Part shown: piece by piece, positions 1 to 64,000 of the stretch
How positions within the stretch are numbered: the stretch's first letter is position 1
Layout of the letters: every line of letters starts with the position of its first letter
Origin: Chitinolyticbacter meiyuanensis
GTDB lineage: Bacteria; Pseudomonadota; Gammaproteobacteria; Burkholderiales; Chitinibacteraceae
Assembly: GCF_008033135.1 (NCBI RefSeq)
Contig: NZ_CP041335.1
Span: 1,303,925-1,367,924 of the forward strand
DNA: 64,000 bases
Direction of reading: 5' to 3'
Made by a program: the position numbers and the translations under genes
The notes under the pieces: generated by a model
The model's input: only the letters and a program-made list of their open reading frames with translations
Databases searched by the model: none
What the model was told of the DNA's origin: nothing

Positions 1-5
1 GGCAA

Positions 6-2129
6 ATGGCTGGTCGCCACGGTCATTTCGACCCCTTGCTCGATTGTCTGGTCGAAGTGACCCGCATCCATGGTTCGCCCTCCACGCGGGAGGCGCTGTC
101 CGCCGGCCTGCCACTGGTGGATCAGCGCATCACGCCGTCGCTGTTGCCGCGTGCTGCGTCTCGCGCTGGCTTCAGCGCCCGTGTGGTCCGGCGCGGGCTC
201 GCTGAACTGCCCGATCAGCTGATGCCGATGATCTTGCTGCTGGATGACCGGCAGGCCTGCGTGCTGCTGGAACATCTGCCGGGCGAACGGGTGCGCGTGC
301 GTTTCCCGGAAAGCGGCGAGACGGCCGAGGACATGAGCCGGCGCGAGCTGGAGCAGCGCTACAGCGGCGTGGCCATCTTCGTGCGACCACGCTTCCGCTT
401 CGAGGCGCGTGCGCCGGAGCTGGGCAAGATCCGCGAGCGGCACTGGTTCTGGGGTGTGGTGTTCGAGAACTGGCGGCTCTATCGCGACACATTGCTCGCA
501 GCATTGTTGATCAATGTATTCGCGCTGGCGATGCCGTTGTTCTCGATGAATGTCTATGACCGCGTGGTGCCCAACCATGCGACCGAAACGCTGTGGGTGC
601 TTGCCATTGGCGCGTTGCTGATCCTGTTGTTCGATTTCGTGCTGCGCACTGTGCGTGGCTACATCGTCGATGTCGCGTCCAAGCGCATCGACGTCAAGCT
701 GTCGGCGCTGATCATGGAGCGAGTGCTCGGTATCCGCATGGAATATCGGCCGGCGTCGGTTGGCGCGTTTGCCGCCAACCTGCGTGCCTTCGAATCAGTG
801 CGCGATTTCATCGCTTCGGCGTCCGTCACCACGCTGATCGACTTGCCGTTCGTATTCGTCTTCCTGTTGGTGCTGATCTGGCTGTCGCCGTGGTTCCTGC
901 TGCCACCGCTGGTGGGCATGCTGTTGATCATCGGCTTCACCTACCTTGCACAGCACAAGATGCACGAGATGGTGGAGCTGACGCAGCGCGCCTCGTCGCA
1001 GCGCAATGCCACGCTGGTGGAAAGCCTTGTCGGCATCGAGGCGATCAAGGCGACCTGTTCGGAAAGCCACTTCCAGCGTCGCTGGGAACGCGCCGGCCTT
1101 TTCATCGCGCAGATCGGGGGCCGGCTCAAGCTGTTGTCGAGCACCACGGTGAACTTCGCCAACTTTATCCAGCAGCTGGTCAATGTGGTCACCGTCATTG
1201 TCGGTGTCTATCTATTGATTGACGCGCAGATCTCGATGGGCGCGATCATCGCGGCCTCCATGTTGTCTGGCCGTGCCCTGGCGCCGCTGGGACAGGTGGC
1301 TGGCGTGATGATGCAGTACCAGAACGCGCGCACCTCGCTGGCCGGGCTCGAGTCGCAGATGACCTTGCCGGTGGAGCTGCCCAACGACGCCAATTTCCTG
1401 CACCGCAAACAGTTCAAGGGTGACATCGAGTTCCGCGAGGTGAGCTTCGGCTACCAGGACGGCCAGCAGGTGTTGCGCAACGTTTCGTTCCGCATCAAGG
1501 CTGGTGAGCGCGTCGGCATCATCGGCCGGATCGGCTCGGGCAAGACCACGATCGAGAAATTGCTGCTCGGCCTCTACCACCCCACCCAGGGCGCCGTGCT
1601 GGTCGACGGTATTGATACGCGCCAGATCTACCCGGCCGAACTGCGCCATGCCATTGGCTACGTGCCGCAGGAACCGCTGCTGTTCTACGGCACGCTGCGC
1701 GAGAACATCGCCTTGGGTGCTCCGTTCACCGACGATGCGATGCTGCTGGCCGCCGCCGCCGTGGCGGGGGTCAGCGAGTTTGCCCATGCCCACCCGCGTG
1801 GCTTCGACATGCCGGTGGGCGAGCGCGGCGAGTCGTTGTCCGGTGGTCAGCGCCAGGCCGTGGTGATTGCCCGCGCATTGCTGAACGATCCGCCGATGCT
1901 GCTGCTGGACGAGCCGACCAGCTCGATGGATCACCAATCCGAAGAGCGCCTGAAGACACAGCTACGCGCATTGATCGCCGGCAAGACCATGCTACTGGTC
2001 ACGCACCGCACCTCGCTGCTCGATCTCGTCGACCGGCTGATCGTGCTCGATCGCGGTACCGTAGTGGCGGATGGCCCCAAGGCACTGGTGATTGAGGCGC
2101 TGCAACAAGGCAAGGTGGGGCGCGGATGA
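6..2129 (+). CDS. lapB: Type I secretion ABC transporter, LapB-like permease/ATPase
   Basis: This inner-membrane ABC exporter powers secretion of the RTX adhesin encoded just downstream. The 707-residue protein has the three-part layout of LapB/RtxB exporters: an N-terminal C39-peptidase-like domain (about 1-130), a six-helix transmembrane domain (about 160-440), and a nucleotide-binding domain. The Walker A motif GRIGSGKT lies near residue 507, the signature LSGGQRQ near 611, and Walker B LLLDEPTS near 634. The N-terminal domain is of the type that binds substrate in RTX exporters rather than cleaving a leader; its lack of peptidase activity is inferred from the family. The length fits the family, but the start lies only 6 bases into the window, so an upstream start cannot be excluded. 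It overlaps lapC by 4 bp (ATGA). Confidence 0.93.
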   Translation: MAGRHGHFDPLLDCLVEVTRIHGSPSTREALSAGLPLVDQRITPSLLPRAASRAGFSARVVRRGLAELPDQLMPMILLLDDRQACVLLEHLPGERVRVRFPESGETAEDMSRRELEQRYSGVAIFVRPRFRFEARAPELGKIRERHWFWGVVFENWRLYRDTLLAALLINVFALAMPLFSMNVYDRVVPNHATETLWVLAIGALLILLFDFVLRTVRGYIVDVASKRIDVKLSALIMERVLGIRMEYRPASVGAFAANLRAFESVRDFIASASVTTLIDLPFVFVFLLVLIWLSPWFLLPPLVGMLLIIGFTYLAQHKMHEMVELTQRASSQRNATLVESLVGIEAIKATCSESHFQRRWERAGLFIAQIGGRLKLLSSTTVNFANFIQQLVNVVTVIVGVYLLIDAQISMGAIIAASMLSGRALAPLGQVAGVMMQYQNARTSLAGLESQMTLPVELPNDANFLHRKQFKGDIEFREVSFGYQDGQQVLRNVSFRIKAGERVGIIGRIGSGKTTIEKLLLGLYHPTQGAVLVDGIDTRQIYPAELRHAIGYVPQEPLLFYGTLRENIALGAPFTDDAMLLAAAAVAGVSEFAHAHPRGFDMPVGERGESLSGGQRQAVVIARALLNDPPMLLLDEPTSSMDHQSEERLKTQLRALIAGKTMLLVTHRTSLLDLVDRLIVLDRGTVVADGPKALVIEALQQGKVGRG

Positions 2130-3538
2130 TGAACAAACTGCTCGTGATCTGGCGCCGAATGACCGGGCGCCTGCTGGAAACCAGCTCGGCGTGGTTCGAC
2201 CGTTATCTGTTCTCCAATGAACGGCGCGATGTGGCGGCTGCCGATTCCGATTTCATTGCCGATGCCGATTGGGCCATCGTGCAGCAGAACCCACGCGGTT
2301 CGCGCATCCTGGTCTGGCTCGCTGCGGCAGCCTTGTTGGTGTTGCTTGCCTGGGCGGCGCTGGCCAAGGTCGATGAAGTCACCCGGGGCGAAGGCAAGGT
2401 GATCCCGTCGCGGCAGATCCAGATCGTGCAAAGCCTCGACGGTGGCATGGTGCAGGAAATCCTGGTGCGCGAAGGCCAGCAGGTCGCCAAGGGGCAATTG
2501 CTGCTGAAAATCGATCCGACGCGCTTTGTTTCCTCCTTGCGGGAAAACCAGGCGCAGTTCCTGTCGTTGAAGGCCAAGGCCGCACGCTTGGAGGCGCTGG
2601 CTTCAGGCAAGGCGTTCGAGGTACCGCCGGAGGTGTCCCAGCAGGCGCCGGATCTGGTCGAGCAGGAACGGCTACTGTATCAGTCGCGCGTGGCGGAACT
2701 CGATGCCACATTGGGCGTGGCGCGTCAGCAGCTGGCGCAACGCAGCCAGGAAATGAACGAGGTGCGTGCCAAGCGCGATCAGGCGAGCCAGAGCTATGAG
2801 CTCACCCGCCAGGAGCTCGATGCGACCAAGCCGCTGCTGAAGAGCGGTGCGGTATCCGACGTCGAAGTGCTGCGCCTGGAGCGCGACTTGGCCCGCTTCC
2901 GTGGTGACCGAGATGCGGCTGCTGCACAGATTCCCCGGATCCAGGCGGCCATCGGCGAAGCCAGCCGCAAGCAGCAGGAAGTGGAGCTGGCATTCCGCAA
3001 CCAGGCCAGCAGTGAGCTTTCGGAAACGCTGGGCAAGCTCGCCAGCCTGTCCGAAGGCAAGGTGGCGCTGGCGGACCGGGTGAAGCAATCGGATGTGCGC
3101 TCGCCGGTGAAGGGCACGGTGCAGCGCTTGCTGGTCAATACCGAGGGTGGCGTGGTCCAGCCAGGCAAGGATGTGATCGAGATCGTGCCTGCCGATGATG
3201 CACTGCTGCTCGAAGCGCGCATCCAGCCGCGCGACATCGCATTCCTGCGGCCGGGCCAGCCGGCGCTGGTCAAGTTCACCGCCTACGATTTCGCCACCTA
3301 TGGCGGGCTGGAAGCCACGCTGGAGCAGATCTCCGCCGATACCATCACCGATGAAAAAGGCAATGCCTTCTACGTGGTGAAGGTGCGGACCAAGACCAGC
3401 TACCTGGGGCATGAAGCGCATCGCATCATTCCCGGCATGGTGGCGGAGGTCGACATTCTGACCGGCAAGAAGACCATTCTTTCCTACCTGTTGAAACCGG
3501 TGCTGCGCGCCAAGGCCAATGCATTGACCGAGCGATGA
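2126..3538 (+). CDS. lapC: HlyD-family membrane fusion protein, LapC-like
   Basis: This is the periplasmic adaptor that links the LapB exporter to a TolC-type channel. The 470-residue protein has a short cytoplasmic N-terminus and one transmembrane helix (about 60-80). A biotinyl-lipoyl-like strand region follows (GGMVQEILVREGQQVAKG), then a long coiled-coil hairpin (about 150-310) and the C-terminal HlyD beta domain with the family-typical R-x-I-P-G-M segment (HRIIPGMVAEVDI). The start codon overlaps the lapB stop, and the stop overlaps the start of the LuxR-type gene. The three genes therefore form one translationally coupled operon. The outer-membrane partner (lapE) is encoded about 21 kb further on. 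Confidence 0.95.
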   Translation: MMNKLLVIWRRMTGRLLETSSAWFDRYLFSNERRDVAAADSDFIADADWAIVQQNPRGSRILVWLAAAALLVLLAWAALAKVDEVTRGEGKVIPSRQIQIVQSLDGGMVQEILVREGQQVAKGQLLLKIDPTRFVSSLRENQAQFLSLKAKAARLEALASGKAFEVPPEVSQQAPDLVEQERLLYQSRVAELDATLGVARQQLAQRSQEMNEVRAKRDQASQSYELTRQELDATKPLLKSGAVSDVEVLRLERDLARFRGDRDAAAAQIPRIQAAIGEASRKQQEVELAFRNQASSELSETLGKLASLSEGKVALADRVKQSDVRSPVKGTVQRLLVNTEGGVVQPGKDVIEIVPADDALLLEARIQPRDIAFLRPGQPALVKFTAYDFATYGGLEATLEQISADTITDEKGNAFYVVKVRTKTSYLGHEAHRIIPGMVAEVDILTGKKTILSYLLKPVLRAKANALTER

Positions 3539-4143
3539 CGATTACGCTGCTTTCCCAAGATATTGCGCTGCTGGCGCACTGGCGTGGGCTTACCGATGTG
3601 CTACCCAGGCTGAGTGCCGATCCGGTTCAACTGCTCGATGCGCTGCCGGATCGCACCCTGGTGCTGTGCGATCTCGATTGCCCCGGCTTGCCGTCCTTGT
3701 CTGATGTGCGCTGGCTGAGCTGGAACAACCGCCTGCGGCTGATCGCTGCGAGCAGCCTGCCGCACGCGGATCAAAACGTGGCGGCGTTGTCTGCCGGTTT
3801 CCATGGTTATGCACACGCTTATGCTTCGTTGTCAGACTGGAGACAGATTTTGGCGACAGTGGAAGCGGGTGGATTCTGGATCGGGCCGGAAATCATGGCT
3901 CGCCTGTTGGGCACATTGCGGCAAGCGGCCCAACCCAACGTTTCCGCTGGCTGGCGTACGCAGCTTTCCTCGCGCGAGGCAGATGTGGCCGAGCGCGCAG
4001 CGCGCGGCCTGCCGAACAAGCAGATTGCCCGCGAGCTCGATATCACCGAGCGCACGGTGAAGGCCCATCTCACGGCGGCATTCGGCAAACTGGGCGTACA
4101 CGACCGCCTGCAGCTTGCCCTGCTGATCAATGGCATGGGCTGA
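3535..4143 (+). CDS. LuxR-family transcriptional regulator in the lapBC operon
   Basis: This is a 202-residue DNA-binding regulator. The C-terminal 60 residues form a clear LuxR/FixJ helix-turn-helix (LSSREADVAERAARG, NKQIARELDITERTVKAHL, then FGKLGVHDRLQLAL). The N-terminal 120 residues have the size and hydrophobic pattern of a receiver domain. An obvious phospho-acceptor context is not clear, so it may be a degenerate response regulator. Its start overlaps the lapC stop by 4 bp, and it ends 118 bp before the giant adhesin. Position makes it a candidate regulator of adhesin expression. That role is inferred; the nearby palindrome overlapping the adhesin -10 element is a possible operator. 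Confidence 0.85.
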   Translation: MTITLLSQDIALLAHWRGLTDVLPRLSADPVQLLDALPDRTLVLCDLDCPGLPSLSDVRWLSWNNRLRLIAASSLPHADQNVAALSAGFHGYAHAYASLSDWRQILATVEAGGFWIGPEIMARLLGTLRQAAQPNVSAGWRTQLSSREADVAERAARGLPNKQIARELDITERTVKAHLTAAFGKLGVHDRLQLALLINGMG

Positions 4144-4182
4144 ATCAGTATTTGATGATGTAAGTGACGAACGGTCGATCGC

Positions 4183-4199
4183 TTGTACTTAGGTACAAT
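4183..4199 (+). promoter_or_regulatory. Candidate adhesin promoter -10 overlapped by a 6-bp-arm palindrome
   Basis: A perfect inverted repeat, TTGTAC-TTAG-GTACAA, spans 4183-4198. Its right arm overlaps a good -10 hexamer, TACAAT (4194-4199). No convincing -35 is seen at 17 bp, which suggests an activator-dependent promoter or a repressor operator. The next gene is the adhesin at 4262, and the previous gene encodes a LuxR-type regulator. Confidence 0.45.
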
Positions 4200-4227
4200 C
4201 GATTTTCCACCTGACGGCGCCTAGGCT

Positions 4228-4258
4228 GTGATCCATCCCTTCATGGATTCTGGATCAC
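4228..4258 (+). promoter_or_regulatory. Leader hairpin abutting the adhesin start codon
   Basis: GTGATCCA (4228-4235) and TGGATCAC (4251-4258) are perfect 8-bp inverted arms ending 3 nt before the adhesin ATG. The same ATCCA can alternatively pair with TGGAT at 4244-4248 (loop CCCTTC), giving two mutually exclusive stems. The only Shine-Dalgarno-like GGA lies inside the 3' arm, so the hairpin could gate translation. This is inference from sequence only. Confidence 0.45.
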
Positions 4259-4261
4259 CCC

Positions 4262-7200
4262 ATGGCTACCACTCCCGACCACGCCTCCATCGTCCGTATC
4301 CTCGGTGCCGCCTATGTGCGCGATGCCGATGGCAAGCTCACGGCACTCAAGCCCGGCGACCAACTGACCGAGCAGCAAGTGCTGGTCACGGCGGCGGATG
4401 GCAGCGTGGTGCTGCTGTTGCCCAACGGCGAGCAGGTCACGGTTGGCGCGGATCGCAGCGTGCTGATCGATGGCACCTTGCTCGGGACGGCTCCAGCCGA
4501 CCCGGTCGATGCCGCACTGGCTGAGGTGAATGCTGAAACGGCCAAGGTCGAGCAGCTGCTGGCGCAGGGGGGGGACCTTTCCACCGAGCTCGATCCCACT
4601 GCAGCGGGTTTGACGGCAGGCGGCCAGGAAAGCGGCCACTCTTTTGTCCGCTTGATGCGGATCGTCGAGTCACTCGACAACGACACCTTCAATTTTGCCG
4701 ATGTCGCGCAGGACCAGCGCCCAGAGCTGTTCAATGACAGCGGCAATGTGCAGGCCCAAGGTGATGTCGTCACCGAGACACCCACGCCCGCACCTGTACC
4801 TACCCCGACGCCTACCCCGGGCAATTCGGCACCCGATGCGCAGGATGTCAGCGTTACAACTACTGAAGACACCGCGCTGAACGGCCAGCTGACCGCCACC
4901 GATGTCGACGGCGACCCGCTGAGCTTCAGCAAGGGCAGCGACCCGGTGCACGGCACGGTCACGGTCAACCCGAACGGCAGCTGGACCTACACGCCGAACC
5001 CGGACTACAACGGCAACGACAGTTTCACGGTGGTAGTCAGCGATGGTAAGGGGGGTACCGATACCGTCACCGTCAATGTCGGCGTCACACCGGTGAACGA
5101 CGCACCGGTGCTGACCGACACCAACGGCAACCCGCTGGGCAACGACCTCAGCGTCACCACCCCGGAAGACACCCCGGTGAACGGCCAGCTGACCGCCACC
5201 GACGTCGACGGCGACCCGCTGAGCTTCAGCAAGGGCAGCGACCCGGCGCACGGCACGGTCACGGTCAACCCGGACGGCAGCTGGACCTACACGCCGAACG
5301 CCAATTACAACGGCAGCGACAGCTTCACCGTCACGGTCAGTGACGGCCAGGGCGGCACCGACACCGTCACCGTCAACGTCGGCATCACCCCGGTGGCCGA
5401 CCCGGCCGTGATTGGCGGCGACGACCAAGGCGCCGTCACCGAAGACCTCGGCGTGGTCGCCGGCAAGCTCAGCGACACCGGCACGCTCACGGTGAGCGAC
5501 CCGGATGCCGGGCAATCGAGCTTCAGCGCCGGTGCCGCCACCCCGGTGGGCGCCACCCTGGGTGGCCTCACCATCGATGCGGCCGGTCACTGGACCTACC
5601 AGGTCGACAACGCCGCCGTGCAATACCTCAAGGCCGGCGAGACCAAGACCGAACAGTTCACGGTGCAGAGCGCCGACGGCACCAGCCACGTCATCAGCGT
5701 GGTGATCACCGGCACCAACGACGGCCCGGTGGCCAATGCCGACGTCGCCAGCACCGCCATCAACACCCCGCTCAGCAACATCGACGTGCTGGCCAACGAC
5801 ACCGACGTCGACGGCAACCCGCTGACGGTGACGAATGCCAGCCTGGTCGACCCCAGCAAGGGCACGGTCACGCTCAACCCGGACGGCACGCTCAACTTCG
5901 TGCCGGCCAGCAACGTCACCGGCCCGGTCAGCATCAGCTACCAGATCAAGGACAGCGAAGGCGCCACCGCCACTGGCACCTTGACGGTCAACGTCGGCGC
6001 CAACACCCCGCCGACCGGGGCCGACCAGACCGTCACGCTGCTGGAAGACGGCAGCCACGGCTTCAGCGCCGGCGACTTCGGCTTCAACGACAGCGATGTG
6101 GGTCAGACCTTCCAGGCGGTGCGGATCGACAGCCTGCCGGGTGCCGGCAGCCTGACGCTGAACGGCGTCCCGGTCAGCGCCAACCAGGTGATCAACGTCG
6201 CCGACCTTGGCAACCTGGTGTTCACGCCGGCCGCCAACGCCAACGGCGTGGGCTATGCCAGCTTCACCTTCAGCGTGCAGGACAGCGCGGGTGGGTTCGA
6301 CACGGTGCCGAACACGGTGCGCTTCAACGTCACGGCGGTGAACGACGCACCGGTGCTGACCGACACCAACGGCAACCCGCTGGGCAACGACCTCAGCGTC
6401 ACCACCCCGGAAGACACCCCGGTGAACGGCCAGCTGACCGCCACCGACGTCGACGGCGACCCGCTGAGCTTCAGCAAGGGCAGCGACCCGGCGCACGGCA
6501 CGGTCACGGTCAACCCGGACGGCAGCTGGACCTACACGCCGAACGCCAATTACAACGGCAGCGACAGCTTCACCGTCACGGTCAGTGACGGCCAGGGCGG
6601 CACCGACACCGTCACCGTCAACGTCGGCATCACCCCGGTGGCCGACCCGGCCGTGATTGGCGGCGACGACCAAGGCGCCGTCACCGAAGACCTCGGCGTG
6701 GTCGCCGGCAAGCTCAGCGACACCGGCACGCTCACGGTGAGCGACCCGGATGCCGGGCAATCGAGCTTCAGCGCCGGTGCCGCCACCCCGGTGGGCGCCA
6801 CCCTGGGTGGCCTCACCATCGATGCGGCCGGTCACTGGACCTACCAGGTCGACAACGCCGCCGTGCAATACCTCAAGGCCGGCGAGACCAAGACCGAACA
6901 GTTCACGGTGCAGAGCGCCGACGGCACCAGCCACGTCATCAGCGTGGTGATCACCGGCACCAACGACGGCCCGGTGGCCAATGCCGACGTCGCCAGCACC
7001 GCCATCAACACCCCGCTCAGCAACATCGACGTGCTGGCCAACGACACCGACGTCGACGGCAACCCGCTGACGGTGACGAATGCCAGCCTGGTCGACCCCA
7101 GCAAGGGCACGGTCACGCTCAACCCGGACGGCACGCTCAACTTCGTGCCGGCCAGCAACGTCACCGGCCCGGTCAGCATCAGCTACCAGATCAAGGACAG

Positions 7201-10200
7201 CGAAGGCGCCACCGCCACTGGCACCTTGACGGTCAACGTCGGCGCCAACACCCCGCCGACCGGGGCCGACCAGACCGTCACGCTGCTGGAAGACGGCAGC
7301 CACGGCTTCAGCGCCGGCGACTTCGGCTTCAACGACAGCGATGTGGGTCAGACCTTCCAGGCGGTGCGGATCGACAGCCTGCCGGGTGCCGGCAGCCTGA
7401 CGCTGAACGGCGTCCCGGTCAGCGCCAACCAGGTGATCAACGTCGCCGACCTTGGCAACCTGGTGTTCACGCCGGCCGCCAACGCCAACGGCGTGGGCTA
7501 TGCCAGCTTCACCTTCAGCGTGCAGGACAGCGCGGGTGGGTTCGACACGGTGCCGAACACGGTGCGCTTCAACGTCACGGCGGTGAACGACGCACCGGTG
7601 CTGACCGACACCAACGGCAACCCGCTGGGCAACGACCTCAGCGTCACCACCCCGGAAGACACCCCGGTGAACGGCCAGCTGACCGCCACCGACGTCGACG
7701 GCGACCCGCTGAGCTTCAGCAAGGGCAGCGACCCGGCGCACGGCACGGTCACGGTCAACCCGGACGGCAGCTGGACCTACACGCCGAACGCCAATTACAA
7801 CGGCAGCGACAGCTTCACCGTCACGGTCAGTGACGGCCAGGGCGGCACCGACACCGTCACCGTCAACGTCGGCATCACCCCGGTGGCCGACCCGGCCGTG
7901 ATTGGCGGCGACGACCAAGGCGCCGTCACCGAAGACCTCGGCGTGGTCGCCGGCAAGCTCAGCGACACCGGCACGCTCACGGTGAGCGACCCGGATGCCG
8001 GGCAATCGAGCTTCAGCGCCGGTGCCGCCACCCCGGTGGGCGCCACCCTGGGTGGCCTCACCATCGATGCGGCCGGTCACTGGACCTACCAGGTCGACAA
8101 CGCCGCCGTGCAATACCTCAAGGCCGGCGAGACCAAGACCGAACAGTTCACGGTGCAGAGCGCCGACGGCACCAGCCACGTCATCAGCGTGGTGATCACC
8201 GGCACCAACGACGGCCCGGTGGCCAATGCCGACGTCGCCAGCACCGCCATCAACACCCCGCTCAGCAACATCGACGTGCTGGCCAACGACACCGACGTCG
8301 ACGGCAACCCGCTGACGGTGACGAATGCCAGCCTGGTCGACCCCAGCAAGGGCACGGTCACGCTCAACCCGGACGGCACGCTCAACTTCGTGCCGGCCAG
8401 CAACGTCACCGGCCCGGTCAGCATCAGCTACCAGATCAAGGACAGCGAAGGCGCCACCGCCACTGGCACCTTGACGGTCAACGTCGGCGCCAACACCCCG
8501 CCGACCGGGGCCGACCAGACCGTCACGCTGCTGGAAGACGGCAGCCACGGCTTCAGCGCCGGCGACTTCGGCTTCAACGACAGCGATGTGGGTCAGACCT
8601 TCCAGGCGGTGCGGATCGACAGCCTGCCGGGTGCCGGCAGCCTGACGCTGAACGGCGTCCCGGTCAGCGCCAACCAGGTGATCAACGTCGCCGACCTTGG
8701 CAACCTGGTGTTCACGCCGGCCGCCAACGCCAACGGCGTGGGCTATGCCAGCTTCACCTTCAGCGTGCAGGACAGCGCGGGTGGGTTCGACACGGTGCCG
8801 AACACGGTGCGCTTCAACGTCACGGCGGTGAACGACGCACCGGTGCTGACCGACACCAACGGCAACCCGCTGGGCAACGACCTCAGCGTCACCACCCCGG
8901 AAGACACCCCGGTGAACGGCCAGCTGACCGCCACCGACGTCGACGGCGACCCGCTGAGCTTCAGCAAGGGCAGCGACCCGGCGCACGGCACGGTCACGGT
9001 CAACCCGGACGGCAGCTGGACCTACACGCCGAACGCCAATTACAACGGCAGCGACAGCTTCACCGTCACGGTCAGTGACGGCCAGGGCGGCACCGACACC
9101 GTCACCGTCAACGTCGGCATCACCCCGGTGGCCGACCCGGCCGTGATTGGCGGCGACGACCAAGGCGCCGTCACCGAAGACCTCGGCGTGGTCGCCGGCA
9201 AGCTCAGCGACACCGGCACGCTCACGGTGAGCGACCCGGATGCCGGGCAATCGAGCTTCAGCGCCGGTGCCGCCACCCCGGTGGGCGCCACCCTGGGTGG
9301 CCTCACCATCGATGCGGCCGGTCACTGGACCTACCAGGTCGACAACGCCGCCGTGCAATACCTCAAGGCCGGCGAGACCAAGACCGAACAGTTCACGGTG
9401 CAGAGCGCCGACGGCACCAGCCACGTCATCAGCGTGGTGATCACCGGCACCAACGACGGCCCGGTGGCCAATGCCGACGTCGCCAGCACCGCCATCAACA
9501 CCCCGCTCAGCAACATCGACGTGCTGGCCAACGACACCGACGTCGACGGCAACCCGCTGACGGTGACGAATGCCAGCCTGGTCGACCCCAGCAAGGGCAC
9601 GGTCACGCTCAACCCGGACGGCACGCTCAACTTCGTGCCGGCCAGCAACGTCACCGGCCCGGTCAGCATCAGCTACCAGATCAAGGACAGCGAAGGCGCC
9701 ACCGCCACTGGCACCTTGACGGTCAACGTCGGCGCCAACACCCCGCCGACCGGGGCCGACCAGACCGTCACGCTGCTGGAAGACGGCAGCCACGGCTTCA
9801 GCGCCGGCGACTTCGGCTTCAACGACAGCGATGTGGGTCAGACCTTCCAGGCGGTGCGGATCGACAGCCTGCCGGGTGCCGGCAGCCTGACGCTGAACGG
9901 CGTCCCGGTCAGCGCCAACCAGGTGATCAACGTCGCCGACCTTGGCAACCTGGTGTTCACGCCGGCCGCCAACGCCAACGGCGTGGGCTATGCCAGCTTC
10001 ACCTTCAGCGTGCAGGACAGCGCGGGTGGGTTCGACACGGTGCCGAACACGGTGCGCTTCAACGTCACGGCGGTGAACGACGCACCGGTGCTGACCGACA
10101 CCAACGGCAACCCGCTGGGCAACGACCTCAGCGTCACCACCCCGGAAGACACCCCGGTGAACGGCCAGCTGACCGCCACCGACGTCGACGGCGACCCGCT

Positions 10201-11404
10201 GAGCTTCAGCAAGGGCAGCGACCCGGCGCACGGCACGGTCACGGTCAACCCGGACGGCAGCTGGACCTACACGCCGAACGCCAATTACAACGGCAGCGAC
10301 AGCTTCACCGTCACGGTCAGTGACGGCCAGGGCGGCACCGACACCGTCACCGTCAACGTCGGCATCACCCCGGTGGCCGACCCGGCCGTGATTGGCGGCG
10401 ACGACCAAGGCGCCGTCACCGAAGACCTCGGCGTGGTCGCCGGCAAGCTCAGCGACACCGGCACGCTCACGGTGAGCGACCCGGATGCCGGGCAATCGAG
10501 CTTCAGCGCCGGTGCCGCCACCCCGGTGGGCGCCACCCTGGGTGGCCTCACCATCGATGCGGCCGGTCACTGGACCTACCAGGTCGACAACGCCGCCGTG
10601 CAATACCTCAAGGCCGGCGAGACCAAGACCGAACAGTTCACGGTGCAGAGCGCCGACGGCACCAGCCACGTCATCAGCGTGGTGATCACCGGCACCAACG
10701 ACGGCCCGGTGGCCAATGCCGACGTCGCCAGCACCGCCATCAACACCCCGCTCAGCAACATCGACGTGCTGGCCAACGACACCGACGTCGACGGCAACCC
10801 GCTGACGGTGACGAATGCCAGCCTGGTCGACCCCAGCAAGGGCACGGTCACGCTCAACCCGGACGGCACGCTCAACTTCGTGCCGGCCAGCAACGTCACC
10901 GGCCCGGTCAGCATCAGCTACCAGATCAAGGACAGCGAAGGCGCCACCGCCACTGGCACCTTGACGGTCAACGTCGGCGCCAACACCCCGCCGACCGGGG
11001 CCGACCAGACCGTCACGCTGCTGGAAGACGGCAGCCACGGCTTCAGCGCCGGCGACTTCGGCTTCAACGACAGCGATGTGGGTCAGACCTTCCAGGCGGT
11101 GCGGATCGACAGCCTGCCGGGTGCCGGCAGCCTGACGCTGAACGGCGTCCCGGTCAGCGCCAACCAGGTGATCAACGTCGCCGACCTTGGCAACCTGGTG
11201 TTCACGCCGGCCGCCAACGCCAACGGCGTGGGCTATGCCAGCTTCACCTTCAGCGTGCAGGACAGCGCGGGTGGGTTCGACACGGTGCCGAACACGGTGC
11301 GCTTCAACGTCACGGCGGTGAACGACGCACCGGTGCTGACCGACACCAACGGCAACCCGCTGGGCAACGACCTCAGCGTCACCACCCGGAAGACACCCCG
11401 GTGA
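4262..11404 (+). CDS. Giant LapA-type RTX adhesin, N-terminal part (frame broken at about 11385)
   Basis: This is the N-terminal 2,380 residues of a cell-surface adhesin secreted by LapBCE. Residues 1-150 form a retention module with a T-A-A-G motif at 113-116, the type of site cut by LapG proteases (P. fluorescens LapA is cut in the same context near residue 108). A Pro/Thr linker (about 175-195) follows, then tandem cadherin/VCBS-like domains rich in D-x-D-G-x-P and NDAPV motifs. Six 415-residue repeats begin at base 5099. In the sixth, the run CCCC found in the other five copies is CCC (11385-11387). The frame shifts and terminates at 11404 after a nonsense tail of about five residues. This product lacks the C-terminal secretion signal, so as written it should not be exported. 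Restoring one C joins it to the next frame. Confidence 0.9.
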   Translation: MATTPDHASIVRILGAAYVRDADGKLTALKPGDQLTEQQVLVTAADGSVVLLLPNGEQVTVGADRSVLIDGTLLGTAPADPVDAALAEVNAETAKVEQLLAQGGDLSTELDPTAAGLTAGGQESGHSFVRLMRIVESLDNDTFNFADVAQDQRPELFNDSGNVQAQGDVVTETPTPAPVPTPTPTPGNSAPDAQDVSVTTTEDTALNGQLTATDVDGDPLSFSKGSDPVHGTVTVNPNGSWTYTPNPDYNGNDSFTVVVSDGKGGTDTVTVNVGVTPVNDAPVLTDTNGNPLGNDLSVTTPEDTPVNGQLTATDVDGDPLSFSKGSDPAHGTVTVNPDGSWTYTPNANYNGSDSFTVTVSDGQGGTDTVTVNVGITPVADPAVIGGDDQGAVTEDLGVVAGKLSDTGTLTVSDPDAGQSSFSAGAATPVGATLGGLTIDAAGHWTYQVDNAAVQYLKAGETKTEQFTVQSADGTSHVISVVITGTNDGPVANADVASTAINTPLSNIDVLANDTDVDGNPLTVTNASLVDPSKGTVTLNPDGTLNFVPASNVTGPVSISYQIKDSEGATATGTLTVNVGANTPPTGADQTVTLLEDGSHGFSAGDFGFNDSDVGQTFQAVRIDSLPGAGSLTLNGVPVSANQVINVADLGNLVFTPAANANGVGYASFTFSVQDSAGGFDTVPNTVRFNVTAVNDAPVLTDTNGNPLGNDLSVTTPEDTPVNGQLTATDVDGDPLSFSKGSDPAHGTVTVNPDGSWTYTPNANYNGSDSFTVTVSDGQGGTDTVTVNVGITPVADPAVIGGDDQGAVTEDLGVVAGKLSDTGTLTVSDPDAGQSSFSAGAATPVGATLGGLTIDAAGHWTYQVDNAAVQYLKAGETKTEQFTVQSADGTSHVISVVITGTNDGPVANADVASTAINTPLSNIDVLANDTDVDGNPLTVTNASLVDPSKGTVTLNPDGTLNFVPASNVTGPVSISYQIKDSEGATATGTLTVNVGANTPPTGADQTVTLLEDGSHGFSAGDFGFNDSDVGQTFQAVRIDSLPGAGSLTLNGVPVSANQVINVADLGNLVFTPAANANGVGYASFTFSVQDSAGGFDTVPNTVRFNVTAVNDAPVLTDTNGNPLGNDLSVTTPEDTPVNGQLTATDVDGDPLSFSKGSDPAHGTVTVNPDGSWTYTPNANYNGSDSFTVTVSDGQGGTDTVTVNVGITPVADPAVIGGDDQGAVTEDLGVVAGKLSDTGTLTVSDPDAGQSSFSAGAATPVGATLGGLTIDAAGHWTYQVDNAAVQYLKAGETKTEQFTVQSADGTSHVISVVITGTNDGPVANADVASTAINTPLSNIDVLANDTDVDGNPLTVTNASLVDPSKGTVTLNPDGTLNFVPASNVTGPVSISYQIKDSEGATATGTLTVNVGANTPPTGADQTVTLLEDGSHGFSAGDFGFNDSDVGQTFQAVRIDSLPGAGSLTLNGVPVSANQVINVADLGNLVFTPAANANGVGYASFTFSVQDSAGGFDTVPNTVRFNVTAVNDAPVLTDTNGNPLGNDLSVTTPEDTPVNGQLTATDVDGDPLSFSKGSDPAHGTVTVNPDGSWTYTPNANYNGSDSFTVTVSDGQGGTDTVTVNVGITPVADPAVIGGDDQGAVTEDLGVVAGKLSDTGTLTVSDPDAGQSSFSAGAATPVGATLGGLTIDAAGHWTYQVDNAAVQYLKAGETKTEQFTVQSADGTSHVISVVITGTNDGPVANADVASTAINTPLSNIDVLANDTDVDGNPLTVTNASLVDPSKGTVTLNPDGTLNFVPASNVTGPVSISYQIKDSEGATATGTLTVNVGANTPPTGADQTVTLLEDGSHGFSAGDFGFNDSDVGQTFQAVRIDSLPGAGSLTLNGVPVSANQVINVADLGNLVFTPAANANGVGYASFTFSVQDSAGGFDTVPNTVRFNVTAVNDAPVLTDTNGNPLGNDLSVTTPEDTPVNGQLTATDVDGDPLSFSKGSDPAHGTVTVNPDGSWTYTPNANYNGSDSFTVTVSDGQGGTDTVTVNVGITPVADPAVIGGDDQGAVTEDLGVVAGKLSDTGTLTVSDPDAGQSSFSAGAATPVGATLGGLTIDAAGHWTYQVDNAAVQYLKAGETKTEQFTVQSADGTSHVISVVITGTNDGPVANADVASTAINTPLSNIDVLANDTDVDGNPLTVTNASLVDPSKGTVTLNPDGTLNFVPASNVTGPVSISYQIKDSEGATATGTLTVNVGANTPPTGADQTVTLLEDGSHGFSAGDFGFNDSDVGQTFQAVRIDSLPGAGSLTLNGVPVSANQVINVADLGNLVFTPAANANGVGYASFTFSVQDSAGGFDTVPNTVRFNVTAVNDAPVLTDTNGNPLGNDLSVTTRKTPR

Positions 11405-12567
11405 ACGGCCAGCTGACCGCCACCGACGTCGACGGCGACCCGCTGAGCTTCAGCAAGGGCAGCGACCCGGCGCACGGCACGGTCACGGTCAACCCGGACG
11501 GCAGCTGGACCTACACGCCGAACGCCAATTACAACGGCAGCGACAGCTTCACCGTCACGGTCAGTGACGGCCAGGGCGGCACCGACACCGTCACCGTCAA
11601 CGTCGGCATCACCCCGGTGGCCGACCCGGCCGTGATTGGCGGCGACGACCAAGGCGCCGTCACCGAAGACCTCGGCGTGGTCGCCGGCAAGCTCAGCGAC
11701 ACCGGCACGCTCACGGTGAGCGACCCGGATGCCGGGCAATCGAGCTTCAGCGCCGGTGCCGCCACCCCGGTGGGCGCCACCCTGGGTGGCCTCACCATCG
11801 ATGCGGCCGGTCACTGGACCTACCAGGTCGACAACGCCGCCGTGCAATACCTCAAGGCCGGCGAGACCAAGACCGAACAGTTCACGGTGCAGAGCGCCGA
11901 CGGCACCAGCCACGTCATCAGCGTGGTGATCACCGGCACCAACGACGGCCCGGTGGCCAATGCCGACGTCGCCAGCACCGCCATCAACACCCCGCTCAGC
12001 AACATCGACGTGCTGGCCAACGACACCGACGTCGACGGCAACCCGCTGACGGTGACGAATGCCAGCCTGGTCGACCCCAGCAAGGGCACGGTCACGCTCA
12101 ACCCGGACGGCACGCTCAACTTCGTGCCGGCCAGCAACGTCACCGGCCCGGTCAGCATCAGCTACCAGATCAAGGACAGCGAAGGCGCCACCGCCACTGG
12201 CACCTTGACGGTCAACGTCGGCGCCAACACCCCGCCGACCGGGGCCGACCAGACCGTCACGCTGCTGGAAGACGGCAGCCACGGCTTCAGCGCCGGCGAC
12301 TTCGGCTTCAACGACAGCGATGTGGGTCAGACCTTCCAGGCGGTGCGGATCGACAGCCTGCCGGGTGCCGGCAGCCTGACGCTGAACGGCGTCCCGGTCA
12401 GCGCCAACCAGGTGATCAACGTCGCCGACCTTGGCAACCTGGTGTTCACGCCGGCCGCCAACGCCAACGGCGTGGGCTATGCCAGCTTCACCTTCAGCGT
12501 GCAGGACAGCGCGGGTGGGTTCGACACGGTGCCGAACACGGTGCGCTTCAACGTCACGGCGGTGAAC
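5099..12567 (+). repeat. Six tandem 1,245-bp coding repeats
   Basis: Units start at 5099, 6344, 7589, 8834, 10079 and 11324. The period is exactly 1,245 bp (415 codons), except for the last unit at 1,244 bp. By eye the copies are identical at nucleotide level, including third positions, apart from the single missing C. Each unit encodes about four cadherin/VCBS-like domains. A diverged partial copy of the first domain precedes the array (about 4843-5098). Confidence 0.97.
11385..11387 (+). other. Frameshift site: CCCC reduced to CCC in repeat unit 6
   Basis: Units 1-5 read ACCACCCCGGAAGAC at this position, and unit 6 reads ACCACCCGGAAGAC. Unit 6 is 1,244 bp against 1,245 bp for the other five. 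The remainder of the unit and the following 10.5 kb stay open in the restored frame. Confidence 0.95.
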
Positions 12568-15500
12568 GACGCACCGATCGCCGCCCCGGACAGCAACACC
12601 ACCGCTGAAGACACCCCGCTGACGGTCACCGCCGCCAATGGCCTGCTGGCCAACGACAGCGATGTCGACGGCAACCCGCTGACGATCACCCAGTTCTCGG
12701 TCGCCAACGTGGCAGGGACCTTCACCGCCGGCCAGACCGCCACCATTGCCGGTGTCGGCAGCCTGACCATCAACGGCAACGGCAGCTACAGCTTCGTGCC
12801 GGCCGCCAACTACAACGGCCCGGTCCCGGTGGCGACCTACACCGTCTCGGACGGCACCACCACCGCGACCAGCACGCTGACGCTGAACGTCACCGCCGTG
12901 GCCGACCCGACCGTGACCGCCCCGGACACGCTGACGGTGGCCGAAGACTCTGGCACCAGCACCGGCAACGTCCTGAGCAACGACAGCGATCCGGATGGCC
13001 CGCTGTCGGTATCGCAGTTCGTGGTCTCGGGCACCACCTACACCATCGCCGCCGGAGGCAGCGCCACCGCCACGCTGGCTGGGGTCGGTACCCTGGTGAT
13101 GAACAGCAACGGCAGCTACAGCTTCACGCCGGCGACCAACTACAACGGCAGCGTGCCGCCAGTGACGTACACCGCCACCGACGGCACCAGCTCGGCCACC
13201 AACACGCTGACCATCAGCGTGACGGCGGTGGACGATCCGTCGGTGCTGGCCCCGGACAGCAAGACCGTGGCCGAGGACAACGTGGCCAGCGGCAACGTGC
13301 TGAGCAACGACAGCGACGTCGACAACGTCCTGAGCGTGGCCAGCTTCAGCGTGACCGGCGTGCCTGGCAGCTTCAGCGCGGGCCAGACCGCCACGCTCGC
13401 CGGGGTGGGCAGCTTCACCCTGGGCAGCAACGGTGACTACACCTTCACGCCGGTGGCGAACTGGAACGGCAACGTCCCGCAGGTCAACTACACCACCAAC
13501 ACCGGTTCGAGCAGCACGCTGAACATCACGGTGACGGCGGTGAACGATGCACCGATCGCCGCCCCGGACAGCAACACCACCGCTGAAGACACCCCGCTGA
13601 CGGTCACCGCCGCCAATGGCCTGCTGGCCAACGACAGCGATGTCGACGGCAACCCGCTGACGATCACCCAGTTCTCGGTCGCCAACGTGGCAGGGACCTT
13701 CACCGCCGGCCAGACCGCCACCATTGCCGGTGTCGGCAGCCTGACCATCAACGGCAACGGCAGCTACAGCTTCGTGCCGGCCGCCAACTACAACGGCCCG
13801 GTCCCGGTGGCGACCTACACCGTCTCGGACGGCACCACCACCGCGACCAGCACGCTGACGCTGAACGTCACCGCCGTGGCCGACCCGACCGTGACCGCCC
13901 CGGACACGCTGACGGTGGCCGAAGACTCTGGCACCAGCACCGGCAACGTCCTGAGCAACGACAGCGATCCGGATGGCCCGCTGTCGGTATCGCAGTTCGT
14001 GGTCTCGGGCACCACCTACACCATCGCCGCCGGAGGCAGCGCCACCGCCACGCTGGCTGGGGTCGGTACCCTGGTGATGAACAGCAACGGCAGCTACAGC
14101 TTCACGCCGGCGACCAACTACAACGGCAGCGTGCCGCCAGTGACGTACACCGCCACCGACGGCACCAGCTCGGCCACCAACACGCTGACCATCAGCGTGA
14201 CGGCGGTGGACGATCCGTCGGTGCTGGCCCCGGACAGCAAGACCGTGGCCGAGGACAACGTGGCCAGCGGCAACGTGCTGAGCAACGACAGCGACGTCGA
14301 CAACGTCCTGAGCGTGGCCAGCTTCAGCGTGACCGGCGTGCCTGGCAGCTTCAGCGCGGGCCAGACCGCCACGCTCGCCGGGGTGGGCAGCTTCACCCTG
14401 GGCAGCAACGGTGACTACACCTTCACGCCGGTGGCGAACTGGAACGGCAACGTCCCGCAGGTCAACTACACCACCAACACCGGTTCGAGCAGCACGCTGA
14501 ACATCACGGTGACGGCGGTGAACGATGCACCGATCGCCGCCCCGGACAGCAACACCACCGCTGAAGACACCCCGCTGACGGTCACCGCCGCCAATGGCCT
14601 GCTGGCCAACGACAGCGATGTCGACGGCAACCCGCTGACGATCACCCAGTTCTCGGTCGCCAACGTGGCAGGGACCTTCACCGCCGGCCAGACCGCCACC
14701 ATTGCCGGTGTCGGCAGCCTGACCATCAACGGCAACGGCAGCTACAGCTTCGTGCCGGCCGCCAACTACAACGGCCCGGTCCCGGTGGCGACCTACACCG
14801 TCTCGGACGGCACCACCACCGCGACCAGCACGCTGACGCTGAACGTCACCGCCGTGGCCGACCCGACCGTGACCGCCCCGGACACGCTGACGGTGGCCGA
14901 AGACTCTGGCACCAGCACCGGCAACGTCCTGAGCAACGACAGCGATCCGGATGGCCCGCTGTCGGTATCGCAGTTCGTGGTCTCGGGCACCACCTACACC
15001 ATCGCCGCCGGCGGCAGCGCCACCGCCACGCTGGCTGGGGTCGGTACCCTGGTGATGAACAGCAACGGCAGCTACAGCTTCACGCCGGCGACCAACTACA
15101 ACGGCAGCGTGCCGCCAGTGACGTACACCGCCACCGACGGCACCAGCTCGGCCACCAACACGCTGACCATCAGCGTGACGGCGGTGGACGATCCGTCGGT
15201 GCTGGCCCCGGACAGCAAGACCGTGGCCGAGGACAACGTGGCCAGCGGCAACGTGCTGAGCAACGACAGCGACGTCGACAACGTCCTGAGCGTGGCCAGC
15301 TTCAGCGTGACCGGCGTGCCTGGCAGCTTCAGCGCGGGCCAGACCGCCACGCTCGCCGGGGTGGGCAGCTTCACCCTGGGCAGCAACGGTGACTACACCT
15401 TCACGCCGGTGGCGAACTGGAACGGCAACGTCCCGCAGGTCAACTACACCACCAACACCGGTTCGAGCAGCACGCTGAACATCACGGTGACGGCGGTGAA

Positions 15501-18500
15501 CGATGCACCGATCGCCGCCCCGGACAGCAACACCACCGCTGAAGACACCCCGCTGACGGTCACCGCCGCCAATGGCCTGCTGGCCAACGACAGCGATGTC
15601 GACGGCAACCCGCTGACGATCACCCAGTTCTCGGTCGCCAACGTGGCAGGGACCTTCACCGCCGGCCAGACCGCCACCATTGCCGGTGTCGGCAGCCTGA
15701 CCATCAACGGCAACGGCAGCTACAGCTTCGTGCCGGCCGCCAACTACAACGGCCCGGTCCCGGTGGCGACCTACACCGTCTCGGACGGCACCACCACCGC
15801 GACCAGCACGCTGACGCTGAACGTCACCGCCGTGGCCGACCCGACCGTGACCGCCCCGGACACGCTGACGGTGGCCGAAGACTCTGGCACCAGCACCGGC
15901 AACGTCCTGAGCAACGACAGCGATCCGGATGGCCCGCTGTCGGTATCGCAGTTCGTGGTCTCGGGCACCACCTACACCATCGCCGCCGGAGGCAGCGCCA
16001 CCGCCACGCTGGCTGGGGTCGGTACCCTGGTGATGAACAGCAACGGCAGCTACAGCTTCACGCCGGCGACCAACTACAACGGCAGCGTGCCGCCAGTGAC
16101 GTACACCGCCACCGACGGCACCAGCTCGGCCACCAACACGCTGACCATCAGCGTGACGGCGGTGGACGATCCGTCGGTGCTGGCCCCGGACAGCAAGACC
16201 GTGGCCGAGGACAACGTGGCCAGCGGCAACGTGCTGAGCAACGACAGCGACGTCGACAACGTCCTGAGCGTGGCCAGCTTCAGCGTGACCGGCGTGCCTG
16301 GCAGCTTCAGCGCGGGCCAGACCGCCACGCTCGCCGGGGTGGGCAGCTTCACCCTGGGCAGCAACGGTGACTACACCTTCACGCCGGTGGCGAACTGGAA
16401 CGGCAACGTCCCGCAGGTCAACTACACCACCAACACCGGTTCGAGCAGCACGCTGAACATCACGGTGACGGCAGTGAACGACGCGCCGGTACCGCAAGCC
16501 GTCACCGCGTCGGGTAACGAAGACACGGTTATTGCAGTCAACCTGAGCGGTACCGATGTCGATGGCACGGTGGCCAGCTTCAAGCTGACTGGCCTGCCGG
16601 CCAACGGCACGTTCTACAGCGACGCGGCGGCTACCAACCCGCTGACGCTGGCCAGCGTGATCAACGCCACCAGCAACGGCGCCACGATCTACTTCAAGCC
16701 GAACGCGGATTGGAATGGCACCAACAGCTTCCAGTACAGCGCCACCGACAACAACGGCCTGGTGTCGACCAGCAATGCGACTGGCACCATCACCGTCAAC
16801 TCGGTGAACGACGCCCCGGTGCCGCAAGCGGTTACCGCAAGTGGCAATGAAGACACCGTGATCGCCGTGGCGCTCAAGGGCACCGACGTCGACGGTACGG
16901 TGGCCAGCTTCAAGCTGACCGGCCTGCCGGCCAACGGCACGTTCTACAGCGACGCTGCCGCCACCAACCCGCTGACGCTGGCCAGCGTGATCAACGCCAC
17001 CAGCAACGGTGCAACGATCTACTTCAAGCCGAACGCGGACTGGAACGGCACCAACAGCTTCCAGTACAGCGCCACCGACAACAACGGCCTGGTGTCGACC
17101 AGCAACGCGACCGGCACGTTGACGGTGCTGCCGGTAAACGACGCCCCGGTTGCCGTGAACGATCCGGGCACTTTGAGTGGGTTGTCCGCGCAGTACTACG
17201 CCTACCACGAGGGTACCGACGGTGCGAACCTGACTTCGTTGACCATGGTGCGCAATTTCATTGCCGCCAATACCGCAGACGCGACCTTCGTGGCCAAGAG
17301 CTTCAACTACACGCTCGGTAATGGTGATCTGGGTGGCAATGGCAACTTGCAAACCTTCTTGGGTTCCGACTCGGCGTCGCTCAACGTTGATCCGGAAAAC
17401 AGCAGCGATGCCATCATCCGCATGGCCGGCACCGTGCAACTCGCCGCAGGGACCTACAACTTCAAAGTCACCGCTGATGATGGCTATATCATTCTGATCG
17501 ATGGCGTGATGGTGGCCCAGGTCAATGCCAATCAGTCGCCCACCGGCACTGTGCACCCGACCTTCACGGTGGCTGAAGGTGGTGCGCATACCATCGAGAT
17601 ACTGTACTGGGATCAAGGCGGTCAGGCGGTCTTCAAGCCGGAGCTCAGCAACAACGGGGGTACCAGCTATCAATCGCTGGGCAGCTACACGCTAGGGCAG
17701 GAACAACCGGCCTTCGTTACCACCGAGGACAACGCGCTCACGATCAGCCCGGCCGCGTTGCTTGGCAATGATAGTGATGTCGATGGCGATATCCTGACCA
17801 TTGTCTCGGTCCAGGCTGCCACTCACGGTTCGGTAGCGCTGGTAAACGGCAACGTGGTGTTCACGCCGGCCAGCAACTATTTCGGCCCGGCGTCGTTCAC
17901 CTATACGATTTCCGATGGGCACGGTGGCACCAGCACGGCCACCGTCAACCTGAACGTGACTTCGGTGAACGATGCCCCGGTACCGCAAGCTGTCACCGCG
18001 TCGGGTAATGAAGACACTGTCATTGCAGTCAACCTGAGCGGTACCGATGTCGACGGCACGGTGGCCAGCTTCAAACTGACTGGCCTGCCGGCCAACGGCA
18101 CGTTCTACAGTGATGCTGCCGCCACCAACCCGCTGACGCTGGCCAGCGTGATCAACGCCACCAGCAACGGCGCCACGATCTACTTCAAGCCGAACGCAGA
18201 TTGGAACGGCACCAACAGCTTCCAGTACAGCGCCACTGACAACAACGGTCTGGTATCGACCAGCAATGCGACTGGCACCATCACTGTCAACTCGGTGAAC
18301 GACGCACCGGTACCGCAAGCGGTGACCGCGACGGGTAATGAAGACACCGTGATCGCCGTGGCGCTCAAGGGCACCGACGTTGACGGCACGGTGGCCAGCT
18401 TCAAGCTGACCGGCCTGCCGGGCAACGGCACGTTCTACAGCGACGCTGCCGCTACCAACCCACTGACGCTGGCCAGCGTGATCAACGCCACCAGCAACGG

Positions 18501-21500
18501 CGCCACGATCTACTTCAAGCCGAACGCGGATTGGAATGGCACCAACAGCTTCCAGTACAGCGCCACCGACAACAACGGCCTGGTGTCGACCAGCAATGCG
18601 ACTGGCACCATCACCGTCAACTCGGTGAACGATGCGCCGGTACCACAGGCGGTGACTGCGACGGGCAACGAAGACACGGTGATCGCAGTCAACCTGAGTG
18701 GCACCGACGTCGATGGCACGGTGGCCAGCTTCAAGCTGACCGGCCTGCCGGGCAACGGCACGTTCTACAGCGACGCTGCCGCTACCAACCCACTGACGCT
18801 GGCCAGCGTGATCAACGCCACCAGCAACGGCGCCACGATCTACTTCAAGCCGAACGCGGATTGGAATGGCACCAACAGCTTCCAGTACAGCGCCACCGAC
18901 AACAACGGCCTGGTGTCGACCAGCAATGCGACTGGCACCATCACCGTCAATGCGGTGAATGACGCGCCGACCACTACCGGCGGTTCGGTCACCGGCACTG
19001 AAGACACGCCGCTGGTGCTGACCTGGAGCCAGTTCAACGCCAGCGATGTTGATACCCCGGCCAGCGGCCTTTCGGTGAAGATGATCGGCCTGCCGGCCGA
19101 TGGTACCGTGCAGTACAACAACGGCAGCAGCTGGGTCACCGTCACTGCCAACCAGCTAGTCAGCAAGGCGGACATCGATGCTGGCAAGCTGCGCTTCGTG
19201 CCCGATACCCATGAATCGGGCAGCAATGCCTACAGCACTACGGGTACCGGTGATCAGAAGTCCGACTACGCCAAGTTCACCTACCAGATCAGCGATGGCA
19301 GCGTCACCAGCAGCACCGCCACCATGACGGTGGACATCACGCCGGTGGCTGACAAACCGACGTTGACGCTCAATGCGCCGGCCGCCCAGACGGTGTTCAA
19401 CACCACCTGGGAATCGGTCGCCAACAGCGATGACAGCTCGGAGGGCGTCAACGCCACCACGCTGGAAGGGTGGACGTTGGTCACCACGCCCGACTCGTTC
19501 TCGGGCGGCCTCAACCGCTTTGAGGTGTGGTCGAGCGGTGACCAGATCAGCAACCAGGCTGGCACCATGATCACTGGCGTCGGCGCACCGGGCGGCAACG
19601 GCAACTGGCTGGAGCTGAACAACGCATCCTCCAACAGCCTGCCGCAGACGCTGGGCATTGAGCGCAGCGTCAGCACGGCGGTGGGGCAGGTCTACACCCT
19701 GTCGTTCGATTACGCCGGCCGCTCGGGCTACAGCACCGCCTACACGCAGATCGCCATCCTGGTCGACGGTGTGAAGGTGGCAACGTATTCGAGCACCAGC
19801 CCGCAAGGCGGCTTGAACTGGGAAGAGCTGAAGTACAGCTTCACCGGTGACGGCAACGCACACACCATCCGCATCATCACCGATGCGACAAGCTTCGACA
19901 GCTCGGGCCGTGGCGCGATGATCGACGACATCAAGATCGAGTCGAGCTCCGGCATCGTTGCGGGCAACGCCAGCGGCGGCAAGACGGAAGTAACGCTTGC
20001 CAACTACGTGAGCGGCCAACTGGTCGATACCGATGGCTCGGAAAGCCTGACCTATCGCTTTACCGGCCTGCCGACCGGCACCGTGATCACCACGTCCGGC
20101 AACAGCAGCGGCTACGTGATCAGCAACGGTGGCATCACCATCTCGGCCGCTGAGCTCGCGTCCGCCAAGCTGGTGCTGCCGAGCAGCTACACCAGCGGCA
20201 CACTCAATGTCGGCGTGTCGTCGATCGCGACCGAAGGCGCCAACGCCAGCAGCGACAGCACCAGTGGCACGCTGACGCTGAACGTGATGGCGACCGGCCT
20301 TTCCAAGACCACGGTGACCGATACCGGCTCGCCAGTGGCGGTGGCGGACAGCTACACCACGCCGGAAGACCAGAGCATCACCTTCAATCCGCTGTCCAAC
20401 GACACGTTGCGCGATGGCGCACGCATTGCCGGCTTCACCCAGCCAGCCAATGGCAGCCTCACGTTGAACGCGGACGGCACGCTCACCTACAACCCGCCGG
20501 CCAACTACAACGGCACGACCACGTTCAGCTACACACTGATTGATGGCAACGGCCAGAACAGCACGGCTACGGTTACGCTCAATGTCACGCCGGTGAATGA
20601 TGCGCCGGTGGTCGACAGCCACAGCATCACGGCCAAGGAAGGTGTGCCGACCGCACTGGCGATCGCTGCACCAACCGATGTCGATGGCGACAGGCTCACC
20701 GTCACCATCACCGGGTTGCCGACGCAGGGCACGGTGATGACCGAGGGCGGCACGGTGGTGCAGAACGGCCAGGTGATCTCGATCAACCAGTTGCAAAACC
20801 TGGTCTACGTCAGCCCGACCACCATCACGTCGACCACCAACGTGGGCAGCCTCAGCTACAGGGTCAATGACGGCACCACGAGCACCAACGGCGCCATCGC
20901 GATCACGGTGACCGACAACCCGAACGTGATCACCGGCCACGACGGCGTGGGCACCTACTACGTCGATGGGGCCGAGTCGGGTGCTGGCAATACCTTCTAC
21001 GTGGCGAGCTCGGCGTACAACGCTGGCAACGGCCAGCCGGCAGGGGGCTACGATCTGCGCACGGTGACGACCACCGGCAAGGAGCAGGTCATCTTTACCG
21101 GCGGCAGCAACGACCATGTGGAGGCCGGTGCCGGCAACGACATCATCTTCATGGGCGAAACGCAGAGCAACGACAACTCGGTGGCGCTGACCACCCAGGC
21201 GGAGATGTTCACCGGCTCGCGCAACATGTTCATGACCACGGCCGACAGCAACCTGCTCAACAGCAGCGACAAGCTGGTGCAGACCGTCGTCAACCAGATG
21301 CAGCCGGTGTCCGACCTTGCCAATGCCGGTAGCGGTGACGACGTGATCTACGGCCAGGGCGGTACCGATGCGCTGTACGGTGGTGCCGGTGATGACAAGC
21401 TGTATGGCGGCGATGGCATCGACGCGTTGCGTGGCGGCGCCGGCAACGACCTGATCGTGGGTGGTTCCGGTAGCGACCTGCTGCGTGGCGACATGGGCGA

Positions 21501-21945
21501 CGACGTGTTCAAGTGGACACTGGGTGACCAGTCGGCAACAGCGGGTGTGTCCAACGCCGGTGGCAGCAATGGGCTCTACTTGCCAAGCAGCACCAAGATT
21601 GTGGCCGGTGCGACCGACCTGATCGTGGATTTCAACGCCAGCACCACCAGTGGCAACAACGACAAGCTGGACCTGCGCGACCTGTTGCAGAACGAGTCGC
21701 ACACCGGCACCAACGTTGGCAACCTGGGCAACTACCTGCACTTCGAAACCATCAGCAACACCGCCGGCGGCAAGAGCACCATCGTGCATATCAGTCACGA
21801 TGGCGACTTTTCCGGCGGCTACAACAACGGGGCGGCGGAAGACCAGACCATCGTCCTGCACGGTGTGGACCTGGGCGCCACCGGCAACAACGATGCCGCG
21901 GTGATCCAGGATCTGCTGACCAAGGGCAAGCTGATCACCGATTGA
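11401..21945 (+). CDS. Giant LapA-type RTX adhesin, C-terminal part (continuation after frameshift)
   Basis: This is the remaining 3,514 codons of the same adhesin. The GTG at 11401 is just the first possible start after the frameshift and is probably not a natural start. In order, it holds the rest of the sixth 415-residue unit, four 326-residue units (12568-16479), two 110-residue units, and a PA14-like domain (about 17150-17700, LSAQYYAYHEG to KPELS). A cadherin-like domain and three more 110-residue units follow. After these comes a jelly-roll-like segment (19380-19960), then further cadherin-like domains. The end has RTX nonapeptides (GGAGDDKLYGG, GGAGNDLIVGG; 21328-21510) and a C-terminal type I secretion domain ending in LITD. 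With one base restored, the gene 4262-21945 would encode 5,894 residues. It is followed by a strong terminator. Confidence 0.9.
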   Translation: MNGQLTATDVDGDPLSFSKGSDPAHGTVTVNPDGSWTYTPNANYNGSDSFTVTVSDGQGGTDTVTVNVGITPVADPAVIGGDDQGAVTEDLGVVAGKLSDTGTLTVSDPDAGQSSFSAGAATPVGATLGGLTIDAAGHWTYQVDNAAVQYLKAGETKTEQFTVQSADGTSHVISVVITGTNDGPVANADVASTAINTPLSNIDVLANDTDVDGNPLTVTNASLVDPSKGTVTLNPDGTLNFVPASNVTGPVSISYQIKDSEGATATGTLTVNVGANTPPTGADQTVTLLEDGSHGFSAGDFGFNDSDVGQTFQAVRIDSLPGAGSLTLNGVPVSANQVINVADLGNLVFTPAANANGVGYASFTFSVQDSAGGFDTVPNTVRFNVTAVNDAPIAAPDSNTTAEDTPLTVTAANGLLANDSDVDGNPLTITQFSVANVAGTFTAGQTATIAGVGSLTINGNGSYSFVPAANYNGPVPVATYTVSDGTTTATSTLTLNVTAVADPTVTAPDTLTVAEDSGTSTGNVLSNDSDPDGPLSVSQFVVSGTTYTIAAGGSATATLAGVGTLVMNSNGSYSFTPATNYNGSVPPVTYTATDGTSSATNTLTISVTAVDDPSVLAPDSKTVAEDNVASGNVLSNDSDVDNVLSVASFSVTGVPGSFSAGQTATLAGVGSFTLGSNGDYTFTPVANWNGNVPQVNYTTNTGSSSTLNITVTAVNDAPIAAPDSNTTAEDTPLTVTAANGLLANDSDVDGNPLTITQFSVANVAGTFTAGQTATIAGVGSLTINGNGSYSFVPAANYNGPVPVATYTVSDGTTTATSTLTLNVTAVADPTVTAPDTLTVAEDSGTSTGNVLSNDSDPDGPLSVSQFVVSGTTYTIAAGGSATATLAGVGTLVMNSNGSYSFTPATNYNGSVPPVTYTATDGTSSATNTLTISVTAVDDPSVLAPDSKTVAEDNVASGNVLSNDSDVDNVLSVASFSVTGVPGSFSAGQTATLAGVGSFTLGSNGDYTFTPVANWNGNVPQVNYTTNTGSSSTLNITVTAVNDAPIAAPDSNTTAEDTPLTVTAANGLLANDSDVDGNPLTITQFSVANVAGTFTAGQTATIAGVGSLTINGNGSYSFVPAANYNGPVPVATYTVSDGTTTATSTLTLNVTAVADPTVTAPDTLTVAEDSGTSTGNVLSNDSDPDGPLSVSQFVVSGTTYTIAAGGSATATLAGVGTLVMNSNGSYSFTPATNYNGSVPPVTYTATDGTSSATNTLTISVTAVDDPSVLAPDSKTVAEDNVASGNVLSNDSDVDNVLSVASFSVTGVPGSFSAGQTATLAGVGSFTLGSNGDYTFTPVANWNGNVPQVNYTTNTGSSSTLNITVTAVNDAPIAAPDSNTTAEDTPLTVTAANGLLANDSDVDGNPLTITQFSVANVAGTFTAGQTATIAGVGSLTINGNGSYSFVPAANYNGPVPVATYTVSDGTTTATSTLTLNVTAVADPTVTAPDTLTVAEDSGTSTGNVLSNDSDPDGPLSVSQFVVSGTTYTIAAGGSATATLAGVGTLVMNSNGSYSFTPATNYNGSVPPVTYTATDGTSSATNTLTISVTAVDDPSVLAPDSKTVAEDNVASGNVLSNDSDVDNVLSVASFSVTGVPGSFSAGQTATLAGVGSFTLGSNGDYTFTPVANWNGNVPQVNYTTNTGSSSTLNITVTAVNDAPVPQAVTASGNEDTVIAVNLSGTDVDGTVASFKLTGLPANGTFYSDAAATNPLTLASVINATSNGATIYFKPNADWNGTNSFQYSATDNNGLVSTSNATGTITVNSVNDAPVPQAVTASGNEDTVIAVALKGTDVDGTVASFKLTGLPANGTFYSDAAATNPLTLASVINATSNGATIYFKPNADWNGTNSFQYSATDNNGLVSTSNATGTLTVLPVNDAPVAVNDPGTLSGLSAQYYAYHEGTDGANLTSLTMVRNFIAANTADATFVAKSFNYTLGNGDLGGNGNLQTFLGSDSASLNVDPENSSDAIIRMAGTVQLAAGTYNFKVTADDGYIILIDGVMVAQVNANQSPTGTVHPTFTVAEGGAHTIEILYWDQGGQAVFKPELSNNGGTSYQSLGSYTLGQEQPAFVTTEDNALTISPAALLGNDSDVDGDILTIVSVQAATHGSVALVNGNVVFTPASNYFGPASFTYTISDGHGGTSTATVNLNVTSVNDAPVPQAVTASGNEDTVIAVNLSGTDVDGTVASFKLTGLPANGTFYSDAAATNPLTLASVINATSNGATIYFKPNADWNGTNSFQYSATDNNGLVSTSNATGTITVNSVNDAPVPQAVTATGNEDTVIAVALKGTDVDGTVASFKLTGLPGNGTFYSDAAATNPLTLASVINATSNGATIYFKPNADWNGTNSFQYSATDNNGLVSTSNATGTITVNSVNDAPVPQAVTATGNEDTVIAVNLSGTDVDGTVASFKLTGLPGNGTFYSDAAATNPLTLASVINATSNGATIYFKPNADWNGTNSFQYSATDNNGLVSTSNATGTITVNAVNDAPTTTGGSVTGTEDTPLVLTWSQFNASDVDTPASGLSVKMIGLPADGTVQYNNGSSWVTVTANQLVSKADIDAGKLRFVPDTHESGSNAYSTTGTGDQKSDYAKFTYQISDGSVTSSTATMTVDITPVADKPTLTLNAPAAQTVFNTTWESVANSDDSSEGVNATTLEGWTLVTTPDSFSGGLNRFEVWSSGDQISNQAGTMITGVGAPGGNGNWLELNNASSNSLPQTLGIERSVSTAVGQVYTLSFDYAGRSGYSTAYTQIAILVDGVKVATYSSTSPQGGLNWEELKYSFTGDGNAHTIRIITDATSFDSSGRGAMIDDIKIESSSGIVAGNASGGKTEVTLANYVSGQLVDTDGSESLTYRFTGLPTGTVITTSGNSSGYVISNGGITISAAELASAKLVLPSSYTSGTLNVGVSSIATEGANASSDSTSGTLTLNVMATGLSKTTVTDTGSPVAVADSYTTPEDQSITFNPLSNDTLRDGARIAGFTQPANGSLTLNADGTLTYNPPANYNGTTTFSYTLIDGNGQNSTATVTLNVTPVNDAPVVDSHSITAKEGVPTALAIAAPTDVDGDRLTVTITGLPTQGTVMTEGGTVVQNGQVISINQLQNLVYVSPTTITSTTNVGSLSYRVNDGTTSTNGAIAITVTDNPNVITGHDGVGTYYVDGAESGAGNTFYVASSAYNAGNGQPAGGYDLRTVTTTGKEQVIFTGGSNDHVEAGAGNDIIFMGETQSNDNSVALTTQAEMFTGSRNMFMTTADSNLLNSSDKLVQTVVNQMQPVSDLANAGSGDDVIYGQGGTDALYGGAGDDKLYGGDGIDALRGGAGNDLIVGGSGSDLLRGDMGDDVFKWTLGDQSATAGVSNAGGSNGLYLPSSTKIVAGATDLIVDFNASTTSGNNDKLDLRDLLQNESHTGTNVGNLGNYLHFETISNTAGGKSTIVHISHDGDFSGGYNNGAAEDQTIVLHGVDLGATGNNDAAVIQDLLTKGKLITD
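12568..16479 (+). repeat. Four tandem 978-bp coding repeats
   Basis: Units start at 12568, 13546, 14524 and 15502, each 978 bp (326 codons). Each encodes three cadherin-like domains of about 105-110 residues that start with PDS/PDT and a glutamate-aspartate pair. The only internal difference noticed is synonymous: GGC in unit 3 (C at 15012) where the others have GGA. The extreme 3' end of unit 4 also varies slightly. Confidence 0.96.
16480..17139 (+). repeat. Two 330-bp coding repeats (first group)
   Basis: Units at 16480 and 16810 encode a 110-residue domain beginning APVPQAVTASGNEDTVIAV. The copies show scattered synonymous differences, unlike the homogenised arrays upstream. The main protein difference is NLSGTDV against ALKGTDV. 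Confidence 0.95.
17971..18960 (+). repeat. Three 330-bp coding repeats (second group)
   Basis: Units at 17971, 18301 and 18631 are of the same 110-residue family as 16480-17139. They are separated from that pair by a PA14-like and a cadherin-like domain. NLSG/ALKG and ANGT/GNGT variants are shuffled between copies, which suggests recombination between the two groups. Confidence 0.95.
21328..21510 (+). repeat. RTX calcium-binding nonapeptide block
   Basis: About six GGxGxDxUx-type nonapeptides are encoded here (GSGDDVIYG, GGAGDDKLYGG, GGDGIDALRGG, GGAGNDLIVGG, GGSGSDLLRGD, MGDDVF). They bind Ca2+ and drive folding outside the cell in type I secreted proteins. The block lies about 145 residues before the C-terminus, as in LapA-class adhesins. 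Confidence 0.93.
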
Positions 21946-21961
21946 GGCTGCGGCCCCATTG

Positions 21962-21992
21962 AAAACGGCGCTCCGCGGAGCGCCGTTTTTTT
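21962..21992 (+). terminator. Bidirectional rho-independent terminator between adhesin and lapD
   Basis: A near-perfect palindrome AAAACGGCGCTC-CGCG-GAGCGCCGTTTT is followed by more T. It is flanked by A on the left and T on the right, so it can end transcription from the adhesin (+) and from lapD (-). Confidence 0.9.
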
Positions 21993-22005
21993 ATGCAGGT
22001 GCCGA

Positions 22006-23928
22006 TCAGGTGGAAGCGCGGTTGGTCGTCACTGGACCGGTCATGCCCTGCACTCCGAGTTTGGCGAGCATGTCCCATTCGGCATTGGTCTGCACGCCCT
22101 CGGCGATGGTAAGCAAGCCGTTGCCGTCGGCCACGCCGACGATGGCCTTGATCAGCTGCTGGTTGCCGGCGTGCGCCTCGATGCCCTGGACGAAGCTGCT
22201 GTCGATCTTCAGGTAATCGAGCTGCAGTTCGAACAGCTGCGGAATGCTGCCGAAATGGCGGCCGAAGTGCTCGATGCCCACCTTGCAGCCCAACGGACGC
22301 AGCCGGCGGGCGAACTCGGCGAGCGCCAGCATTTCGTCGCGGAAACCGAATTCGTTCACTTCCAGCCACAGCCTGCCGGTATGCGCCTTCTGGCTGCGCA
22401 GCAGCTCCAGCAGTTTGTCGACGAACTGCACATCGGCAATCGAGACGGCGGACAGGTTGACCGCCACATCGGCCTGGCTGTGCGCCAGTTCGGCGCAGGC
22501 GAGGCGCACGGTTTCCAGATCCAGCGCGCTGGTCATGCCCAGCCGGCTGGCCATGGGCATGAAGGTGCCGGCGGTCAGCAGCTGGCCATCTGCTTGCTGC
22601 AGCCGCAGCATCAGTTCGCGATGCCAAAGCTCACCATCGCGGCGCAGGACCGGGTAGCTGGCGAGCCGGAACGCGCCTTCGTCGAGTGCGTGGCGCAGTA
22701 CCTGCTGCCAATCCTGGCCGGAACGGGCGGGCAGGGCACTGCCCAGTTGCGCCGCGTGGATGCCGTTGCTGCTGCCTTCAGCCTGGGCCAGCGCTTCATC
22801 GGTGCGCGCCAGCACGGTGCCGATGGCCTCGCCGGCGCGGTATGGGGTGATGCCGATGGCGGCGAGGTCGTGCTGGTCGGCGAGCTCGGCGCGTCGCAGC
22901 TCGGCGAGGCCCGCCTGCATGCGCTCGGCCAGTTCGCCGGCGCGCGCCGCATCGTCGCCCGGGAGCAGCACGGCGAAGTCGGCGCCGTTCAGCCGGGCCA
23001 GCAGCGCATCGGGCTCATGGCCGAGCACGGCACCAAGCTTGCCGGCCACCGATTGCAGGAACTGGTCGGCCCGTTCGCGGCCGAGCCGGCGGTTGAGTCC
23101 CATCAGATCGCGCAACCGCAGCAGCAGCAGGGCGCCTTCCGGGGCCGATTCCTCGTCGCCCAGCGCCTGTGCCAGTCGCCCCATGAAGAAACTGCGGTTG
23201 GGTAGCTGGGTGAGCGCATCGCGGTTGGCTTCGCTGCGCAGTGCGTCGATGCGTGCTGCCTGTTCGGCGAACATGGTCTTCACCCGCTCGACCATGGTGT
23301 TCATCGCCTGCACCACGGCGCGCAGCTCGGTCACCCGCGGTACGGGGATGGTGACGAAACGACGCTCGCTGATCGCTTCGGCCTGGCCCACCATCTGCAC
23401 GATCGGGCGCTTCACCCACAGGAACAACCGGTGCAGCACCAGCCCTGACAGTAGGCCGGCGGCGCTGATCCACAGCAGCAGCTTGACTGCGCCATCCCAC
23501 AACGACTGGTAGGCGAAGCGCGAGTGCGCCATCACGGTGACGCGGCCTGCCTGCTTCCAGCCATCGCTGACATCGGCCTGCCCGGCACTGACCTCGATCG
23601 GGAACAGGTCGATGAACCATTGCGGCACGCTGCCAGTCTCCCCGGGATTGACGCGCTCGGCGACGACCTTGCCGCCAGTATCGCTGTAGCGCACCACCTC
23701 GAAGTGGCCGCTGTCGAACAGCGCAGTGACCATCAGCTCAATGGTGGCCTCGTCCTTGGGCTGCTGCGTCATCGACAGCGCCAAGCTGGCTGCGCTGTCG
23801 GTGCTTTGCGCGTACAGCTGCTGTTCCAGGTAGTTGCGTGCCGTATAGAGGCTGACAATGAAGCTGCCAAGGAAGGCGATCACGGTGGCGGTGATCACCA
23901 GCAGCCAGAGTTGTCGGAGCAATGACAT
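22006..23928 (-). CDS. lapD: LapD-type c-di-GMP receptor (inside-out signalling protein)
   Basis: This inner-membrane receptor binds cytoplasmic c-di-GMP and sequesters the protease LapG in the periplasm, so that the adhesin stays on the surface. The 640-residue protein has TM1 (about 5-28), a LapD/MoxY-type periplasmic domain with Trp124 in an SDGW loop (LapD Trp125 contacts LapG), TM2 (about 148-170) and HAMP. Degenerate GGDEF (RLNGADF at 312-318) and EAL (HREL at 436-439) domains follow. Loss of both catalytic signatures fits a receptor rather than an enzyme. The start is at 23928, where AGGA sits about 8 nt upstream; the longer upstream frame would overlap lapG. It lies 10 bp downstream of lapG. 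Confidence 0.95.
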   Translation of the reverse strand: MSLLRQLWLLVITATVIAFLGSFIVSLYTARNYLEQQLYAQSTDSAASLALSMTQQPKDEATIELMVTALFDSGHFEVVRYSDTGGKVVAERVNPGETGSVPQWFIDLFPIEVSAGQADVSDGWKQAGRVTVMAHSRFAYQSLWDGAVKLLLWISAAGLLSGLVLHRLFLWVKRPIVQMVGQAEAISERRFVTIPVPRVTELRAVVQAMNTMVERVKTMFAEQAARIDALRSEANRDALTQLPNRSFFMGRLAQALGDEESAPEGALLLLRLRDLMGLNRRLGRERADQFLQSVAGKLGAVLGHEPDALLARLNGADFAVLLPGDDAARAGELAERMQAGLAELRRAELADQHDLAAIGITPYRAGEAIGTVLARTDEALAQAEGSSNGIHAAQLGSALPARSGQDWQQVLRHALDEGAFRLASYPVLRRDGELWHRELMLRLQQADGQLLTAGTFMPMASRLGMTSALDLETVRLACAELAHSQADVAVNLSAVSIADVQFVDKLLELLRSQKAHTGRLWLEVNEFGFRDEMLALAEFARRLRPLGCKVGIEHFGRHFGSIPQLFELQLDYLKIDSSFVQGIEAHAGNQQLIKAIVGVADGNGLLTIAEGVQTNAEWDMLAKLGVQGMTGPVTTNRAST

Positions 23929-23938
23929 CGTTGAATCC

Positions 23939-24619
23939 TCAAGGATCGTAGCCCTGCGCCTGCATGCGCAGTAGCAGATTGGTCCAGCGCGACAGTCGTT
24001 CGACCGGCGCAGGGGCCGCGCCGCCGACATACACGCCGTCGCGGTTGAAGCTGAACACCGGCAGCAGGTCCGGCCGGCGCGAGGCCGGGCGGATCTCGCC
24101 GATCAGGTTGTCGAGTACCAGCGGCTCGGCCTGCGGGGTGTCGTAATAGGTCAGTACCATGTGCGCCTGGGTCACCTTGCTTTGTGGCCCGCCGATGCGG
24201 GCCTTGACGTAGGTGAGGCGCAGCTTGGCCGGCTCGACCCCGGCCTCGACCAGGGTGAAGTACTTGGCAATGGTGAAATCCTCGCAATCACCGCCCATCT
24301 TGCCGATGGTTTCCAGCGGTGTCGCCCAGTAGTCGGCTTCACCCCAGAGCGCACTGTCGTCTAGAAAGGCGATATGGCGGTTGAAGAGATCATTGATGCG
24401 GGCCAGCCGTACGTCGTCGGGCGCGCCACGCAGCTCGCCGATCAAGCGACGCCAGTCGGTATACAGGGTGATGGGCTTGCTGCCGAAGCGCTCGCCAAGA
24501 AAGGCCTGCATGCGCGCGGTGTTGACGGCGGCAAGGGCAAGGCCCAGCGACAGCAGGATTGTAAGAAATCCGCTGAATACTGGGAAAGGTTTTATCCGGT
24601 AACCGGAACTAAACCACAC
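23939..24619 (-). CDS. lapG: LapG-type periplasmic cysteine protease
   Basis: This transglutaminase-like (BTLCP) protease cuts the adhesin retention module at the TAAG site when c-di-GMP is low. The 226-residue protein has an N-terminal hydrophobic helix (about 12-32) for export or anchoring. The expected catalytic triad is visible: Cys112 in GGDCEDF, His153 in QAHMVL and Asp170 in LVLDNL. The start is GTG at 24619; an in-frame stop lies shortly upstream and there is no ATG before the signal helix. lapG-lapD are co-oriented 10 bp apart, and lapE is divergent, so the 172-bp gap upstream probably holds both promoters. Confidence 0.94.
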   Translation of the reverse strand: MWFSSGYRIKPFPVFSGFLTILLSLGLALAAVNTARMQAFLGERFGSKPITLYTDWRRLIGELRGAPDDVRLARINDLFNRHIAFLDDSALWGEADYWATPLETIGKMGGDCEDFTIAKYFTLVEAGVEPAKLRLTYVKARIGGPQSKVTQAHMVLTYYDTPQAEPLVLDNLIGEIRPASRRPDLLPVFSFNRDGVYVGGAAPAPVERLSRWTNLLLRMQAQGYDP

Positions 24620-24728
24620 GTTGGTAAGCTCTATGCTGACGGATTAAAAAGGGTTGGTCCTACGCGCAATGCCGGCAAAACGGTTGTTTTCGCAGACAGC
24701 AGGCCAGAATGCACGCCTGTTCTCTGCT

Positions 24729-24761
24729 AGAATCGGGGAAAAAATATTGTCGATATTGTCA
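24729..24761 (+). promoter_or_regulatory. Candidate lapE promoter with extended -10 and a direct repeat
   Basis: TGC-TAGAAT (-10 at 24729-24734, extended TGn) lies 58 bp before the lapE ATG without a good -35. Just downstream is the direct repeat ATATTGTC-G-ATATTGTC (24745-24761), whose position in the early transcript or promoter region suggests a regulator site. The regulator is unknown. Confidence 0.45.
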
Positions 24762-24791
24762 GAAAAACGAACATCTTCGAAGGGGTAGTCC

Positions 24792-26600
24792 ATGCGATGC
24801 CGACCGTTGTTACTCGCTCTCTCCCTGGCCTTGGCCGGGACCGCTCAAGCAACCACGCTCGATCAAGCCGTCGAAAAGACCATCCTGCGCAACCCGGATG
24901 TAAAGACCCGCTGGTACCAGTTCCGCGCCAGTAGCGAAGCACAGCGTGTTGCCGAAGGCGGCTTCCTGCCCCGCGTCGACCTGCAGGCCGGTGCCGGTCA
25001 GGTCTGGCAACATGATGAGGGTAGCAGCAAGGATAACTATTACAACCCGAGCGCCACGCTCTCGTTGCGCCAGTTGCTGTTCGATGGCTTCGCCACCCGC
25101 GATCAGGTTCGGCGCCTCGGCTACGACAAGCAATCCGCCTATTTCGAACTGCTGGCGAGTTCCGATGAATTCGCGCTGCAGGCTGTGGCCGCCTACTACG
25201 ACGTGCTGCGTTATCGCGAACAGGCCGATCTGGCCCGACGCAACCTGGCAACCCACCAGGATATCTACAAGCTGATCGAGGAGCGCACCCAGGCCGGCGT
25301 TGGCCGTCGGGTCGACCTCGAGCAGGCTGCCGGTCGCCTGGCTCTGGCCGAATCCAACCTGATGACCGAACAGGCCAACCTCTACGATGTGTCGGCACGC
25401 TATGCCCGGCTGGTCGGCGAAGAGGCCGACGAGCTGACCCGTCCGGCTTCGCTCGATACCGCGCTGCCGCAGGCCAGCGAACTGCTGTCCCTGGCGGTGA
25501 AGCAGAATCCGTCGTTCCAGGCCTCGGTTGCGGCCATCCGCGCGGCACGTGCCGGGGTGGGCGTGAGCAAGTCTGGCTACTACCCGACACTGGAGCTGCA
25601 GGCGAGCCAGGGTTACGAGCGCAATCAGGACGGTGTCGATGGAGACTACCGGACCAGCCGCGTGATGCTGATGCTCAACTACAACCTGTTCAGTGGCGGC
25701 GCCGACCGCGCCCGCGAGCGGCAATCGCTGGAGCAGCTGAATGCGTCGTTCGAAGTGCGCGACAAGGCCTGCCGCGACATCCGTCAGAGCACGGCCATTG
25801 CCTGGAACGATGTGCAGCGGCTCAATCGCCAGCTGACCTACCTCGAGCAGCACGAGCTGTCCACGCGCAAGGCGCGTGATGCCTATCGCCAGCAATTTGA
25901 TATCGGCCAGCGTACCTTGCTCGACGTGCTCGATACCGAGAACGAACTGTTCGATGCGGCGCGCTCGCTGGTCAATGCCCGCATCGATCGCGAAATCGCA
26001 GTGGCGCGCGTGCTGGCACAAACTCACCAGCTGCTACCGACGCTGAAGCTGGCGCCGCTGCAAGGCGACATCAACACCAACGAATTCGGCGGCGGCGAAC
26101 TCACCGACGAGCAGATCGGCTGCGCGCTCAACCTGCCGGACAGCTCGGCGCAGTATGCCGAGCCGCTGCCGCTGGCGCCGCTGAAACAGGGCGCGCCCGA
26201 TGCCGTGCCGCGTAGCATCGAGCCGGCCGCGGTCAAGCCGGTGTCTTCTGCCCCGGTTGCGCCGCAGTCGCTGCAGCAGTCGATCGACGGCTGGGCCAAG
26301 GATTGGTCGAACAAGAACGTGCAGGGCTACCTCGCCCGCTACGGCAGTGAGTTCAAGCCCGAAGGTGGGCTTGATCGCGCGAGCTGGGAAGCGCAGCGCG
26401 GCGACCGGCTGAATCGGCCCGGCGCGATCACCGTGAAGCTTGAGGACATGAAGGTACTCAAGCAATCGTCGCGTGCGGCCGAGGTCCAGTTCACCCAGCA
26501 TTACGCCGCAGCTGGCTACAGCGACAGCGTGCAGAAGCAGCTGATCCTGCAGCAGGAAAAGGACGGCTGGAAGATCGTGCGCGAGCGCGTACTCGATTGA
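24792..26600 (+). CDS. lapE: TolC-family outer-membrane channel (LapE-like) with extra C-terminal NTF2-like domain
   Basis: This is the outer-membrane duct of the LapBCE secretion machine. The 602-residue precursor has a signal peptide (1-20, ending GTAQA), two TolC/OEP repeats (about 21-430, including RQLLFDGFATRDQVR and LNYNLFSGGADRARERQSLE), and a Pro/Ala-rich linker (about 450-490). A C-terminal domain of about 105 residues (SIDGWAKDWSNKNVQGYLA to WKIVRERVLD) resembles the NTF2-like domain found in Cds6/L,D-transpeptidase proteins. That domain is not part of classical TolC. The start at 24792 has AAGGGG 8 nt upstream. The gene is divergent from lapG and ends in a terminator shared with the Nudix gene. 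Confidence 0.92.
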   Translation: MRCRPLLLALSLALAGTAQATTLDQAVEKTILRNPDVKTRWYQFRASSEAQRVAEGGFLPRVDLQAGAGQVWQHDEGSSKDNYYNPSATLSLRQLLFDGFATRDQVRRLGYDKQSAYFELLASSDEFALQAVAAYYDVLRYREQADLARRNLATHQDIYKLIEERTQAGVGRRVDLEQAAGRLALAESNLMTEQANLYDVSARYARLVGEEADELTRPASLDTALPQASELLSLAVKQNPSFQASVAAIRAARAGVGVSKSGYYPTLELQASQGYERNQDGVDGDYRTSRVMLMLNYNLFSGGADRARERQSLEQLNASFEVRDKACRDIRQSTAIAWNDVQRLNRQLTYLEQHELSTRKARDAYRQQFDIGQRTLLDVLDTENELFDAARSLVNARIDREIAVARVLAQTHQLLPTLKLAPLQGDINTNEFGGGELTDEQIGCALNLPDSSAQYAEPLPLAPLKQGAPDAVPRSIEPAAVKPVSSAPVAPQSLQQSIDGWAKDWSNKNVQGYLARYGSEFKPEGGLDRASWEAQRGDRLNRPGAITVKLEDMKVLKQSSRAAEVQFTQHYAAAGYSDSVQKQLILQQEKDGWKIVRERVLD

Positions 26601-26618
26601 GTCGACTTCCGCTTCACG

Positions 26619-26645
26619 AAAACGGGCGCCGTGGCGCCCGTTTTT
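26619..26645 (+). terminator. Bidirectional terminator between lapE and nudF
   Basis: AAAACGGGCGCC-GT-GGCGCCCGTTTTT forms a strong GC stem with A-run and T-run flanks. It lies between convergent genes ending at 26600 (+) and 26655 (-). Confidence 0.92.
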
Positions 26646-26654
26646 CTTGCCCGG

Positions 26655-27203
26655 CTAGCGTGTTGCGCGGTGCTGCAGCCAGAACAGCCCGGAGACTGTC
26701 TTGGCATCGGTGATGCGGCCGCTCCGCACGCCGTCCACCAGCTCGTCCATGCCCATGGCCACCGTTTCGACAAACTCGCCCTCGTCCAGTCGGGCTTCTC
26801 CGGCAGTGAGGCCGCGCGCGATGAACAGGTGTATCTCCTCGGTGGTGTAGCTGATGATGGGGTGCAGCACGCCGAGGTAATCCCAGTCCCGCGCGGTGTA
26901 ACCGGTTTCTTCCAGCAGCTCGCGCTGGCCGCAGGCAAGCGGTGTCTCGTCCGGATCGAGCTTGCCGGCCGGGAACTCGATGAATACCCGATCGAGCGGA
27001 TAGCGGAACTGGCGCTCCATCAGCAGGCGCCCGTCGTCCAGCACCGGGATCACCATCACTGCACCGGGGTGCAGCACGTATTCACGAGTGGCCAGCCCAC
27101 CGTCGGGCAGGCGGACGGTGTCGCGGTTGATGTGCAATAGAGCGCCGTCGAAGACGCGCTCGCTCTCGACTCGGGTTTCGATCAGGTGCTGGTCGTTGGC
27201 CAT
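26655..27203 (-). CDS. nudF: Nudix hydrolase, ADP-ribose pyrophosphatase family
   Basis: This enzyme is expected to hydrolyse ADP-ribose or related nucleoside diphosphate sugars. The 182-residue form contains a full Nudix box at about 80-102 (G-x5-E-x7-REELEE-x-G pattern, here ending RELLEETGY). The upstream LPDG...REYVLHPGAVMVIPVLDDG segment is typical of NudF proteins. The start is uncertain: ATG at 27203 gives the best family-like N-terminus, while ATG at 27239 and GTG at 27296 are in frame but lack convincing ribosome binding sites. It lies downstream of acs on the same strand, 156 bp away. Confidence 0.85.
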   Translation of the reverse strand: MANDQHLIETRVESERVFDGALLHINRDTVRLPDGGLATREYVLHPGAVMVIPVLDDGRLLMERQFRYPLDRVFIEFPAGKLDPDETPLACGQRELLEETGYTARDWDYLGVLHPIISYTTEEIHLFIARGLTAGEARLDEGEFVETVAMGMDELVDGVRSGRITDAKTVSGLFWLQHRATR

Positions 27204-27359
27204 GGCGGGAACCGGTTGAGGGGATGGCCGATTGTCCATGGCGTGGCAGTCAGTGGGAAGGGGCGGCGCTTGCGCCGGCGCAAAAAAATGGCCCACCGTA
27301 TCCGGAGGGCCTCAAGGTTACTGCCGTGACTGGTTACTACAATCTGCCGCCTGTTCCGA

Positions 27360-29330
<1,971 letters not shown>

Positions 29331-29377
29331 TGCTGCTCCTTCTTGCCGAAAGTGTCAGTAACGCGAGGATGCGCGCT

Positions 29378-29443
29378 AATGTAAAACCCTTAGCCGCTGC
29401 AATCCAATCGTGTTTTCTGATCCGGGGTATCAGTTCTGCTGAT
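29378..29443 (-). promoter_or_regulatory. acs promoter with triple CTGAT/ATCAG operator
   Basis: Read on the minus strand, the operator is ATCAG-N5-CTGAT-N7-ATCAG (29443-29417). It is followed by a -35 TTGGAT (29407-29402), an 18-bp spacer and a -10 TACATT (29383-29378), about 48 bp before the acs ATG. The same architecture occurs at 31228-31293 and 33463-33529. Operators just upstream of -35 are typical of LysR-type activators. Confidence 0.75.
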
Positions 29444-29448
29444 CTAAG

Positions 29449-29467
29449 TTGCACCAACTTGGTGCAA
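29449..29467. promoter_or_regulatory. Perfect 9-bp-arm palindrome TTGCACCAA-C-TTGGTGCAA
   Basis: The palindrome lies between the acs operator and the terminator of the MHS transporter gene. It may be a second regulator site for acs. Related TGCACCA/TGGTGCA segments recur beside the operator at 31271-31299. Function unknown. Confidence 0.4.
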
Positions 29468-29491
29468 AAACAGGGCGCCTCAGCGCCCTGT
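29465..29491 (-). terminator. Terminator of the MHS transporter gene
   Basis: On the minus strand, ACAGGGCGC-TGAG-GCGCCCTGT is followed by TTTTTG, 17 bp after the stop at 29509. Confidence 0.88.
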
Positions 29492-29508
29492 CGTTGGGGG
29501 AGCGTGGT

Positions 29509-31155
29509 TCAGTCGTCGGCGTAGATATCGCGATCCTTGGTTTCCGGCACGCAGAACACGCCGATCACGAAGGTGGCCAGTGCCACGACGATGGGATACC
29601 ACAGGCCGTAGTAGATGTTGCCGGTCGCGGCCACCATGGCGAAGGCCACCGTCGGCAGGAAGCCGCCGAACCAGCCGTTGCCGATGTGGTAGGGCAGTGA
29701 CATCGACGAGTAGCGGATGCGGGTGGGAAAGAGCTCCACCAGCCAGGCCGCGATCGGGCCGTACACCATGGTCACGAACAGTACCAGGATGGTCAGCAGC
29801 ACGATCACCATCGGCGTGTTCATCTGCTCCGGATCCGCCTTGGCCGGGTAGCCGCCGGTGGTCAGCGCGGCGCCGAGTGCGAGGTTGAACGCATCGGACT
29901 TGGCGGTGAACTCCTCCTTCGGCAAACCCACGCCCTCGAAGCTCTCGATGCGAGTGCCGCCCACCGTGACAGTGGCGACGGTGCCGGCCGGTGCGGCTTG
30001 GTTGGTATAGGGCACACCCTTCTTCGCCAGCGCGGTCTTGATGATGTCGCACGATTGCTTGAAGGACGCCTTGCCGATCGGATCGAACTGGAAGGCGCAG
30101 CGTTCAGGATCGGCCGTGACCACCACAGGTGCGGTGGCAACTGCCTGTTCCAGGGCCGGATTGGCGAAGTGGGTGAGCCCCTTGAAGATGGGGAAGTAGG
30201 CGAGCGCGGCGATCAGGCAGCCGGCCAGGATGATGCGCTTGCGGCCGATCCGGTCCGACAGCGAGCCGAAGAAGATGAAGAACGGCGTGGCAATCGCCAG
30301 CGAGACGGCGATCAGGATGTCGGCGCGGTTGGCATCGACGCCTAGCGTCTTGGTCAGGAAGAAGAGGGCATAGAACTGGCCGGTGTACCACACCACGGCC
30401 TGACCGGCCGTGCCGCCGAACAGCGACAGCAGCACTACCTTGAGGTTGGGCCAGCGCAGGAAGGCTTCGGTCAAAGGGGCCTTGGAGTGGCGGCCTTGCT
30501 CCTTCATCTTCTTGAACACTGGCGATTCGTTCAGCTGCAGCCGGATGTACACCGACACGATCAGCAGCACGATGGAGACGAGGAAGGGCACGCGCCAGCC
30601 CCAATCCTCGAAGGCCTCCTTGCCGAAGCTGTTGCGGCAGATCCAGATCACCAGCAGCGACAGGAACAAGCCGAGCGTCGCCGTGGTCTGGATCCAGCTG
30701 GTGAAGAAGCCGCGCTTGCCGTGCGGCGCATGCTCGGCGACATAGGTCGCGGCGCCGCCGTACTCGCCACCGAGCGCCAGGCCCTGCAGCAGCCGCAGGA
30801 TGATCAGGATCACCGGCGCCGCCACGCCGATGCTGGCGTAGCCCGGCAACAGGCCGACGATGGCGGTGGAAGTGCCCATGATCAGGATGGTGATCAGGAA
30901 GGTGTACTTGCGGCCGATCATGTCACCGAGGCGGCCGAACACGATGGCGCCGAACGGGCGCACCGCGAAGCCTGCCGCGAAGGCCAGCAGCGCGAAGATG
31001 AAGGCGGTGGTTTCGTTGACGCCGGCAAAGAAATGCTTGGCGATGATGACTGCGAGCGAGCCGTACAGGTAGAAGTCGTACCACTCGAACACCGTGCCCA
31101 GCGAAGACGCGAAGATGACGCGCTTCTCGTCCTTGGTGAGGGGTTGCTTTTCCAT
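29509..31155 (-). CDS. MFS transporter, metabolite:H+ symporter (MHS) family
   Basis: This is a 12-helix inner-membrane symporter of the MHS family (ShiA/ProP/KgtP relatives). The signatures include FEWYDFYLYGSLA near the N-terminus, GRLGDMIGRK between helices 2 and 3, and the matching second-half loop GSLSDRIGRKRI. Residues about 331-449 form a long soluble insert with two cysteines between predicted helices. Many homologues in acetate loci have this insert, but the substrate cannot be read from sequence. Two ATGs are possible; 31155 (MEKQP) is chosen because GGAG lies 6 nt before it, whereas the ATG at 31161 directly abuts the GGAG. Context between acs and actP and a shared operator suggest transport of a short-chain carboxylate. 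Confidence 0.88.
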   Translation of the reverse strand: MEKQPLTKDEKRVIFASSLGTVFEWYDFYLYGSLAVIIAKHFFAGVNETTAFIFALLAFAAGFAVRPFGAIVFGRLGDMIGRKYTFLITILIMGTSTAIVGLLPGYASIGVAAPVILIILRLLQGLALGGEYGGAATYVAEHAPHGKRGFFTSWIQTTATLGLFLSLLVIWICRNSFGKEAFEDWGWRVPFLVSIVLLIVSVYIRLQLNESPVFKKMKEQGRHSKAPLTEAFLRWPNLKVVLLSLFGGTAGQAVVWYTGQFYALFFLTKTLGVDANRADILIAVSLAIATPFFIFFGSLSDRIGRKRIILAGCLIAALAYFPIFKGLTHFANPALEQAVATAPVVVTADPERCAFQFDPIGKASFKQSCDIIKTALAKKGVPYTNQAAPAGTVATVTVGGTRIESFEGVGLPKEEFTAKSDAFNLALGAALTTGGYPAKADPEQMNTPMVIVLLTILVLFVTMVYGPIAAWLVELFPTRIRYSSMSLPYHIGNGWFGGFLPTVAFAMVAATGNIYYGLWYPIVVALATFVIGVFCVPETKDRDIYADD

Positions 31156-31227
31156 TGCCATCTCCAGTGTGCCCCGACGCGCGGGCTGAGAATTGGGGTG
31201 TCATCATCGCAAGGATGATTGCGACTG

Positions 31228-31293
31228 AATCTAAGAAGCGGTTTGGGGACATGCCAATCGGATTTTCTGATGCACCAAATCAGCATTTCTGAT
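31228..31293 (-). promoter_or_regulatory. MHS transporter promoter with triple CTGAT/ATCAG operator
   Basis: On the minus strand: operator ATCAG-N5-CTGAT-N7-ATCAG (31293-31267), -35 TTGGCA (31257-31252), 18-bp spacer, -10 TAGATT (31233-31228). The spacing of operator to -35 equals that at acs, and the block CGATTGG is conserved at all three sites. A TGCACCA...TGGTGCA dyad (31271-31299) is superimposed. Confidence 0.75.
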
Positions 31294-31378
31294 GGTGCAT
31301 CGCGTCAGCTGGTGGTGCAAGAAGGGCGTGGGAAAGATTGCAGGGTTTGTCATCCGCGTTGCGACTGGTGTGGGCATG

Positions 31379-31405
31379 AAAAAGGCGCGGCCGTGGCCGC
31401 GCCTT
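31379..31405 (-). terminator. Terminator downstream of actP
   Basis: On the minus strand, AAGGCGCGGCC-AC-GGCCGCGCCTT is followed by TTTC, 17 bp after the actP stop at 31423. Confidence 0.88.
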
Positions 31406-31422
31406 GTAAAGACCGTTACCGG

Positions 31423-33111
31423 TCAGTGTTGTGATGCGCCTTCTGCGCCGATACCGGTCATCGCCCGGATGAACTGCGGCAGGAACAGCGCTTTTTCCCG
31501 CGCCGCCTGCGCGCTGGTATCGAGTACCGACACCAGCCAGATGCTGATGAAGGCGAGCGGCATCGAGAAGATGGCCGGATTTTCGTACGGGAAGATCGCA
31601 GCGGCGTGGCCCAGCGTCTTCACCCATACGGCCGGCCCCAACACGATCATCACCACGGCGCTGACGAGGCCGATCAGGCCGCCGATCACCGCGCCGCGCG
31701 TGGTCAGCCCCTTCCAGAACATCGAGAGGAACAGCACCGGGAAGTTGGCGGAGGCTGCGATGGCGAACGCGAGGCCGACCATGAAGGCGACGTTCTGGTT
31801 CTCGAACGCGATCCCGAGCACGATGGCAACGAGGCCGAGCACCACGGTGGCGATCTTGGAGACGCGGATTTCCTTCGCCTCATCGGCATGGCCACGGGCG
31901 AATACATTGGCGTAGAGGTCGTGCGACACCGCCGATGCACCCGACAGCGCGAGGCCCGAAACCACGGCGAGGATGGTGGCGAAGGCCACGGCCGAGATGA
32001 AGCCGAGGAAGTAGTCGCCACCGACGGCTCCAGCCAAGTGTACCGCCGCCATGTTGGCACCACCGATCAGCTGCTGCACCGGGTTACCGTCCTTCATGAT
32101 GGTCTCGGTGAATTCGGGCTTGCCGAGTACCAGCATGATGGCGCCGAAACCGATGATGAAGGTCAGGATGTAGAAGTAACCGATGAAGCCGGTGGCGACG
32201 AACACACTCTTGCGCGCTTCCTTGGCGTCCTTCACCGTGAAGAAGCGCATCAGGATGTGCGGCAGGCCGGCGGTGCCGAACATCAGGCCCACGCCCAGTG
32301 AGATCGCGTCGATCGGATTGGAGACCAGGCCGCCCGGACTCATGATGGCCTGTGCCTTGGGGTGACCGGCCACGGCGGTCTGGAACAGGCTCTCGAAGCT
32401 GAAACCGGTGGCCGCGAGCACCATCACCGCCATGAAGGTGGCGCCAGCCAGCAGCATGATGGCCTTGATGATCTGCACCCAGGTGGTCGCCAGCATGCCG
32501 CCGAAGGTGACGTACAGCACCATCAACACGCCGACGAGAACTACCGCCGAGCTGTAGCTCATGCCGAACAGCAGCTGGATCAGCTTGCCGGCACCGACCA
32601 TCTGTGCGATCAGGTAGAGCGCCACCACCACCAGCGTGCCGACGGCGGCAAAGGTGCGCACTGGTGTCTGCGCCAAGCGATACGAGGCGACATCGGCAAA
32701 GGTGAACTTGCCGAGGTTGCGCAGCCGCTCGGCTACCAGGAAGGTGATGATGGGCCAGCCGACCAGGAAGCCGATCGAGTAGATCAGGCCATCGAAGCCG
32801 CTCGTCATCACCAGCGCCGAGATACCCAGAAAGGACGCCGCCGACATGTAGTCGCCAGCGATCGCGAGGCCGTTCTGGAAGCCGCTGATGCCGCCGCCCG
32901 CCGCGTAGAAATCCTTGGCCGAGCGGGTGCGCCGCGACGCCCACCAGGTGATGCCCAGTGTGAAGGCGACAAAGACGAAGAACATCACGATGGCGTGCCA
33001 GTTCAGGCTGCGCTGGTGTACTTCGCCACTGATGGCATCGGCGGCCCAGGCGGGCAGGGCAAGGGCCTGTGCGGCGAGCGCGACGGCGAGGTTGCGGTGG
33101 CGGCGGTTCAT
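31423..33111 (-). CDS. actP: Cation/acetate symporter ActP
   Basis: This is an inner-membrane sodium:solute symporter for acetate and similar short monocarboxylates. The 562-residue protein has a cleavable-looking N-terminal hydrophobic segment ending PAWAAD and then 13 or so transmembrane helices of the SSS family. Recognisable segments are [20 protein letters not shown] and [16 protein letters not shown], both typical of ActP. The start codon overlaps the yjcH stop by 4 bp. This yjcH-actP pair next to acs is the classic acetate-uptake arrangement. Confidence 0.97.
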
Positions 33112-33419
33112 GCGCGCACCTCCCGCACCAGTTCGGCATTGAGCTGGTCGAACTCGCGGTTGGCGCGGCGTACGTAGATGCCGGTGATGACGAAGGCCGA
33201 CACGATCACGAAGATGCCGGCGGGGATGCCGATGGTGGTCACGCTGCCCGCCGCGATCGGCGTGCCGAAGGTGGCCGGCGAGAATGCGATGATGAGGATG
33301 AAGCCGTAGTAGATGGCCAGCATCACGATCGACAGCAACCAGCCGAAGCGGGTCTTCTTACGCACGAGTTCGGCGAACTTGGGGTTGTCCTCGATTCGGC
33401 GGATCAGGGTTTCATCCAT
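33108..33419 (-). CDS. yjcH: DUF485 small membrane protein (YjcH)
   Basis: This 103-residue protein has two transmembrane helices and matches the DUF485/YjcH family that accompanies ActP. The usual start motif is present ([21 protein letters not shown]). The start is placed at 33419 because GGAG lies 6 nt upstream; an upstream in-frame start at 33464 would include promoter sequence. It is co-transcribed with actP through a 4-bp overlap. It probably assists ActP assembly or function, but the exact role in the family is not settled. Confidence 0.94.
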
Positions 33420-33462
33420 GCTTGTCTCCGGTGGAGCGCGGACCGGCCGCGCCAGCGAAGCC

Positions 33463-33529
33463 AATCTAAAAGTCGCGCTCGGCCCCTCGCCAATCGCAAT
33501 TTCTGATATTGCGGATCAGCAATCCTGAT
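33463..33529 (-). promoter_or_regulatory. yjcH-actP promoter with triple CTGAT/ATCAG operator, divergent from lysR
   Basis: On the minus strand: ATCAG-N5-CTGAT-N7-ATCAG (33529-33503), -35 TTGGCG (33493-33488), 19-bp spacer, -10 TAGATT (33468-33463). The site lies in the 217-bp gap shared with the divergent LysR gene, the usual place for a LysR operator. An adjacent TTGCG-C-CGCAA palindrome spans 33531-33541. Confidence 0.78.
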
Positions 33530-33636
33530 GTTGCGCCGCAAAAATGGGTCAAGGGCTTTGTACGTCTGGCTTGGCGGGGTGACCGTTCCGCGCACCAGAA
33601 AAAGACAGGGTGCGCCAAACTAGGGATAATCCTGAT

Positions 33637-34521
33637 ATGGAAATCTACCAACTGCGCACGCTGGTCGCGGTTGCCCAGCAGGGGCACCTGACCCAGGCTG
33701 CCGAGCTGCTGCACCTGTCGCAGCCGGCGGTGACCGCCCAGATCAAGGCCTTGGAAGAGGAACTCGGCATCGCCTTGTTCGAGCGCTATCCGGGTGGTGT
33801 CCAGCTCACCGAAGCAGGCAAGATGCTATTGCCTGATGCCGAGCGCATCCTGGCCCTGTCACGCGACATGCTGCACCGCGCCCGGGCGATGGCGGGCGAA
33901 CCCAAAGGCAAGCTGCGCATCGGCACTATCGGTGTGCCGGCCCGCCTCAAGCTGGGGCCGCTGCTGGCGGTGCTGCGCGAGCGCTATCCGCTGATCACCG
34001 TGCAGACCCAACACGCGATCTCCGGCGTGGTGCTGAACGACGTGCGCAAGAAGGCCTTGGATGGCGGCTTCTACCTTGGCCGCAATCCCTATCAGAACGT
34101 GAACACGCTGGCATTGTCCGAGCTGCGTTTTTGCGTGGCGATGCCAGCTGCATGGGTCGATGCCTATGCTGAGGCGGACTGGAAAGTGCTCGGCCAGGCG
34201 CCATGGCTGGGCTTGTCGCAGTTCACCAGTCTGTCGTCGATCACGCAGGAGCTGTGGCGCGAGCGCAATATCGCGCCCAAGAAGGTGGGCGAGTTCGACG
34301 AGGAGGCGACGCTGGTGGAGATGCTGAAGGCGGGCGTCGGCATCTCCATCCTGGCGGAGCGCACCGCGCAGCGCTTTGCCGCCGATGGCTCGATCACCCT
34401 CTGGCGTGGCGGCGAGATCGTGATCACGGCGCCGCTGCAGTTCATCTATTCGGCAGAGCGCGAGATGGATCCGATGATCGGCATGCTGCGCGAAGTGCTG
34501 CGCGAAGTCTGGTCGCTCTAG
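33637..34521 (+). CDS. LysR-type regulator, probable controller of the acetate genes
   Basis: This 294-residue LysR-type regulator has an N-terminal winged helix (EIYQLRTLVAVAQQGHLTQ, then LSQPAVTAQIKALEEELGI) and a C-terminal periplasmic-binding-like effector domain (about 90-294). The ATG at 33637 gives the canonical N-terminus; the upstream ATG-equivalent at 33610 adds nine non-conserved residues. It is divergent from yjcH-actP with the shared operator between them. Together with copies of that operator upstream of acs and the MHS gene, this makes it the best candidate activator of acetate uptake and activation. That role is inferred and not established for this protein. Confidence 0.9.
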   Translation: MEIYQLRTLVAVAQQGHLTQAAELLHLSQPAVTAQIKALEEELGIALFERYPGGVQLTEAGKMLLPDAERILALSRDMLHRARAMAGEPKGKLRIGTIGVPARLKLGPLLAVLRERYPLITVQTQHAISGVVLNDVRKKALDGGFYLGRNPYQNVNTLALSELRFCVAMPAAWVDAYAEADWKVLGQAPWLGLSQFTSLSSITQELWRERNIAPKKVGEFDEEATLVEMLKAGVGISILAERTAQRFAADGSITLWRGGEIVITAPLQFIYSAEREMDPMIGMLREVLREVWSL

Positions 34522-34557
34522 CCTTGCTTCACAGCTGATCCCGGTTCCGTGCAGCCA

Positions 34558-34589
34558 AACAAAAACCCCGCCGAGGCGGGGTTTTTGTT
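34558..34589 (+). terminator. Bidirectional terminator between lysR and rpmG
   Basis: AACAAAAACCCCGCC-GAG-GGCGGGGTTTTTGTT type symmetric stem with A and T runs between convergent genes. Confidence 0.93.
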
Positions 34590-34614
34590 CAAGTCCCAGC
34601 AGCCAGGGAGCGGC

Positions 34615-34770
34615 TTACTTGAGCTTGGTTTCTTTGTACATCACATGCTTGCGAGCGACGGGATCGAACTTCTTGATCTCCATCTTCTCAGGCATGGTGC
34701 GCTTGTTCTTGGTCGTGGTGTAGAAGTGACCAGTACCGGCGGACGATTCGAGCTTGATCTTTTCACGCAT
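34615..34770 (-). CDS. rpmG: 50S ribosomal protein L33
   Basis: This is a 51-residue ribosomal protein of the large subunit. The reading frame starts [20 protein letters not shown] and ends [11 protein letters not shown], the pattern of the cysteine-free (zinc-independent) L33 form. It is the second gene of the rpmB-rpmG pair, 14 bp after rpmB, and is followed by a strong terminator. Confidence 0.97.
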
Positions 34771-34784
34771 GATCGGTCAACTCC

Positions 34785-35018
34785 TTACAGTTCGCCACGA
34801 GCGCGCAGATCGGCCAGGACGACGTCGATGCCGTTCTTGTCGATGGTGCGCAGGGCTGCGTTGGAAACGCGCAGGCGTACCCAACGGTTTTCGCTCTCAA
34901 CCCAGAAACGGCGCGATTGCAGGTTCGGGAGGAAGCGACGCTTGGTCTTGTTGTTGGCGTGGGAAACGTTGTTCCCGGTTACCGGGCGCTTGCCGGTAAC
35001 TTTGCATACTCGTGCCAT
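34785..35018 (-). CDS. rpmB: 50S ribosomal protein L28
   Basis: This 77-residue large-subunit protein begins [20 protein letters not shown] and ends with [13 protein letters not shown], as expected for L28. An AGGGAA ribosome site lies about 9 nt before the ATG at 35018; a longer frame upstream to 35081 is not conserved. The CKVTG segment carries only one cysteine, so it looks like the zinc-independent form. Confidence 0.97.
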
Positions 35019-35107
35019 GATTGAAGTTCCCTGACTTCCGGAAAAACCGAGTTTATAGCATGGATGGCCATGCCCGTTCAAGTCGAGTTTCCCGGCTGTG
35101 GTTTATG

Positions 35108-37516
35108 CTATTCGGACGGTGGTGCCAGCACCGTGCGGTTGCCGTTGGTCTCCATCGGGCTCACCAGGCCGGCAGCTTCCATCTGTTCGATCAGACGGGC
35201 GGCGCGATTGTAGCCGATGCGCAGCTGGCGTTGCACCGATGAGATCGACGCCCTGCGGCTCTTGATGACAAAGGCTACTGCCTCGTCGTAGAGCGCATCC
35301 GCTTCTGGGTCGCCGCTGCCGCCACCTTCCCACGGCGCACCACCGCCACCGGCGGCCTCGGCCTCGAACCCGCCATTGAGGATGCCCTCGACGTAATCGG
35401 GCTCGCCGAACTGCTTCAGGTGCTCCACCACGCGGTGCACTTCGTCGTCGGCGCAGAAGGCACCATGCACCCGCTGCGGGTAACCGGTGCCCGGCGGCAG
35501 GAACAGCATGTCGCCCTGGCCCAGCAGTGCCTCGGCGCCCATCTGGTCGAGGATGGTGCGGCTGTCCACCTTGCTGGACACCTGGAATGCGATCCGGGTA
35601 GGGATGTTGGCCTTGATCAGGCCGGTGATCACATCGACCGACGGCCGCTGCGTCGCCAGGATCAAATGAATGCCGGCCGCGCGGGCCTTCTGCGCCAGAC
35701 GGGCGATCAGCTCCTCGATCTTCTTGCCGGCCACCATCATCAGGTCGGCGAACTCGTCGACCACCACCACGATGAAGGGCAGGTGGCTCAAGGGTTCCGG
35801 ATCGTCTGGGGTCAGGCTGAACGGATTGGTGAGCTTTTGCCCGGCCTTCTCCGCATCCTTCACCTTCTGGTTGAAGCCGGCGAGGTTGCGTACGCCCATC
35901 GCGCTCATCAGCCGGTAGCGCTTCTCCATCTCCGCCACGCACCAGTTGAGCGCATTGGCAGCCAGCTTCATGTCGGTGACCACCGGCGCCAGCAGATGCG
36001 GGATACCGTCGTAGACCGAGAGCTCCAGCATCTTCGGATCGACCATGATGAAGCGCACGTCCTCGGGGCTGGCCTTGTAGAGCAGCGACAGGATCATGGC
36101 GTTGACCCCGACCGACTTGCCCGAGCCGGTGGTGCCGGCCACCAGCATGTGCGGTGCCTTGGCCAGATCGGTGACGATGGGCTTGCCGGTGATGTCCTTG
36201 CCCAGCGCCATGGTGAGGCGGCTGCTCATTTGGTGATACGGCTCGGATGAAAGGATTTCCGAGAGGCGGATGGTTTGGCGGCTGGGGTTGGGCAGCTCCA
36301 GGCCCATATAGGTCTTGCCGGGGATGGTCTCGACCACACGAATCGACACGAGGCCCAGTGCGCGGGCCAGATCCTTCATCAGGTTGACGATCTGGCTGCC
36401 CTTCACGCCGACGGCAGGTTCGATCTCGTAGCGGGTGATCACCGGGCCCGGGTAGGCTGCCACCACCTTCACCTCGACATTGAAGTCAGCGAGCTTGCGC
36501 TCGATCAGCCGCGAGGTGAATTCCAGCGTCTCCAGGCTGATGGTTTCCTGCGCCACCGGCGCCGGTGCCAGCAGCGACAAGGCGGGCAGCGCCTCGTTGG
36601 TACTGCCGCGAGGCAGCGGCTTGGCGGGTGGCGGCAAGTCATCGAGATCGAACAGGCTGGGCTGTGCGGCCTGTTGCTCGGCAACCTGCTGCTGCTTTTC
36701 CTGCTCCTTCTTTTCCTTCTCCAGCCGCTTTTCCGCCTGCTTGGCGATCGGGACCTCGAGCTGCGGCGTTTCGATCTTCAAAGGGGCCTTGTCTTCCTGC
36801 TTCTTCTTTTCCTCGGAAACCTTGACCTCGCGTTTGACTGCCGCCTCCCGGCCGATCTTGCGGTCCTGCGCGGCCTGCCAGGTGTCGATGCTCTTGAAGC
36901 ACAGCCACTCGAGCGCAGCACCCAGTTTTTCCATCACCGCGAGCCAGGACAGCCCGGTGAACAGCGAGACACCGATGGCCCAGGCGGCGATCAGCGTCAG
37001 CGTGGCGCCGGCAAAGCCGAGTGCGCGATAGAGCCAGCCGCCGAGGCCCAATCCGAGCACGCCGCCGGGCGCCAGTGGCAGTGCAATCTGCAGCGAGTGC
37101 AGCCGTAGCGCTTCAAGGCTGCTGGAGGACAGCAGCACCAGCGCGAAGCCGAGGCAGGCGAGCAGTACCACCGGTTTGTGCGGATTGTCGCTGACACGGT
37201 CGATGCGACGATAACCCCACCAGATGGCGGCGAAGCAGAATGCCACCCACCACCAGGCCGACAGGCCGAACAGCGCGAGCAGGATGTCGGCAGCCCAGGC
37301 GCCGACCATGCCGCCACGATTGTGCACCTGCACGCTGCTGGCGCTGTGTGACCAGCCCGGATCACCCGGGTGATAGCTCGCCAGTGCGAGCACCATGTAG
37401 AGCACCACGGCCACCAGCAGGAACCACCACGATTCGCGCAGCGCGTTGGCGATCTGCGGCGGCAGTGCGGCGCGGGCCGAGGCGTTGGCGACGTTCTTCT
37501 TGCGCAGCAGTGGCAT
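35108..37516 (-). CDS. ftsK: DNA translocase FtsK
   Basis: This septal DNA pump clears and aligns chromosome termini at division and activates XerCD. The 802-residue protein has four N-terminal transmembrane helices (about 25-190), a charged Lys/Glu/Gln-rich linker (about 215-290), and the FtsK alpha/beta motor with Walker [11 protein letters not shown] and Walker [17 protein letters not shown]-terminal gamma winged-helix domain ([19 protein letters not shown]) binds KOPS DNA. The start at 37516 (MPLLRKKNV) is chosen because the open frame further upstream runs antisense-like through the next gene. The linker is short compared with E. coli FtsK. Confidence 0.96.
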
Positions 37517-37545
37517 GACGGTCCCGAGGGGCGAGAAGGTGGAGA

Positions 37546-38487
37546 TTATAGCGGGATGTGCGCCGTGCCCGAGTGCGCGAGCGCGAGTTCGGCCATGGCG
37601 AAATCGATGAAGGCGCGCACGCTGGCCGACCGGTGGCGGTGTTGCGGGTAGAGCAGCGTGAACGGGCGGGCGCGGCCGGCGTAGGGCTGCAGCACCTCGA
37701 CCAGCTCGCCGCGTGCCACGTATTCGGCGGCGATGTAGTGATACATCTGGCACAGCCCGCCGCCCGCACGGGCGTGGCCGACGCAGGCGAGCACGTCCTC
37801 CTCGACCCACAGCCGCGCGGCGATGGCGTGCTCGATGTCCTTGCCCAGCACCTGGAACGACCACGGCATCATCCGGCCGCTGCTGGGCAGTACGAAGGCG
37901 ATGCAATCGTGATGGGCCAGATCGTCCAGCGATGCAGGCGTGCCGCGTGCGGCGAGATAGGCTGGGGCGGCGAACACGCCCAGCGTGGCGTGTTCGAGCA
38001 CGCGGGCGATCAGCCGGCCGTCTTCGGGCAGGCCCAGTCGGATGGCGAGATCGTAGCCATCCTGGACGAAATCGATGTTGCGGTTGCCGACATGCACCTC
38101 GACCCGCACCTGGGGATACAGCGCGAGGAAGCGCGGCAGCACCGGCAGCAGCCGGTGATGGCCATAGGTGGTTGGCACCGAAATGCGCACGGTGCCTGCC
38201 GGTTCGCTCTGCCGCCCGGTCAGCGCGCGCTCGGCGTCCTCGATCTGGGCCAGTGCCTGGCTGCATTGCCGGTAGTAGTCCTGGCCGGGCTCGGTGAGCT
38301 GGATCTGCCGGGTGCTGCGGGTAAAGAGCTGCACCGCAAGCCGCGCCTCCAGTCGGCCGATCGCGCGGCTGACCGCCGCCGGCGTCACGCCCAGCGCACG
38401 CGCGGCAGCGGTAAAGCCGCCGAGCTCGGCGGCCTTGCAAAAGAGTTCGATGCTGGAGAGCTGTACCGGGGCGAGATGGCGTTGCAT
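37546..38487 (-). CDS. LysR-type regulator divergent from a DJ-1/PfpI gene
   Basis: This 313-residue LysR regulator has a winged helix ([29 protein letters not shown]) and an effector domain of the CrgA/DsdC-like subgroup common near stress and detoxification genes. It is divergent from the DJ-1/PfpI gene at 38609, with a palindrome in the 121-bp gap, so it likely controls that gene and itself. The inducer is unknown. It ends 30 bp upstream of ftsK on the same strand, which may give some read-through into ftsK. Confidence 0.92.
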
Positions 38488-38490
38488 TGA

Positions 38491-38503
38491 TTACATCATG
38501 TAA
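38491..38503. promoter_or_regulatory. Candidate LysR operator TTACAT-C-ATGTAA
   Basis: This 13-bp palindrome with the T-N11-A form of LysR boxes lies 3 bp before the lysR ATG and about 105 bp before the DJ-1/PfpI start. Its position over the lysR start suggests autorepression. Confidence 0.5.
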
Positions 38504-38608
38504 ATACTGAAGTGATGTTAACCCGGTTTATCTGCGCCGTGTGCAGCCATAACATGGGTGGCGTTGCAGGCGGATCGGCCGCCTTCCTTCCTTTCGCGAG
38601 ACCACACC

Positions 38609-39298
38609 ATGAGCAAGCACATCCTGATGATCATCACCTCCAACGACCGCATGGGCGATACCGGCAAGCCGACCGGCGTCTGGGCCGAGGAGCTGGCGGT
38701 GCCGTACTACGCGTTGATTGATGCGGGCCACACGGTGACGCTGGCTTCCCCCAAGGGCGGGATGATTCCGCTCGATCCATCTAGCGTGACCGGCGAGGCC
38801 AGCCACGATCCGGCCGTGGTGCGCATGAATGGCGACGCCGCGCTGCAGGCCTTGCTGGCCGCGACTCGGCCGGTTGCGGACATCGAATTCGCTGGTTTTG
38901 ATGCGGTGTTCTTCCCCGGTGGCCACGGCACGATGTGGGATCTGCCGGGCAATGCCGACGTGCGCCGGCTGGTCGAGGCAGCGCATGCGCAAGGCAAGTG
39001 GATCTCGGCGGTCTGTCACGGCGTGGTCGGCCTCGTTGACGCGCGCCGCACCGATGGCCAATCGGTGGTCGCCGGCCAGCACATCAGCGCATTCACCGAT
39101 GCCGAAGAAGCGGCCGTGGGCCTGACGGCGCTGATGCCGTTCCTGCTCGAATCGCGCTTGCGCGAACTGGGCGCGGATTTCCAGCCGGCCGCCAACTGGC
39201 AGGCCTTTGCCGTGCGTGATGGCCAGTTCATCACCGGGCAGAATCCACAGTCATCCAAGCAGGTGGTCGAGCTGCTGCTGGCGGCACTCGCCGAATAA
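38609..39298 (+). CDS. DJ-1/PfpI family glutamine-amidotransferase-like protein
   Basis: This 229-residue cytosolic protein is of the DJ-1/PfpI superfamily, closest in layout to Hsp31/HchA-like or glyoxalase III-like members. It has a conserved Glu in GVWAEELAVPY (27-28), the nucleophile elbow AVCHG with Cys136-His137, and FFPGGHGTMWDL. A role in handling reactive aldehydes such as methylglyoxal or in protein repair is inferred from the family. The start at 38609 (MSKHILMI) is preferred over 38558. Expression is probably controlled by the divergent LysR. Confidence 0.88.
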   Translation: MSKHILMIITSNDRMGDTGKPTGVWAEELAVPYYALIDAGHTVTLASPKGGMIPLDPSSVTGEASHDPAVVRMNGDAALQALLAATRPVADIEFAGFDAVFFPGGHGTMWDLPGNADVRRLVEAAHAQGKWISAVCHGVVGLVDARRTDGQSVVAGQHISAFTDAEEAAVGLTALMPFLLESRLRELGADFQPAANWQAFAVRDGQFITGQNPQSSKQVVELLLAALAE

Positions 39299-39301
39299 GG
39301 A

Positions 39302-40045
39302 TTACTCGAGGAAGCGCTGCTGCCAGGCTTGGTAGCAGTGGTAGACGTGGCTGCTATAAGCCTCGCGGTCGGCGAATTCGGCCGGATCGAATGCGTCGAA
39401 CACGTGGTAGTTGGCGACCGGGTTGGGGCTGGTGACGATGTGCCAGATCTTCTGCAGCAGCGTCTCGCCCTCGGCCCATTCGAACGCCTGTTGCGCCTCG
39501 TAGTGCAGGAACACCGGCACGATGGGCACGCCGGTTTCCAGCGAGACGGTGAAGGCGCCATAGAGGAAGTGATCCCACAGCCGGCGGCCCTTGCAGCCGC
39601 CTTCCGGGTAGAGCGCGACGTTATGCCCGGCGCGGACGGCATCGATCAGCGCGGCCTGCGCGGCCTGGCGCGAATCCTTGCTTTCGCGCTGCACGAACAG
39701 CGTGCCGGCTGCTGCCGCGATACGGCCGACCAGCCACCAGTCGCGCACCTCGATCTTGGCGAGGCTCACTACCGGAAACAGCGCGGGGATGCCGACATCC
39801 TCGAACGCCGACGGGTGATTGGCGATCAGGATGTAGTGGCGCGGCAATGGCCGAGCATGGTGCTGGTGCAAGCGCAATTCCACGTTCAGCGCACGCACGA
39901 AGCAGCGGCACCACGCGTGGAACAGCCGTGGATACCAGCCCAGCCAGGACAGCGGCAGCAGCGCCAGCAACACCATCAGCAGCGTGAACAACACGAGATC
40001 GATCCAGGCGACGAACAGGCGAAAACGAGCGAGCAGCCACAACAT
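39302..40045 (-). CDS. PlsC-like 1-acylglycerol-3-phosphate acyltransferase family protein
   Basis: This 247-residue membrane-associated acyltransferase has an N-terminal hydrophobic region (about 8-38), then the motif I region NHPSAFED (76-83), motif II-like FVQRESKDSR and motif III-like LYPEGG. In the usual HX4D motif, Asp is expected at position 82; here it is Glu82 followed by Asp83, giving HX4E/HX5D. It may acylate lysophosphatidate or another lipid. GGGGAT lies a few bases before the start. It is convergent with the DJ-1/PfpI gene (stops 3 bp apart). Confidence 0.85.
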   Translation of the reverse strand: MLWLLARFRLFVAWIDLVLFTLLMVLLALLPLSWLGWYPRLFHAWCRCFVRALNVELRLHQHHARPLPRHYILIANHPSAFEDVGIPALFPVVSLAKIEVRDWWLVGRIAAAAGTLFVQRESKDSRQAAQAALIDAVRAGHNVALYPEGGCKGRRLWDHFLYGAFTVSLETGVPIVPVFLHYEAQQAFEWAEGETLLQKIWHIVTSPNPVANYHVFDAFDPAEFADREAYSSHVYHCYQAWQQRFLE

Positions 40046-40161
40046 ATTGATCCCCCTGGCGCGGTCTGGTGTGCCGCATGCATCGGTCCCGCCGTGCCGG
40101 TGACCGCCGTTGGAGCCGGACCTGGGCCTTCAACGCTCAGCGAAGCCCGCCGACGACGCCC

Positions 40162-40908
40162 TCAGTGCAGGAAGCCGGCCAGCTTGCTTTCCAGCATCCG
40201 CGGATTTTCGCCGTTGGCGATGGTGACGAGGCCTTCGAGCAGCATTTCGCGGCGGCGTGTTTCGCTGGCGATATGGTGTTTGAGCTTGGTGGAGATCGGC
40301 AAGAAGATCAGGTTGGCCGAGCCGACGCCGTAGATGGTGGCGACGAAGGCCACGGCGATGCCGGCGCCGAGCTTGGACGGATCGGACAGGTTCTCCATCA
40401 CATGGATCAGCCCCATCACCGCGCCGATAATGCCGATGGTGGGTGCATAGCCGCCGGCGGATTCCCAGATCTTGGCGGCGGCGCGGGCGCGCTCTTCGTA
40501 GGCGTCGATGTCGAGCTCCAGCGCACGGCGGATCATGTCCGGCTCGGCGCCATCGACCAGCATCTGCAGGCCGCGCCGTACGAACGGGTCCTTCTCACCG
40601 GCAACATAGGCCTCCAGCGCCAACAAGCCGCCACGCCGCGCCTGCTGCCCCCAGTTCACCATCACGTTCAGCACCTGGCGGAAATCATGCTGTGGTGGCA
40701 CGAACACCCATTTGCCGAGCTTCACGCCGGCGATGAAGTCGGTGGCCCGGCTTTGCAGCATCACCGCGCCGATGGTGCCGCCGATCACGATCAGGAACGC
40801 CGTCGGCTGTACCAGCGAAGCGATGTGGCCGCCTTCGAGCACCTGTCCGGCCACGATGGCGATCAGGCCCAGCAGCAGGCCGAAGATACTGGTCTTGTCC
40901 ATGTTCAT
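40162..40908 (-). CDS. motA: Flagellar motor stator protein, MotA/MotC family
   Basis: This 248-residue inner-membrane stator subunit has four predicted transmembrane helices (about 8-26, 32-52, 150-170, 185-205) and a cytoplasmic loop. The conserved segment PTIGIIGAVMGLIHVMENL lies before helix 3. The start at 40908 overlaps the fliA stop by 4 bp (ATGA), so it is translationally coupled to fliA. It resembles Pseudomonas MotC, which also sits downstream of fliA. The partner MotB/MotD gene is not adjacent: the next gene encodes an acyltransferase. Confidence 0.92.
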   Translation of the reverse strand: MNMDKTSIFGLLLGLIAIVAGQVLEGGHIASLVQPTAFLIVIGGTIGAVMLQSRATDFIAGVKLGKWVFVPPQHDFRQVLNVMVNWGQQARRGGLLALEAYVAGEKDPFVRRGLQMLVDGAEPDMIRRALELDIDAYEERARAAAKIWESAGGYAPTIGIIGAVMGLIHVMENLSDPSKLGAGIAVAFVATIYGVGSANLIFLPISTKLKHHIASETRRREMLLEGLVTIANGENPRMLESKLAGFLH

Positions 40909-41651
40909 GTGGGGCTCAGCCAATCGGTGAGTCGGGACCGCAAGCGCGCGATGGCCTGGCTATGGAGCTGGCATACGCGCGATTCGGAGACGCCGAGGAC
41001 GGCGCCGATTTCCTTGAGGTTGAGTTCTTCGTCGTAATAGAGCGACATCACCAGCTGTTCACGTTCCGGCAGCGCCGAAATGCCCTCGACCAGCACGTCG
41101 CGAAAGCCGGCGTCGGACAACTGCTCGAATGGATTGGCGCGCTCGTCGGCGGTGTAGTGGTCGAGCTGGTCGTTGTCGCCGTCGTCGCCGAAATCCTCGT
41201 AGTAGACGAGCTGGTGGCCGCGGGCGTCCGCCAGGCGCGCCTGATATTCGGCCAGCGGCAGGTTCAGCCCCTGGGCGACCTCGCCCTCGCTGGGCGCGCG
41301 GCCCAGCGTCTGCTCCAGCTTGTGGATTTCCTGTTCGATCTCGCGCATGTTGCGCCGCGCCTGGCGCGGCATCCAGTCGGCCTGGCGCAGCTCGTCGAGC
41401 ATGGCGCCGCGGATGCGCTGGGTGGCGAAGGTCTCGAACTGCACGCCGGCGGCCGGATCGAAATTGCGCGATGCCTCCATCAATCCCATCAGGCCGACCT
41501 GGATCAGGTCTTCCACGTCCACGCTGGCCGGCAGGCGCGACACCATGTGGTAGGCGATGCGCTTGACCAGCGGCGCATGCGCGCTGACGCGATCGTCCTC
41601 GGTGGAGGCCTGGGTCTGGCGGTAGAGATGGATGGCGCGGGGTGAGGGCAT
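40905..41651 (-). CDS. fliA: RNA polymerase sigma factor for flagellar operons (sigma-28)
   Basis: This 248-residue sigma factor drives late flagellar and chemotaxis genes. Region 2 is seen in HAPLVKRIAYHMVSRLPASV and DLIQVGLMGLMEASRNFD, region 3 in REIEQEIHKLEQTLGRAPSE, and region 4 in LPEREQLVMSLYYDEELNLK with its helix-turn-helix. The start at 41651 (MPSPRAIHLY) matches the family; the longer frame to 41783 overlaps the upstream lipoprotein gene. It is 31 bp downstream of the lipoprotein gene and overlaps motA. Confidence 0.97.
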   Translation of the reverse strand: MPSPRAIHLYRQTQASTEDDRVSAHAPLVKRIAYHMVSRLPASVDVEDLIQVGLMGLMEASRNFDPAAGVQFETFATQRIRGAMLDELRQADWMPRQARRNMREIEQEIHKLEQTLGRAPSEGEVAQGLNLPLAEYQARLADARGHQLVYYEDFGDDGDNDQLDHYTADERANPFEQLSDAGFRDVLVEGISALPEREQLVMSLYYDEELNLKEIGAVLGVSESRVCQLHSQAIARLRSRLTDWLSPT

Positions 41652-41682
41652 TCCGGGGTGGCTGTAAGGGGGCAGCTCCAGT

Positions 41683-42276
41683 TTAGCGGGAAAGCGCCGG
41701 GTCTGTGAGGGCGAGTGCGGCTTCGTACTGGCGGAACGCGTTGCCGAGCGCGGCATCGGCGGCAGCGGCGATGCCATCGCCATCCATGCTGCTGATCGGC
41801 GCTGCGGCGGTGATGTTACGGCTGTCGCGCAACTGGCCGTCCCGACTCAGTACCAGATTGAGTCGCACCACGACCTGGCGTTCGCCGTTCGGGCGCAGGT
41901 CGGCGTACAGTGCGTCGAGCCGGCCGGCCAGCGTCCAGTCGACGGCATCGAGCTGCGCGCCCAGCACTTCGCCGAACAGGCCGCTGGCAGCGATCCAGGC
42001 GCTCAGCCGCTCGGTGACGAGCTGGGCCGGTGGCGCGACAAAGCCGCGATACGGGTCGCTGGCATAGCGGTAGTCTGTTTCGCGATAGACGAAGCGCCAG
42101 TCGCGATAGCCTTCGGCGGCGCGCAGCGGCGCAATGCGCAGCTTGCCGGCAAAGCGGGGCGCGCTGGCGGCGGTGCCGCTGCGCTCGGCCTCGACGCGGT
42201 AGTGCGATTCGGCAGGCGGATTGCCGGCGCAGGCGGTGAGGAAGGCGGCAAGGCAGAGGCAGGCGAGGCGCATCAT
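41683..42276 (-). CDS. ABC-type transport auxiliary lipoprotein (PqiC/LetC-like)
   Basis: This 197-residue lipoprotein has a signal peptide with lipobox LTAC (Cys16), and so is likely anchored in the outer membrane or the periplasmic leaflet. The fold family is the ABC-type transport auxiliary component that accompanies MCE proteins (PqiC-type). It is the last gene of the four-gene MCE transport set and overlaps mlaD by 4 bp. It probably completes an inner-to-outer membrane lipid bridge; this is inferred from context. Confidence 0.88.
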   Translation of the reverse strand: MMRLACLCLAAFLTACAGNPPAESHYRVEAERSGTAASAPRFAGKLRIAPLRAAEGYRDWRFVYRETDYRYASDPYRGFVAPPAQLVTERLSAWIAASGLFGEVLGAQLDAVDWTLAGRLDALYADLRPNGERQVVVRLNLVLSRDGQLRDSRNITAAAPISSMDGDGIAAAADAALGNAFRQYEAALALTDPALSR

Positions 42277-43313
42277 CGGGGCAGCGGATAGGGAGTAGGA
42301 TCGGCACCGAACAGCAGGCCGGCCGGGTTGTGGCGGGCGCGTTCGGTCAGTGTTCGCAGCTCGGTACTGATGGCATGCAGGTTGTCCAGCGTGTCGGCCA
42401 GTTCGTCGTCGCGACTGCCGACGAGAGCATCGAGCCGGCTGGTTACCCGCTCAAGATGTTGCAGCGTGCGCGGCAGCGCTGGATCGTTCAGCACGCTCTT
42501 CGCGCCCTGGGCGGCAGCGGCGACGTCGCTGGCGGCACGCTGCCACGCCGGGTCGGCCACCAGTTGCTGCAGGCTGGCGTTGGTGGCGCGCAGCTCCACC
42601 AGCAGCGATTGCGCATCCTTGCCGATCTGGTCGGTGGGCACTTTCTCCAGTCGTTCGCTCACACGCAGCAGCGAAGCAGCCAGATCCTTGAACGGGACGT
42701 CGCCGAGCTGGCGCTCGGCGGTGTCGAGCAGCTTGTTCAGCCGGGCGACCGTGCCCTCGATGTCGAGGTTCTGCGTCTTGGTGATCAGGTTCTGCGCGGC
42801 TTCCATGATCTGCGCCACCGCGCTGTGGGCGGAGGGAATATAAAGCGCATCGGGCTTCCAGCCGATCGGCAGTGGTCGGTTGCTCTTGGTGTCGACGTAG
42901 TCGATTTCCAGATAGTTGGTGCCGGTAAGGCCCTGTGGGGCCAGCCGCACCCGCAGGCCGCGCTCGATCTGGCGATCAAGCAGACCCTGGTCCGGCACGT
43001 CGCCGCCGCCAGCCTGGAAGCGATCGGGCTTGAGTTCCATTTCCACCAGCACGTATTGCGGTTGGCCGCGCTCGTGATCGTATTTGTTGCCGGTGAAGCC
43101 GATCTTGCTGACGGTGCCGAGTGCCACGCCGCGGTATTTCACCGGCGAGCCGACGTCGAGCCCCTGCACCGATTCGTCGAAGTAGGTCTCCAGCGTGATG
43201 GTGCTGGCGAACCAGCGGCCGGCGCCGAAGGCGACGAACAGCACCGCGCCAATGGCGAGGCCGATGACGATGAACAGCCCGAGGCGGAAATAGGGAGTCT
43301 TGGCTTGGCTCAA
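42273..43313 (-). CDS. MCE-domain substrate-binding protein (MlaD family)
   Basis: This 346-residue protein has one N-terminal transmembrane helix (about 10-30), an MCE domain (about 38-120, with FDESVQGLDVGSPVKYRGV), and a long C-terminal helical region (about 150-330). The C-terminal helices are much longer than in E. coli MlaD, more like the LetB/PqiB or Mce-type proteins that form needle-like tunnels. It binds and passes lipids across the periplasm. It overlaps both neighbours by 4 bp. Confidence 0.94.
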   Translation of the reverse strand: MSQAKTPYFRLGLFIVIGLAIGAVLFVAFGAGRWFASTITLETYFDESVQGLDVGSPVKYRGVALGTVSKIGFTGNKYDHERGQPQYVLVEMELKPDRFQAGGGDVPDQGLLDRQIERGLRVRLAPQGLTGTNYLEIDYVDTKSNRPLPIGWKPDALYIPSAHSAVAQIMEAAQNLITKTQNLDIEGTVARLNKLLDTAERQLGDVPFKDLAASLLRVSERLEKVPTDQIGKDAQSLLVELRATNASLQQLVADPAWQRAASDVAAAAQGAKSVLNDPALPRTLQHLERVTSRLDALVGSRDDELADTLDNLHAISTELRTLTERARHNPAGLLFGADPTPYPLPR

Positions 43314-44065
43314 ACGGTCTCCTCACCGCGGCGAAAGAAGCGGGTCACGCGGGGATCGGGGTGATGATCACGCAAGTCGGCGGGTTTGCCGACGGCGATG
43401 ATGCCTTTTTCCTGTTTATCCAGCATCAGGCCGCGGTCGGCAATGGCGAAAATACTGGCAAGCTCGTGTGTCACCACGACGAAGGTCAGGTGCAATGCCC
43501 GTGCCAGCCGCAGGATCAGCGCATCGAGCTCGCTCGAAGTGATCGGATCGAGCCCGGCCGAGGGTTCATCGAGAAAGATGATGGCCGGATCGAGCGCCAG
43601 CGCGCGGGCAATGGCGGCGCGCTTTTGCATGCCGCCCGACAGATTGGCCGGCGCGTAGTCGGCGTATTGCTCGAGCCCCACTTCCCGGAGCTTGAGCCGT
43701 GCGACCAGCTCGCGCGCCGGTGCATCGAGCGCGGTATGCTCGGCGAGTGGCAGCATCACGTTCTCCAGCACGCTCATCGAGCCGAACAGCGCACCGGCCT
43801 GATAGGCCACGCCGAACGAGGCGAGGATGGCGCGGCGGGCTTCGCCGGTCGCCTCGGTCAGCTCCTGGCCGTTCAGCCAGATGCGGCCGGCAGCCGGATG
43901 CTCCAGCCCGATCAGGTGCTTGAGCAGCGTGGACTTGCCGCAGCCGGAGCCACCGAGCACCGTCAGCACCTCGCCGCGCGCCACCTCAAAGCTCACGTCG
44001 CGCAGCACCACGTTGTCGCCGTAGGCGCAGGTCAGATCTGCCACGCGGATGATGGGCTCGCTCAT
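43310..44065 (-). CDS. Lipid-transport ABC ATPase (MlaF family)
   Basis: This 251-residue ATPase of the MCE lipid transporter has Walker A GGSGCGKST, the signature LSGGMQKRAAIARAL typical of the MlaF/Mkl subfamily, Walker B IIFLDEPSAGLDP, and switch histidine VVTHE. The start is at 44065, overlapping the mlaE stop (TGATG), and the stop overlaps mlaD. Confidence 0.95.
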   Translation of the reverse strand: MSEPIIRVADLTCAYGDNVVLRDVSFEVARGEVLTVLGGSGCGKSTLLKHLIGLEHPAAGRIWLNGQELTEATGEARRAILASFGVAYQAGALFGSMSVLENVMLPLAEHTALDAPARELVARLKLREVGLEQYADYAPANLSGGMQKRAAIARALALDPAIIFLDEPSAGLDPITSSELDALILRLARALHLTFVVVTHELASIFAIADRGLMLDKQEKGIIAVGKPADLRDHHPDPRVTRFFRRGEETV

Positions 44066-45138
44066 CACCACCCCAGGTAGTAGAAGGCGACGGCAAACAG
44101 GCCATCGGCGACCACCAGCATCACGATGGCCTGAACGTCGGCACTGGTGGCCGAGGCACCAACGGCGCGGGCGCCGCTGCCGGTGCGCAGGCCGCGCAGG
44201 CAGCCGATGCCGGCGATGCCCAAGCCGAACACGAAGGCCTTGCCCAGGCCGGTCAGGTAGTCGCTCATGTCGACGAAGCCCTGGATCTGGGTGGCCGAGG
44301 TGGCGAGCGGGATATCGAAGCCGGTGAGCACCAGGGCCGCGCCGAACATGCCGATCAGCTCGGCATAGAGGGTGAGGATAGGGGCGGTCAGCGCCACGGC
44401 GATCAATCGCGGCAGCACCAGGAAGCGCAAGGGGTCGAGACCGAGCGTGGTCAGCGCATCGATCTCCTGATTGACCTTCATGGTGCCGATCTCGGCCGCG
44501 AACGCGGCGCCGGTGCGCCCGGCCAGCAGCACGGCAGTCATCAGTGGCGCGAGTTCGCGCACCAGCGACAGCCCCACGAGGTTGGCCACGAACAGCTCGG
44601 CACCGAACTGGCGCATCGGGATCGCCGACTGGAAGGCGAGGATCACGCCCAGCAGGAAGGCGATCAGCGAGACGATGGGCAGCGCGTCGGCGCCGGCGCT
44701 GGCGGCTACGCGCAGTGTCTCGGCCACGCGCAGCTCGCCTGGGCGGCGCAGCACCGCAGCGCTGGAGGCGACGGTTTCGCCGATGAAGGCGATCACGTCG
44801 CGGGTCTCGCGCCACCAGCTGGCGGCGGCATGGCCGAGTGCGGTGACGCGGCCTTCCGGCGGCGGCGTCTCGGGGATCACCAATGGTTGGTCCGGATCGA
44901 GTTCGGCGAGCAGCGGGGCGAACTGTTCGGCCAGCCCCTCGATGTGCACGCCGCGCTGGCTGAGATCGAACAGCAGGGCGGCACCGATGCCGTCGCAATA
45001 GTCGACGGCGCTGGCATCTGCGGTGCGACCGTCGCTGGCCGCTTCGCGTGCAGCCGGCCAGATCTGGGCACAACCGGCGGCGTCGAGCCGGCCGGCCAGC
45101 TTCAGGCGATCACCGTCGAGGGTCAGTGTGGCGCTCAT
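44065..45138 (-). CDS. MlaE-family permease fused to an N-terminal STAS (MlaB-like) domain
   Basis: This 357-residue inner-membrane permease has a STAS domain at about 1-95 (TLTLDGDRLKLAGRLDAAG) fused to a MlaE permease (about 100-357, with LVRELAPLMTAVLLAGRTGA and AEIGTMKVNQEIDAL). In E. coli the STAS function is a separate protein, MlaB; here the two are one chain, as in several other proteobacteria. The start overlaps the flhG stop by 4 bp, which ties the lipid transporter to the flagellar operon. Confidence 0.94.
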   Translation of the reverse strand: MSATLTLDGDRLKLAGRLDAAGCAQIWPAAREAASDGRTADASAVDYCDGIGAALLFDLSQRGVHIEGLAEQFAPLLAELDPDQPLVIPETPPPEGRVTALGHAAASWWRETRDVIAFIGETVASSAAVLRRPGELRVAETLRVAASAGADALPIVSLIAFLLGVILAFQSAIPMRQFGAELFVANLVGLSLVRELAPLMTAVLLAGRTGAAFAAEIGTMKVNQEIDALTTLGLDPLRFLVLPRLIAVALTAPILTLYAELIGMFGAALVLTGFDIPLATSATQIQGFVDMSDYLTGLGKAFVFGLGIAGIGCLRGLRTGSGARAVGASATSADVQAIVMLVVADGLFAVAFYYLGW

Positions 45139-46031
45139 GGCTGGCCCAGCCTGTCGTTGAGGATACGGCTCGATTCGACGAGCCGGTGCACGAAGTTTGC
45201 CGGGCTGCTGCCTTGCGGGCGCTTCCAGCGCAGCATGCTGTCGGCGAGCTGGCGGAAGGCCAGCGTGGATTCGGTTTGCGGGAAGGCATCGAGCACGGTC
45301 TTGCCGAGCCGGGTGGCCCGCTTGAGTTTTTCGTCCTCCGGCACATAGCCGGAGAGCTTGAGCTTGACCTTGTCGCCGAGGTACTGGCGCGATACGTCGC
45401 GGATGCGGCCGAACACCAGCTGCGCCTCGGCAAGGCTGTCGACGCGATTGGCCAGCACGCGGAAATCACGCCGGGCGTATTCGGTGTACAGCAACTTGAT
45501 GGTGGCGTAGGCGTCGGTGATCGATTCGGCGCGGTTGGTGACGATGACGACCACGTCGTCGGCGGCGAGCGACAGGCCGGGCACCGCCGCGCCGGTGGCG
45601 GGGCGGCTGTCCAGCAGCAGGTAGTCGCAATCACCGGTCACGCTCTCGAACTCGGCGGCCAGCCAGTCGAGCTCGCGCTCGTTCAGCGCCGCCAGTTGTT
45701 CCGGTCGTGCCGATACCGGCAGGATGCCGAAGCCGGCCGGCACGGTGATCAGCGTGTCGGCGAGCGAGGCTTCGCGTCGCAGCGCGTGTTCCAGTCGCCA
45801 TTCCCCGGCCAGCCGCAGGCGGGCGGCCGCGTTGGCGAGGCCGTCGAATTCGTCGAGCAGGATCACGCTGCGCTGGCGTTCGGCGAGCGCGGCGGCGAGG
45901 TTGATCGCCAGCGTGGTGCTGCCGCTGTCGCCACGGCCGCCATTGAAGCTGATCGAGCGGCAACTGGGCTTGGCCACCAGCGCCCGCAAGCCGGCCGCCT
46001 GGTCGCGCGACCAGGAAGGGCTGCTGCTCAT
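45135..46031 (-). CDS. flhG: FlhG-type MinD/ParA-family flagellar number regulator with degenerate Walker A
   Basis: FlhG controls flagellar number with FlhF. The 298-residue protein begins with the FlhF-activating motif DQAAGLR (10-16), followed by a MinD-like domain (VILLDEFDGLANAAARL, YLLLDSRPATGAAV). The deviant Walker A motif, normally KGGxGK(S/T), reads RGDSGSTT (33-40), so both lysines are absent. ATP binding or hydrolysis may therefore be altered. The start at 46031 has GGAG about 9 nt upstream; 46049 is an alternative. It overlaps mlaE downstream and follows the small YdeI-type gene. Confidence 0.88.
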   Translation of the reverse strand: MSSSPSWSRDQAAGLRALVAKPSCRSISFNGGRGDSGSTTLAINLAAALAERQRSVILLDEFDGLANAAARLRLAGEWRLEHALRREASLADTLITVPAGFGILPVSARPEQLAALNERELDWLAAEFESVTGDCDYLLLDSRPATGAAVPGLSLAADDVVVIVTNRAESITDAYATIKLLYTEYARRDFRVLANRVDSLAEAQLVFGRIRDVSRQYLGDKVKLKLSGYVPEDEKLKRATRLGKTVLDAFPQTESTLAFRQLADSMLRWKRPQGSSPANFVHRLVESSRILNDRLGQP

Positions 46032-46080
46032 GACCGGCGCTCCGCGCATGATCGGGAAAGGGTGGGGCGGGGTAGCACGG

Positions 46081-46335
46081 TCAGCTCCGCACCGAGGGGG
46101 CGTGCCGCATGCCCATGTAGACGCAGCCCTGTGCCAGTTCGCTAAGCATCTGGTCGAGCCGCTTCTGCCGGGTAGCGGCCTGCTTGGCCCGGCTGATCCA
46201 GCCCAGGTAGTCGTTCTGCTGGTAGGTGGGGCGCGCGTGGTCGTCCGCCATCAGGTTGCGCTGCGCCAGCGCCTCGGCCACGTCGGCAGGCATCGTCTGG
46301 CTGTCGCGCTTCAAACCCGAAAAGTCGCTGCTCAT
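46081..46335 (-). CDS. Small YdeI/OmpD-associated family protein
   Basis: This 84-residue protein corresponds to the C-terminal helical part of the YdeI/OmpD-associated (OmdA-like) family, recognisable from WISRAKQAATRQKRLDQML and ELAQGCVYMGM. It lacks the larger N-terminal part of full YdeI proteins, so it is a short family form or a truncated gene. A strong GAGGAG ribosome site precedes the ATG at 46335, which supports expression. It sits between flhF and flhG on the same strand, an unusual place; no flagellar role is known. Confidence 0.78.
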   Translation of the reverse strand: MSSDFSGLKRDSQTMPADVAEALAQRNLMADDHARPTYQQNDYLGWISRAKQAATRQKRLDQMLSELAQGCVYMGMRHAPSVRS

Positions 46336-46361
46336 GGCGTGCTCCTCGCTGCCGTCGACGC

Positions 46362-47846
46362 TCAGCTACGGATTCCCCCGACATTCAGCGTGAAGTCGAG
46401 TGGGGCATCTTGGCTGCCCATGTAGAGGGGGTATTCGTCGCGCTTCAACTCGAAGGCGCCGCGATCGGTCTGGGTACGGAAGGCCCGGTCGATCAGGTAG
46501 TCGACGCGGGCCACGTGCAGGTCTTCCGGCACGCGCTGGCCGTTGGTGACGAAGTGCAGCTTGAGCTTGTGGCGGATGGCGATGTCGAGGCAGCCACCCA
46601 GGCTCATCGCCTCGTCGAGCTTGGTGAGAATGCAGCCGGTAAGGTGTTCGTTCTTGTAGCGGCGGGCCACGTCGTCGAGCGTGGCGGGCGCAGCGTTGGC
46701 GGCGAGCAGCAGCACGGTCTGCACTGCATCGGCGCCGAACAGCTTCAGTTGTTCGGTGATACGCTGGTCGCGCTGGCCCATGCCCACGCTGTCGATCAGC
46801 ACCAGATGGCGGTCGGCCAGATCGGCCAGCGTCAGCTCGAGATCGGTGTCGTCCTTCACGTCGTGCACCGGCACGCCGATGATGCGGCCGTAGATGCGCA
46901 GCTGGTCCTGCGCACCGATCCGGTAGCTGTCGGTGGTCAGCAGCGCCACCGATTGCGGGCCGTGGGTCAGCGCACAGCGCGCGGCGAGCTTGGCTACCGT
47001 GGTGGTCTTGCCGACCCCGGTGGGGCCGATCAATGCAACGATGCCGCCTTGCGTGATCAGGTCGTCGCCCCCCTGCACCGAGGCAAGGTTGTGTGCGAGG
47101 GCGGCCTTCACCCAGCGCATGCCGGCATCCAGCGTGAGATTGCCGGGCATCTTGTCGATCAGCTGGCGTGACAGCGCCGGGCAGAAGCCGGCGGCCAGCA
47201 ACTGGCGCAAGGCCTCGAGTTTTTCCGGCGCGTGCTTGGAAAGTTCGCCCCACGCCATGCCGGCGATCTGGCTTTCCAACAGGCCCCGCAGCAGGCGGAT
47301 CTCGCGGGCGATGTCCTCCATGGCCTCGGCCGAGGCCGGCGGCTCGGCCGGTGTTTCATCGTCGAAGCTGAAGGAGGCCGGCGGCAGGCGCGGTTCGGCC
47401 ACGCGGGCAACGGGGCGCGGTGCAGGCGCGGCAGGGCGGGGTTCGAGGCGCGGTTCCGGGCGCGGACTACGGTTGCTGCGCACCACCAGCGGCGCTGCGT
47501 CGGCCAGTGTGTCGTCCAGCGTCGGCTCCTGGTCCTCGTCGGCGATCGCATAGGAGCGGGCCAGCGCGCGGTTCACCGGCGCGGCGGGCGCGGGCACCAC
47601 CGGGGCGCTGGCCTGTGCGCTGTTGATCAGCTTGGCACCGTTCTGTGCCGCACGAGGGCTGGGCTTGGTCGGGGTGCTGGGAATGCTGGTGAGGGCCGCG
47701 ACATCGGAGTCGGCCACGGCCATGATTTCGACCCCGCCGCCGGCGATCTGCCGGTTGGAAAGGATCAGCGCATCGGGGCCCAGTTCGTCGCGAACCTGGC
47801 GCAGCGCATCACGGGTGGTGGCTCCGTAGAATTTCTTGACGACCAT
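46362..47846 (-). CDS. flhF: Flagellar biosynthesis GTPase FlhF
   Basis: This SRP-type GTPase places the flagellum at the cell pole. The 494-residue protein has the standard N-terminus (VVKKFYGATTRDALRQVRDE), a variable Pro/Ala-rich segment (about 60-180), an NG domain with P-loop IGPTGVGKTTTVAKLA, the motif DSVGMGQRD, and TKLDEAMSLG. The start at 47846 is preferred over 47879 because the family begins MVVKKF. It is the first gene of the long minus-strand flagellar/MCE run. Confidence 0.96.
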   Translation of the reverse strand: MVVKKFYGATTRDALRQVRDELGPDALILSNRQIAGGGVEIMAVADSDVAALTSIPSTPTKPSPRAAQNGAKLINSAQASAPVVPAPAAPVNRALARSYAIADEDQEPTLDDTLADAAPLVVRSNRSPRPEPRLEPRPAAPAPRPVARVAEPRLPPASFSFDDETPAEPPASAEAMEDIAREIRLLRGLLESQIAGMAWGELSKHAPEKLEALRQLLAAGFCPALSRQLIDKMPGNLTLDAGMRWVKAALAHNLASVQGGDDLITQGGIVALIGPTGVGKTTTVAKLAARCALTHGPQSVALLTTDSYRIGAQDQLRIYGRIIGVPVHDVKDDTDLELTLADLADRHLVLIDSVGMGQRDQRITEQLKLFGADAVQTVLLLAANAAPATLDDVARRYKNEHLTGCILTKLDEAMSLGGCLDIAIRHKLKLHFVTNGQRVPEDLHVARVDYLIDRAFRTQTDRGAFELKRDEYPLYMGSQDAPLDFTLNVGGIRS

Positions 47847-47899
47847 TGGGGTCCAGTCTGGCGTGAGAGCCGATCTCATTGGGGGCTGGAAACCGCGCT

Positions 47900-47928
47900 A
47901 TTATCGCCACCTCCCCGCCATTGCACAA
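47900..47928 (-). promoter_or_regulatory. Candidate promoter of the flhF operon
   Basis: On the minus strand, -35 TTGTGC (47928-47923), 17-bp spacer and -10 GATAAT (47905-47900) lie 54 bp before flhF. The -10 with preceding bases (GGCGATAA) also matches 7 of 8 of the sigma-28 consensus GCCGATAA, but no sigma-28 -35 is at the right distance. TTGACA at 47931-47936 (+) could serve the divergent rluA. Confidence 0.45.
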
Positions 47929-48005
47929 ACTTGACAGTACGGCCTTGCCGACGCTGTTGTTTGTGCGTTGCGCCGATATGCAATTGGATTAGCCAGACCT
48001 TCGCA

Positions 48006-48662
48006 GTGAGCCACTACCAGCCTCCGGCCGATACCGGCCTCGACCTCGTTCATCTCGATGACCACCTGCTGGTGCTTGCCAAGCCCGCTGGCCTGCTCGC
48101 CGTGCCCGGCCGCGGCGAGGACAAGGCCGATTCGCTGGCAACGCGCGCCGCCGCACGCTATCCGGGCGTGCTGATCGTGCACCGGCTGGACATGGACACT
48201 TCCGGGCTGATGGTGCTGGCGCGCAATCCGGACATCCACCGCAGCTTGTCCAAGCTGTTCCACGATCGCATCGTCGACAAGCGCTATGTCGCCGTGGTCG
48301 AGGGCAAGCCGAAGCACAGCATGGGCGAGGTGGACCAGCCGCTCAATGTCGACTGGCCGAACCGGCCGCTGCACATCGTCGATCATGAGAACGGCAAGCG
48401 CGCGCTCACTCGTTACTGGCTGCAGGACTACGACGCGGCGCTCGACGCCACGCGGGTGCTGCTGGAGCCAGTGACCGGCCGCACCCACCAGCTGCGCGTG
48501 CACATGCAGTGGCTGGGCCATCCCATTCTCGGCGACACGCTGTATGCGCAGCCGGCCGCGCAGGCCAAGTCCGGACGGCTGCTGCTGCATGCTGCGGTGC
48601 TGGAGCTGCCACACCCGGTGACCGGCGAGGCGATGCGCTGGGAAAGCCCGGCGCCGTTCTGA
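48006..48662 (+). CDS. rluA: RluA-family pseudouridine synthase
   Basis: This 218-residue enzyme converts uridine to pseudouridine in RNA. The catalytic motif HRLDMDTSGLMVLA is present with Asp62, and a later RTHQLRVHMQ motif is typical. It lacks an S4 domain. Its length and the HRLDMDTSG form fit RluA, which in E. coli acts on 23S rRNA U746 and tRNA U32, rather than RluC/D. The start is GTG at 48006; no in-frame ATG gives a sensible N-terminus. It is divergent from flhF. Confidence 0.88.
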   Translation: MSHYQPPADTGLDLVHLDDHLLVLAKPAGLLAVPGRGEDKADSLATRAAARYPGVLIVHRLDMDTSGLMVLARNPDIHRSLSKLFHDRIVDKRYVAVVEGKPKHSMGEVDQPLNVDWPNRPLHIVDHENGKRALTRYWLQDYDAALDATRVLLEPVTGRTHQLRVHMQWLGHPILGDTLYAQPAAQAKSGRLLLHAAVLELPHPVTGEAMRWESPAPF

Positions 48663-48668
48663 GCCGGC

Positions 48669-49565
48669 TTACTCGTCGATCCGCTCGCCAGCCTGTGGCA
48701 GATAGCGCAGCGAGAAGAACACGCTATCACCGCCGCAGGGTGCGCGCTGCTGCAACAGTGGCCGGGCCGTGGCGAGGGGCAGGCGTTCGGCTTTGAACGC
48801 TTCATCCGGCGCGGTCTGGCGGAACAGCTCGTAGACCACGCCTGCTGCCGCCGGATTGGGGCAATCGCCCACTGCCTTGAGGTAGAGCGCCCGCTCGGCT
48901 GCATTCAGTTTTCCCACACCCCGGCCGTCGTGTACCCAGACGTGCGCGCCACGGGCGGCCACGTCGGCGACCAGGCCGCGGTACTGCGCTGGCGCCATGT
49001 TGCCGACGAAGAAACTGCTGATGTAGACCGGCCGCGGCAACAACTTGCGCAGTTCGCCCACGTGCTGGCCGAGGCCATCGAGCAGCAGCTTGCGGGCGGC
49101 GGGATCGCGCCAGCGGGCGTCGTCGAGCTCGGAGGGCAGGTACCAGCCGGCGATCGCATCGGGGCCCAGCCGCTGCAGCCAGCTGCGCGCGGCCTGCAGG
49201 TCGTTGCGGCGCAGGGTGGCGAGATAGCTGCCGAGCTCCTGCACCGGCGCCTGCTGGCGGGCGAAGAAATCCGGATCGGCGGCGAGGCCAACCACCAACT
49301 GCAGGCCGGCGGCGCGCGCCTCGATAAGCCGTGCGGCCAGCCAGTCCTGCTGGGCTGGGGTGGCAAGACCGTTGCCGTAGCGCGTCCATTGTACCACCAG
49401 GGTGTCGAAGCCGAGTTGGCGCGTAGTGGCAAAGAGTCGTGGCCAGTTTTCCGCGGGCTGGCTCAGATCGCGCGTTTGAGGCTGGTAGAACAGCGCGGTC
49501 ATGGCCTGTGCCGGCGCGGCGAGCGCCAACAGCATGGTGAGCAAGAGAGCGGCCCGTCGCATCAC
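48669..49565 (-). CDS. DUF4434 exported protein, third gene of nfrB-nfrA operon
   Basis: This 298-residue exported protein has a signal peptide (about 1-21, ending PAQA) and a DUF4434-type TIM-barrel-like body resembling glycoside hydrolases (LGFDTLVVQWTRYG, then IAGWYLPSELDD). It overlaps the nfrA stop by 4 bp. A role in trimming or processing the glycan made by NfrB is a reasonable inference; no catalytic residues are claimed. Confidence 0.82.
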   Translation of the reverse strand: MMRRAALLLTMLLALAAPAQAMTALFYQPQTRDLSQPAENWPRLFATTRQLGFDTLVVQWTRYGNGLATPAQQDWLAARLIEARAAGLQLVVGLAADPDFFARQQAPVQELGSYLATLRRNDLQAARSWLQRLGPDAIAGWYLPSELDDARWRDPAARKLLLDGLGQHVGELRKLLPRPVYISSFFVGNMAPAQYRGLVADVAARGAHVWVHDGRGVGKLNAAERALYLKAVGDCPNPAAAGVVYELFRQTAPDEAFKAERLPLATARPLLQQRAPCGGDSVFFSLRYLPQAGERIDE

Positions 49566-52501
49566 CAGAGTCCTCCGAAGGTCAGCATCAAGGTGTTGTC
49601 ATCGGCCAGGTAGGTGTCGAGCGCGTGCTGGAATTCCACGCCGACGGTGAATTTGTGGCGCCAGGCATCGTAGCGGGTGGCGCCGTACCACACGTGCCAG
49701 CGCACGCCGATGCCGGCGCGCAGGTCGGTGCTGTCGCCGTCGTCCTGGACCAGGTTGTACTGCAGGTGGGCATAGGGCTCCAGCGTCTGGCCGTCGCCCA
49801 GCTTGCGATGGTAGCCGAGCCGGTAATCCGCAGTGGCGGCAAAGCGCTGCTGTTTCAGGTAGTAGGCGGCATCCAGATACAGATTCTGCGCCAGCCAGCC
49901 GCTGCCGCTGGGATGCCATTCATCGGCGAAGCGACCGTCGTTGAGCAGCGAGGCGCTGGCGCGCAACATCAGGTCGGTGTCGCCCGTACCACCGAGCGGC
50001 GTCTGCGCCTCGGCGGATAGATAGAGGATGTGGTCGCGCAGCGGCTTCCAGCGCAGTCCGGCACCCAGCATCGCATCGTGCACCGGTAGCGCGGCGAGGC
50101 CGCCATCGCCGTCGCTGCTGCCGGCGAAGACGCGGGCATAGGCCGACAGCGTGCGGCCATCACGGATCGGCGGATCGCCGAGCCGGTAGTCGAACTCCAG
50201 CTGGCCATAGCTGCGGTAGGCCGTGCCCGGCTCGCCACCACGGCCGACCGCGCCGCTGTTGCTGCCGACGAAGCCGCCGTAGTTCAGCGTCCAGCGTCGG
50301 CCCAGATCCTCGTGCAGCCGGCGCAGCGCGTATTCCTTGTCGCGCTCGGCATCGGTCCAGTCGTCCTGATGCGTTTGCAGCGTGTCGACGGCGAGGCGTG
50401 CGTACAGGCGCGCCGATTCGTTGTCGGCGAGGCGCTGCTCGATGTACACCAGTTGCTCGACGAGGGCAGGGTTGTCCGGATCGGCCCAGCGCGCGTTTTC
50501 CAGGCTATCGCGTGCCCTGGCTGCATCCCCGGCCTGCCAGTAGGCATAGCCCAGTGCGGCCAGCAGCTGGGCGTTGTCCGGATCGAGCGCCTGCGCGGCT
50601 TCGAGCGACTGGAGTGCGCCCCGGTGCTCGCCCGCTTCGCGTTGCAGTGCGGCGAGCGCCATGTAGTAACGCACGTCGGGATGCTGTTCGAGCGCTGCCT
50701 GCAGCGCGGCACGGCGCTCGGCGGGGACTGCGCTGCTCTGGGCACGCAACCACCAATACTCGTCGTTGCGCGTTGCGCCGAGGTCCTGGTAGCGGTCCAG
50801 CCACCGGCGGGCGTTGGTCTGGTCCTCGGCGGCCAGTGCCGTGGTTGCGGCCGACAGCAGTTCGCCCGGCATCAGGTCGTTGGCAGGCAGCGATTGCCAG
50901 GCGGCCTGTGCCGCCGCGTAGTCGCCATTGGCAAAGGCCTGGTAGGCGAGGGTGCGTGCGGCATAGCCGCTGTCGTCCAGCGCTGCGGCTTGGGCGTAGG
51001 CGTATTGCGCGAGCCCGGGCATCTCTTCGCGATAGCAGTCGCCCAACCGCATCCAGTCCTGCTCACGATACTCCGGCGAGAGATCACCGAGCAGGCTGCG
51101 CACGGTGTCGCAACGGCCGAGCGAGGCGAACAGCACGGCCTGGCGGGCGCGCTCGCCCGCGCCTTCCAGCGGCTGCGCCAGCGTACGGCGATCCGCCTCA
51201 TTCATCCGTTCCGGCCGCTCCGCAATCAGCGCGGCCAGCCGATCGGCGAGCACGATGCGGCGTTCGTCCCGGCCGCTGCCGAACGGGTAGGCATCGAGCA
51301 GCAGGCGCGCGGCCTGATCGCTGCCTCCGGCCTGGAGCAGTTGGTAGCTGAGGCGGTCGAGCAGGGCGAGATCGGCGCCAGCGCGGCTCATCCAGCGCTC
51401 GGCCAGCCGGCCGGCGGTGTCGAGCTCGCCACGCTGCAGCGCGATGGTGAAGCGCTCCGGCACCAGCACGTCGAGCGGCAATGGAGAAAGCAGGCGCCAT
51501 GCGGCATCGATCCGGCCCTGCTGCACCAGGCGCGGCACCAGCGCCTCGGCCTGGCTGCGGCGATTCTGTGCAAAGTGTGGCGTATAGCTGGCGTACTGCA
51601 CGTCGACGGCCTGGCCGAGCAGGCCCATCCATTGCGCTTCATCGGCCGCAGTCTGGAAGGCCGGGCGGGTGGCTGCGAGATAGCGCGCCAGCGCGGCGGT
51701 ATCGCCGCGCCGGGCCAGCGCATCGGCGTAGGCGAGCTGGTCGCGTGCAGCGCTGGACGCTTTGATGACCTGACTGGCTGCGGCGATCCGGCCTTGCTTG
51801 AGCAGCACGTTGAGCCACTGGCTGCGCTCGCGGGCGGTCAATCGGCCCGCGGCTTGCAGTGCGTTGAGCTGGGCCTCGGCCGCGGCCCAGCGCTGCAGGT
51901 AGATGGCGCGCTGCGCGTAGGCGCGGCGCAGCGTCACGCCTTCACTGCTGGTGGCGAAGGCGGTGTCGGCCAGCACGGCATCGGCTGCGGCGAAGTCGCC
52001 GCGTTGCACGGCGGCCAGCGCGGATTGCAGCGCGGGGGAAGGGCCGGTTGCGGCCGGGGCGCTTTCCAAGGGAGAGGCGGGAGCGGGTGTCGGCGTAGTC
52101 ACCGTGGCGATCCCGCTGGCCGGTACAGGCGCAGGCGCGAGATCGGCGCGCAGCGCCAGCAGGGCGTCGCGTGCCTTGGCGTCGTTCGGCGCCAGCCGCA
52201 GCGCTTCGTGCAGCAGCGGTTCGGCCCGGCTGGGCTCACCGTTGTGTCGATAGGCATCGGCCAGGTAGAGCAGGATGGTAGGGCTGTTCGGCGCCAGCCG
52301 GCGTGCAGCCTCGAATTCCTGGATTGCGCGTGCCAGGTCGCCCTGCGCTTGCGCGGCGAAGGCCTTTTCCAGGCGAGGGTAGACGATGAAGCGACGATAG
52401 CTGCTGACTTCGGCGCCCAGATCGGCAGGGCGCTCGTTGGCGGTGAACGCAGGGGCGGCGAAAGCGATCAACAGCAGCGTGGCGAGGTGGCGCGGCATCA
52501 T
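49562..52501 (-). CDS. nfrA: NfrA-like outer-membrane TPR/beta-barrel protein
   Basis: This 979-residue exported protein has a signal peptide (1-20, ending AFTAN). Long arrays of TPR-like helices (about 30-720) include RAIQEFEAARRLAPNSPTIL and SLEAAQALDPDNAQLLAALG. A C-terminal 240-residue beta-rich domain (NfrA_C-type) has alternating aromatic strands and ends MLTFGGLW, consistent with outer-membrane insertion. In E. coli NfrA is the phage N4 outer-membrane receptor and exports the polysaccharide made with NfrB. It overlaps nfrB and the DUF4434 gene by 4 bp each, so the three are one operon. Confidence 0.88.
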   Translation of the reverse strand: MMPRHLATLLLIAFAAPAFTANERPADLGAEVSSYRRFIVYPRLEKAFAAQAQGDLARAIQEFEAARRLAPNSPTILLYLADAYRHNGEPSRAEPLLHEALRLAPNDAKARDALLALRADLAPAPVPASGIATVTTPTPAPASPLESAPAATGPSPALQSALAAVQRGDFAAADAVLADTAFATSSEGVTLRRAYAQRAIYLQRWAAAEAQLNALQAAGRLTARERSQWLNVLLKQGRIAAASQVIKASSAARDQLAYADALARRGDTAALARYLAATRPAFQTAADEAQWMGLLGQAVDVQYASYTPHFAQNRRSQAEALVPRLVQQGRIDAAWRLLSPLPLDVLVPERFTIALQRGELDTAGRLAERWMSRAGADLALLDRLSYQLLQAGGSDQAARLLLDAYPFGSGRDERRIVLADRLAALIAERPERMNEADRRTLAQPLEGAGERARQAVLFASLGRCDTVRSLLGDLSPEYREQDWMRLGDCYREEMPGLAQYAYAQAAALDDSGYAARTLAYQAFANGDYAAAQAAWQSLPANDLMPGELLSAATTALAAEDQTNARRWLDRYQDLGATRNDEYWWLRAQSSAVPAERRAALQAALEQHPDVRYYMALAALQREAGEHRGALQSLEAAQALDPDNAQLLAALGYAYWQAGDAARARDSLENARWADPDNPALVEQLVYIEQRLADNESARLYARLAVDTLQTHQDDWTDAERDKEYALRRLHEDLGRRWTLNYGGFVGSNSGAVGRGGEPGTAYRSYGQLEFDYRLGDPPIRDGRTLSAYARVFAGSSDGDGGLAALPVHDAMLGAGLRWKPLRDHILYLSAEAQTPLGGTGDTDLMLRASASLLNDGRFADEWHPSGSGWLAQNLYLDAAYYLKQQRFAATADYRLGYHRKLGDGQTLEPYAHLQYNLVQDDGDSTDLRAGIGVRWHVWYGATRYDAWRHKFTVGVEFQHALDTYLADDNTLMLTFGGLW

Positions 52502-54714
52502 GCTTCAGCGGCTCCATCGGCAAGGTGAAGGCCGGATTGCTGCAGCAGCGCGGGCATCGACAGCTGCACGGTCTGCTGCTGCTGGAGCACGGCGGCCAGC
52601 GTGTCGGCGCTGATCACGTTCTGCCCGACCAGGAACTGGCCCAGCGCCATGTCCTCGCGCTCGTGGCGTAGCAGCAGTGATTTGAGCGCGGCATCCTCCA
52701 GGTGGCCGAGTGAGATCAGGATGTCGGCAAACATGATCTGGCGGGCCACGTAGCGCTGCCACAACCGGCGCACCTGGTCCTGTGGCAGGCCGTAGCGCGC
52801 TGCGGCGGCGTGCAGCTGGGCGCGTGGATCGGCGTCGCGCCGCCGCGCATACCAGTGGCGCAGGCCTACGGTGACTTCGCCGATGCCGGCGATCACATAG
52901 CGCACCGGCCGGCCGAGCTTGCGCCCGAGCGCGGCGAGCGACACCGGATCGATGAAGGCTTCGCTCGCCAGCACCAGCGTGTCGCCCTCCTCGCGCAGCG
53001 GCAATACCGCGTAATGCAGCGCCAGTTCGTCTGGCACCAGCGCGCGCAGCGATTCGGGCAGGGCATAGGCGTCGACTTCCTCGTGCGCCACGCCGCTTTG
53101 CTCGGCGACGGCGCGCGCCAGCGTGGCGGCATCAACCACGCCGTGGTGCACCAGCCAGCTGCCGAGCTTGAGCCCGCGGGCGCGGTGCTCCAGCAACGCG
53201 CGCTCCAGCTGTGCTTCGCTGACGGCGCCGTGGGCCAGCAGGATCTGGCCCAGCGGCCGGCGGGCGCGGTTCTCGCCGCCGACACTGGGGAAGTCATGCG
53301 TGGTCTTGTCCCAGGCGACGCGGCGCGGATCGCCCTGCGCAATGATCTGCTTGATGGCGCGCCAATTGGCGAGAAAGTTGATCAGGTTGCCCCAGAACAG
53401 CCGCGGCACCACCATCAGTCCCTGCGCCAGGCCGTAATAGCCGGTGACGAACAGCATGCGCTGCAGGATGCGATTGCTCATCAGCACGAAGTTCACCTTG
53501 AGCAGCCATACCAGCCAGGCGTCGCCCTCGAAGATGGACATGAAGTGATAGGCATCCGGCCAGAAGCGCTGGTATAGCCACAGCGCCAGCAGCTGGGTGA
53601 AGATCAGGATGGCGAGGAAGCTGACGAAATTGCTGATCGCCCCTTTGCGGTCGCGCCACAGGAAGTAGTTGAGCACCCAGTTGTTGGTCCAGCCATGGGT
53701 CTTGAAGCCCTGGTAGACGATGCCGATGATCCAGCGCGATTTCTGCCGCACTGCAGTCTGCAGCGTGTCCGGAAAGTACTCGCGCACGCAGATCACGTTG
53801 GCGCTGCGCCTGCGCTGGCCCAAGGGCGCGGGCTTGTGCTCGTCCTCCCGCACCACCGGAAAGCGCACGAACACTTCGGCCATGCCTTTTTCCTTGAGCC
53901 GGAAGCCGATGTCGTAGTCCTCGGTGAGGCTCTGCACATCGAAGGCGATGCCGTCGCCATCGGCCAGGAGCGCCAGCACCGCGCGGCGGCTGAAGCAGGT
54001 GCCGACGCCGGCACTCGGCACCTGCCCGGCCAGCGCCTCGCGCACCGGCACGTCCTTGCCGTGCAGCTCGGTGAATTCGTCGAGATAGGTCAGGCTGGTG
54101 AAGCTGGTCCAGTTGCGTTCGAACGGATAGACCGGGATCTGGATCAGATCCTTGCGATCGACCAGGAAGTTGTAGAGCCGCAGCTCCATCGGCGAGACCA
54201 CGTCCTCGGCATCGTGCAGGATGAAGCCGGCAAACTGCACGTTCGCCGCGCGCTCGAACTGCAGGATGGCATCGAGGATGTTGTTGAGGCAGTCGGCCTT
54301 GCTGGTGGGCCCCGGGCGGGCGCATACCACCTTGTGCACGTTGGGAAAGCGCGCGCAGACCACGTCGACATCGCGCTGGGTATCCGGATCGTTGGGATAG
54401 GTGCCAACGAAGATGTGGTAGTTCTCGTAATCGAGCGTGGTGGCGGCAAGCTCGGCCATCTGGCCGATCACGCCGGTCTCCTGCCAGGCCGGCACCATGA
54501 TGGCGAGCGGCTTCTCATCCGGCACGTAGAGCGCGCGGTAGTCCATGCGGTCGTGCTGGCGATACACGGTGAGGCTGCGCCAGAGGCGCCGCGCCCAGTA
54601 GACGATGTCGATGACGAGATCATCGATGCCGCTCACCAGCATCGCCACTGCGGTGATGATGGCAACGAGCTTGAGCCCGTAAAGATAGGTTGAGAAGAGA
54701 TCAAGCAGGCTCAT
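52498..54714 (-). CDS. nfrB: NfrB-like glycosyltransferase with C-terminal MshEN c-di-GMP-binding domain
   Basis: This is an inner-membrane family-2 glycosyltransferase of 738 residues. The catalytic core shows HDAED (167-171), TED (264-266) and QKSRW (324-328, the QxxRW motif), with membrane helices at about 10-30 and 355-460. The C-terminal third (about 495-640) has tandem MshEN/T2SSE_N-type motifs (PLGQILLAHGAVSEAQLERA, LKLGSWLVHHGVVDAATLA), a domain known to bind c-di-GMP. E. coli NfrB is a c-di-GMP-activated transferase of similar length. It starts the operon and is followed by nfrA with a 4-bp overlap. Confidence 0.9.
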   Translation of the reverse strand: MSLLDLFSTYLYGLKLVAIITAVAMLVSGIDDLVIDIVYWARRLWRSLTVYRQHDRMDYRALYVPDEKPLAIMVPAWQETGVIGQMAELAATTLDYENYHIFVGTYPNDPDTQRDVDVVCARFPNVHKVVCARPGPTSKADCLNNILDAILQFERAANVQFAGFILHDAEDVVSPMELRLYNFLVDRKDLIQIPVYPFERNWTSFTSLTYLDEFTELHGKDVPVREALAGQVPSAGVGTCFSRRAVLALLADGDGIAFDVQSLTEDYDIGFRLKEKGMAEVFVRFPVVREDEHKPAPLGQRRRSANVICVREYFPDTLQTAVRQKSRWIIGIVYQGFKTHGWTNNWVLNYFLWRDRKGAISNFVSFLAILIFTQLLALWLYQRFWPDAYHFMSIFEGDAWLVWLLKVNFVLMSNRILQRMLFVTGYYGLAQGLMVVPRLFWGNLINFLANWRAIKQIIAQGDPRRVAWDKTTHDFPSVGGENRARRPLGQILLAHGAVSEAQLERALLEHRARGLKLGSWLVHHGVVDAATLARAVAEQSGVAHEEVDAYALPESLRALVPDELALHYAVLPLREEGDTLVLASEAFIDPVSLAALGRKLGRPVRYVIAGIGEVTVGLRHWYARRRDADPRAQLHAAAARYGLPQDQVRRLWQRYVARQIMFADILISLGHLEDAALKSLLLRHEREDMALGQFLVGQNVISADTLAAVLQQQQTVQLSMPALLQQSGLHLADGAAEA

Positions 54715-55055
54715 CCACGCCCCCCGCGACGGTTATGCGGAAAAGAAGGGCTGGAGCAGAAGCCGCCAGAGGCGATGCCGGCCGGATCGCCGTTCGGTGG
54801 CGAGATCAGATTCGCATTCATCGTTCTCTTATATATCGGCTAACACGTGATCAGCCAGATGGAAATTCCCCAGCGGTGATTTTCCATCATGGACGCCCAT
54901 GTGCGGCCTTGCACCGTTCATCCAGCCTGCAGCGCTTGCATGCCCCTCCCGGCGACTTATAAAGGTGACAAACAGCATCGTTTGTTCTTGCTGGAAATTG
55001 TCGCGATTTTATCTGCCGGCTTTCGAAGTGGCAGGGTTTGGAGAGGAGGATGGTC
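54715..55055. other. Intergenic region between nfrB and the chemoreceptor
   Basis: This 341-bp gap between divergent genes contains no convincing ORF. GATGGAAA (54858-54865) and TTTCCATC (54881-54888) form a perfect 8-bp inverted repeat. A T/A-rich element (CTTATATATCGG, about 54828) could be part of a promoter. TAAA at 54960 is present, but no sigma-28 -10 (GCCGATAA) follows at the right spacing. Confidence 0.6.
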
Positions 55056-56807
55056 ATGGGCTGGTTCATGCGTTTGCGATTGGGTACCAAGCTGTTGGCG
55101 GCATTCCTGCTGTCGGCGTTGCTCACGTTGTTCATCGGTTGGTGGGGGCTCGACAACGCCGAGCGTGCCGGCGACCAGATGCGCGGCATGTACGACAACA
55201 ACCTGATGGGCATCAGCTACTTGTCGCAGGCCAATCTCTCCATCGTGCTGCATGGACGCTCGACGGTGCGGCTGCTGTCGCAGGTGGATAATCCCGAACA
55301 GTTCGCCGGCTCGCTGCAGCGGGGCGAGCAGTACCTCGCCGATTTCAACAAGTATTGGCAGCTGTACCTCGCCACCAAGGCCAACCAGCAGGAAGAGGAA
55401 CTCCGGGAGGCGGCGAAGGCGGCCCTGCCGGCCTACCTGCGGCAGACCCAGCGTGCGATCGATCTGCTCAAGGGCGGCCAGCAGGCCGAGGCGGTGGCGC
55501 TGGTCAACGGCGCCTTGCGCGCTGATATCGAGAAGGTCGACGAGGGCTTGCGCCAGCTCAGCGCGCACAACCAGAAGCAGGCGGCCAATGCCAACGCCAG
55601 TAACGAGGAACGGCTGGCGCAGGCCCGGCGCAGCACGCTTTGGGGCATAGGCGGGGCGCTGGTGTTTTCGGTGGTGATGGGGCTGGTGCTGACCCGCTTG
55701 ATCACCCGGCAAGTCGGGGGCGAGCCCGATGCCGCGGTCCGGGTGATGCAGCGGGTGGCGATCGGCGATCTGTCGCAGAACGTGCAGGTCCGCGAGGGCG
55801 ACACCACCAGCATGCTCTACAGCATCCAGCAGATGATCGAGCACCTGCGGCTGTCCGCGCATGCGTTGCAGCGGGTTTCGGAAGGCGACCTGACGGTGGA
55901 GGTGCCGGTGCCGGCGGGGGACACCATCAGCATGCTGTATCACATCAAGGGCATGATCACCCAGCTCAACAGCGTGCTCGGTGAAGTCAGCACGGCAGCG
56001 AGCGCCATCGCCTCGGCCTCGGAGGAGGTATCCGCCTCGGCGCAATCGCTCAGCCAGAATGCATCGGAGCAGGCGGCGAACGTCGAGGAAACCAGCGCCT
56101 CGGTCGAGGAGATCTCGGCCACGGTGGCGCAGAATGCCGAGAACGCCCGCGTGACCGACGGCATGGCCACCAGCAGTGCCGGCGATGCCACCGACGGTGG
56201 CGAGGCAGTGAAGCAGACGGTGGCGGCGATGCGGCAGATCGCCAGCAAGATCGGCATCGTCGACGACATCGCCTACCAGACCAATCTCTTGGCGCTCAAT
56301 GCCGCCATCGAGGCGGCGCGGGCGGGCGAGCACGGCAAGGGGTTCGCCGTGGTGGCGGCCGAAGTGCGCAAGCTGGCGGAGCGCAGCCAGGTGGCCGCGC
56401 AGGAGATCGGCGAAGTGGCGGCCAGCAGCGTGACGCTGGCCGAGCGCGCCGGCAGCCTGCTCGACCAGATGGTGCCCTCGATCAGGAAGACGGCCGATCT
56501 GGTGCAGGAGATCGCTTCCGCCTCGCACGAACAGACCAGCGGGCTCGACCAGATCAATGCCTCGGTCAGCCAGCTGGCGCAGACCACCCAGATGAATGCC
56601 TCAGCCTCGGAGGAGCTGAGCTCCACGGCCGAGGAGATGAGCGCGCAGGCGATCCAGTTGCAGGAGATGATCCAGTTCTTCCAGATCGATCGCGGCGAGC
56701 GCGTTGCTGCCAGTCGCAAGAAGCGCAAGGCCAAGCCCATCGCCAAGCCAGTGCCGGTGGTGGAAGACGGCGAGGAGGTGGACGAGGCGTCGTTCAACCG
56801 CTTCTAG
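55056..56807 (+). CDS. Methyl-accepting chemotaxis protein
   Basis: This 583-residue transmembrane chemoreceptor has TM1 (about 10-30), a four-helix-bundle type periplasmic sensor (about 31-185), TM2 (about 190-210), two HAMP-like segments in tandem (about 215-305), and a cytoplasmic signalling domain. The conserved tip is [20 protein letters not shown], followed by [17 protein letters not shown]. The C-terminus is Lys-rich and lacks a CheR-binding pentapeptide. The start is set at 55056 ([10 protein letters not shown]), 6 nt after a strong AGGAGG; the ATG at 55050 directly abuts that site. The ligand is unknown. Confidence 0.93.
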
Positions 56808-56827
56808 CCTTCACGCGGTCCACCGAC

Positions 56828-56858
56828 AAAAAACCCCGGCATCAGGCCGGGGTTTTTG
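56828..56858 (+). terminator. Bidirectional terminator between the chemoreceptor gene and guaA
   Basis: AAAAAACCCCGGC-ATCAG-GCCGGGGTTTTT lies between convergent genes ending at 56807 (+) and 56895 (-). Confidence 0.92.
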
Positions 56859-56894
56859 CTGATCAGTCGCGCAGCCGGTTGGGCCGCGCGGAGA

Positions 56895-58472
56895 TCATTC
56901 CCACTCGATGGTCGCCGGCGGCTTGCCGGATACGTCGTAGACCACGCGGTTGAGGCCGCGTACTTCATTGATGATGCGGTTCGACACGCGGCCCAGCAGG
57001 CTGTACGGCAGCTCCGCCCAGTGGGCGGTCATGAAATCGCTGGTGACCACGGCGCGCAGCGCCACCACCCATTCGTAGGTGCGGCCATCGCCCATCACGC
57101 CGACTGATTTCACCGGCAGGAACACGGCAAAGGCCTGCGAGGTCAGGTCGTACCAGGTCTTGCCGCTGTGCTCGTCCACGGTATTGCGCAGCTCTTCGAT
57201 GAAGATGGCGTCTGCCCGTTGCAGCAGTTCGGCATATTCGGCCTTCACTTCACCGAGAATCCGTACGCCGAGACCCGGGCCCGGGAATGGGTGGCGGTAG
57301 ACCATCTCGTGCGACAGGCCCAGCGCCACGCCGAGCTCGCGCACTTCGTCCTTGAACAGGTCGCGCAGCGGTTCGAGCAGCTTGAGGTTCAGTGTTTCCG
57401 GCAGGCCACCCACGTTGTGGTGGCTCTTGATCGCATGCGCTTTCTTGGTCTTGGCGCCGGCCGATTCGATCACATCCGGGTAGATGGTGCCCTGTGCCAG
57501 CCACTTGGCGGCCGGCAGCTTCTTGGCCTCAGCCTGGAACACCTCGACGAACTCGCGGCCTATGATCTTGCGCTTGGCTTCCGGATCGGTCACGCCAGCC
57601 AGATGGCCCATGAACTGGTCGCGGGCATCCACGCGGATCACCTTCACGCCGAGGCCGCGCGCGAACATGTCCATCACCATGTCGCCTTCGTTCAGGCGCA
57701 ACAGGCCGTGATCGACGAACACGCAGGTGAGCTGGTCGCCGATGGCGCGGTGGATCAGCGCGGCCGCCACGCTGGAGTCGACCCCGCCCGACAGGCCGAG
57801 GATCACTTCCTCGTCACCGACCTGGTCGCGGATCTTCTTCACCGCTTCGTCGATGTAGTTGGGCATGGTCCAGCTGGGCTGCGCGCCGGCGATGCCGAGC
57901 ACGAAGCGGTGCAGCATGTCGGTGCCGCGCTTGGTGTGGGTCACTTCCGGGTGGAACTGCACGCCGTAGAAATGGCGGTTCTCATCGGCCATGGCCGCCA
58001 CCGGGCAGGATGGGGTCTCGGCGATCATCTTGAAGCCATCGGGCAGCGCGGTGACCTTGTCGCCGTGGCTCATCCACACGTCCAATAGGCCGTGGCCTTC
58101 GGCATTGCTGCGATCCTGCAGGCCGTTGAACAGCTGCGAGTGGCCGCGGGCGCGGATCTCGGCATAGCCGAACTCGCGCTTGTCACCGCTTTCCACCTTG
58201 CCGCCCAACGATTGCGCCATCCACTGCATGCCATAGCAGATGCCGAGCACCGGCACGCCGAGCTCGAACAGCGCCGGGTCGGCTTGGTAATCCGATTCGT
58301 ACACCGAGTTCGGGCCGCCGGACAGGATGATGGCCTTGGGCGCGAATTCGCGGATGAAGTCCATGCCCACGTCGAACGGATGCAGCTCGCAGTACACGTG
58401 TGCTTCGCGCACGCGGCGTGCGATCAGCTGGGTAACCTGGGAGCCGAAATCGAGAATCAGGATCTTGTCCAT
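56895..58472 (-). CDS. guaA: GMP synthase (glutamine-hydrolysing)
   Basis: This enzyme converts XMP, ATP and glutamine to GMP. The 525-residue protein has an N-terminal class I amidotransferase with Cys79 in GICYGMQ, His174 and Glu176 in FHPEV, the ATP-pyrophosphatase P-loop SGGVDSS (228-234), and the C-terminal dimerisation domain ending PPATIEWE. The start at 58472 gives the standard [13 protein letters not shown]-terminus. guaB is not adjacent. Confidence 0.98.
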
Positions 58473-58539
58473 GCCTGGCCTTGAGTGTGCCCGTTGCGCA
58501 TGGCGGCTTCCGCGCGGATCGTCGCGATCCAAATGGAAA

Positions 58540-58559
58540 CCGCCCTTGAGCAAGGGCGG
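58540..58559 (-). terminator. Hairpin between dacB and guaA, possible weak terminator or attenuator
   Basis: CCGCCCTT-GAGC-AAGGGCGG is a perfect 8-bp stem 14 bp after the dacB stop (minus strand), followed on that strand by TTTCCATTT. The T tract is weak, so termination may be partial, leaving read-through into guaA. Confidence 0.5.
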
Positions 58560-58572
58560 ATGGAAAAACGCA

Positions 58573-59994
58573 TTATTTTACCGTGACTTGCCGCGCCGGG
58601 CGAGCCTCGCTGACCCAGCGCAGCAGCGCGTCGAGCGTCGGTGCGCCGCCGGGCGCCTGCGCGTGGTTGAGCACGCCGACCACCGCATAGCGCTCGCCAT
58701 CCTCGGCCAGCACGTAGCCGGCCACTGCGCGCACGTTCTTCAGCGTGCCGGTCTTGACGTGGGCGGCGACATCCGCGCCCTTGAGCCGGCGCTTCATGGT
58801 ACCGTCCACGGCAACGATGGGCAGCGAGGACATGAACTCGGGCGCATAAGGGCCGGCAGCGGCCTGCAGCAGCAGTTCGGCCAAGTGGCGCGCCGATACC
58901 CGCTCGCGGCGCGACAAACCGGAGCCGTTCTCCAGCACCAGTTCCGGCCAGTTGAGCCGGTTGTCCTTGAGCCATTCGCGCACGATGCGGGCGGCGGACT
59001 GTGCATCGTCGGCCTCGCCCTGCCGATTGCTGGCGCCCAGCGTGAGGAACAGCTGGCGGGCCATCAGGTTGTTGCTGAACTTGTTCACGTCGCGGATCAC
59101 GCTCACCACGTCGGGCGAGCGGGAGCTGGCCAGCGAGCGGGAGCTGGCCGGCGTTGCGCCCTGACGCGTGCTGCCGGCGATCTCGCCGCCGAGCTCGCGC
59201 CAGATGGCGCGCACGAGGCCGCCGGTGTAGCTGAGGGTATCGAGCACCGACACATAGCGCTCGCTGCTGCAGCCCTCCGCCAGGTTGCCGCTGACGCGCA
59301 CCCTGGCGCGCGTGGCCTCGCTGTCGGCGCTGATCGCCGCGTTGCAGCCGCTGCCGGCCACCTTCGCGGCATTCTCGATCGAGATCTCGGCGATCGGCGG
59401 CTCGACGCTGACGCGCACGATGCCGCCATCGGCGAGCACCCGTACCCGTACCGATTTGAAGTTGGCGAGCAGCGCATCGGGCGCGACCAGGAAGGGCCGT
59501 GCCGGATCACCTTCGTCGTCGTCGAACGCACCGGCTGGCGGCAGCCGCAACGCGGAGCGATCGAGCACCAGATCGCCGGCGATGCGCTTCACTCCGGCCG
59601 AGCGTAGATCGCGCAGCAGCAGCCACACCCGCTCGTAAGTAAGCTTGGGATCCCCGCCGCCCCTCAGGTACAGGTTGCCCTTGAGCACGCCCTCGACCAC
59701 CGGGCCATCGGCCAGCAGCTCGGTGGTCCAGGCATACGCGGGCCCCAGCCGCTCCAGCGCCACCTGGGTGGTGACAAGCTTCATCACCGAGGCCGGGTTC
59801 ACGGCGGCGTCGGCATTGAAATACAACGCATCCTGCGGCCGCGATAGCGGCACGACGGCCAGCGACAGTGCGCCGGCTGGCAGCTTGGCGCTGCGCATGG
59901 CATCGAGTACCGGACCAGGCGGGCCGGAGAGCTCGGCGGCGCCGGCGTGGGCCAACAGGCCAGCCAGCGCGATACAGATCAGGGAACGGATCAT
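58573..59994 (-). CDS. dacB: D-alanyl-D-alanine carboxypeptidase/endopeptidase (PBP4 family)
   Basis: This 473-residue periplasmic penicillin-binding protein trims or cleaves peptidoglycan peptide cross-links. A signal peptide (1-20, ending AGAA) is present. The active-site motifs of class C PBPs are seen: SVMK with Ser69 and Lys72, SNN in [12 protein letters not shown], and KTGT near the C-terminus. The long insert between SxxK and SxN is as in E. coli PBP4. The start at 59994 overlaps the stop of the small upstream gene by 4 bp. Confidence 0.95.
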
Positions 59995-60185
59995 GGGTTT
60001 CCTAGCCGGGCCGCCTGGCGGGCCTGCCACTCGGCAAGCTGGCGCCGGTACTGCTGCAGCGCAGCGTTGTAGGTATCGAAAATGCAGGGATCGCAGCCGT
60101 TGCCGCAGCATTCTTCGAAGGCGGGCTCGTACGGCGGCTCGGGTGGTGGATCATCAGCCGGATAGTCGGGAAGTGGTTCGGTCAT
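59991..60185 (-). CDS. Small oxidoreductase-like domain protein
   Basis: This 64-residue protein has a Pro/Glu-rich N-terminus and the motif CCGNGCDPCIFDTY, characteristic of the oxidoreductase-like (N-terminal) domain family. The four clustered cysteines suggest metal or redox chemistry, but the biochemical role is not established. The start at 60185 (MTEPLPDY) is preferred over 60230, which would overlap dnaX. The stop overlaps the dacB start, so the two are likely coupled. It is divergent from dnaX, 43 bp away. Confidence 0.85.
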   Translation of the reverse strand: MTEPLPDYPADDPPPEPPYEPAFEECCGNGCDPCIFDTYNAALQQYRRQLAEWQARQAARLGNP

Positions 60186-60215
60186 GGTCGTCGCTGAAGG
60201 CCGGGAGCGATCTGC

Positions 60216-60221
60216 TAGAAT
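60216..60221 (+). promoter_or_regulatory. Extended -10 element of dnaX, possibly giving a leaderless mRNA
   Basis: TGC-TAGAAT ends 7 bp before the A of the dnaX ATG (60229), where transcription would be expected to begin. No ribosome binding site precedes the ATG. Confidence 0.45.
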
Positions 60222-60228
60222 CGCCGCC

Positions 60229-62196
60229 ATGGCCTATCAAGTTCTCGCCCGCAAGTGGCGCCCCCGCAATTTTGCCCAACTCGTCGGGCAAGAGCACGTG
60301 ATCCGCGCACTGGCGAACGCATTCGCCAACGGCCGGCTGCACCATGCCTACCTGCTGACCGGTACGCGCGGCGTGGGCAAGACCACCATCGCGCGCATCA
60401 TGGCCAAGGCGCTCAATTGCGAGACCGGCGTTACCGCCGAGCCCTGCGGCACCTGTTCCGCCTGCACCCAGATCGATGCCGGTCGTTTCGTTGACCTCTT
60501 GGAAATCGATGCCGCGTCCAACACCGGCATCGACAATATCCGCGAGGTGCTGGACAACGCCCAGTACGCGCCCACCGCAGGCCGGTTCAAGGTCTACATC
60601 ATCGATGAAGTGCATATGCTCTCCAAGAGCGCCTTCAACGCGATGCTGAAGACGCTGGAAGAGCCACCCGGCCACGTGAAGTTCATCCTCGCCACCACCG
60701 ATCCGCAGAAGATGCCGATCACGGTGCTGAGCCGCTGCCTGCAGTTTTCGCTGCGGCAGATGACGCCGCAACAGGTGGCCGGCCACCTGCAGAAGGTGCT
60801 GGACGCCGAGCAACTGCCATTCGAAGCCAGCGCGCTGCCGCTTCTGGGCCACGCCGCCAATGGCTCGATGCGCGATGCGCTCTCGCTGCTCGACCAAGCC
60901 ATCGCCTACGGCGCTGGCAAGGTGGAGGAGGCCGGCGTGCGCGCCATGCTCGGCGCCGTCGACCAGAGTTACCTGTTCGACATCCTCGCCGCGCTGATCG
61001 CCAAGGATGGCCTGCGTTTGATGCAGGCCGCGGATGGCATCGCCGCGCGTGGCCTCTCTTACGAAGCCGCCCTGCATGAATTAGCACACGTGCTGCATCA
61101 GATCGCCTTGGTCCAGGCTGTGCCTGGCGCACTCGGCGACGAGCTGCCGCAGCGTGCCGACATCGAAGCCGTCGCCGCTGCACTTGCGCCCGAGGATGCA
61201 CAGCTTTACTACCAGATCGCGCTGCATGGTCGGCGTGATTTGCCACTGGCGCCGGACGAGTACGCCGGCTTTTCGATGACGCTGCTGCGGATGCTGGCCT
61301 TTGCTCCGGCGGAGCCAGGGCAAGTAAGTCGAGCAAACTCCCCGGCAGCGCCGGGGCAGGTGAGTCGAGCGAGTTCGTCGGTCGAACCAGGGCCAACGAC
61401 TCGACCTAGTTCACCCACGGATGCGGGGTTGGCCGCTCGCGTTGCATCTCCTACGGCGACGATCAGCAGTGCTGGCACCGCTAGCGCTGCGGCCCAGCCC
61501 ATGCAGGCAACAGCTGAAGCAACGCCTGCGACTGCCCAGGCTGCCGTGCCCGCGCCGCAAGCAGCTGCGGTGCAGGTGCCGAGGCCAGCACCCACGCCCG
61601 TCGTCGCAGCCAGCAAACCGGTGCCGCTCCCACAGCCGGCCGTGACTGAACCTGCTGCCTATGCCGCTCCAGGCAACGCGCCGATTCCACCGTGGCAGGA
61701 TGAAGCGCCTGCCGTGATCGATGCCGCGGAGCTGGCCTTGCAATCGTTCGGCGTGGCATCGTCGCCAGCGATAGAGTCTGAGCCCGCTGCCCCTGCGATA
61801 CCGGCCGGCCCCCCTCCCGAATTCGATGGCGACTGGCGCAGCCTGGTGGTGCAGTTGAAGCTGGGTGCCGCCGGCATGCTGGCGCAGCACGCCGAGTTGG
61901 TCGACTATCGTCCCGGTCATTTTGAGCTGCGCGTATCCGCCGAGCACAAGGCCGTGGCCACGCGTGACTACCAGGATAAATTGCGCGCAGTGCTGGCGGA
62001 GTATTACGGCCGCGACATCAACGTGAACGTCACCCTTGGCGAATCGACCGGCGATACGCCAGCGGCGATCGCCACCCGTGAGCGGGCGGCGCGCCAGGCG
62101 GCCGCCGTCGACGCTATCCAGAACGACCCCTTCGTGCAGGCCATGGTGCGCGATTTTGGTGCCACCGTGGTGCCAGATACCATCCGGCCGCTCTGA
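60229..62196 (+). CDS. dnaX: DNA polymerase III subunits gamma and tau
   Basis: This clamp-loader ATPase has 655 residues. P-loop GTRGVGKT (45-52), zinc-binding Cys64, Cys73, Cys76 and Cys79, DEVHMLSK, and the sensor LSRCLQF are visible. A Ser/Ala/Pro-rich linker (about 365-500) has degenerate PGQVSRA-type repeats. The C-terminal tau domain that contacts DnaE is present (about 540-655). No A-rich slippery heptamer like that of E. coli was found, so a programmed gamma product is not evident. The start at 60229 is the family [12 protein letters not shown]; upstream codons overlap the divergent gene. Confidence 0.97.
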
Positions 62197-62230
62197 TCCA
62201 TTCAATCCAAGCTCTACAGGAGTTACCCCC

Positions 62231-62560
62231 ATGTTCAACAAAGGCGGTTTGGGCAACCTGATGCAACAGGCCCAGAAAATGCAGGACAACATGAAGAAGG
62301 CGCAGGAAGAGCTGGCCAATGTCGAGGTGGAAGGCCAGGCCGGCGCCGGCATGGTCAAGGTGGTGATGACCTGCGGTCACGCGGTCAAGCGCGTCTCCAT
62401 CGACGATTCGCTGCTGTCGGACGACAAGGACATGCTGGAAGACCTGATCGCTGCCGCCTTCAACGATGCGGCCCGCAAGGCCGAAGCCACCAGCCAGGAA
62501 AAGATGGCCAGCTTCACCGCTGGCCTGCCGCTGCCGCCGGGCTTCAAGCTGCCGTTCTGA
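62231..62560 (+). CDS. ybaB: YbaB/EbfC nucleoid-associated protein
   Basis: This 109-residue DNA-binding protein forms dimers on the nucleoid. The family signature is clear: [20 protein letters not shown], then [19 protein letters not shown] and the Pro-rich tail [16 protein letters not shown] lies about 10 nt before the ATG at 62231. It occupies the conserved place between dnaX and recR. Confidence 0.97.
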
Positions 62561-62614
62561 TCCTCTGAGGCGCCATGCCGCATTGCACGCAGCGTGGCGC
62601 CTACCGCCGTCACC

Positions 62615-63208
62615 ATGACCCCGTCTTCCCTCAACCAGCTGATCGAAGCGCTACGCGTGCTGCCTGGCGTCGGCCCCAAATCCGCCACGCGCATGGCCTA
62701 CCACCTGCTGCAGCGCGACCAGGGCGGCGCAGTGAACCTGGCGCATGCGATCGAATACGCGATCGCCACGCTCAGGCATTGCCGGCGCTGCAACACCTTC
62801 ACCGAGGCCGAGGTCTGCGACATCTGCGCCGACGAGGGGCGTGATGTCAGCCGGCTGTGCGTGGTGGAAATGCCGACCGACCTGATGATGGTCGAGCAGA
62901 CGCTGGCCTATCACGGCCTCTACTTCGTGCTGATGGGGCGCTTGAGCCCGCTCGACGGCATCGGCCCCAAGGACATCGCGCTCGCCCGCCTGCTGGAGCG
63001 CGCCGGCGATGGCATGGTGGAGGAAGTGGTGATCGCCACCAACTTCACCGTCGAGGGCGAAGCCACCGCGCACTATCTGGCCGAAACGCTGCGCGCGCGC
63101 GGCCTCACTGTCAGCCGCATCGCCCGCGGCTTGCCGGTCGGTGGCGAGCTGGAGCATGTCGATCCGGGCACGCTGGCGCAGGCGCTGGTGGAGCGGCGGA
63201 CTTTATAG
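62615..63208 (+). CDS. recR: Recombination mediator RecR
   Basis: This 197-residue protein works with RecO/RecF to load RecA on gaps. It has an N-terminal helix-hairpin-helix ([17 protein letters not shown]), a four-Cys zinc finger ([16 protein letters not shown]) and a Toprim domain ([16 protein letters not shown] to [11 protein letters not shown]). The start at 62615 (MTPSSLNQL) matches the family; an earlier in-frame start at 62594 adds seven residues. It is 54 bp after ybaB. Confidence 0.97.
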
Positions 63209-63309
63209 CTGTCAGTTTTGAATGGGGGGTGGGTTCGTTGCAATCAGTTTTTTTGCAAGCTCCGTCGAACGTTCACGTGTGGGTTGGCAAGCATTCGGGA
63301 AGCGCAGGC

Positions 63310-63576
63310 ATGGATACATCCCCACTTCCGCTAGTTAGGAAATCAATTGAGCTGGTAGCAGGTATTGCGGGCGCAATTCTATGCATGATCTGTTTCGGTT
63401 ACATCGAGCAGACCATGGCGAAAGCGGGTTGCAACAATGATGGCTTGCCGATGTACGGTATCAGGACTGCAGCATCCATCGCGTTGTTCATCTTCTGGTT
63501 TTTCCTCTTCCGCCTCTTAGGCAAGGTGCTTTGGCGATACTTGCAGCCAGATCCGGTTGGCAAGGATGAAGATTAG
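63310..63576 (+). CDS. Hypothetical two-helix membrane protein
   Basis: This is an 88-residue protein I do not recognise. It begins MDTSPLPLVRKS and has two predicted transmembrane helices (about 14-33 and 52-72) joined by a loop with a cysteine (KAGCNNDGLPMYG). The tail is charged (DPVGKDED). The reading frame continues upstream without stop to 62857 in the shadow of recR, so the ATG at 63310 is chosen because it precedes the hydrophobic part. The surrounding bases are visibly less GC-rich than recR, suggesting acquired or poorly conserved DNA. Confidence 0.55.
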   Translation: MDTSPLPLVRKSIELVAGIAGAILCMICFGYIEQTMAKAGCNNDGLPMYGIRTAASIALFIFWFFLFRLLGKVLWRYLQPDPVGKDED

Positions 63577-63613
63577 ATCGAAGGCTTGATACGCTTTGTG
63601 AGTTCAATCCGCT

Positions 63614-63635
63614 GGATTGGCACCGGATTGGCACC
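63614..63635 (+). repeat. Tandem 11-bp direct repeat GGATTGGCACC x2
   Basis: Two exact adjacent copies (63614-63624, 63625-63635) lie immediately beside the recQ remnant, possibly at a rearrangement junction. Confidence 0.7.
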
Positions 63636-63638
63636 TCG

Positions 63639-63735
63639 TTACAGGTGAGTCCCGATCACCTTCAGGAAATCATCGCCATACTTCTCCAGCTTGCGATCGC
63701 TGACGCCGCTGATTCGCGATCAGCTCGTTGTCCGA
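63639..63735 (-). pseudogene. Remnant of recQ 3' end (HRDC domain)
   Basis: The minus strand reads SRISGVSDRKLEKYGDDF then LKVIGTHL-stop, which resembles the extreme C-terminus of RecQ helicase (HRDC domain; E. coli RecQ has GVGMRKLERFGKPFMALI in the same place). Upstream, the codons for SDNEL are in another frame: one extra A in GAGCTG-A-TCGCGA breaks it. Nothing further upstream resembles recQ, so only about 30 codons survive. This is a decayed fragment, not a gene. Confidence 0.6.
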
Positions 63736-63784
63736 GCACTTGTACGCCCTATCGATGCAACCCAATCTAACCATCGAGTCAGCC

Positions 63785-64000
63785 ATGCCAAATCCGATAT
63801 CCCTGCGTTATTCGTGCTGCGCGCTGCTGTGTTCCCTGGCCGTCGTTGCAACTGCGGCCCCCGCCGAAGAGCAGGAAAACCAGTCGGAAATCGAGCAAAT
63901 CACCGAACAGGCTAAAGCCGGGGACCCGGCATATCAGTTCAGATTGGGCGCGGCCTATGAGCTTGGCTTGGGCGTGCCCAAGAATACGAAGCTGGCTATC
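63785..64000 (+). CDS. Sel1-repeat protein, N-terminal part (cut by window end)
   Basis: The frame is open from ATG 63785 to the last base (72 codons). It encodes a signal peptide (about 1-26, CCALLCSLAVVATAAPAE) followed by a Glu/Gln-rich stretch and the start of a Sel1-like repeat (QAKAGDPAYQFRLGAAYELG, then LGVPKNTKLAI). Sel1/TPR-like secreted proteins mediate protein contacts; no specific function can be given from the fragment. Confidence 0.75.
   Translation, partial: MPNPISLRYSCCALLCSLAVVATAAPAEEQENQSEIEQITEQAKAGDPAYQFRLGAAYELGLGVPKNTKLAI

Follow-up and report, generated by a model that had tools for sequence, protein, structure and literature searches.

The promoters of three transcription units in a 64,000-nt stretch of Chitinolyticbacter meiyuanensis DNA (hereafter the window) share an arrangement of half-sites that had been ascribed, in a preliminary description, to a LysR-type regulator encoded beside one of them. 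The locus raises the question of which protein recognizes this arrangement, and what is controlled through it.

Genes of the locus

The regulator gene (33637..34521, plus strand) encodes a LysR-type protein of 294 aa, with an N-terminal HTH_1 domain (PF00126; 83.3 bits, cut-off 26.6) and a C-terminal LysR_substrate domain (PF03466; 104.9 bits, cut-off 28). The ATG start was chosen from the conservation of MExYQLRT in orthologs, and the HTH region is almost invariant in the 19 orthologs compared. The protein reaches the equivalog cut-off of none of the 25 NCBIfam families listed (of 52). The best score among these is 123.3 bits against a cut-off of 250 (NF040786), and a family-level name was therefore dropped. 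The best PDB match, 1ixc, is listed as a LysR-type regulatory protein, which we take to be CbnR.

The remaining genes lie on the minus strand. Divergent from lysR is yjcH (DUF485, PF04341; 33108..33419, 103 aa), followed by actP (31423..33111), encoding a cation/acetate symporter of 562 aa that passes the NF006903 (946.4 bits, cut-off 750) and NF009135 models and falls below the cut-off of the narrower equivalog TIGR02711 (896.7 against 1099.25). The acs gene (27360..29330) encodes an acetate-CoA ligase of 656 aa (TIGR02188, 1003.8 bits, cut-off 724.95), with one match in its own genome at E up to 1e-150. Between them lies a gene (mhs; 29509..31161) for a 550-aa MFS carrier that meets the PF00083 (Sugar_tr) and PF07690 (MFS_1) models. 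It is termed MHS-like, and not MHS, because the match to the TIGR00883 subfamily comes in two stretches and reaches 359 bits against a cut-off of 443.45. A specific name was abandoned. The similar proteins (120 listed of 8000) carry general names such as MFS/MHS transporter, proline/betaine transporter or sialic acid transporter, those in plasmid records are named 'MFS transporter' or not at all (30 of 135 listed), and the proteins matched in the PDB, phosphate carriers and SV2 proteins, are distant ones. The protein is predicted to be a short-chain acid carrier.

A two-box operator at three promoters

The three arrays were read directly from the sequence, and lie at the acs, mhs and yjcH-actP promoters exactly where the preliminary description placed them. 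CTGAT-N7-ATCAG-N5-CTGAT occurs in exactly three copies in the window (29417-29443, 31267-31293 and 33503-33529). Allowing up to two mismatches gives six matches, which are the three sites and their reverse reading, compared with a mean of 0.07 in 100 shuffles. The common arrangement therefore stands, but the division into three half-sites was rejected. Each array ends in CGAT, a fourth half-site (YRAT) that is conserved to about the same degree as the third, and for that reason the unit is better described as two LysR-type T-N11-A boxes with a period of 22 bp. At yjcH-actP these are ATCAG-N5-CTGAT (33529-33515) and ATCAG-N5-nnCGAT (33507-33493). Of 69 non-redundant sites, 67-69 retain the AT step at each of the logo positions 4/5, 17/18, 26/27 and 39/40.

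A first weight matrix was built from 25 unique lysR-side sites (28 loci), without the window genome and the two genomes whose LysR is closest to its own. All three operators, each on the minus strand, score above the maximum of 18.5 found in 1.5 Mb of Markov sequence: that of mhs (31257..31293) at 50.3, that of yjcH-actP (33493..33529), which also lies in the lysR upstream region, at 49.1, and that of acs (29407..29443) lowest of the three, at 23.0.

The last T of the second box doubles as the start of a -35-like TTGGnn, and a predicted promoter follows on the same strand in each case. For acs (29378..29407) it comprises -35 TTGGAT (29407-29402), N18 and -10 TACATT (29383-29378); for mhs (31228..31257), TTGGCA (31257-31252), N18 and TAGATT (31233-31228); and for yjcH (33463..33493), TTGGCG (33493-33488), N19 and TAGATT (33468-33463). 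The spacers of 18-19 bp and the two -10 sequences are thus as originally described. The spacing from operator to promoter is conserved among the site sequences, with a -10-like hexamer at an offset of 19 or 20 in 107 of 119 unique sequences, preceded by a poor -35 (in general TTRGC).

Within the 4.33-Mb genome the extended pattern ATCA-N7-TGAT-N7-ATCA-N7-YRATTRG gave four matches at up to three mismatches, comprising the three sites at zero mismatches and the mhs site on the opposite strand at three; its reversed control gave none. A stricter extended pattern found exactly the three sites. No further member of the regulon was found in this genome at up to three mismatches to the four-half-site pattern. 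The bare three-half-site pattern, at up to two mismatches, matched 19 times, six from the three sites and 13 elsewhere. Its reversed control matched once, and so fails to explain the 13 as chance, but none of them fits the extended pattern. The only one with a single mismatch (L004, at 492784) scores 5.4 and -5.5 with two matrices, below the background maxima, and another (L007) also scores below background. Four of the 13 (96091, 2860617, 3468644 and 3801834) are copies of one element. The copy inspected contains the hairpin CCCCCTGATG...CATCAGGGGG and no tRNA, next to what is presumably the end of a 5S rRNA gene; the element is probably an rRNA-operon terminator.

Distribution of the regulator and its sites

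LysR was found in 40 of 43 genomes of the family, the orthologs in the 39 other than the window genome being 71-95% identical. The preliminary description would have been contradicted by relatives that keep the regulator and lack the motif before the orthologous genes; within the family the motif is kept there. A site adjoins lysR in all 40 LysR-positive genomes, by pattern or by weight matrix. The pattern was found in 36 of these 40 and in none of the three LysR-negative genomes, a weak control since these also lack close acs and ActP orthologs; the reversed pattern was absent from all 43. By coordinates, each of the 47 matches is either adjacent to lysR or upstream of acs or mhs. The four pattern-negative genomes belong to one genus (G005, G006, G008 and G010) and have lysR-side sites with matrix scores of 45.7-55.7; the training set included G006 and G010 but not G005 or G008 (the last taken as locus L083 by coordinates). 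The full array AT-N11-AT-N7-AT-N11-AT with its -35-like end is present at 31 of 31 family lysR loci examined, compared with 1 of 5500 shuffled regions. From the 40 close acs orthologs of the family 30 loci were fetched, and every promoter contains a site scoring at least 23.0. In Chitinimonas and Andreprevotia IGB-42 a gene for an MHS-like carrier occupies the place of yjcH-actP.

A survey of 200 genomes of the order found the strict site in 15 of the 43 with LysR and in 0 of 157 without it (Fisher p about 1e-11, ignoring kinship; p about 0.01 when collapsed by family, 4 of 17 against 0 of 34). An acs ortholog is present in 134 of the 157 LysR-negative genomes, so the missing site is not due to a missing target. 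In the family and in the order, site presence thus tracks the presence of LysR, in support of the proposed assignment of the sites to this protein.

Beyond the family, sites are often weaker or lie away from lysR. The strict form is absent from 28 of the 43 LysR-positive genomes of the order, and the exact geometry is found in 9 of 24 out-of-family lysR upstream regions and not in the other 15. In 80 named loci there are 77 matches scoring at least 20, of which 73 precede yjcH (53), acs (18) or mhs (2) by 63-178 bp. A contig lacking lysR has a site upstream of yjcH, acs or another SSS gene in four genomes (G073, G114, G197 and G232), and likewise upstream of the second acs of G068. No site was found near lysR at 11 of the 80 loci (six from Chromobacterium and five others), and the DNA fetched around these contains no detected acs, actP or mhs; in the three of these genomes that were followed (G114, G197 and G232, matched by coordinates) the sites are located elsewhere. 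The mhs sites of G073 and G159 score 18.2 and 17.7, below the background maximum. Three Chitinimonas loci (L091, L092 and L094) have a weak array before mhs (5.9, 5.9 and 8.5 with a second matrix, background maximum 10.1). No clear site was found before acs in these loci, and one low-scoring array is present in L241 (9.2, first matrix). Among deeper orthologs (39-46%) the geometry precedes lysR at three of seven loci (L059, L061 and L063), with only L059 exceeding the background maximum (22.5 against 10.1). The carrier gene behind the site varies between YjcH-ActP, a MctC-like SSS protein, a VC_2705-type SSS pair and the MHS-like protein. Small genes beside lysR in two loci had been read as phasin-like; this was dropped, there being no Pfam match.

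A probable LysR-controlled regulon and its alternatives

It is highly probable that the LysR protein encoded at 33637-34521 binds the two-box operator at acs, mhs and yjcH-actP and activates all three, forming an acetate-uptake regulon; we infer the binding, the sign of control and the inducer from the sequence. LysR-type regulators use a recognition site together with an activation site. Assuming a transcription start some 7 nt past the -10, the first box (ATCAG-N5-CTGAT) would be centred near -65, and the second (ATCAG-N5-nnCGAT), 22 bp downstream, near -43. Two LysR dimers could occupy both boxes as a tetramer, on the same face of the double helix. In response to a small ligand, for which acetate or one of its products is the simplest candidate, the dimer nearer the promoter would shift into contact with RNA polymerase, at a promoter otherwise too weak for transcription. 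Acetate would enter through ActP and the MHS-like carrier, to be converted to acetyl-CoA by Acs. The position of the yjcH operator in the lysR upstream region suggests that lysR probably also controls its own expression.

The same protein might instead act at the same sites as a repressor, covering the -35 until acetate or a related acid releases it. The second box does touch the -35, and a promoter-proximal site could serve repression; a divergent regulator adjoining its target is compatible with either sign. The poor -35 hexamers and long spacers are however those expected of activator-dependent promoters, and the layout of the operator is the usual activator layout of the class, so that repression appears unlikely. 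We consider it very improbable that the sites belong to another regulator, with lysR a bystander. One candidate is a two-component system of the CrbS/CrbR type (MxtR/ErdR), an acetate switch that controls acs in Vibrio and Pseudomonas, according to excerpts of two reports (PMC5715377, PMC5436829). The kinase CrbS is described there as having an SLC5/SSF symporter domain, and the only SSF-domain (PF00474) protein found in this genome is ActP itself, with no SSF-domain histidine kinase, which makes such a system unlikely here. Moreover, the two T-N11-A boxes have the layout of the LysR class, and the presence of sites follows that of LysR. As all three sites lie within 4.2 kb, they could in principle be recent copies of one promoter segment without shared control. 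Yet the N5 and N7 stretches differ between the sites, the boxes and promoter alone being alike, the acs and yjcH sites are kept across genera, and sites are also found at unlinked genes; we give this explanation almost no weight.

Activation by LysR, the reading that we prefer, shares with other systems of the class the HTH_1 and LysR_substrate domains, the divergent target operon, the tandem T-N11-A boxes and the proximal box at the -35. It differs in the box sequence (ATCAG/CTGAT) and in its targets, acs, ActP and the MHS-like carrier. CidR, a LysR-family protein, governs acetate production according to part of one report (PMC10903459), and AlsR, of the same family, is labelled by NCBIfam as an acetoin biosynthesis regulator. 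Unlike the window LysR, these serve acetate- or acetoin-forming pathways, and identity with either was ruled out by the scores (91.9 bits for CidR, cut-off 415; 92 for AlsR, cut-off 430). In the literature search no description of a LysR protein regulating acs or actP was found; the proposed regulon would be new, with a regulator of a well-known class.

The MHS-like carrier has a long non-hydrophobic stretch by hydropathy (residues 334-443), which may correspond to the long periplasmic loop (337-454) given in excerpts of a report on Deh4p, an MHS-family MFS protein of Burkholderia MBA4 (PMC2777183). Both Deh4p and Dehp2, haloacid permeases of MBA4, recognize acetate and are not its main acetate system, as stated in part of a further report (PMC3552994). 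We regard it as an even chance that acetate uptake in several betaproteobacterial families is defined by a single LysR with a single operator, the carrier behind it being exchanged. The MHS-like protein would then be an MFS acetate permease that works beside ActP in Chitinolyticbacter and has taken its place entirely in Chitinimonas and Andreprevotia IGB-42.

The breakdown of chitin releases acetate, and the LysR protein would therefore act as a central switch in these chitin-using bacteria and in related ones. The operator makes acetate genes easy to recognize in their genomes, and draws attention to a putative acetate carrier of the MFS type, which is open to direct test.

Architecture of the operator

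The genome is a single contig of 4.33 Mb. Within the window, acs (27360–29330), mhs (29509–31161, encoding an MHS-like MFS carrier), actP (31423–33111) and yjcH (33108–33419) are on the minus strand, divergent from the LysR-type gene lysR (33637–34521). The start of lysR is likely the ATG at 33637, since the sequence MExYQLRT is conserved in the orthologs. The nearest named relative among the listed loci is Chitinolyticbacter albus (LysR identity 95%). Elsewhere in the window (11401–26600) a LapD-like protein (22006–24030, below the NCBIfam LapD cut-off) and a TolC-family protein (24792–26600) come after an open frame of 3514 aa; the group resembles a set for secreting and releasing a large adhesin.

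The arrays and promoter boxes before acs, mhs and yjcH-actP lie where the preliminary description placed them. Its unit of three half-sites has to be revised, as the logo of 69 non-redundant sites has AT steps at positions 4/5, 17/18, 26/27 and 39/40. These form two T-N11-A boxes 22 bp apart, with TTRGC as the −35 directly after. A −10-like hexamer follows 19 or 20 positions past the matrix end in 107/119 unique site sequences. On the assumption that transcription starts ∼7 nt past the −10, the boxes would have their centres at about −65 and −43. LysR-type activators usually have their recognition and activation sites near these two positions.

A genome-wide scan with the four-half-site pattern recovers the three sites without mismatch. 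With up to three mismatches the sole extra match is the mhs site on the opposite reading, and the reversed control gives none; a stricter form of the pattern matches exactly three times. The bare three-half-site pattern (up to two mismatches) has 13 matches away from the three sites, versus one in the control, and none of the 13 fits the extended pattern. Four of these 13 matches are one and the same 27-base sequence, at 96091, 2860617, 3468644 and 3801834 of the contig. The copy inspected is a CCCCCTGATG/CATCAGGGGG hairpin adjoining an apparent 5S rRNA end, and the element is probably an rRNA-operon terminator.

Conservation with lysR

LysR is encoded in 40 of 43 genomes of the Chitinibacteraceae (E up to 1e-60). 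The pattern CATCA-N6-CTGAT-N6-CATCA-N4-TTGCAATT (up to three mismatches) is found in 36 of these 40, versus none of the three LysR-negative genomes, and reversed it has no match in any of the 43. By coordinate comparison, all of its 47 matches either adjoin lysR or precede acs or mhs. The four LysR-positive genomes lacking the pattern belong to one genus (g4) with diverged lysR-side sites. Combining pattern, geometry and matrix evidence, a lysR-side site is present in 40/40 (31 by geometry, seven more by pattern, and genomes G005 and G008, the latter at locus L083, by matrix).

For the first matrix, 25 unique lysR-side sites (28 loci) served as the training set; the window genome, its congener and an 87% relative were excluded, and acs sites were kept out. 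This matrix scores the window sites at 50.3 (mhs), 49.1 (yjcH) and 23.0 (acs), and its highest background score in 1.5 Mb of Markov sequence is 18.5. A site of at least 23.0 precedes acs in all 30 loci fetched, from 40 close family orthologs. The footprinting proposed in the preliminary description thus finds the motif kept both beside lysR and before acs. In the three LysR-negative genomes a close acs is lacking (no match, or 56–57% identity) and ActP has no match; they therefore say little on their own. An Iodobacter-type genome has two tandem sites 83 bp apart before acs (L191:1298 and 1381; 18.8 and 35.2).

In other families the exact geometry is found before lysR in 9/24 loci and is absent in 15/24; by chance it arises in 1/5500 shuffled regions. 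Among 200 sampled Burkholderiales genomes, 43 encode LysR (E up to 1e-50) and 15 contain the strict site, all of them LysR-positive, with the reversed control at 0 throughout. Counting genomes singly gives a Fisher p of ∼1e-11, which is too optimistic owing to relatedness; counting by family (4/17 versus 0/34, p ∼0.01) is safer. Of the 200, 175 have an acs ortholog (E up to 1e-250): 41/43 genomes with LysR and 134/157 without, so in the latter the site is missing despite this target gene. Three LysR orthologs of only 39–42% identity (L059, L061, L063) have an upstream array of the same AT-N11-AT-N7-AT-N11-AT geometry, and thus the wider family may use the same layout.

Target genes and carriers

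The named loci around LysR orthologs (42–95% identity) number 80; in 60 of them the gene next to and divergent from lysR is yjcH, and in 4 it is mhs. A site of at least 20 occurs in 57 loci, and the 77 such matches fall before yjcH (53), acs (18), mhs (2) or elsewhere (4). The last four are before a VC_2705-type SSS pair (L083; TIGR03647 and TIGR03648 passed), before a yjcH-like gene and an MctC-like SSS gene (L142; 580.7 bits, below the cut-off of 670), 0.9 kb upstream of another site, itself located before acs (L124), and near a contig end (L143). In L083 (Chitinibacter sp. GC72; 4412–9896) the SSS pair and downstream genes lie between lysR and yjcH-actP; the strong site (52.8) is at the pair, and a weaker one (22.5) is retained at yjcH. 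Of the 23 loci without a match of at least 20, nine are positive by a second matrix built from all sites (16.8–37.0; background maximum 10.1), and three from Chitinimonas have weak arrays in the right place (5.9–8.5, second matrix). The remaining 11/80 have no site by either matrix, and acs, actP, yjcH and mhs were all not found within the DNA fetched there.

In five Vogesella loci (L099, L107, L113, L131, L137) the yjcH site is preceded, 81 bp upstream, by a second, weak array. L013, L014, L022 and L036 share an extra block that does not appear in the window; it flanks the site towards lysR and contains CTTAC and a GTAG-N14-CTAC palindrome (GTAGTTGC...GCAACTAC in L014) that overlaps a TACAT −10-like box. 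The block is possibly the lysR promoter or the site of a second regulator.

No ActP match (E up to 1e-100; more distant SSS proteins are possible) was found in Andreprevotia IGB-42 or in four genus g31 genomes, of which three match named Chitinimonas records; in these genomes lysR is divergent from mhs-acs. The Andreprevotia mhs site is strong (60.8); its sequence was among those used for training, where it stood as the lysR-side site of L024. Of 60 genomes searched, 12 have the mhs gene, nine of them at 82% or above. Residues 334–443 of the MHS-like protein are non-hydrophobic, resembling the long loop described at 337–454 of the haloacid permease Deh4p (PMC2777183). Deh4p and Dehp2 are both described as recognising acetate, and as not being the main acetate system of their own host (PMC3552994). 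From this resemblance, the acetate recognition and the apparent carrier exchange, the MHS-like protein is predicted to be a short-chain acid carrier, probably for acetate.

Proposed control by one LysR protein

Sites are also present at targets on a different contig from lysR: at yjcH-actP-acs (G073, G114), at a yjcH-like/MctC-like pair followed by acs (G197, G232; the G197 MctC-like protein scores 576, below the MctC cut-off of 670) and at a second acs (G068). Beside lysR, the mhs arrays of G073 and G159 score 18.2 and 17.7, slightly below the background maximum. The sites thus appear to track the target genes rather than lysR, which speaks for trans control by one protein.

CrbS/R is a known acetate regulator and might own the sites, but its kinase is described as having an SLC5 domain (PMC5715377) and the sole SSF protein in this genome is ActP, making this very unlikely. 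That the same LysR represses from the same sites is somewhat less improbable, though still doubtful, as repression is a poorer fit to a weak −35 and long spacer. Copying of one promoter segment would leave the gene-by-gene conservation unexplained, and can hardly be the origin of the sites.

Both the class of regulator and the layout of its operator are well established. In the literature searched, no title or abstract opening describes a LysR regulator of acs or actP, and the regulon and its box sequence appear to be undescribed there. The three sites are unique in the genome, conserved and associated with the lysR gene. We infer that the window LysR would bind them and activate the target promoters; it would probably also regulate its own gene, and acetate or a derivative would be the inducer.
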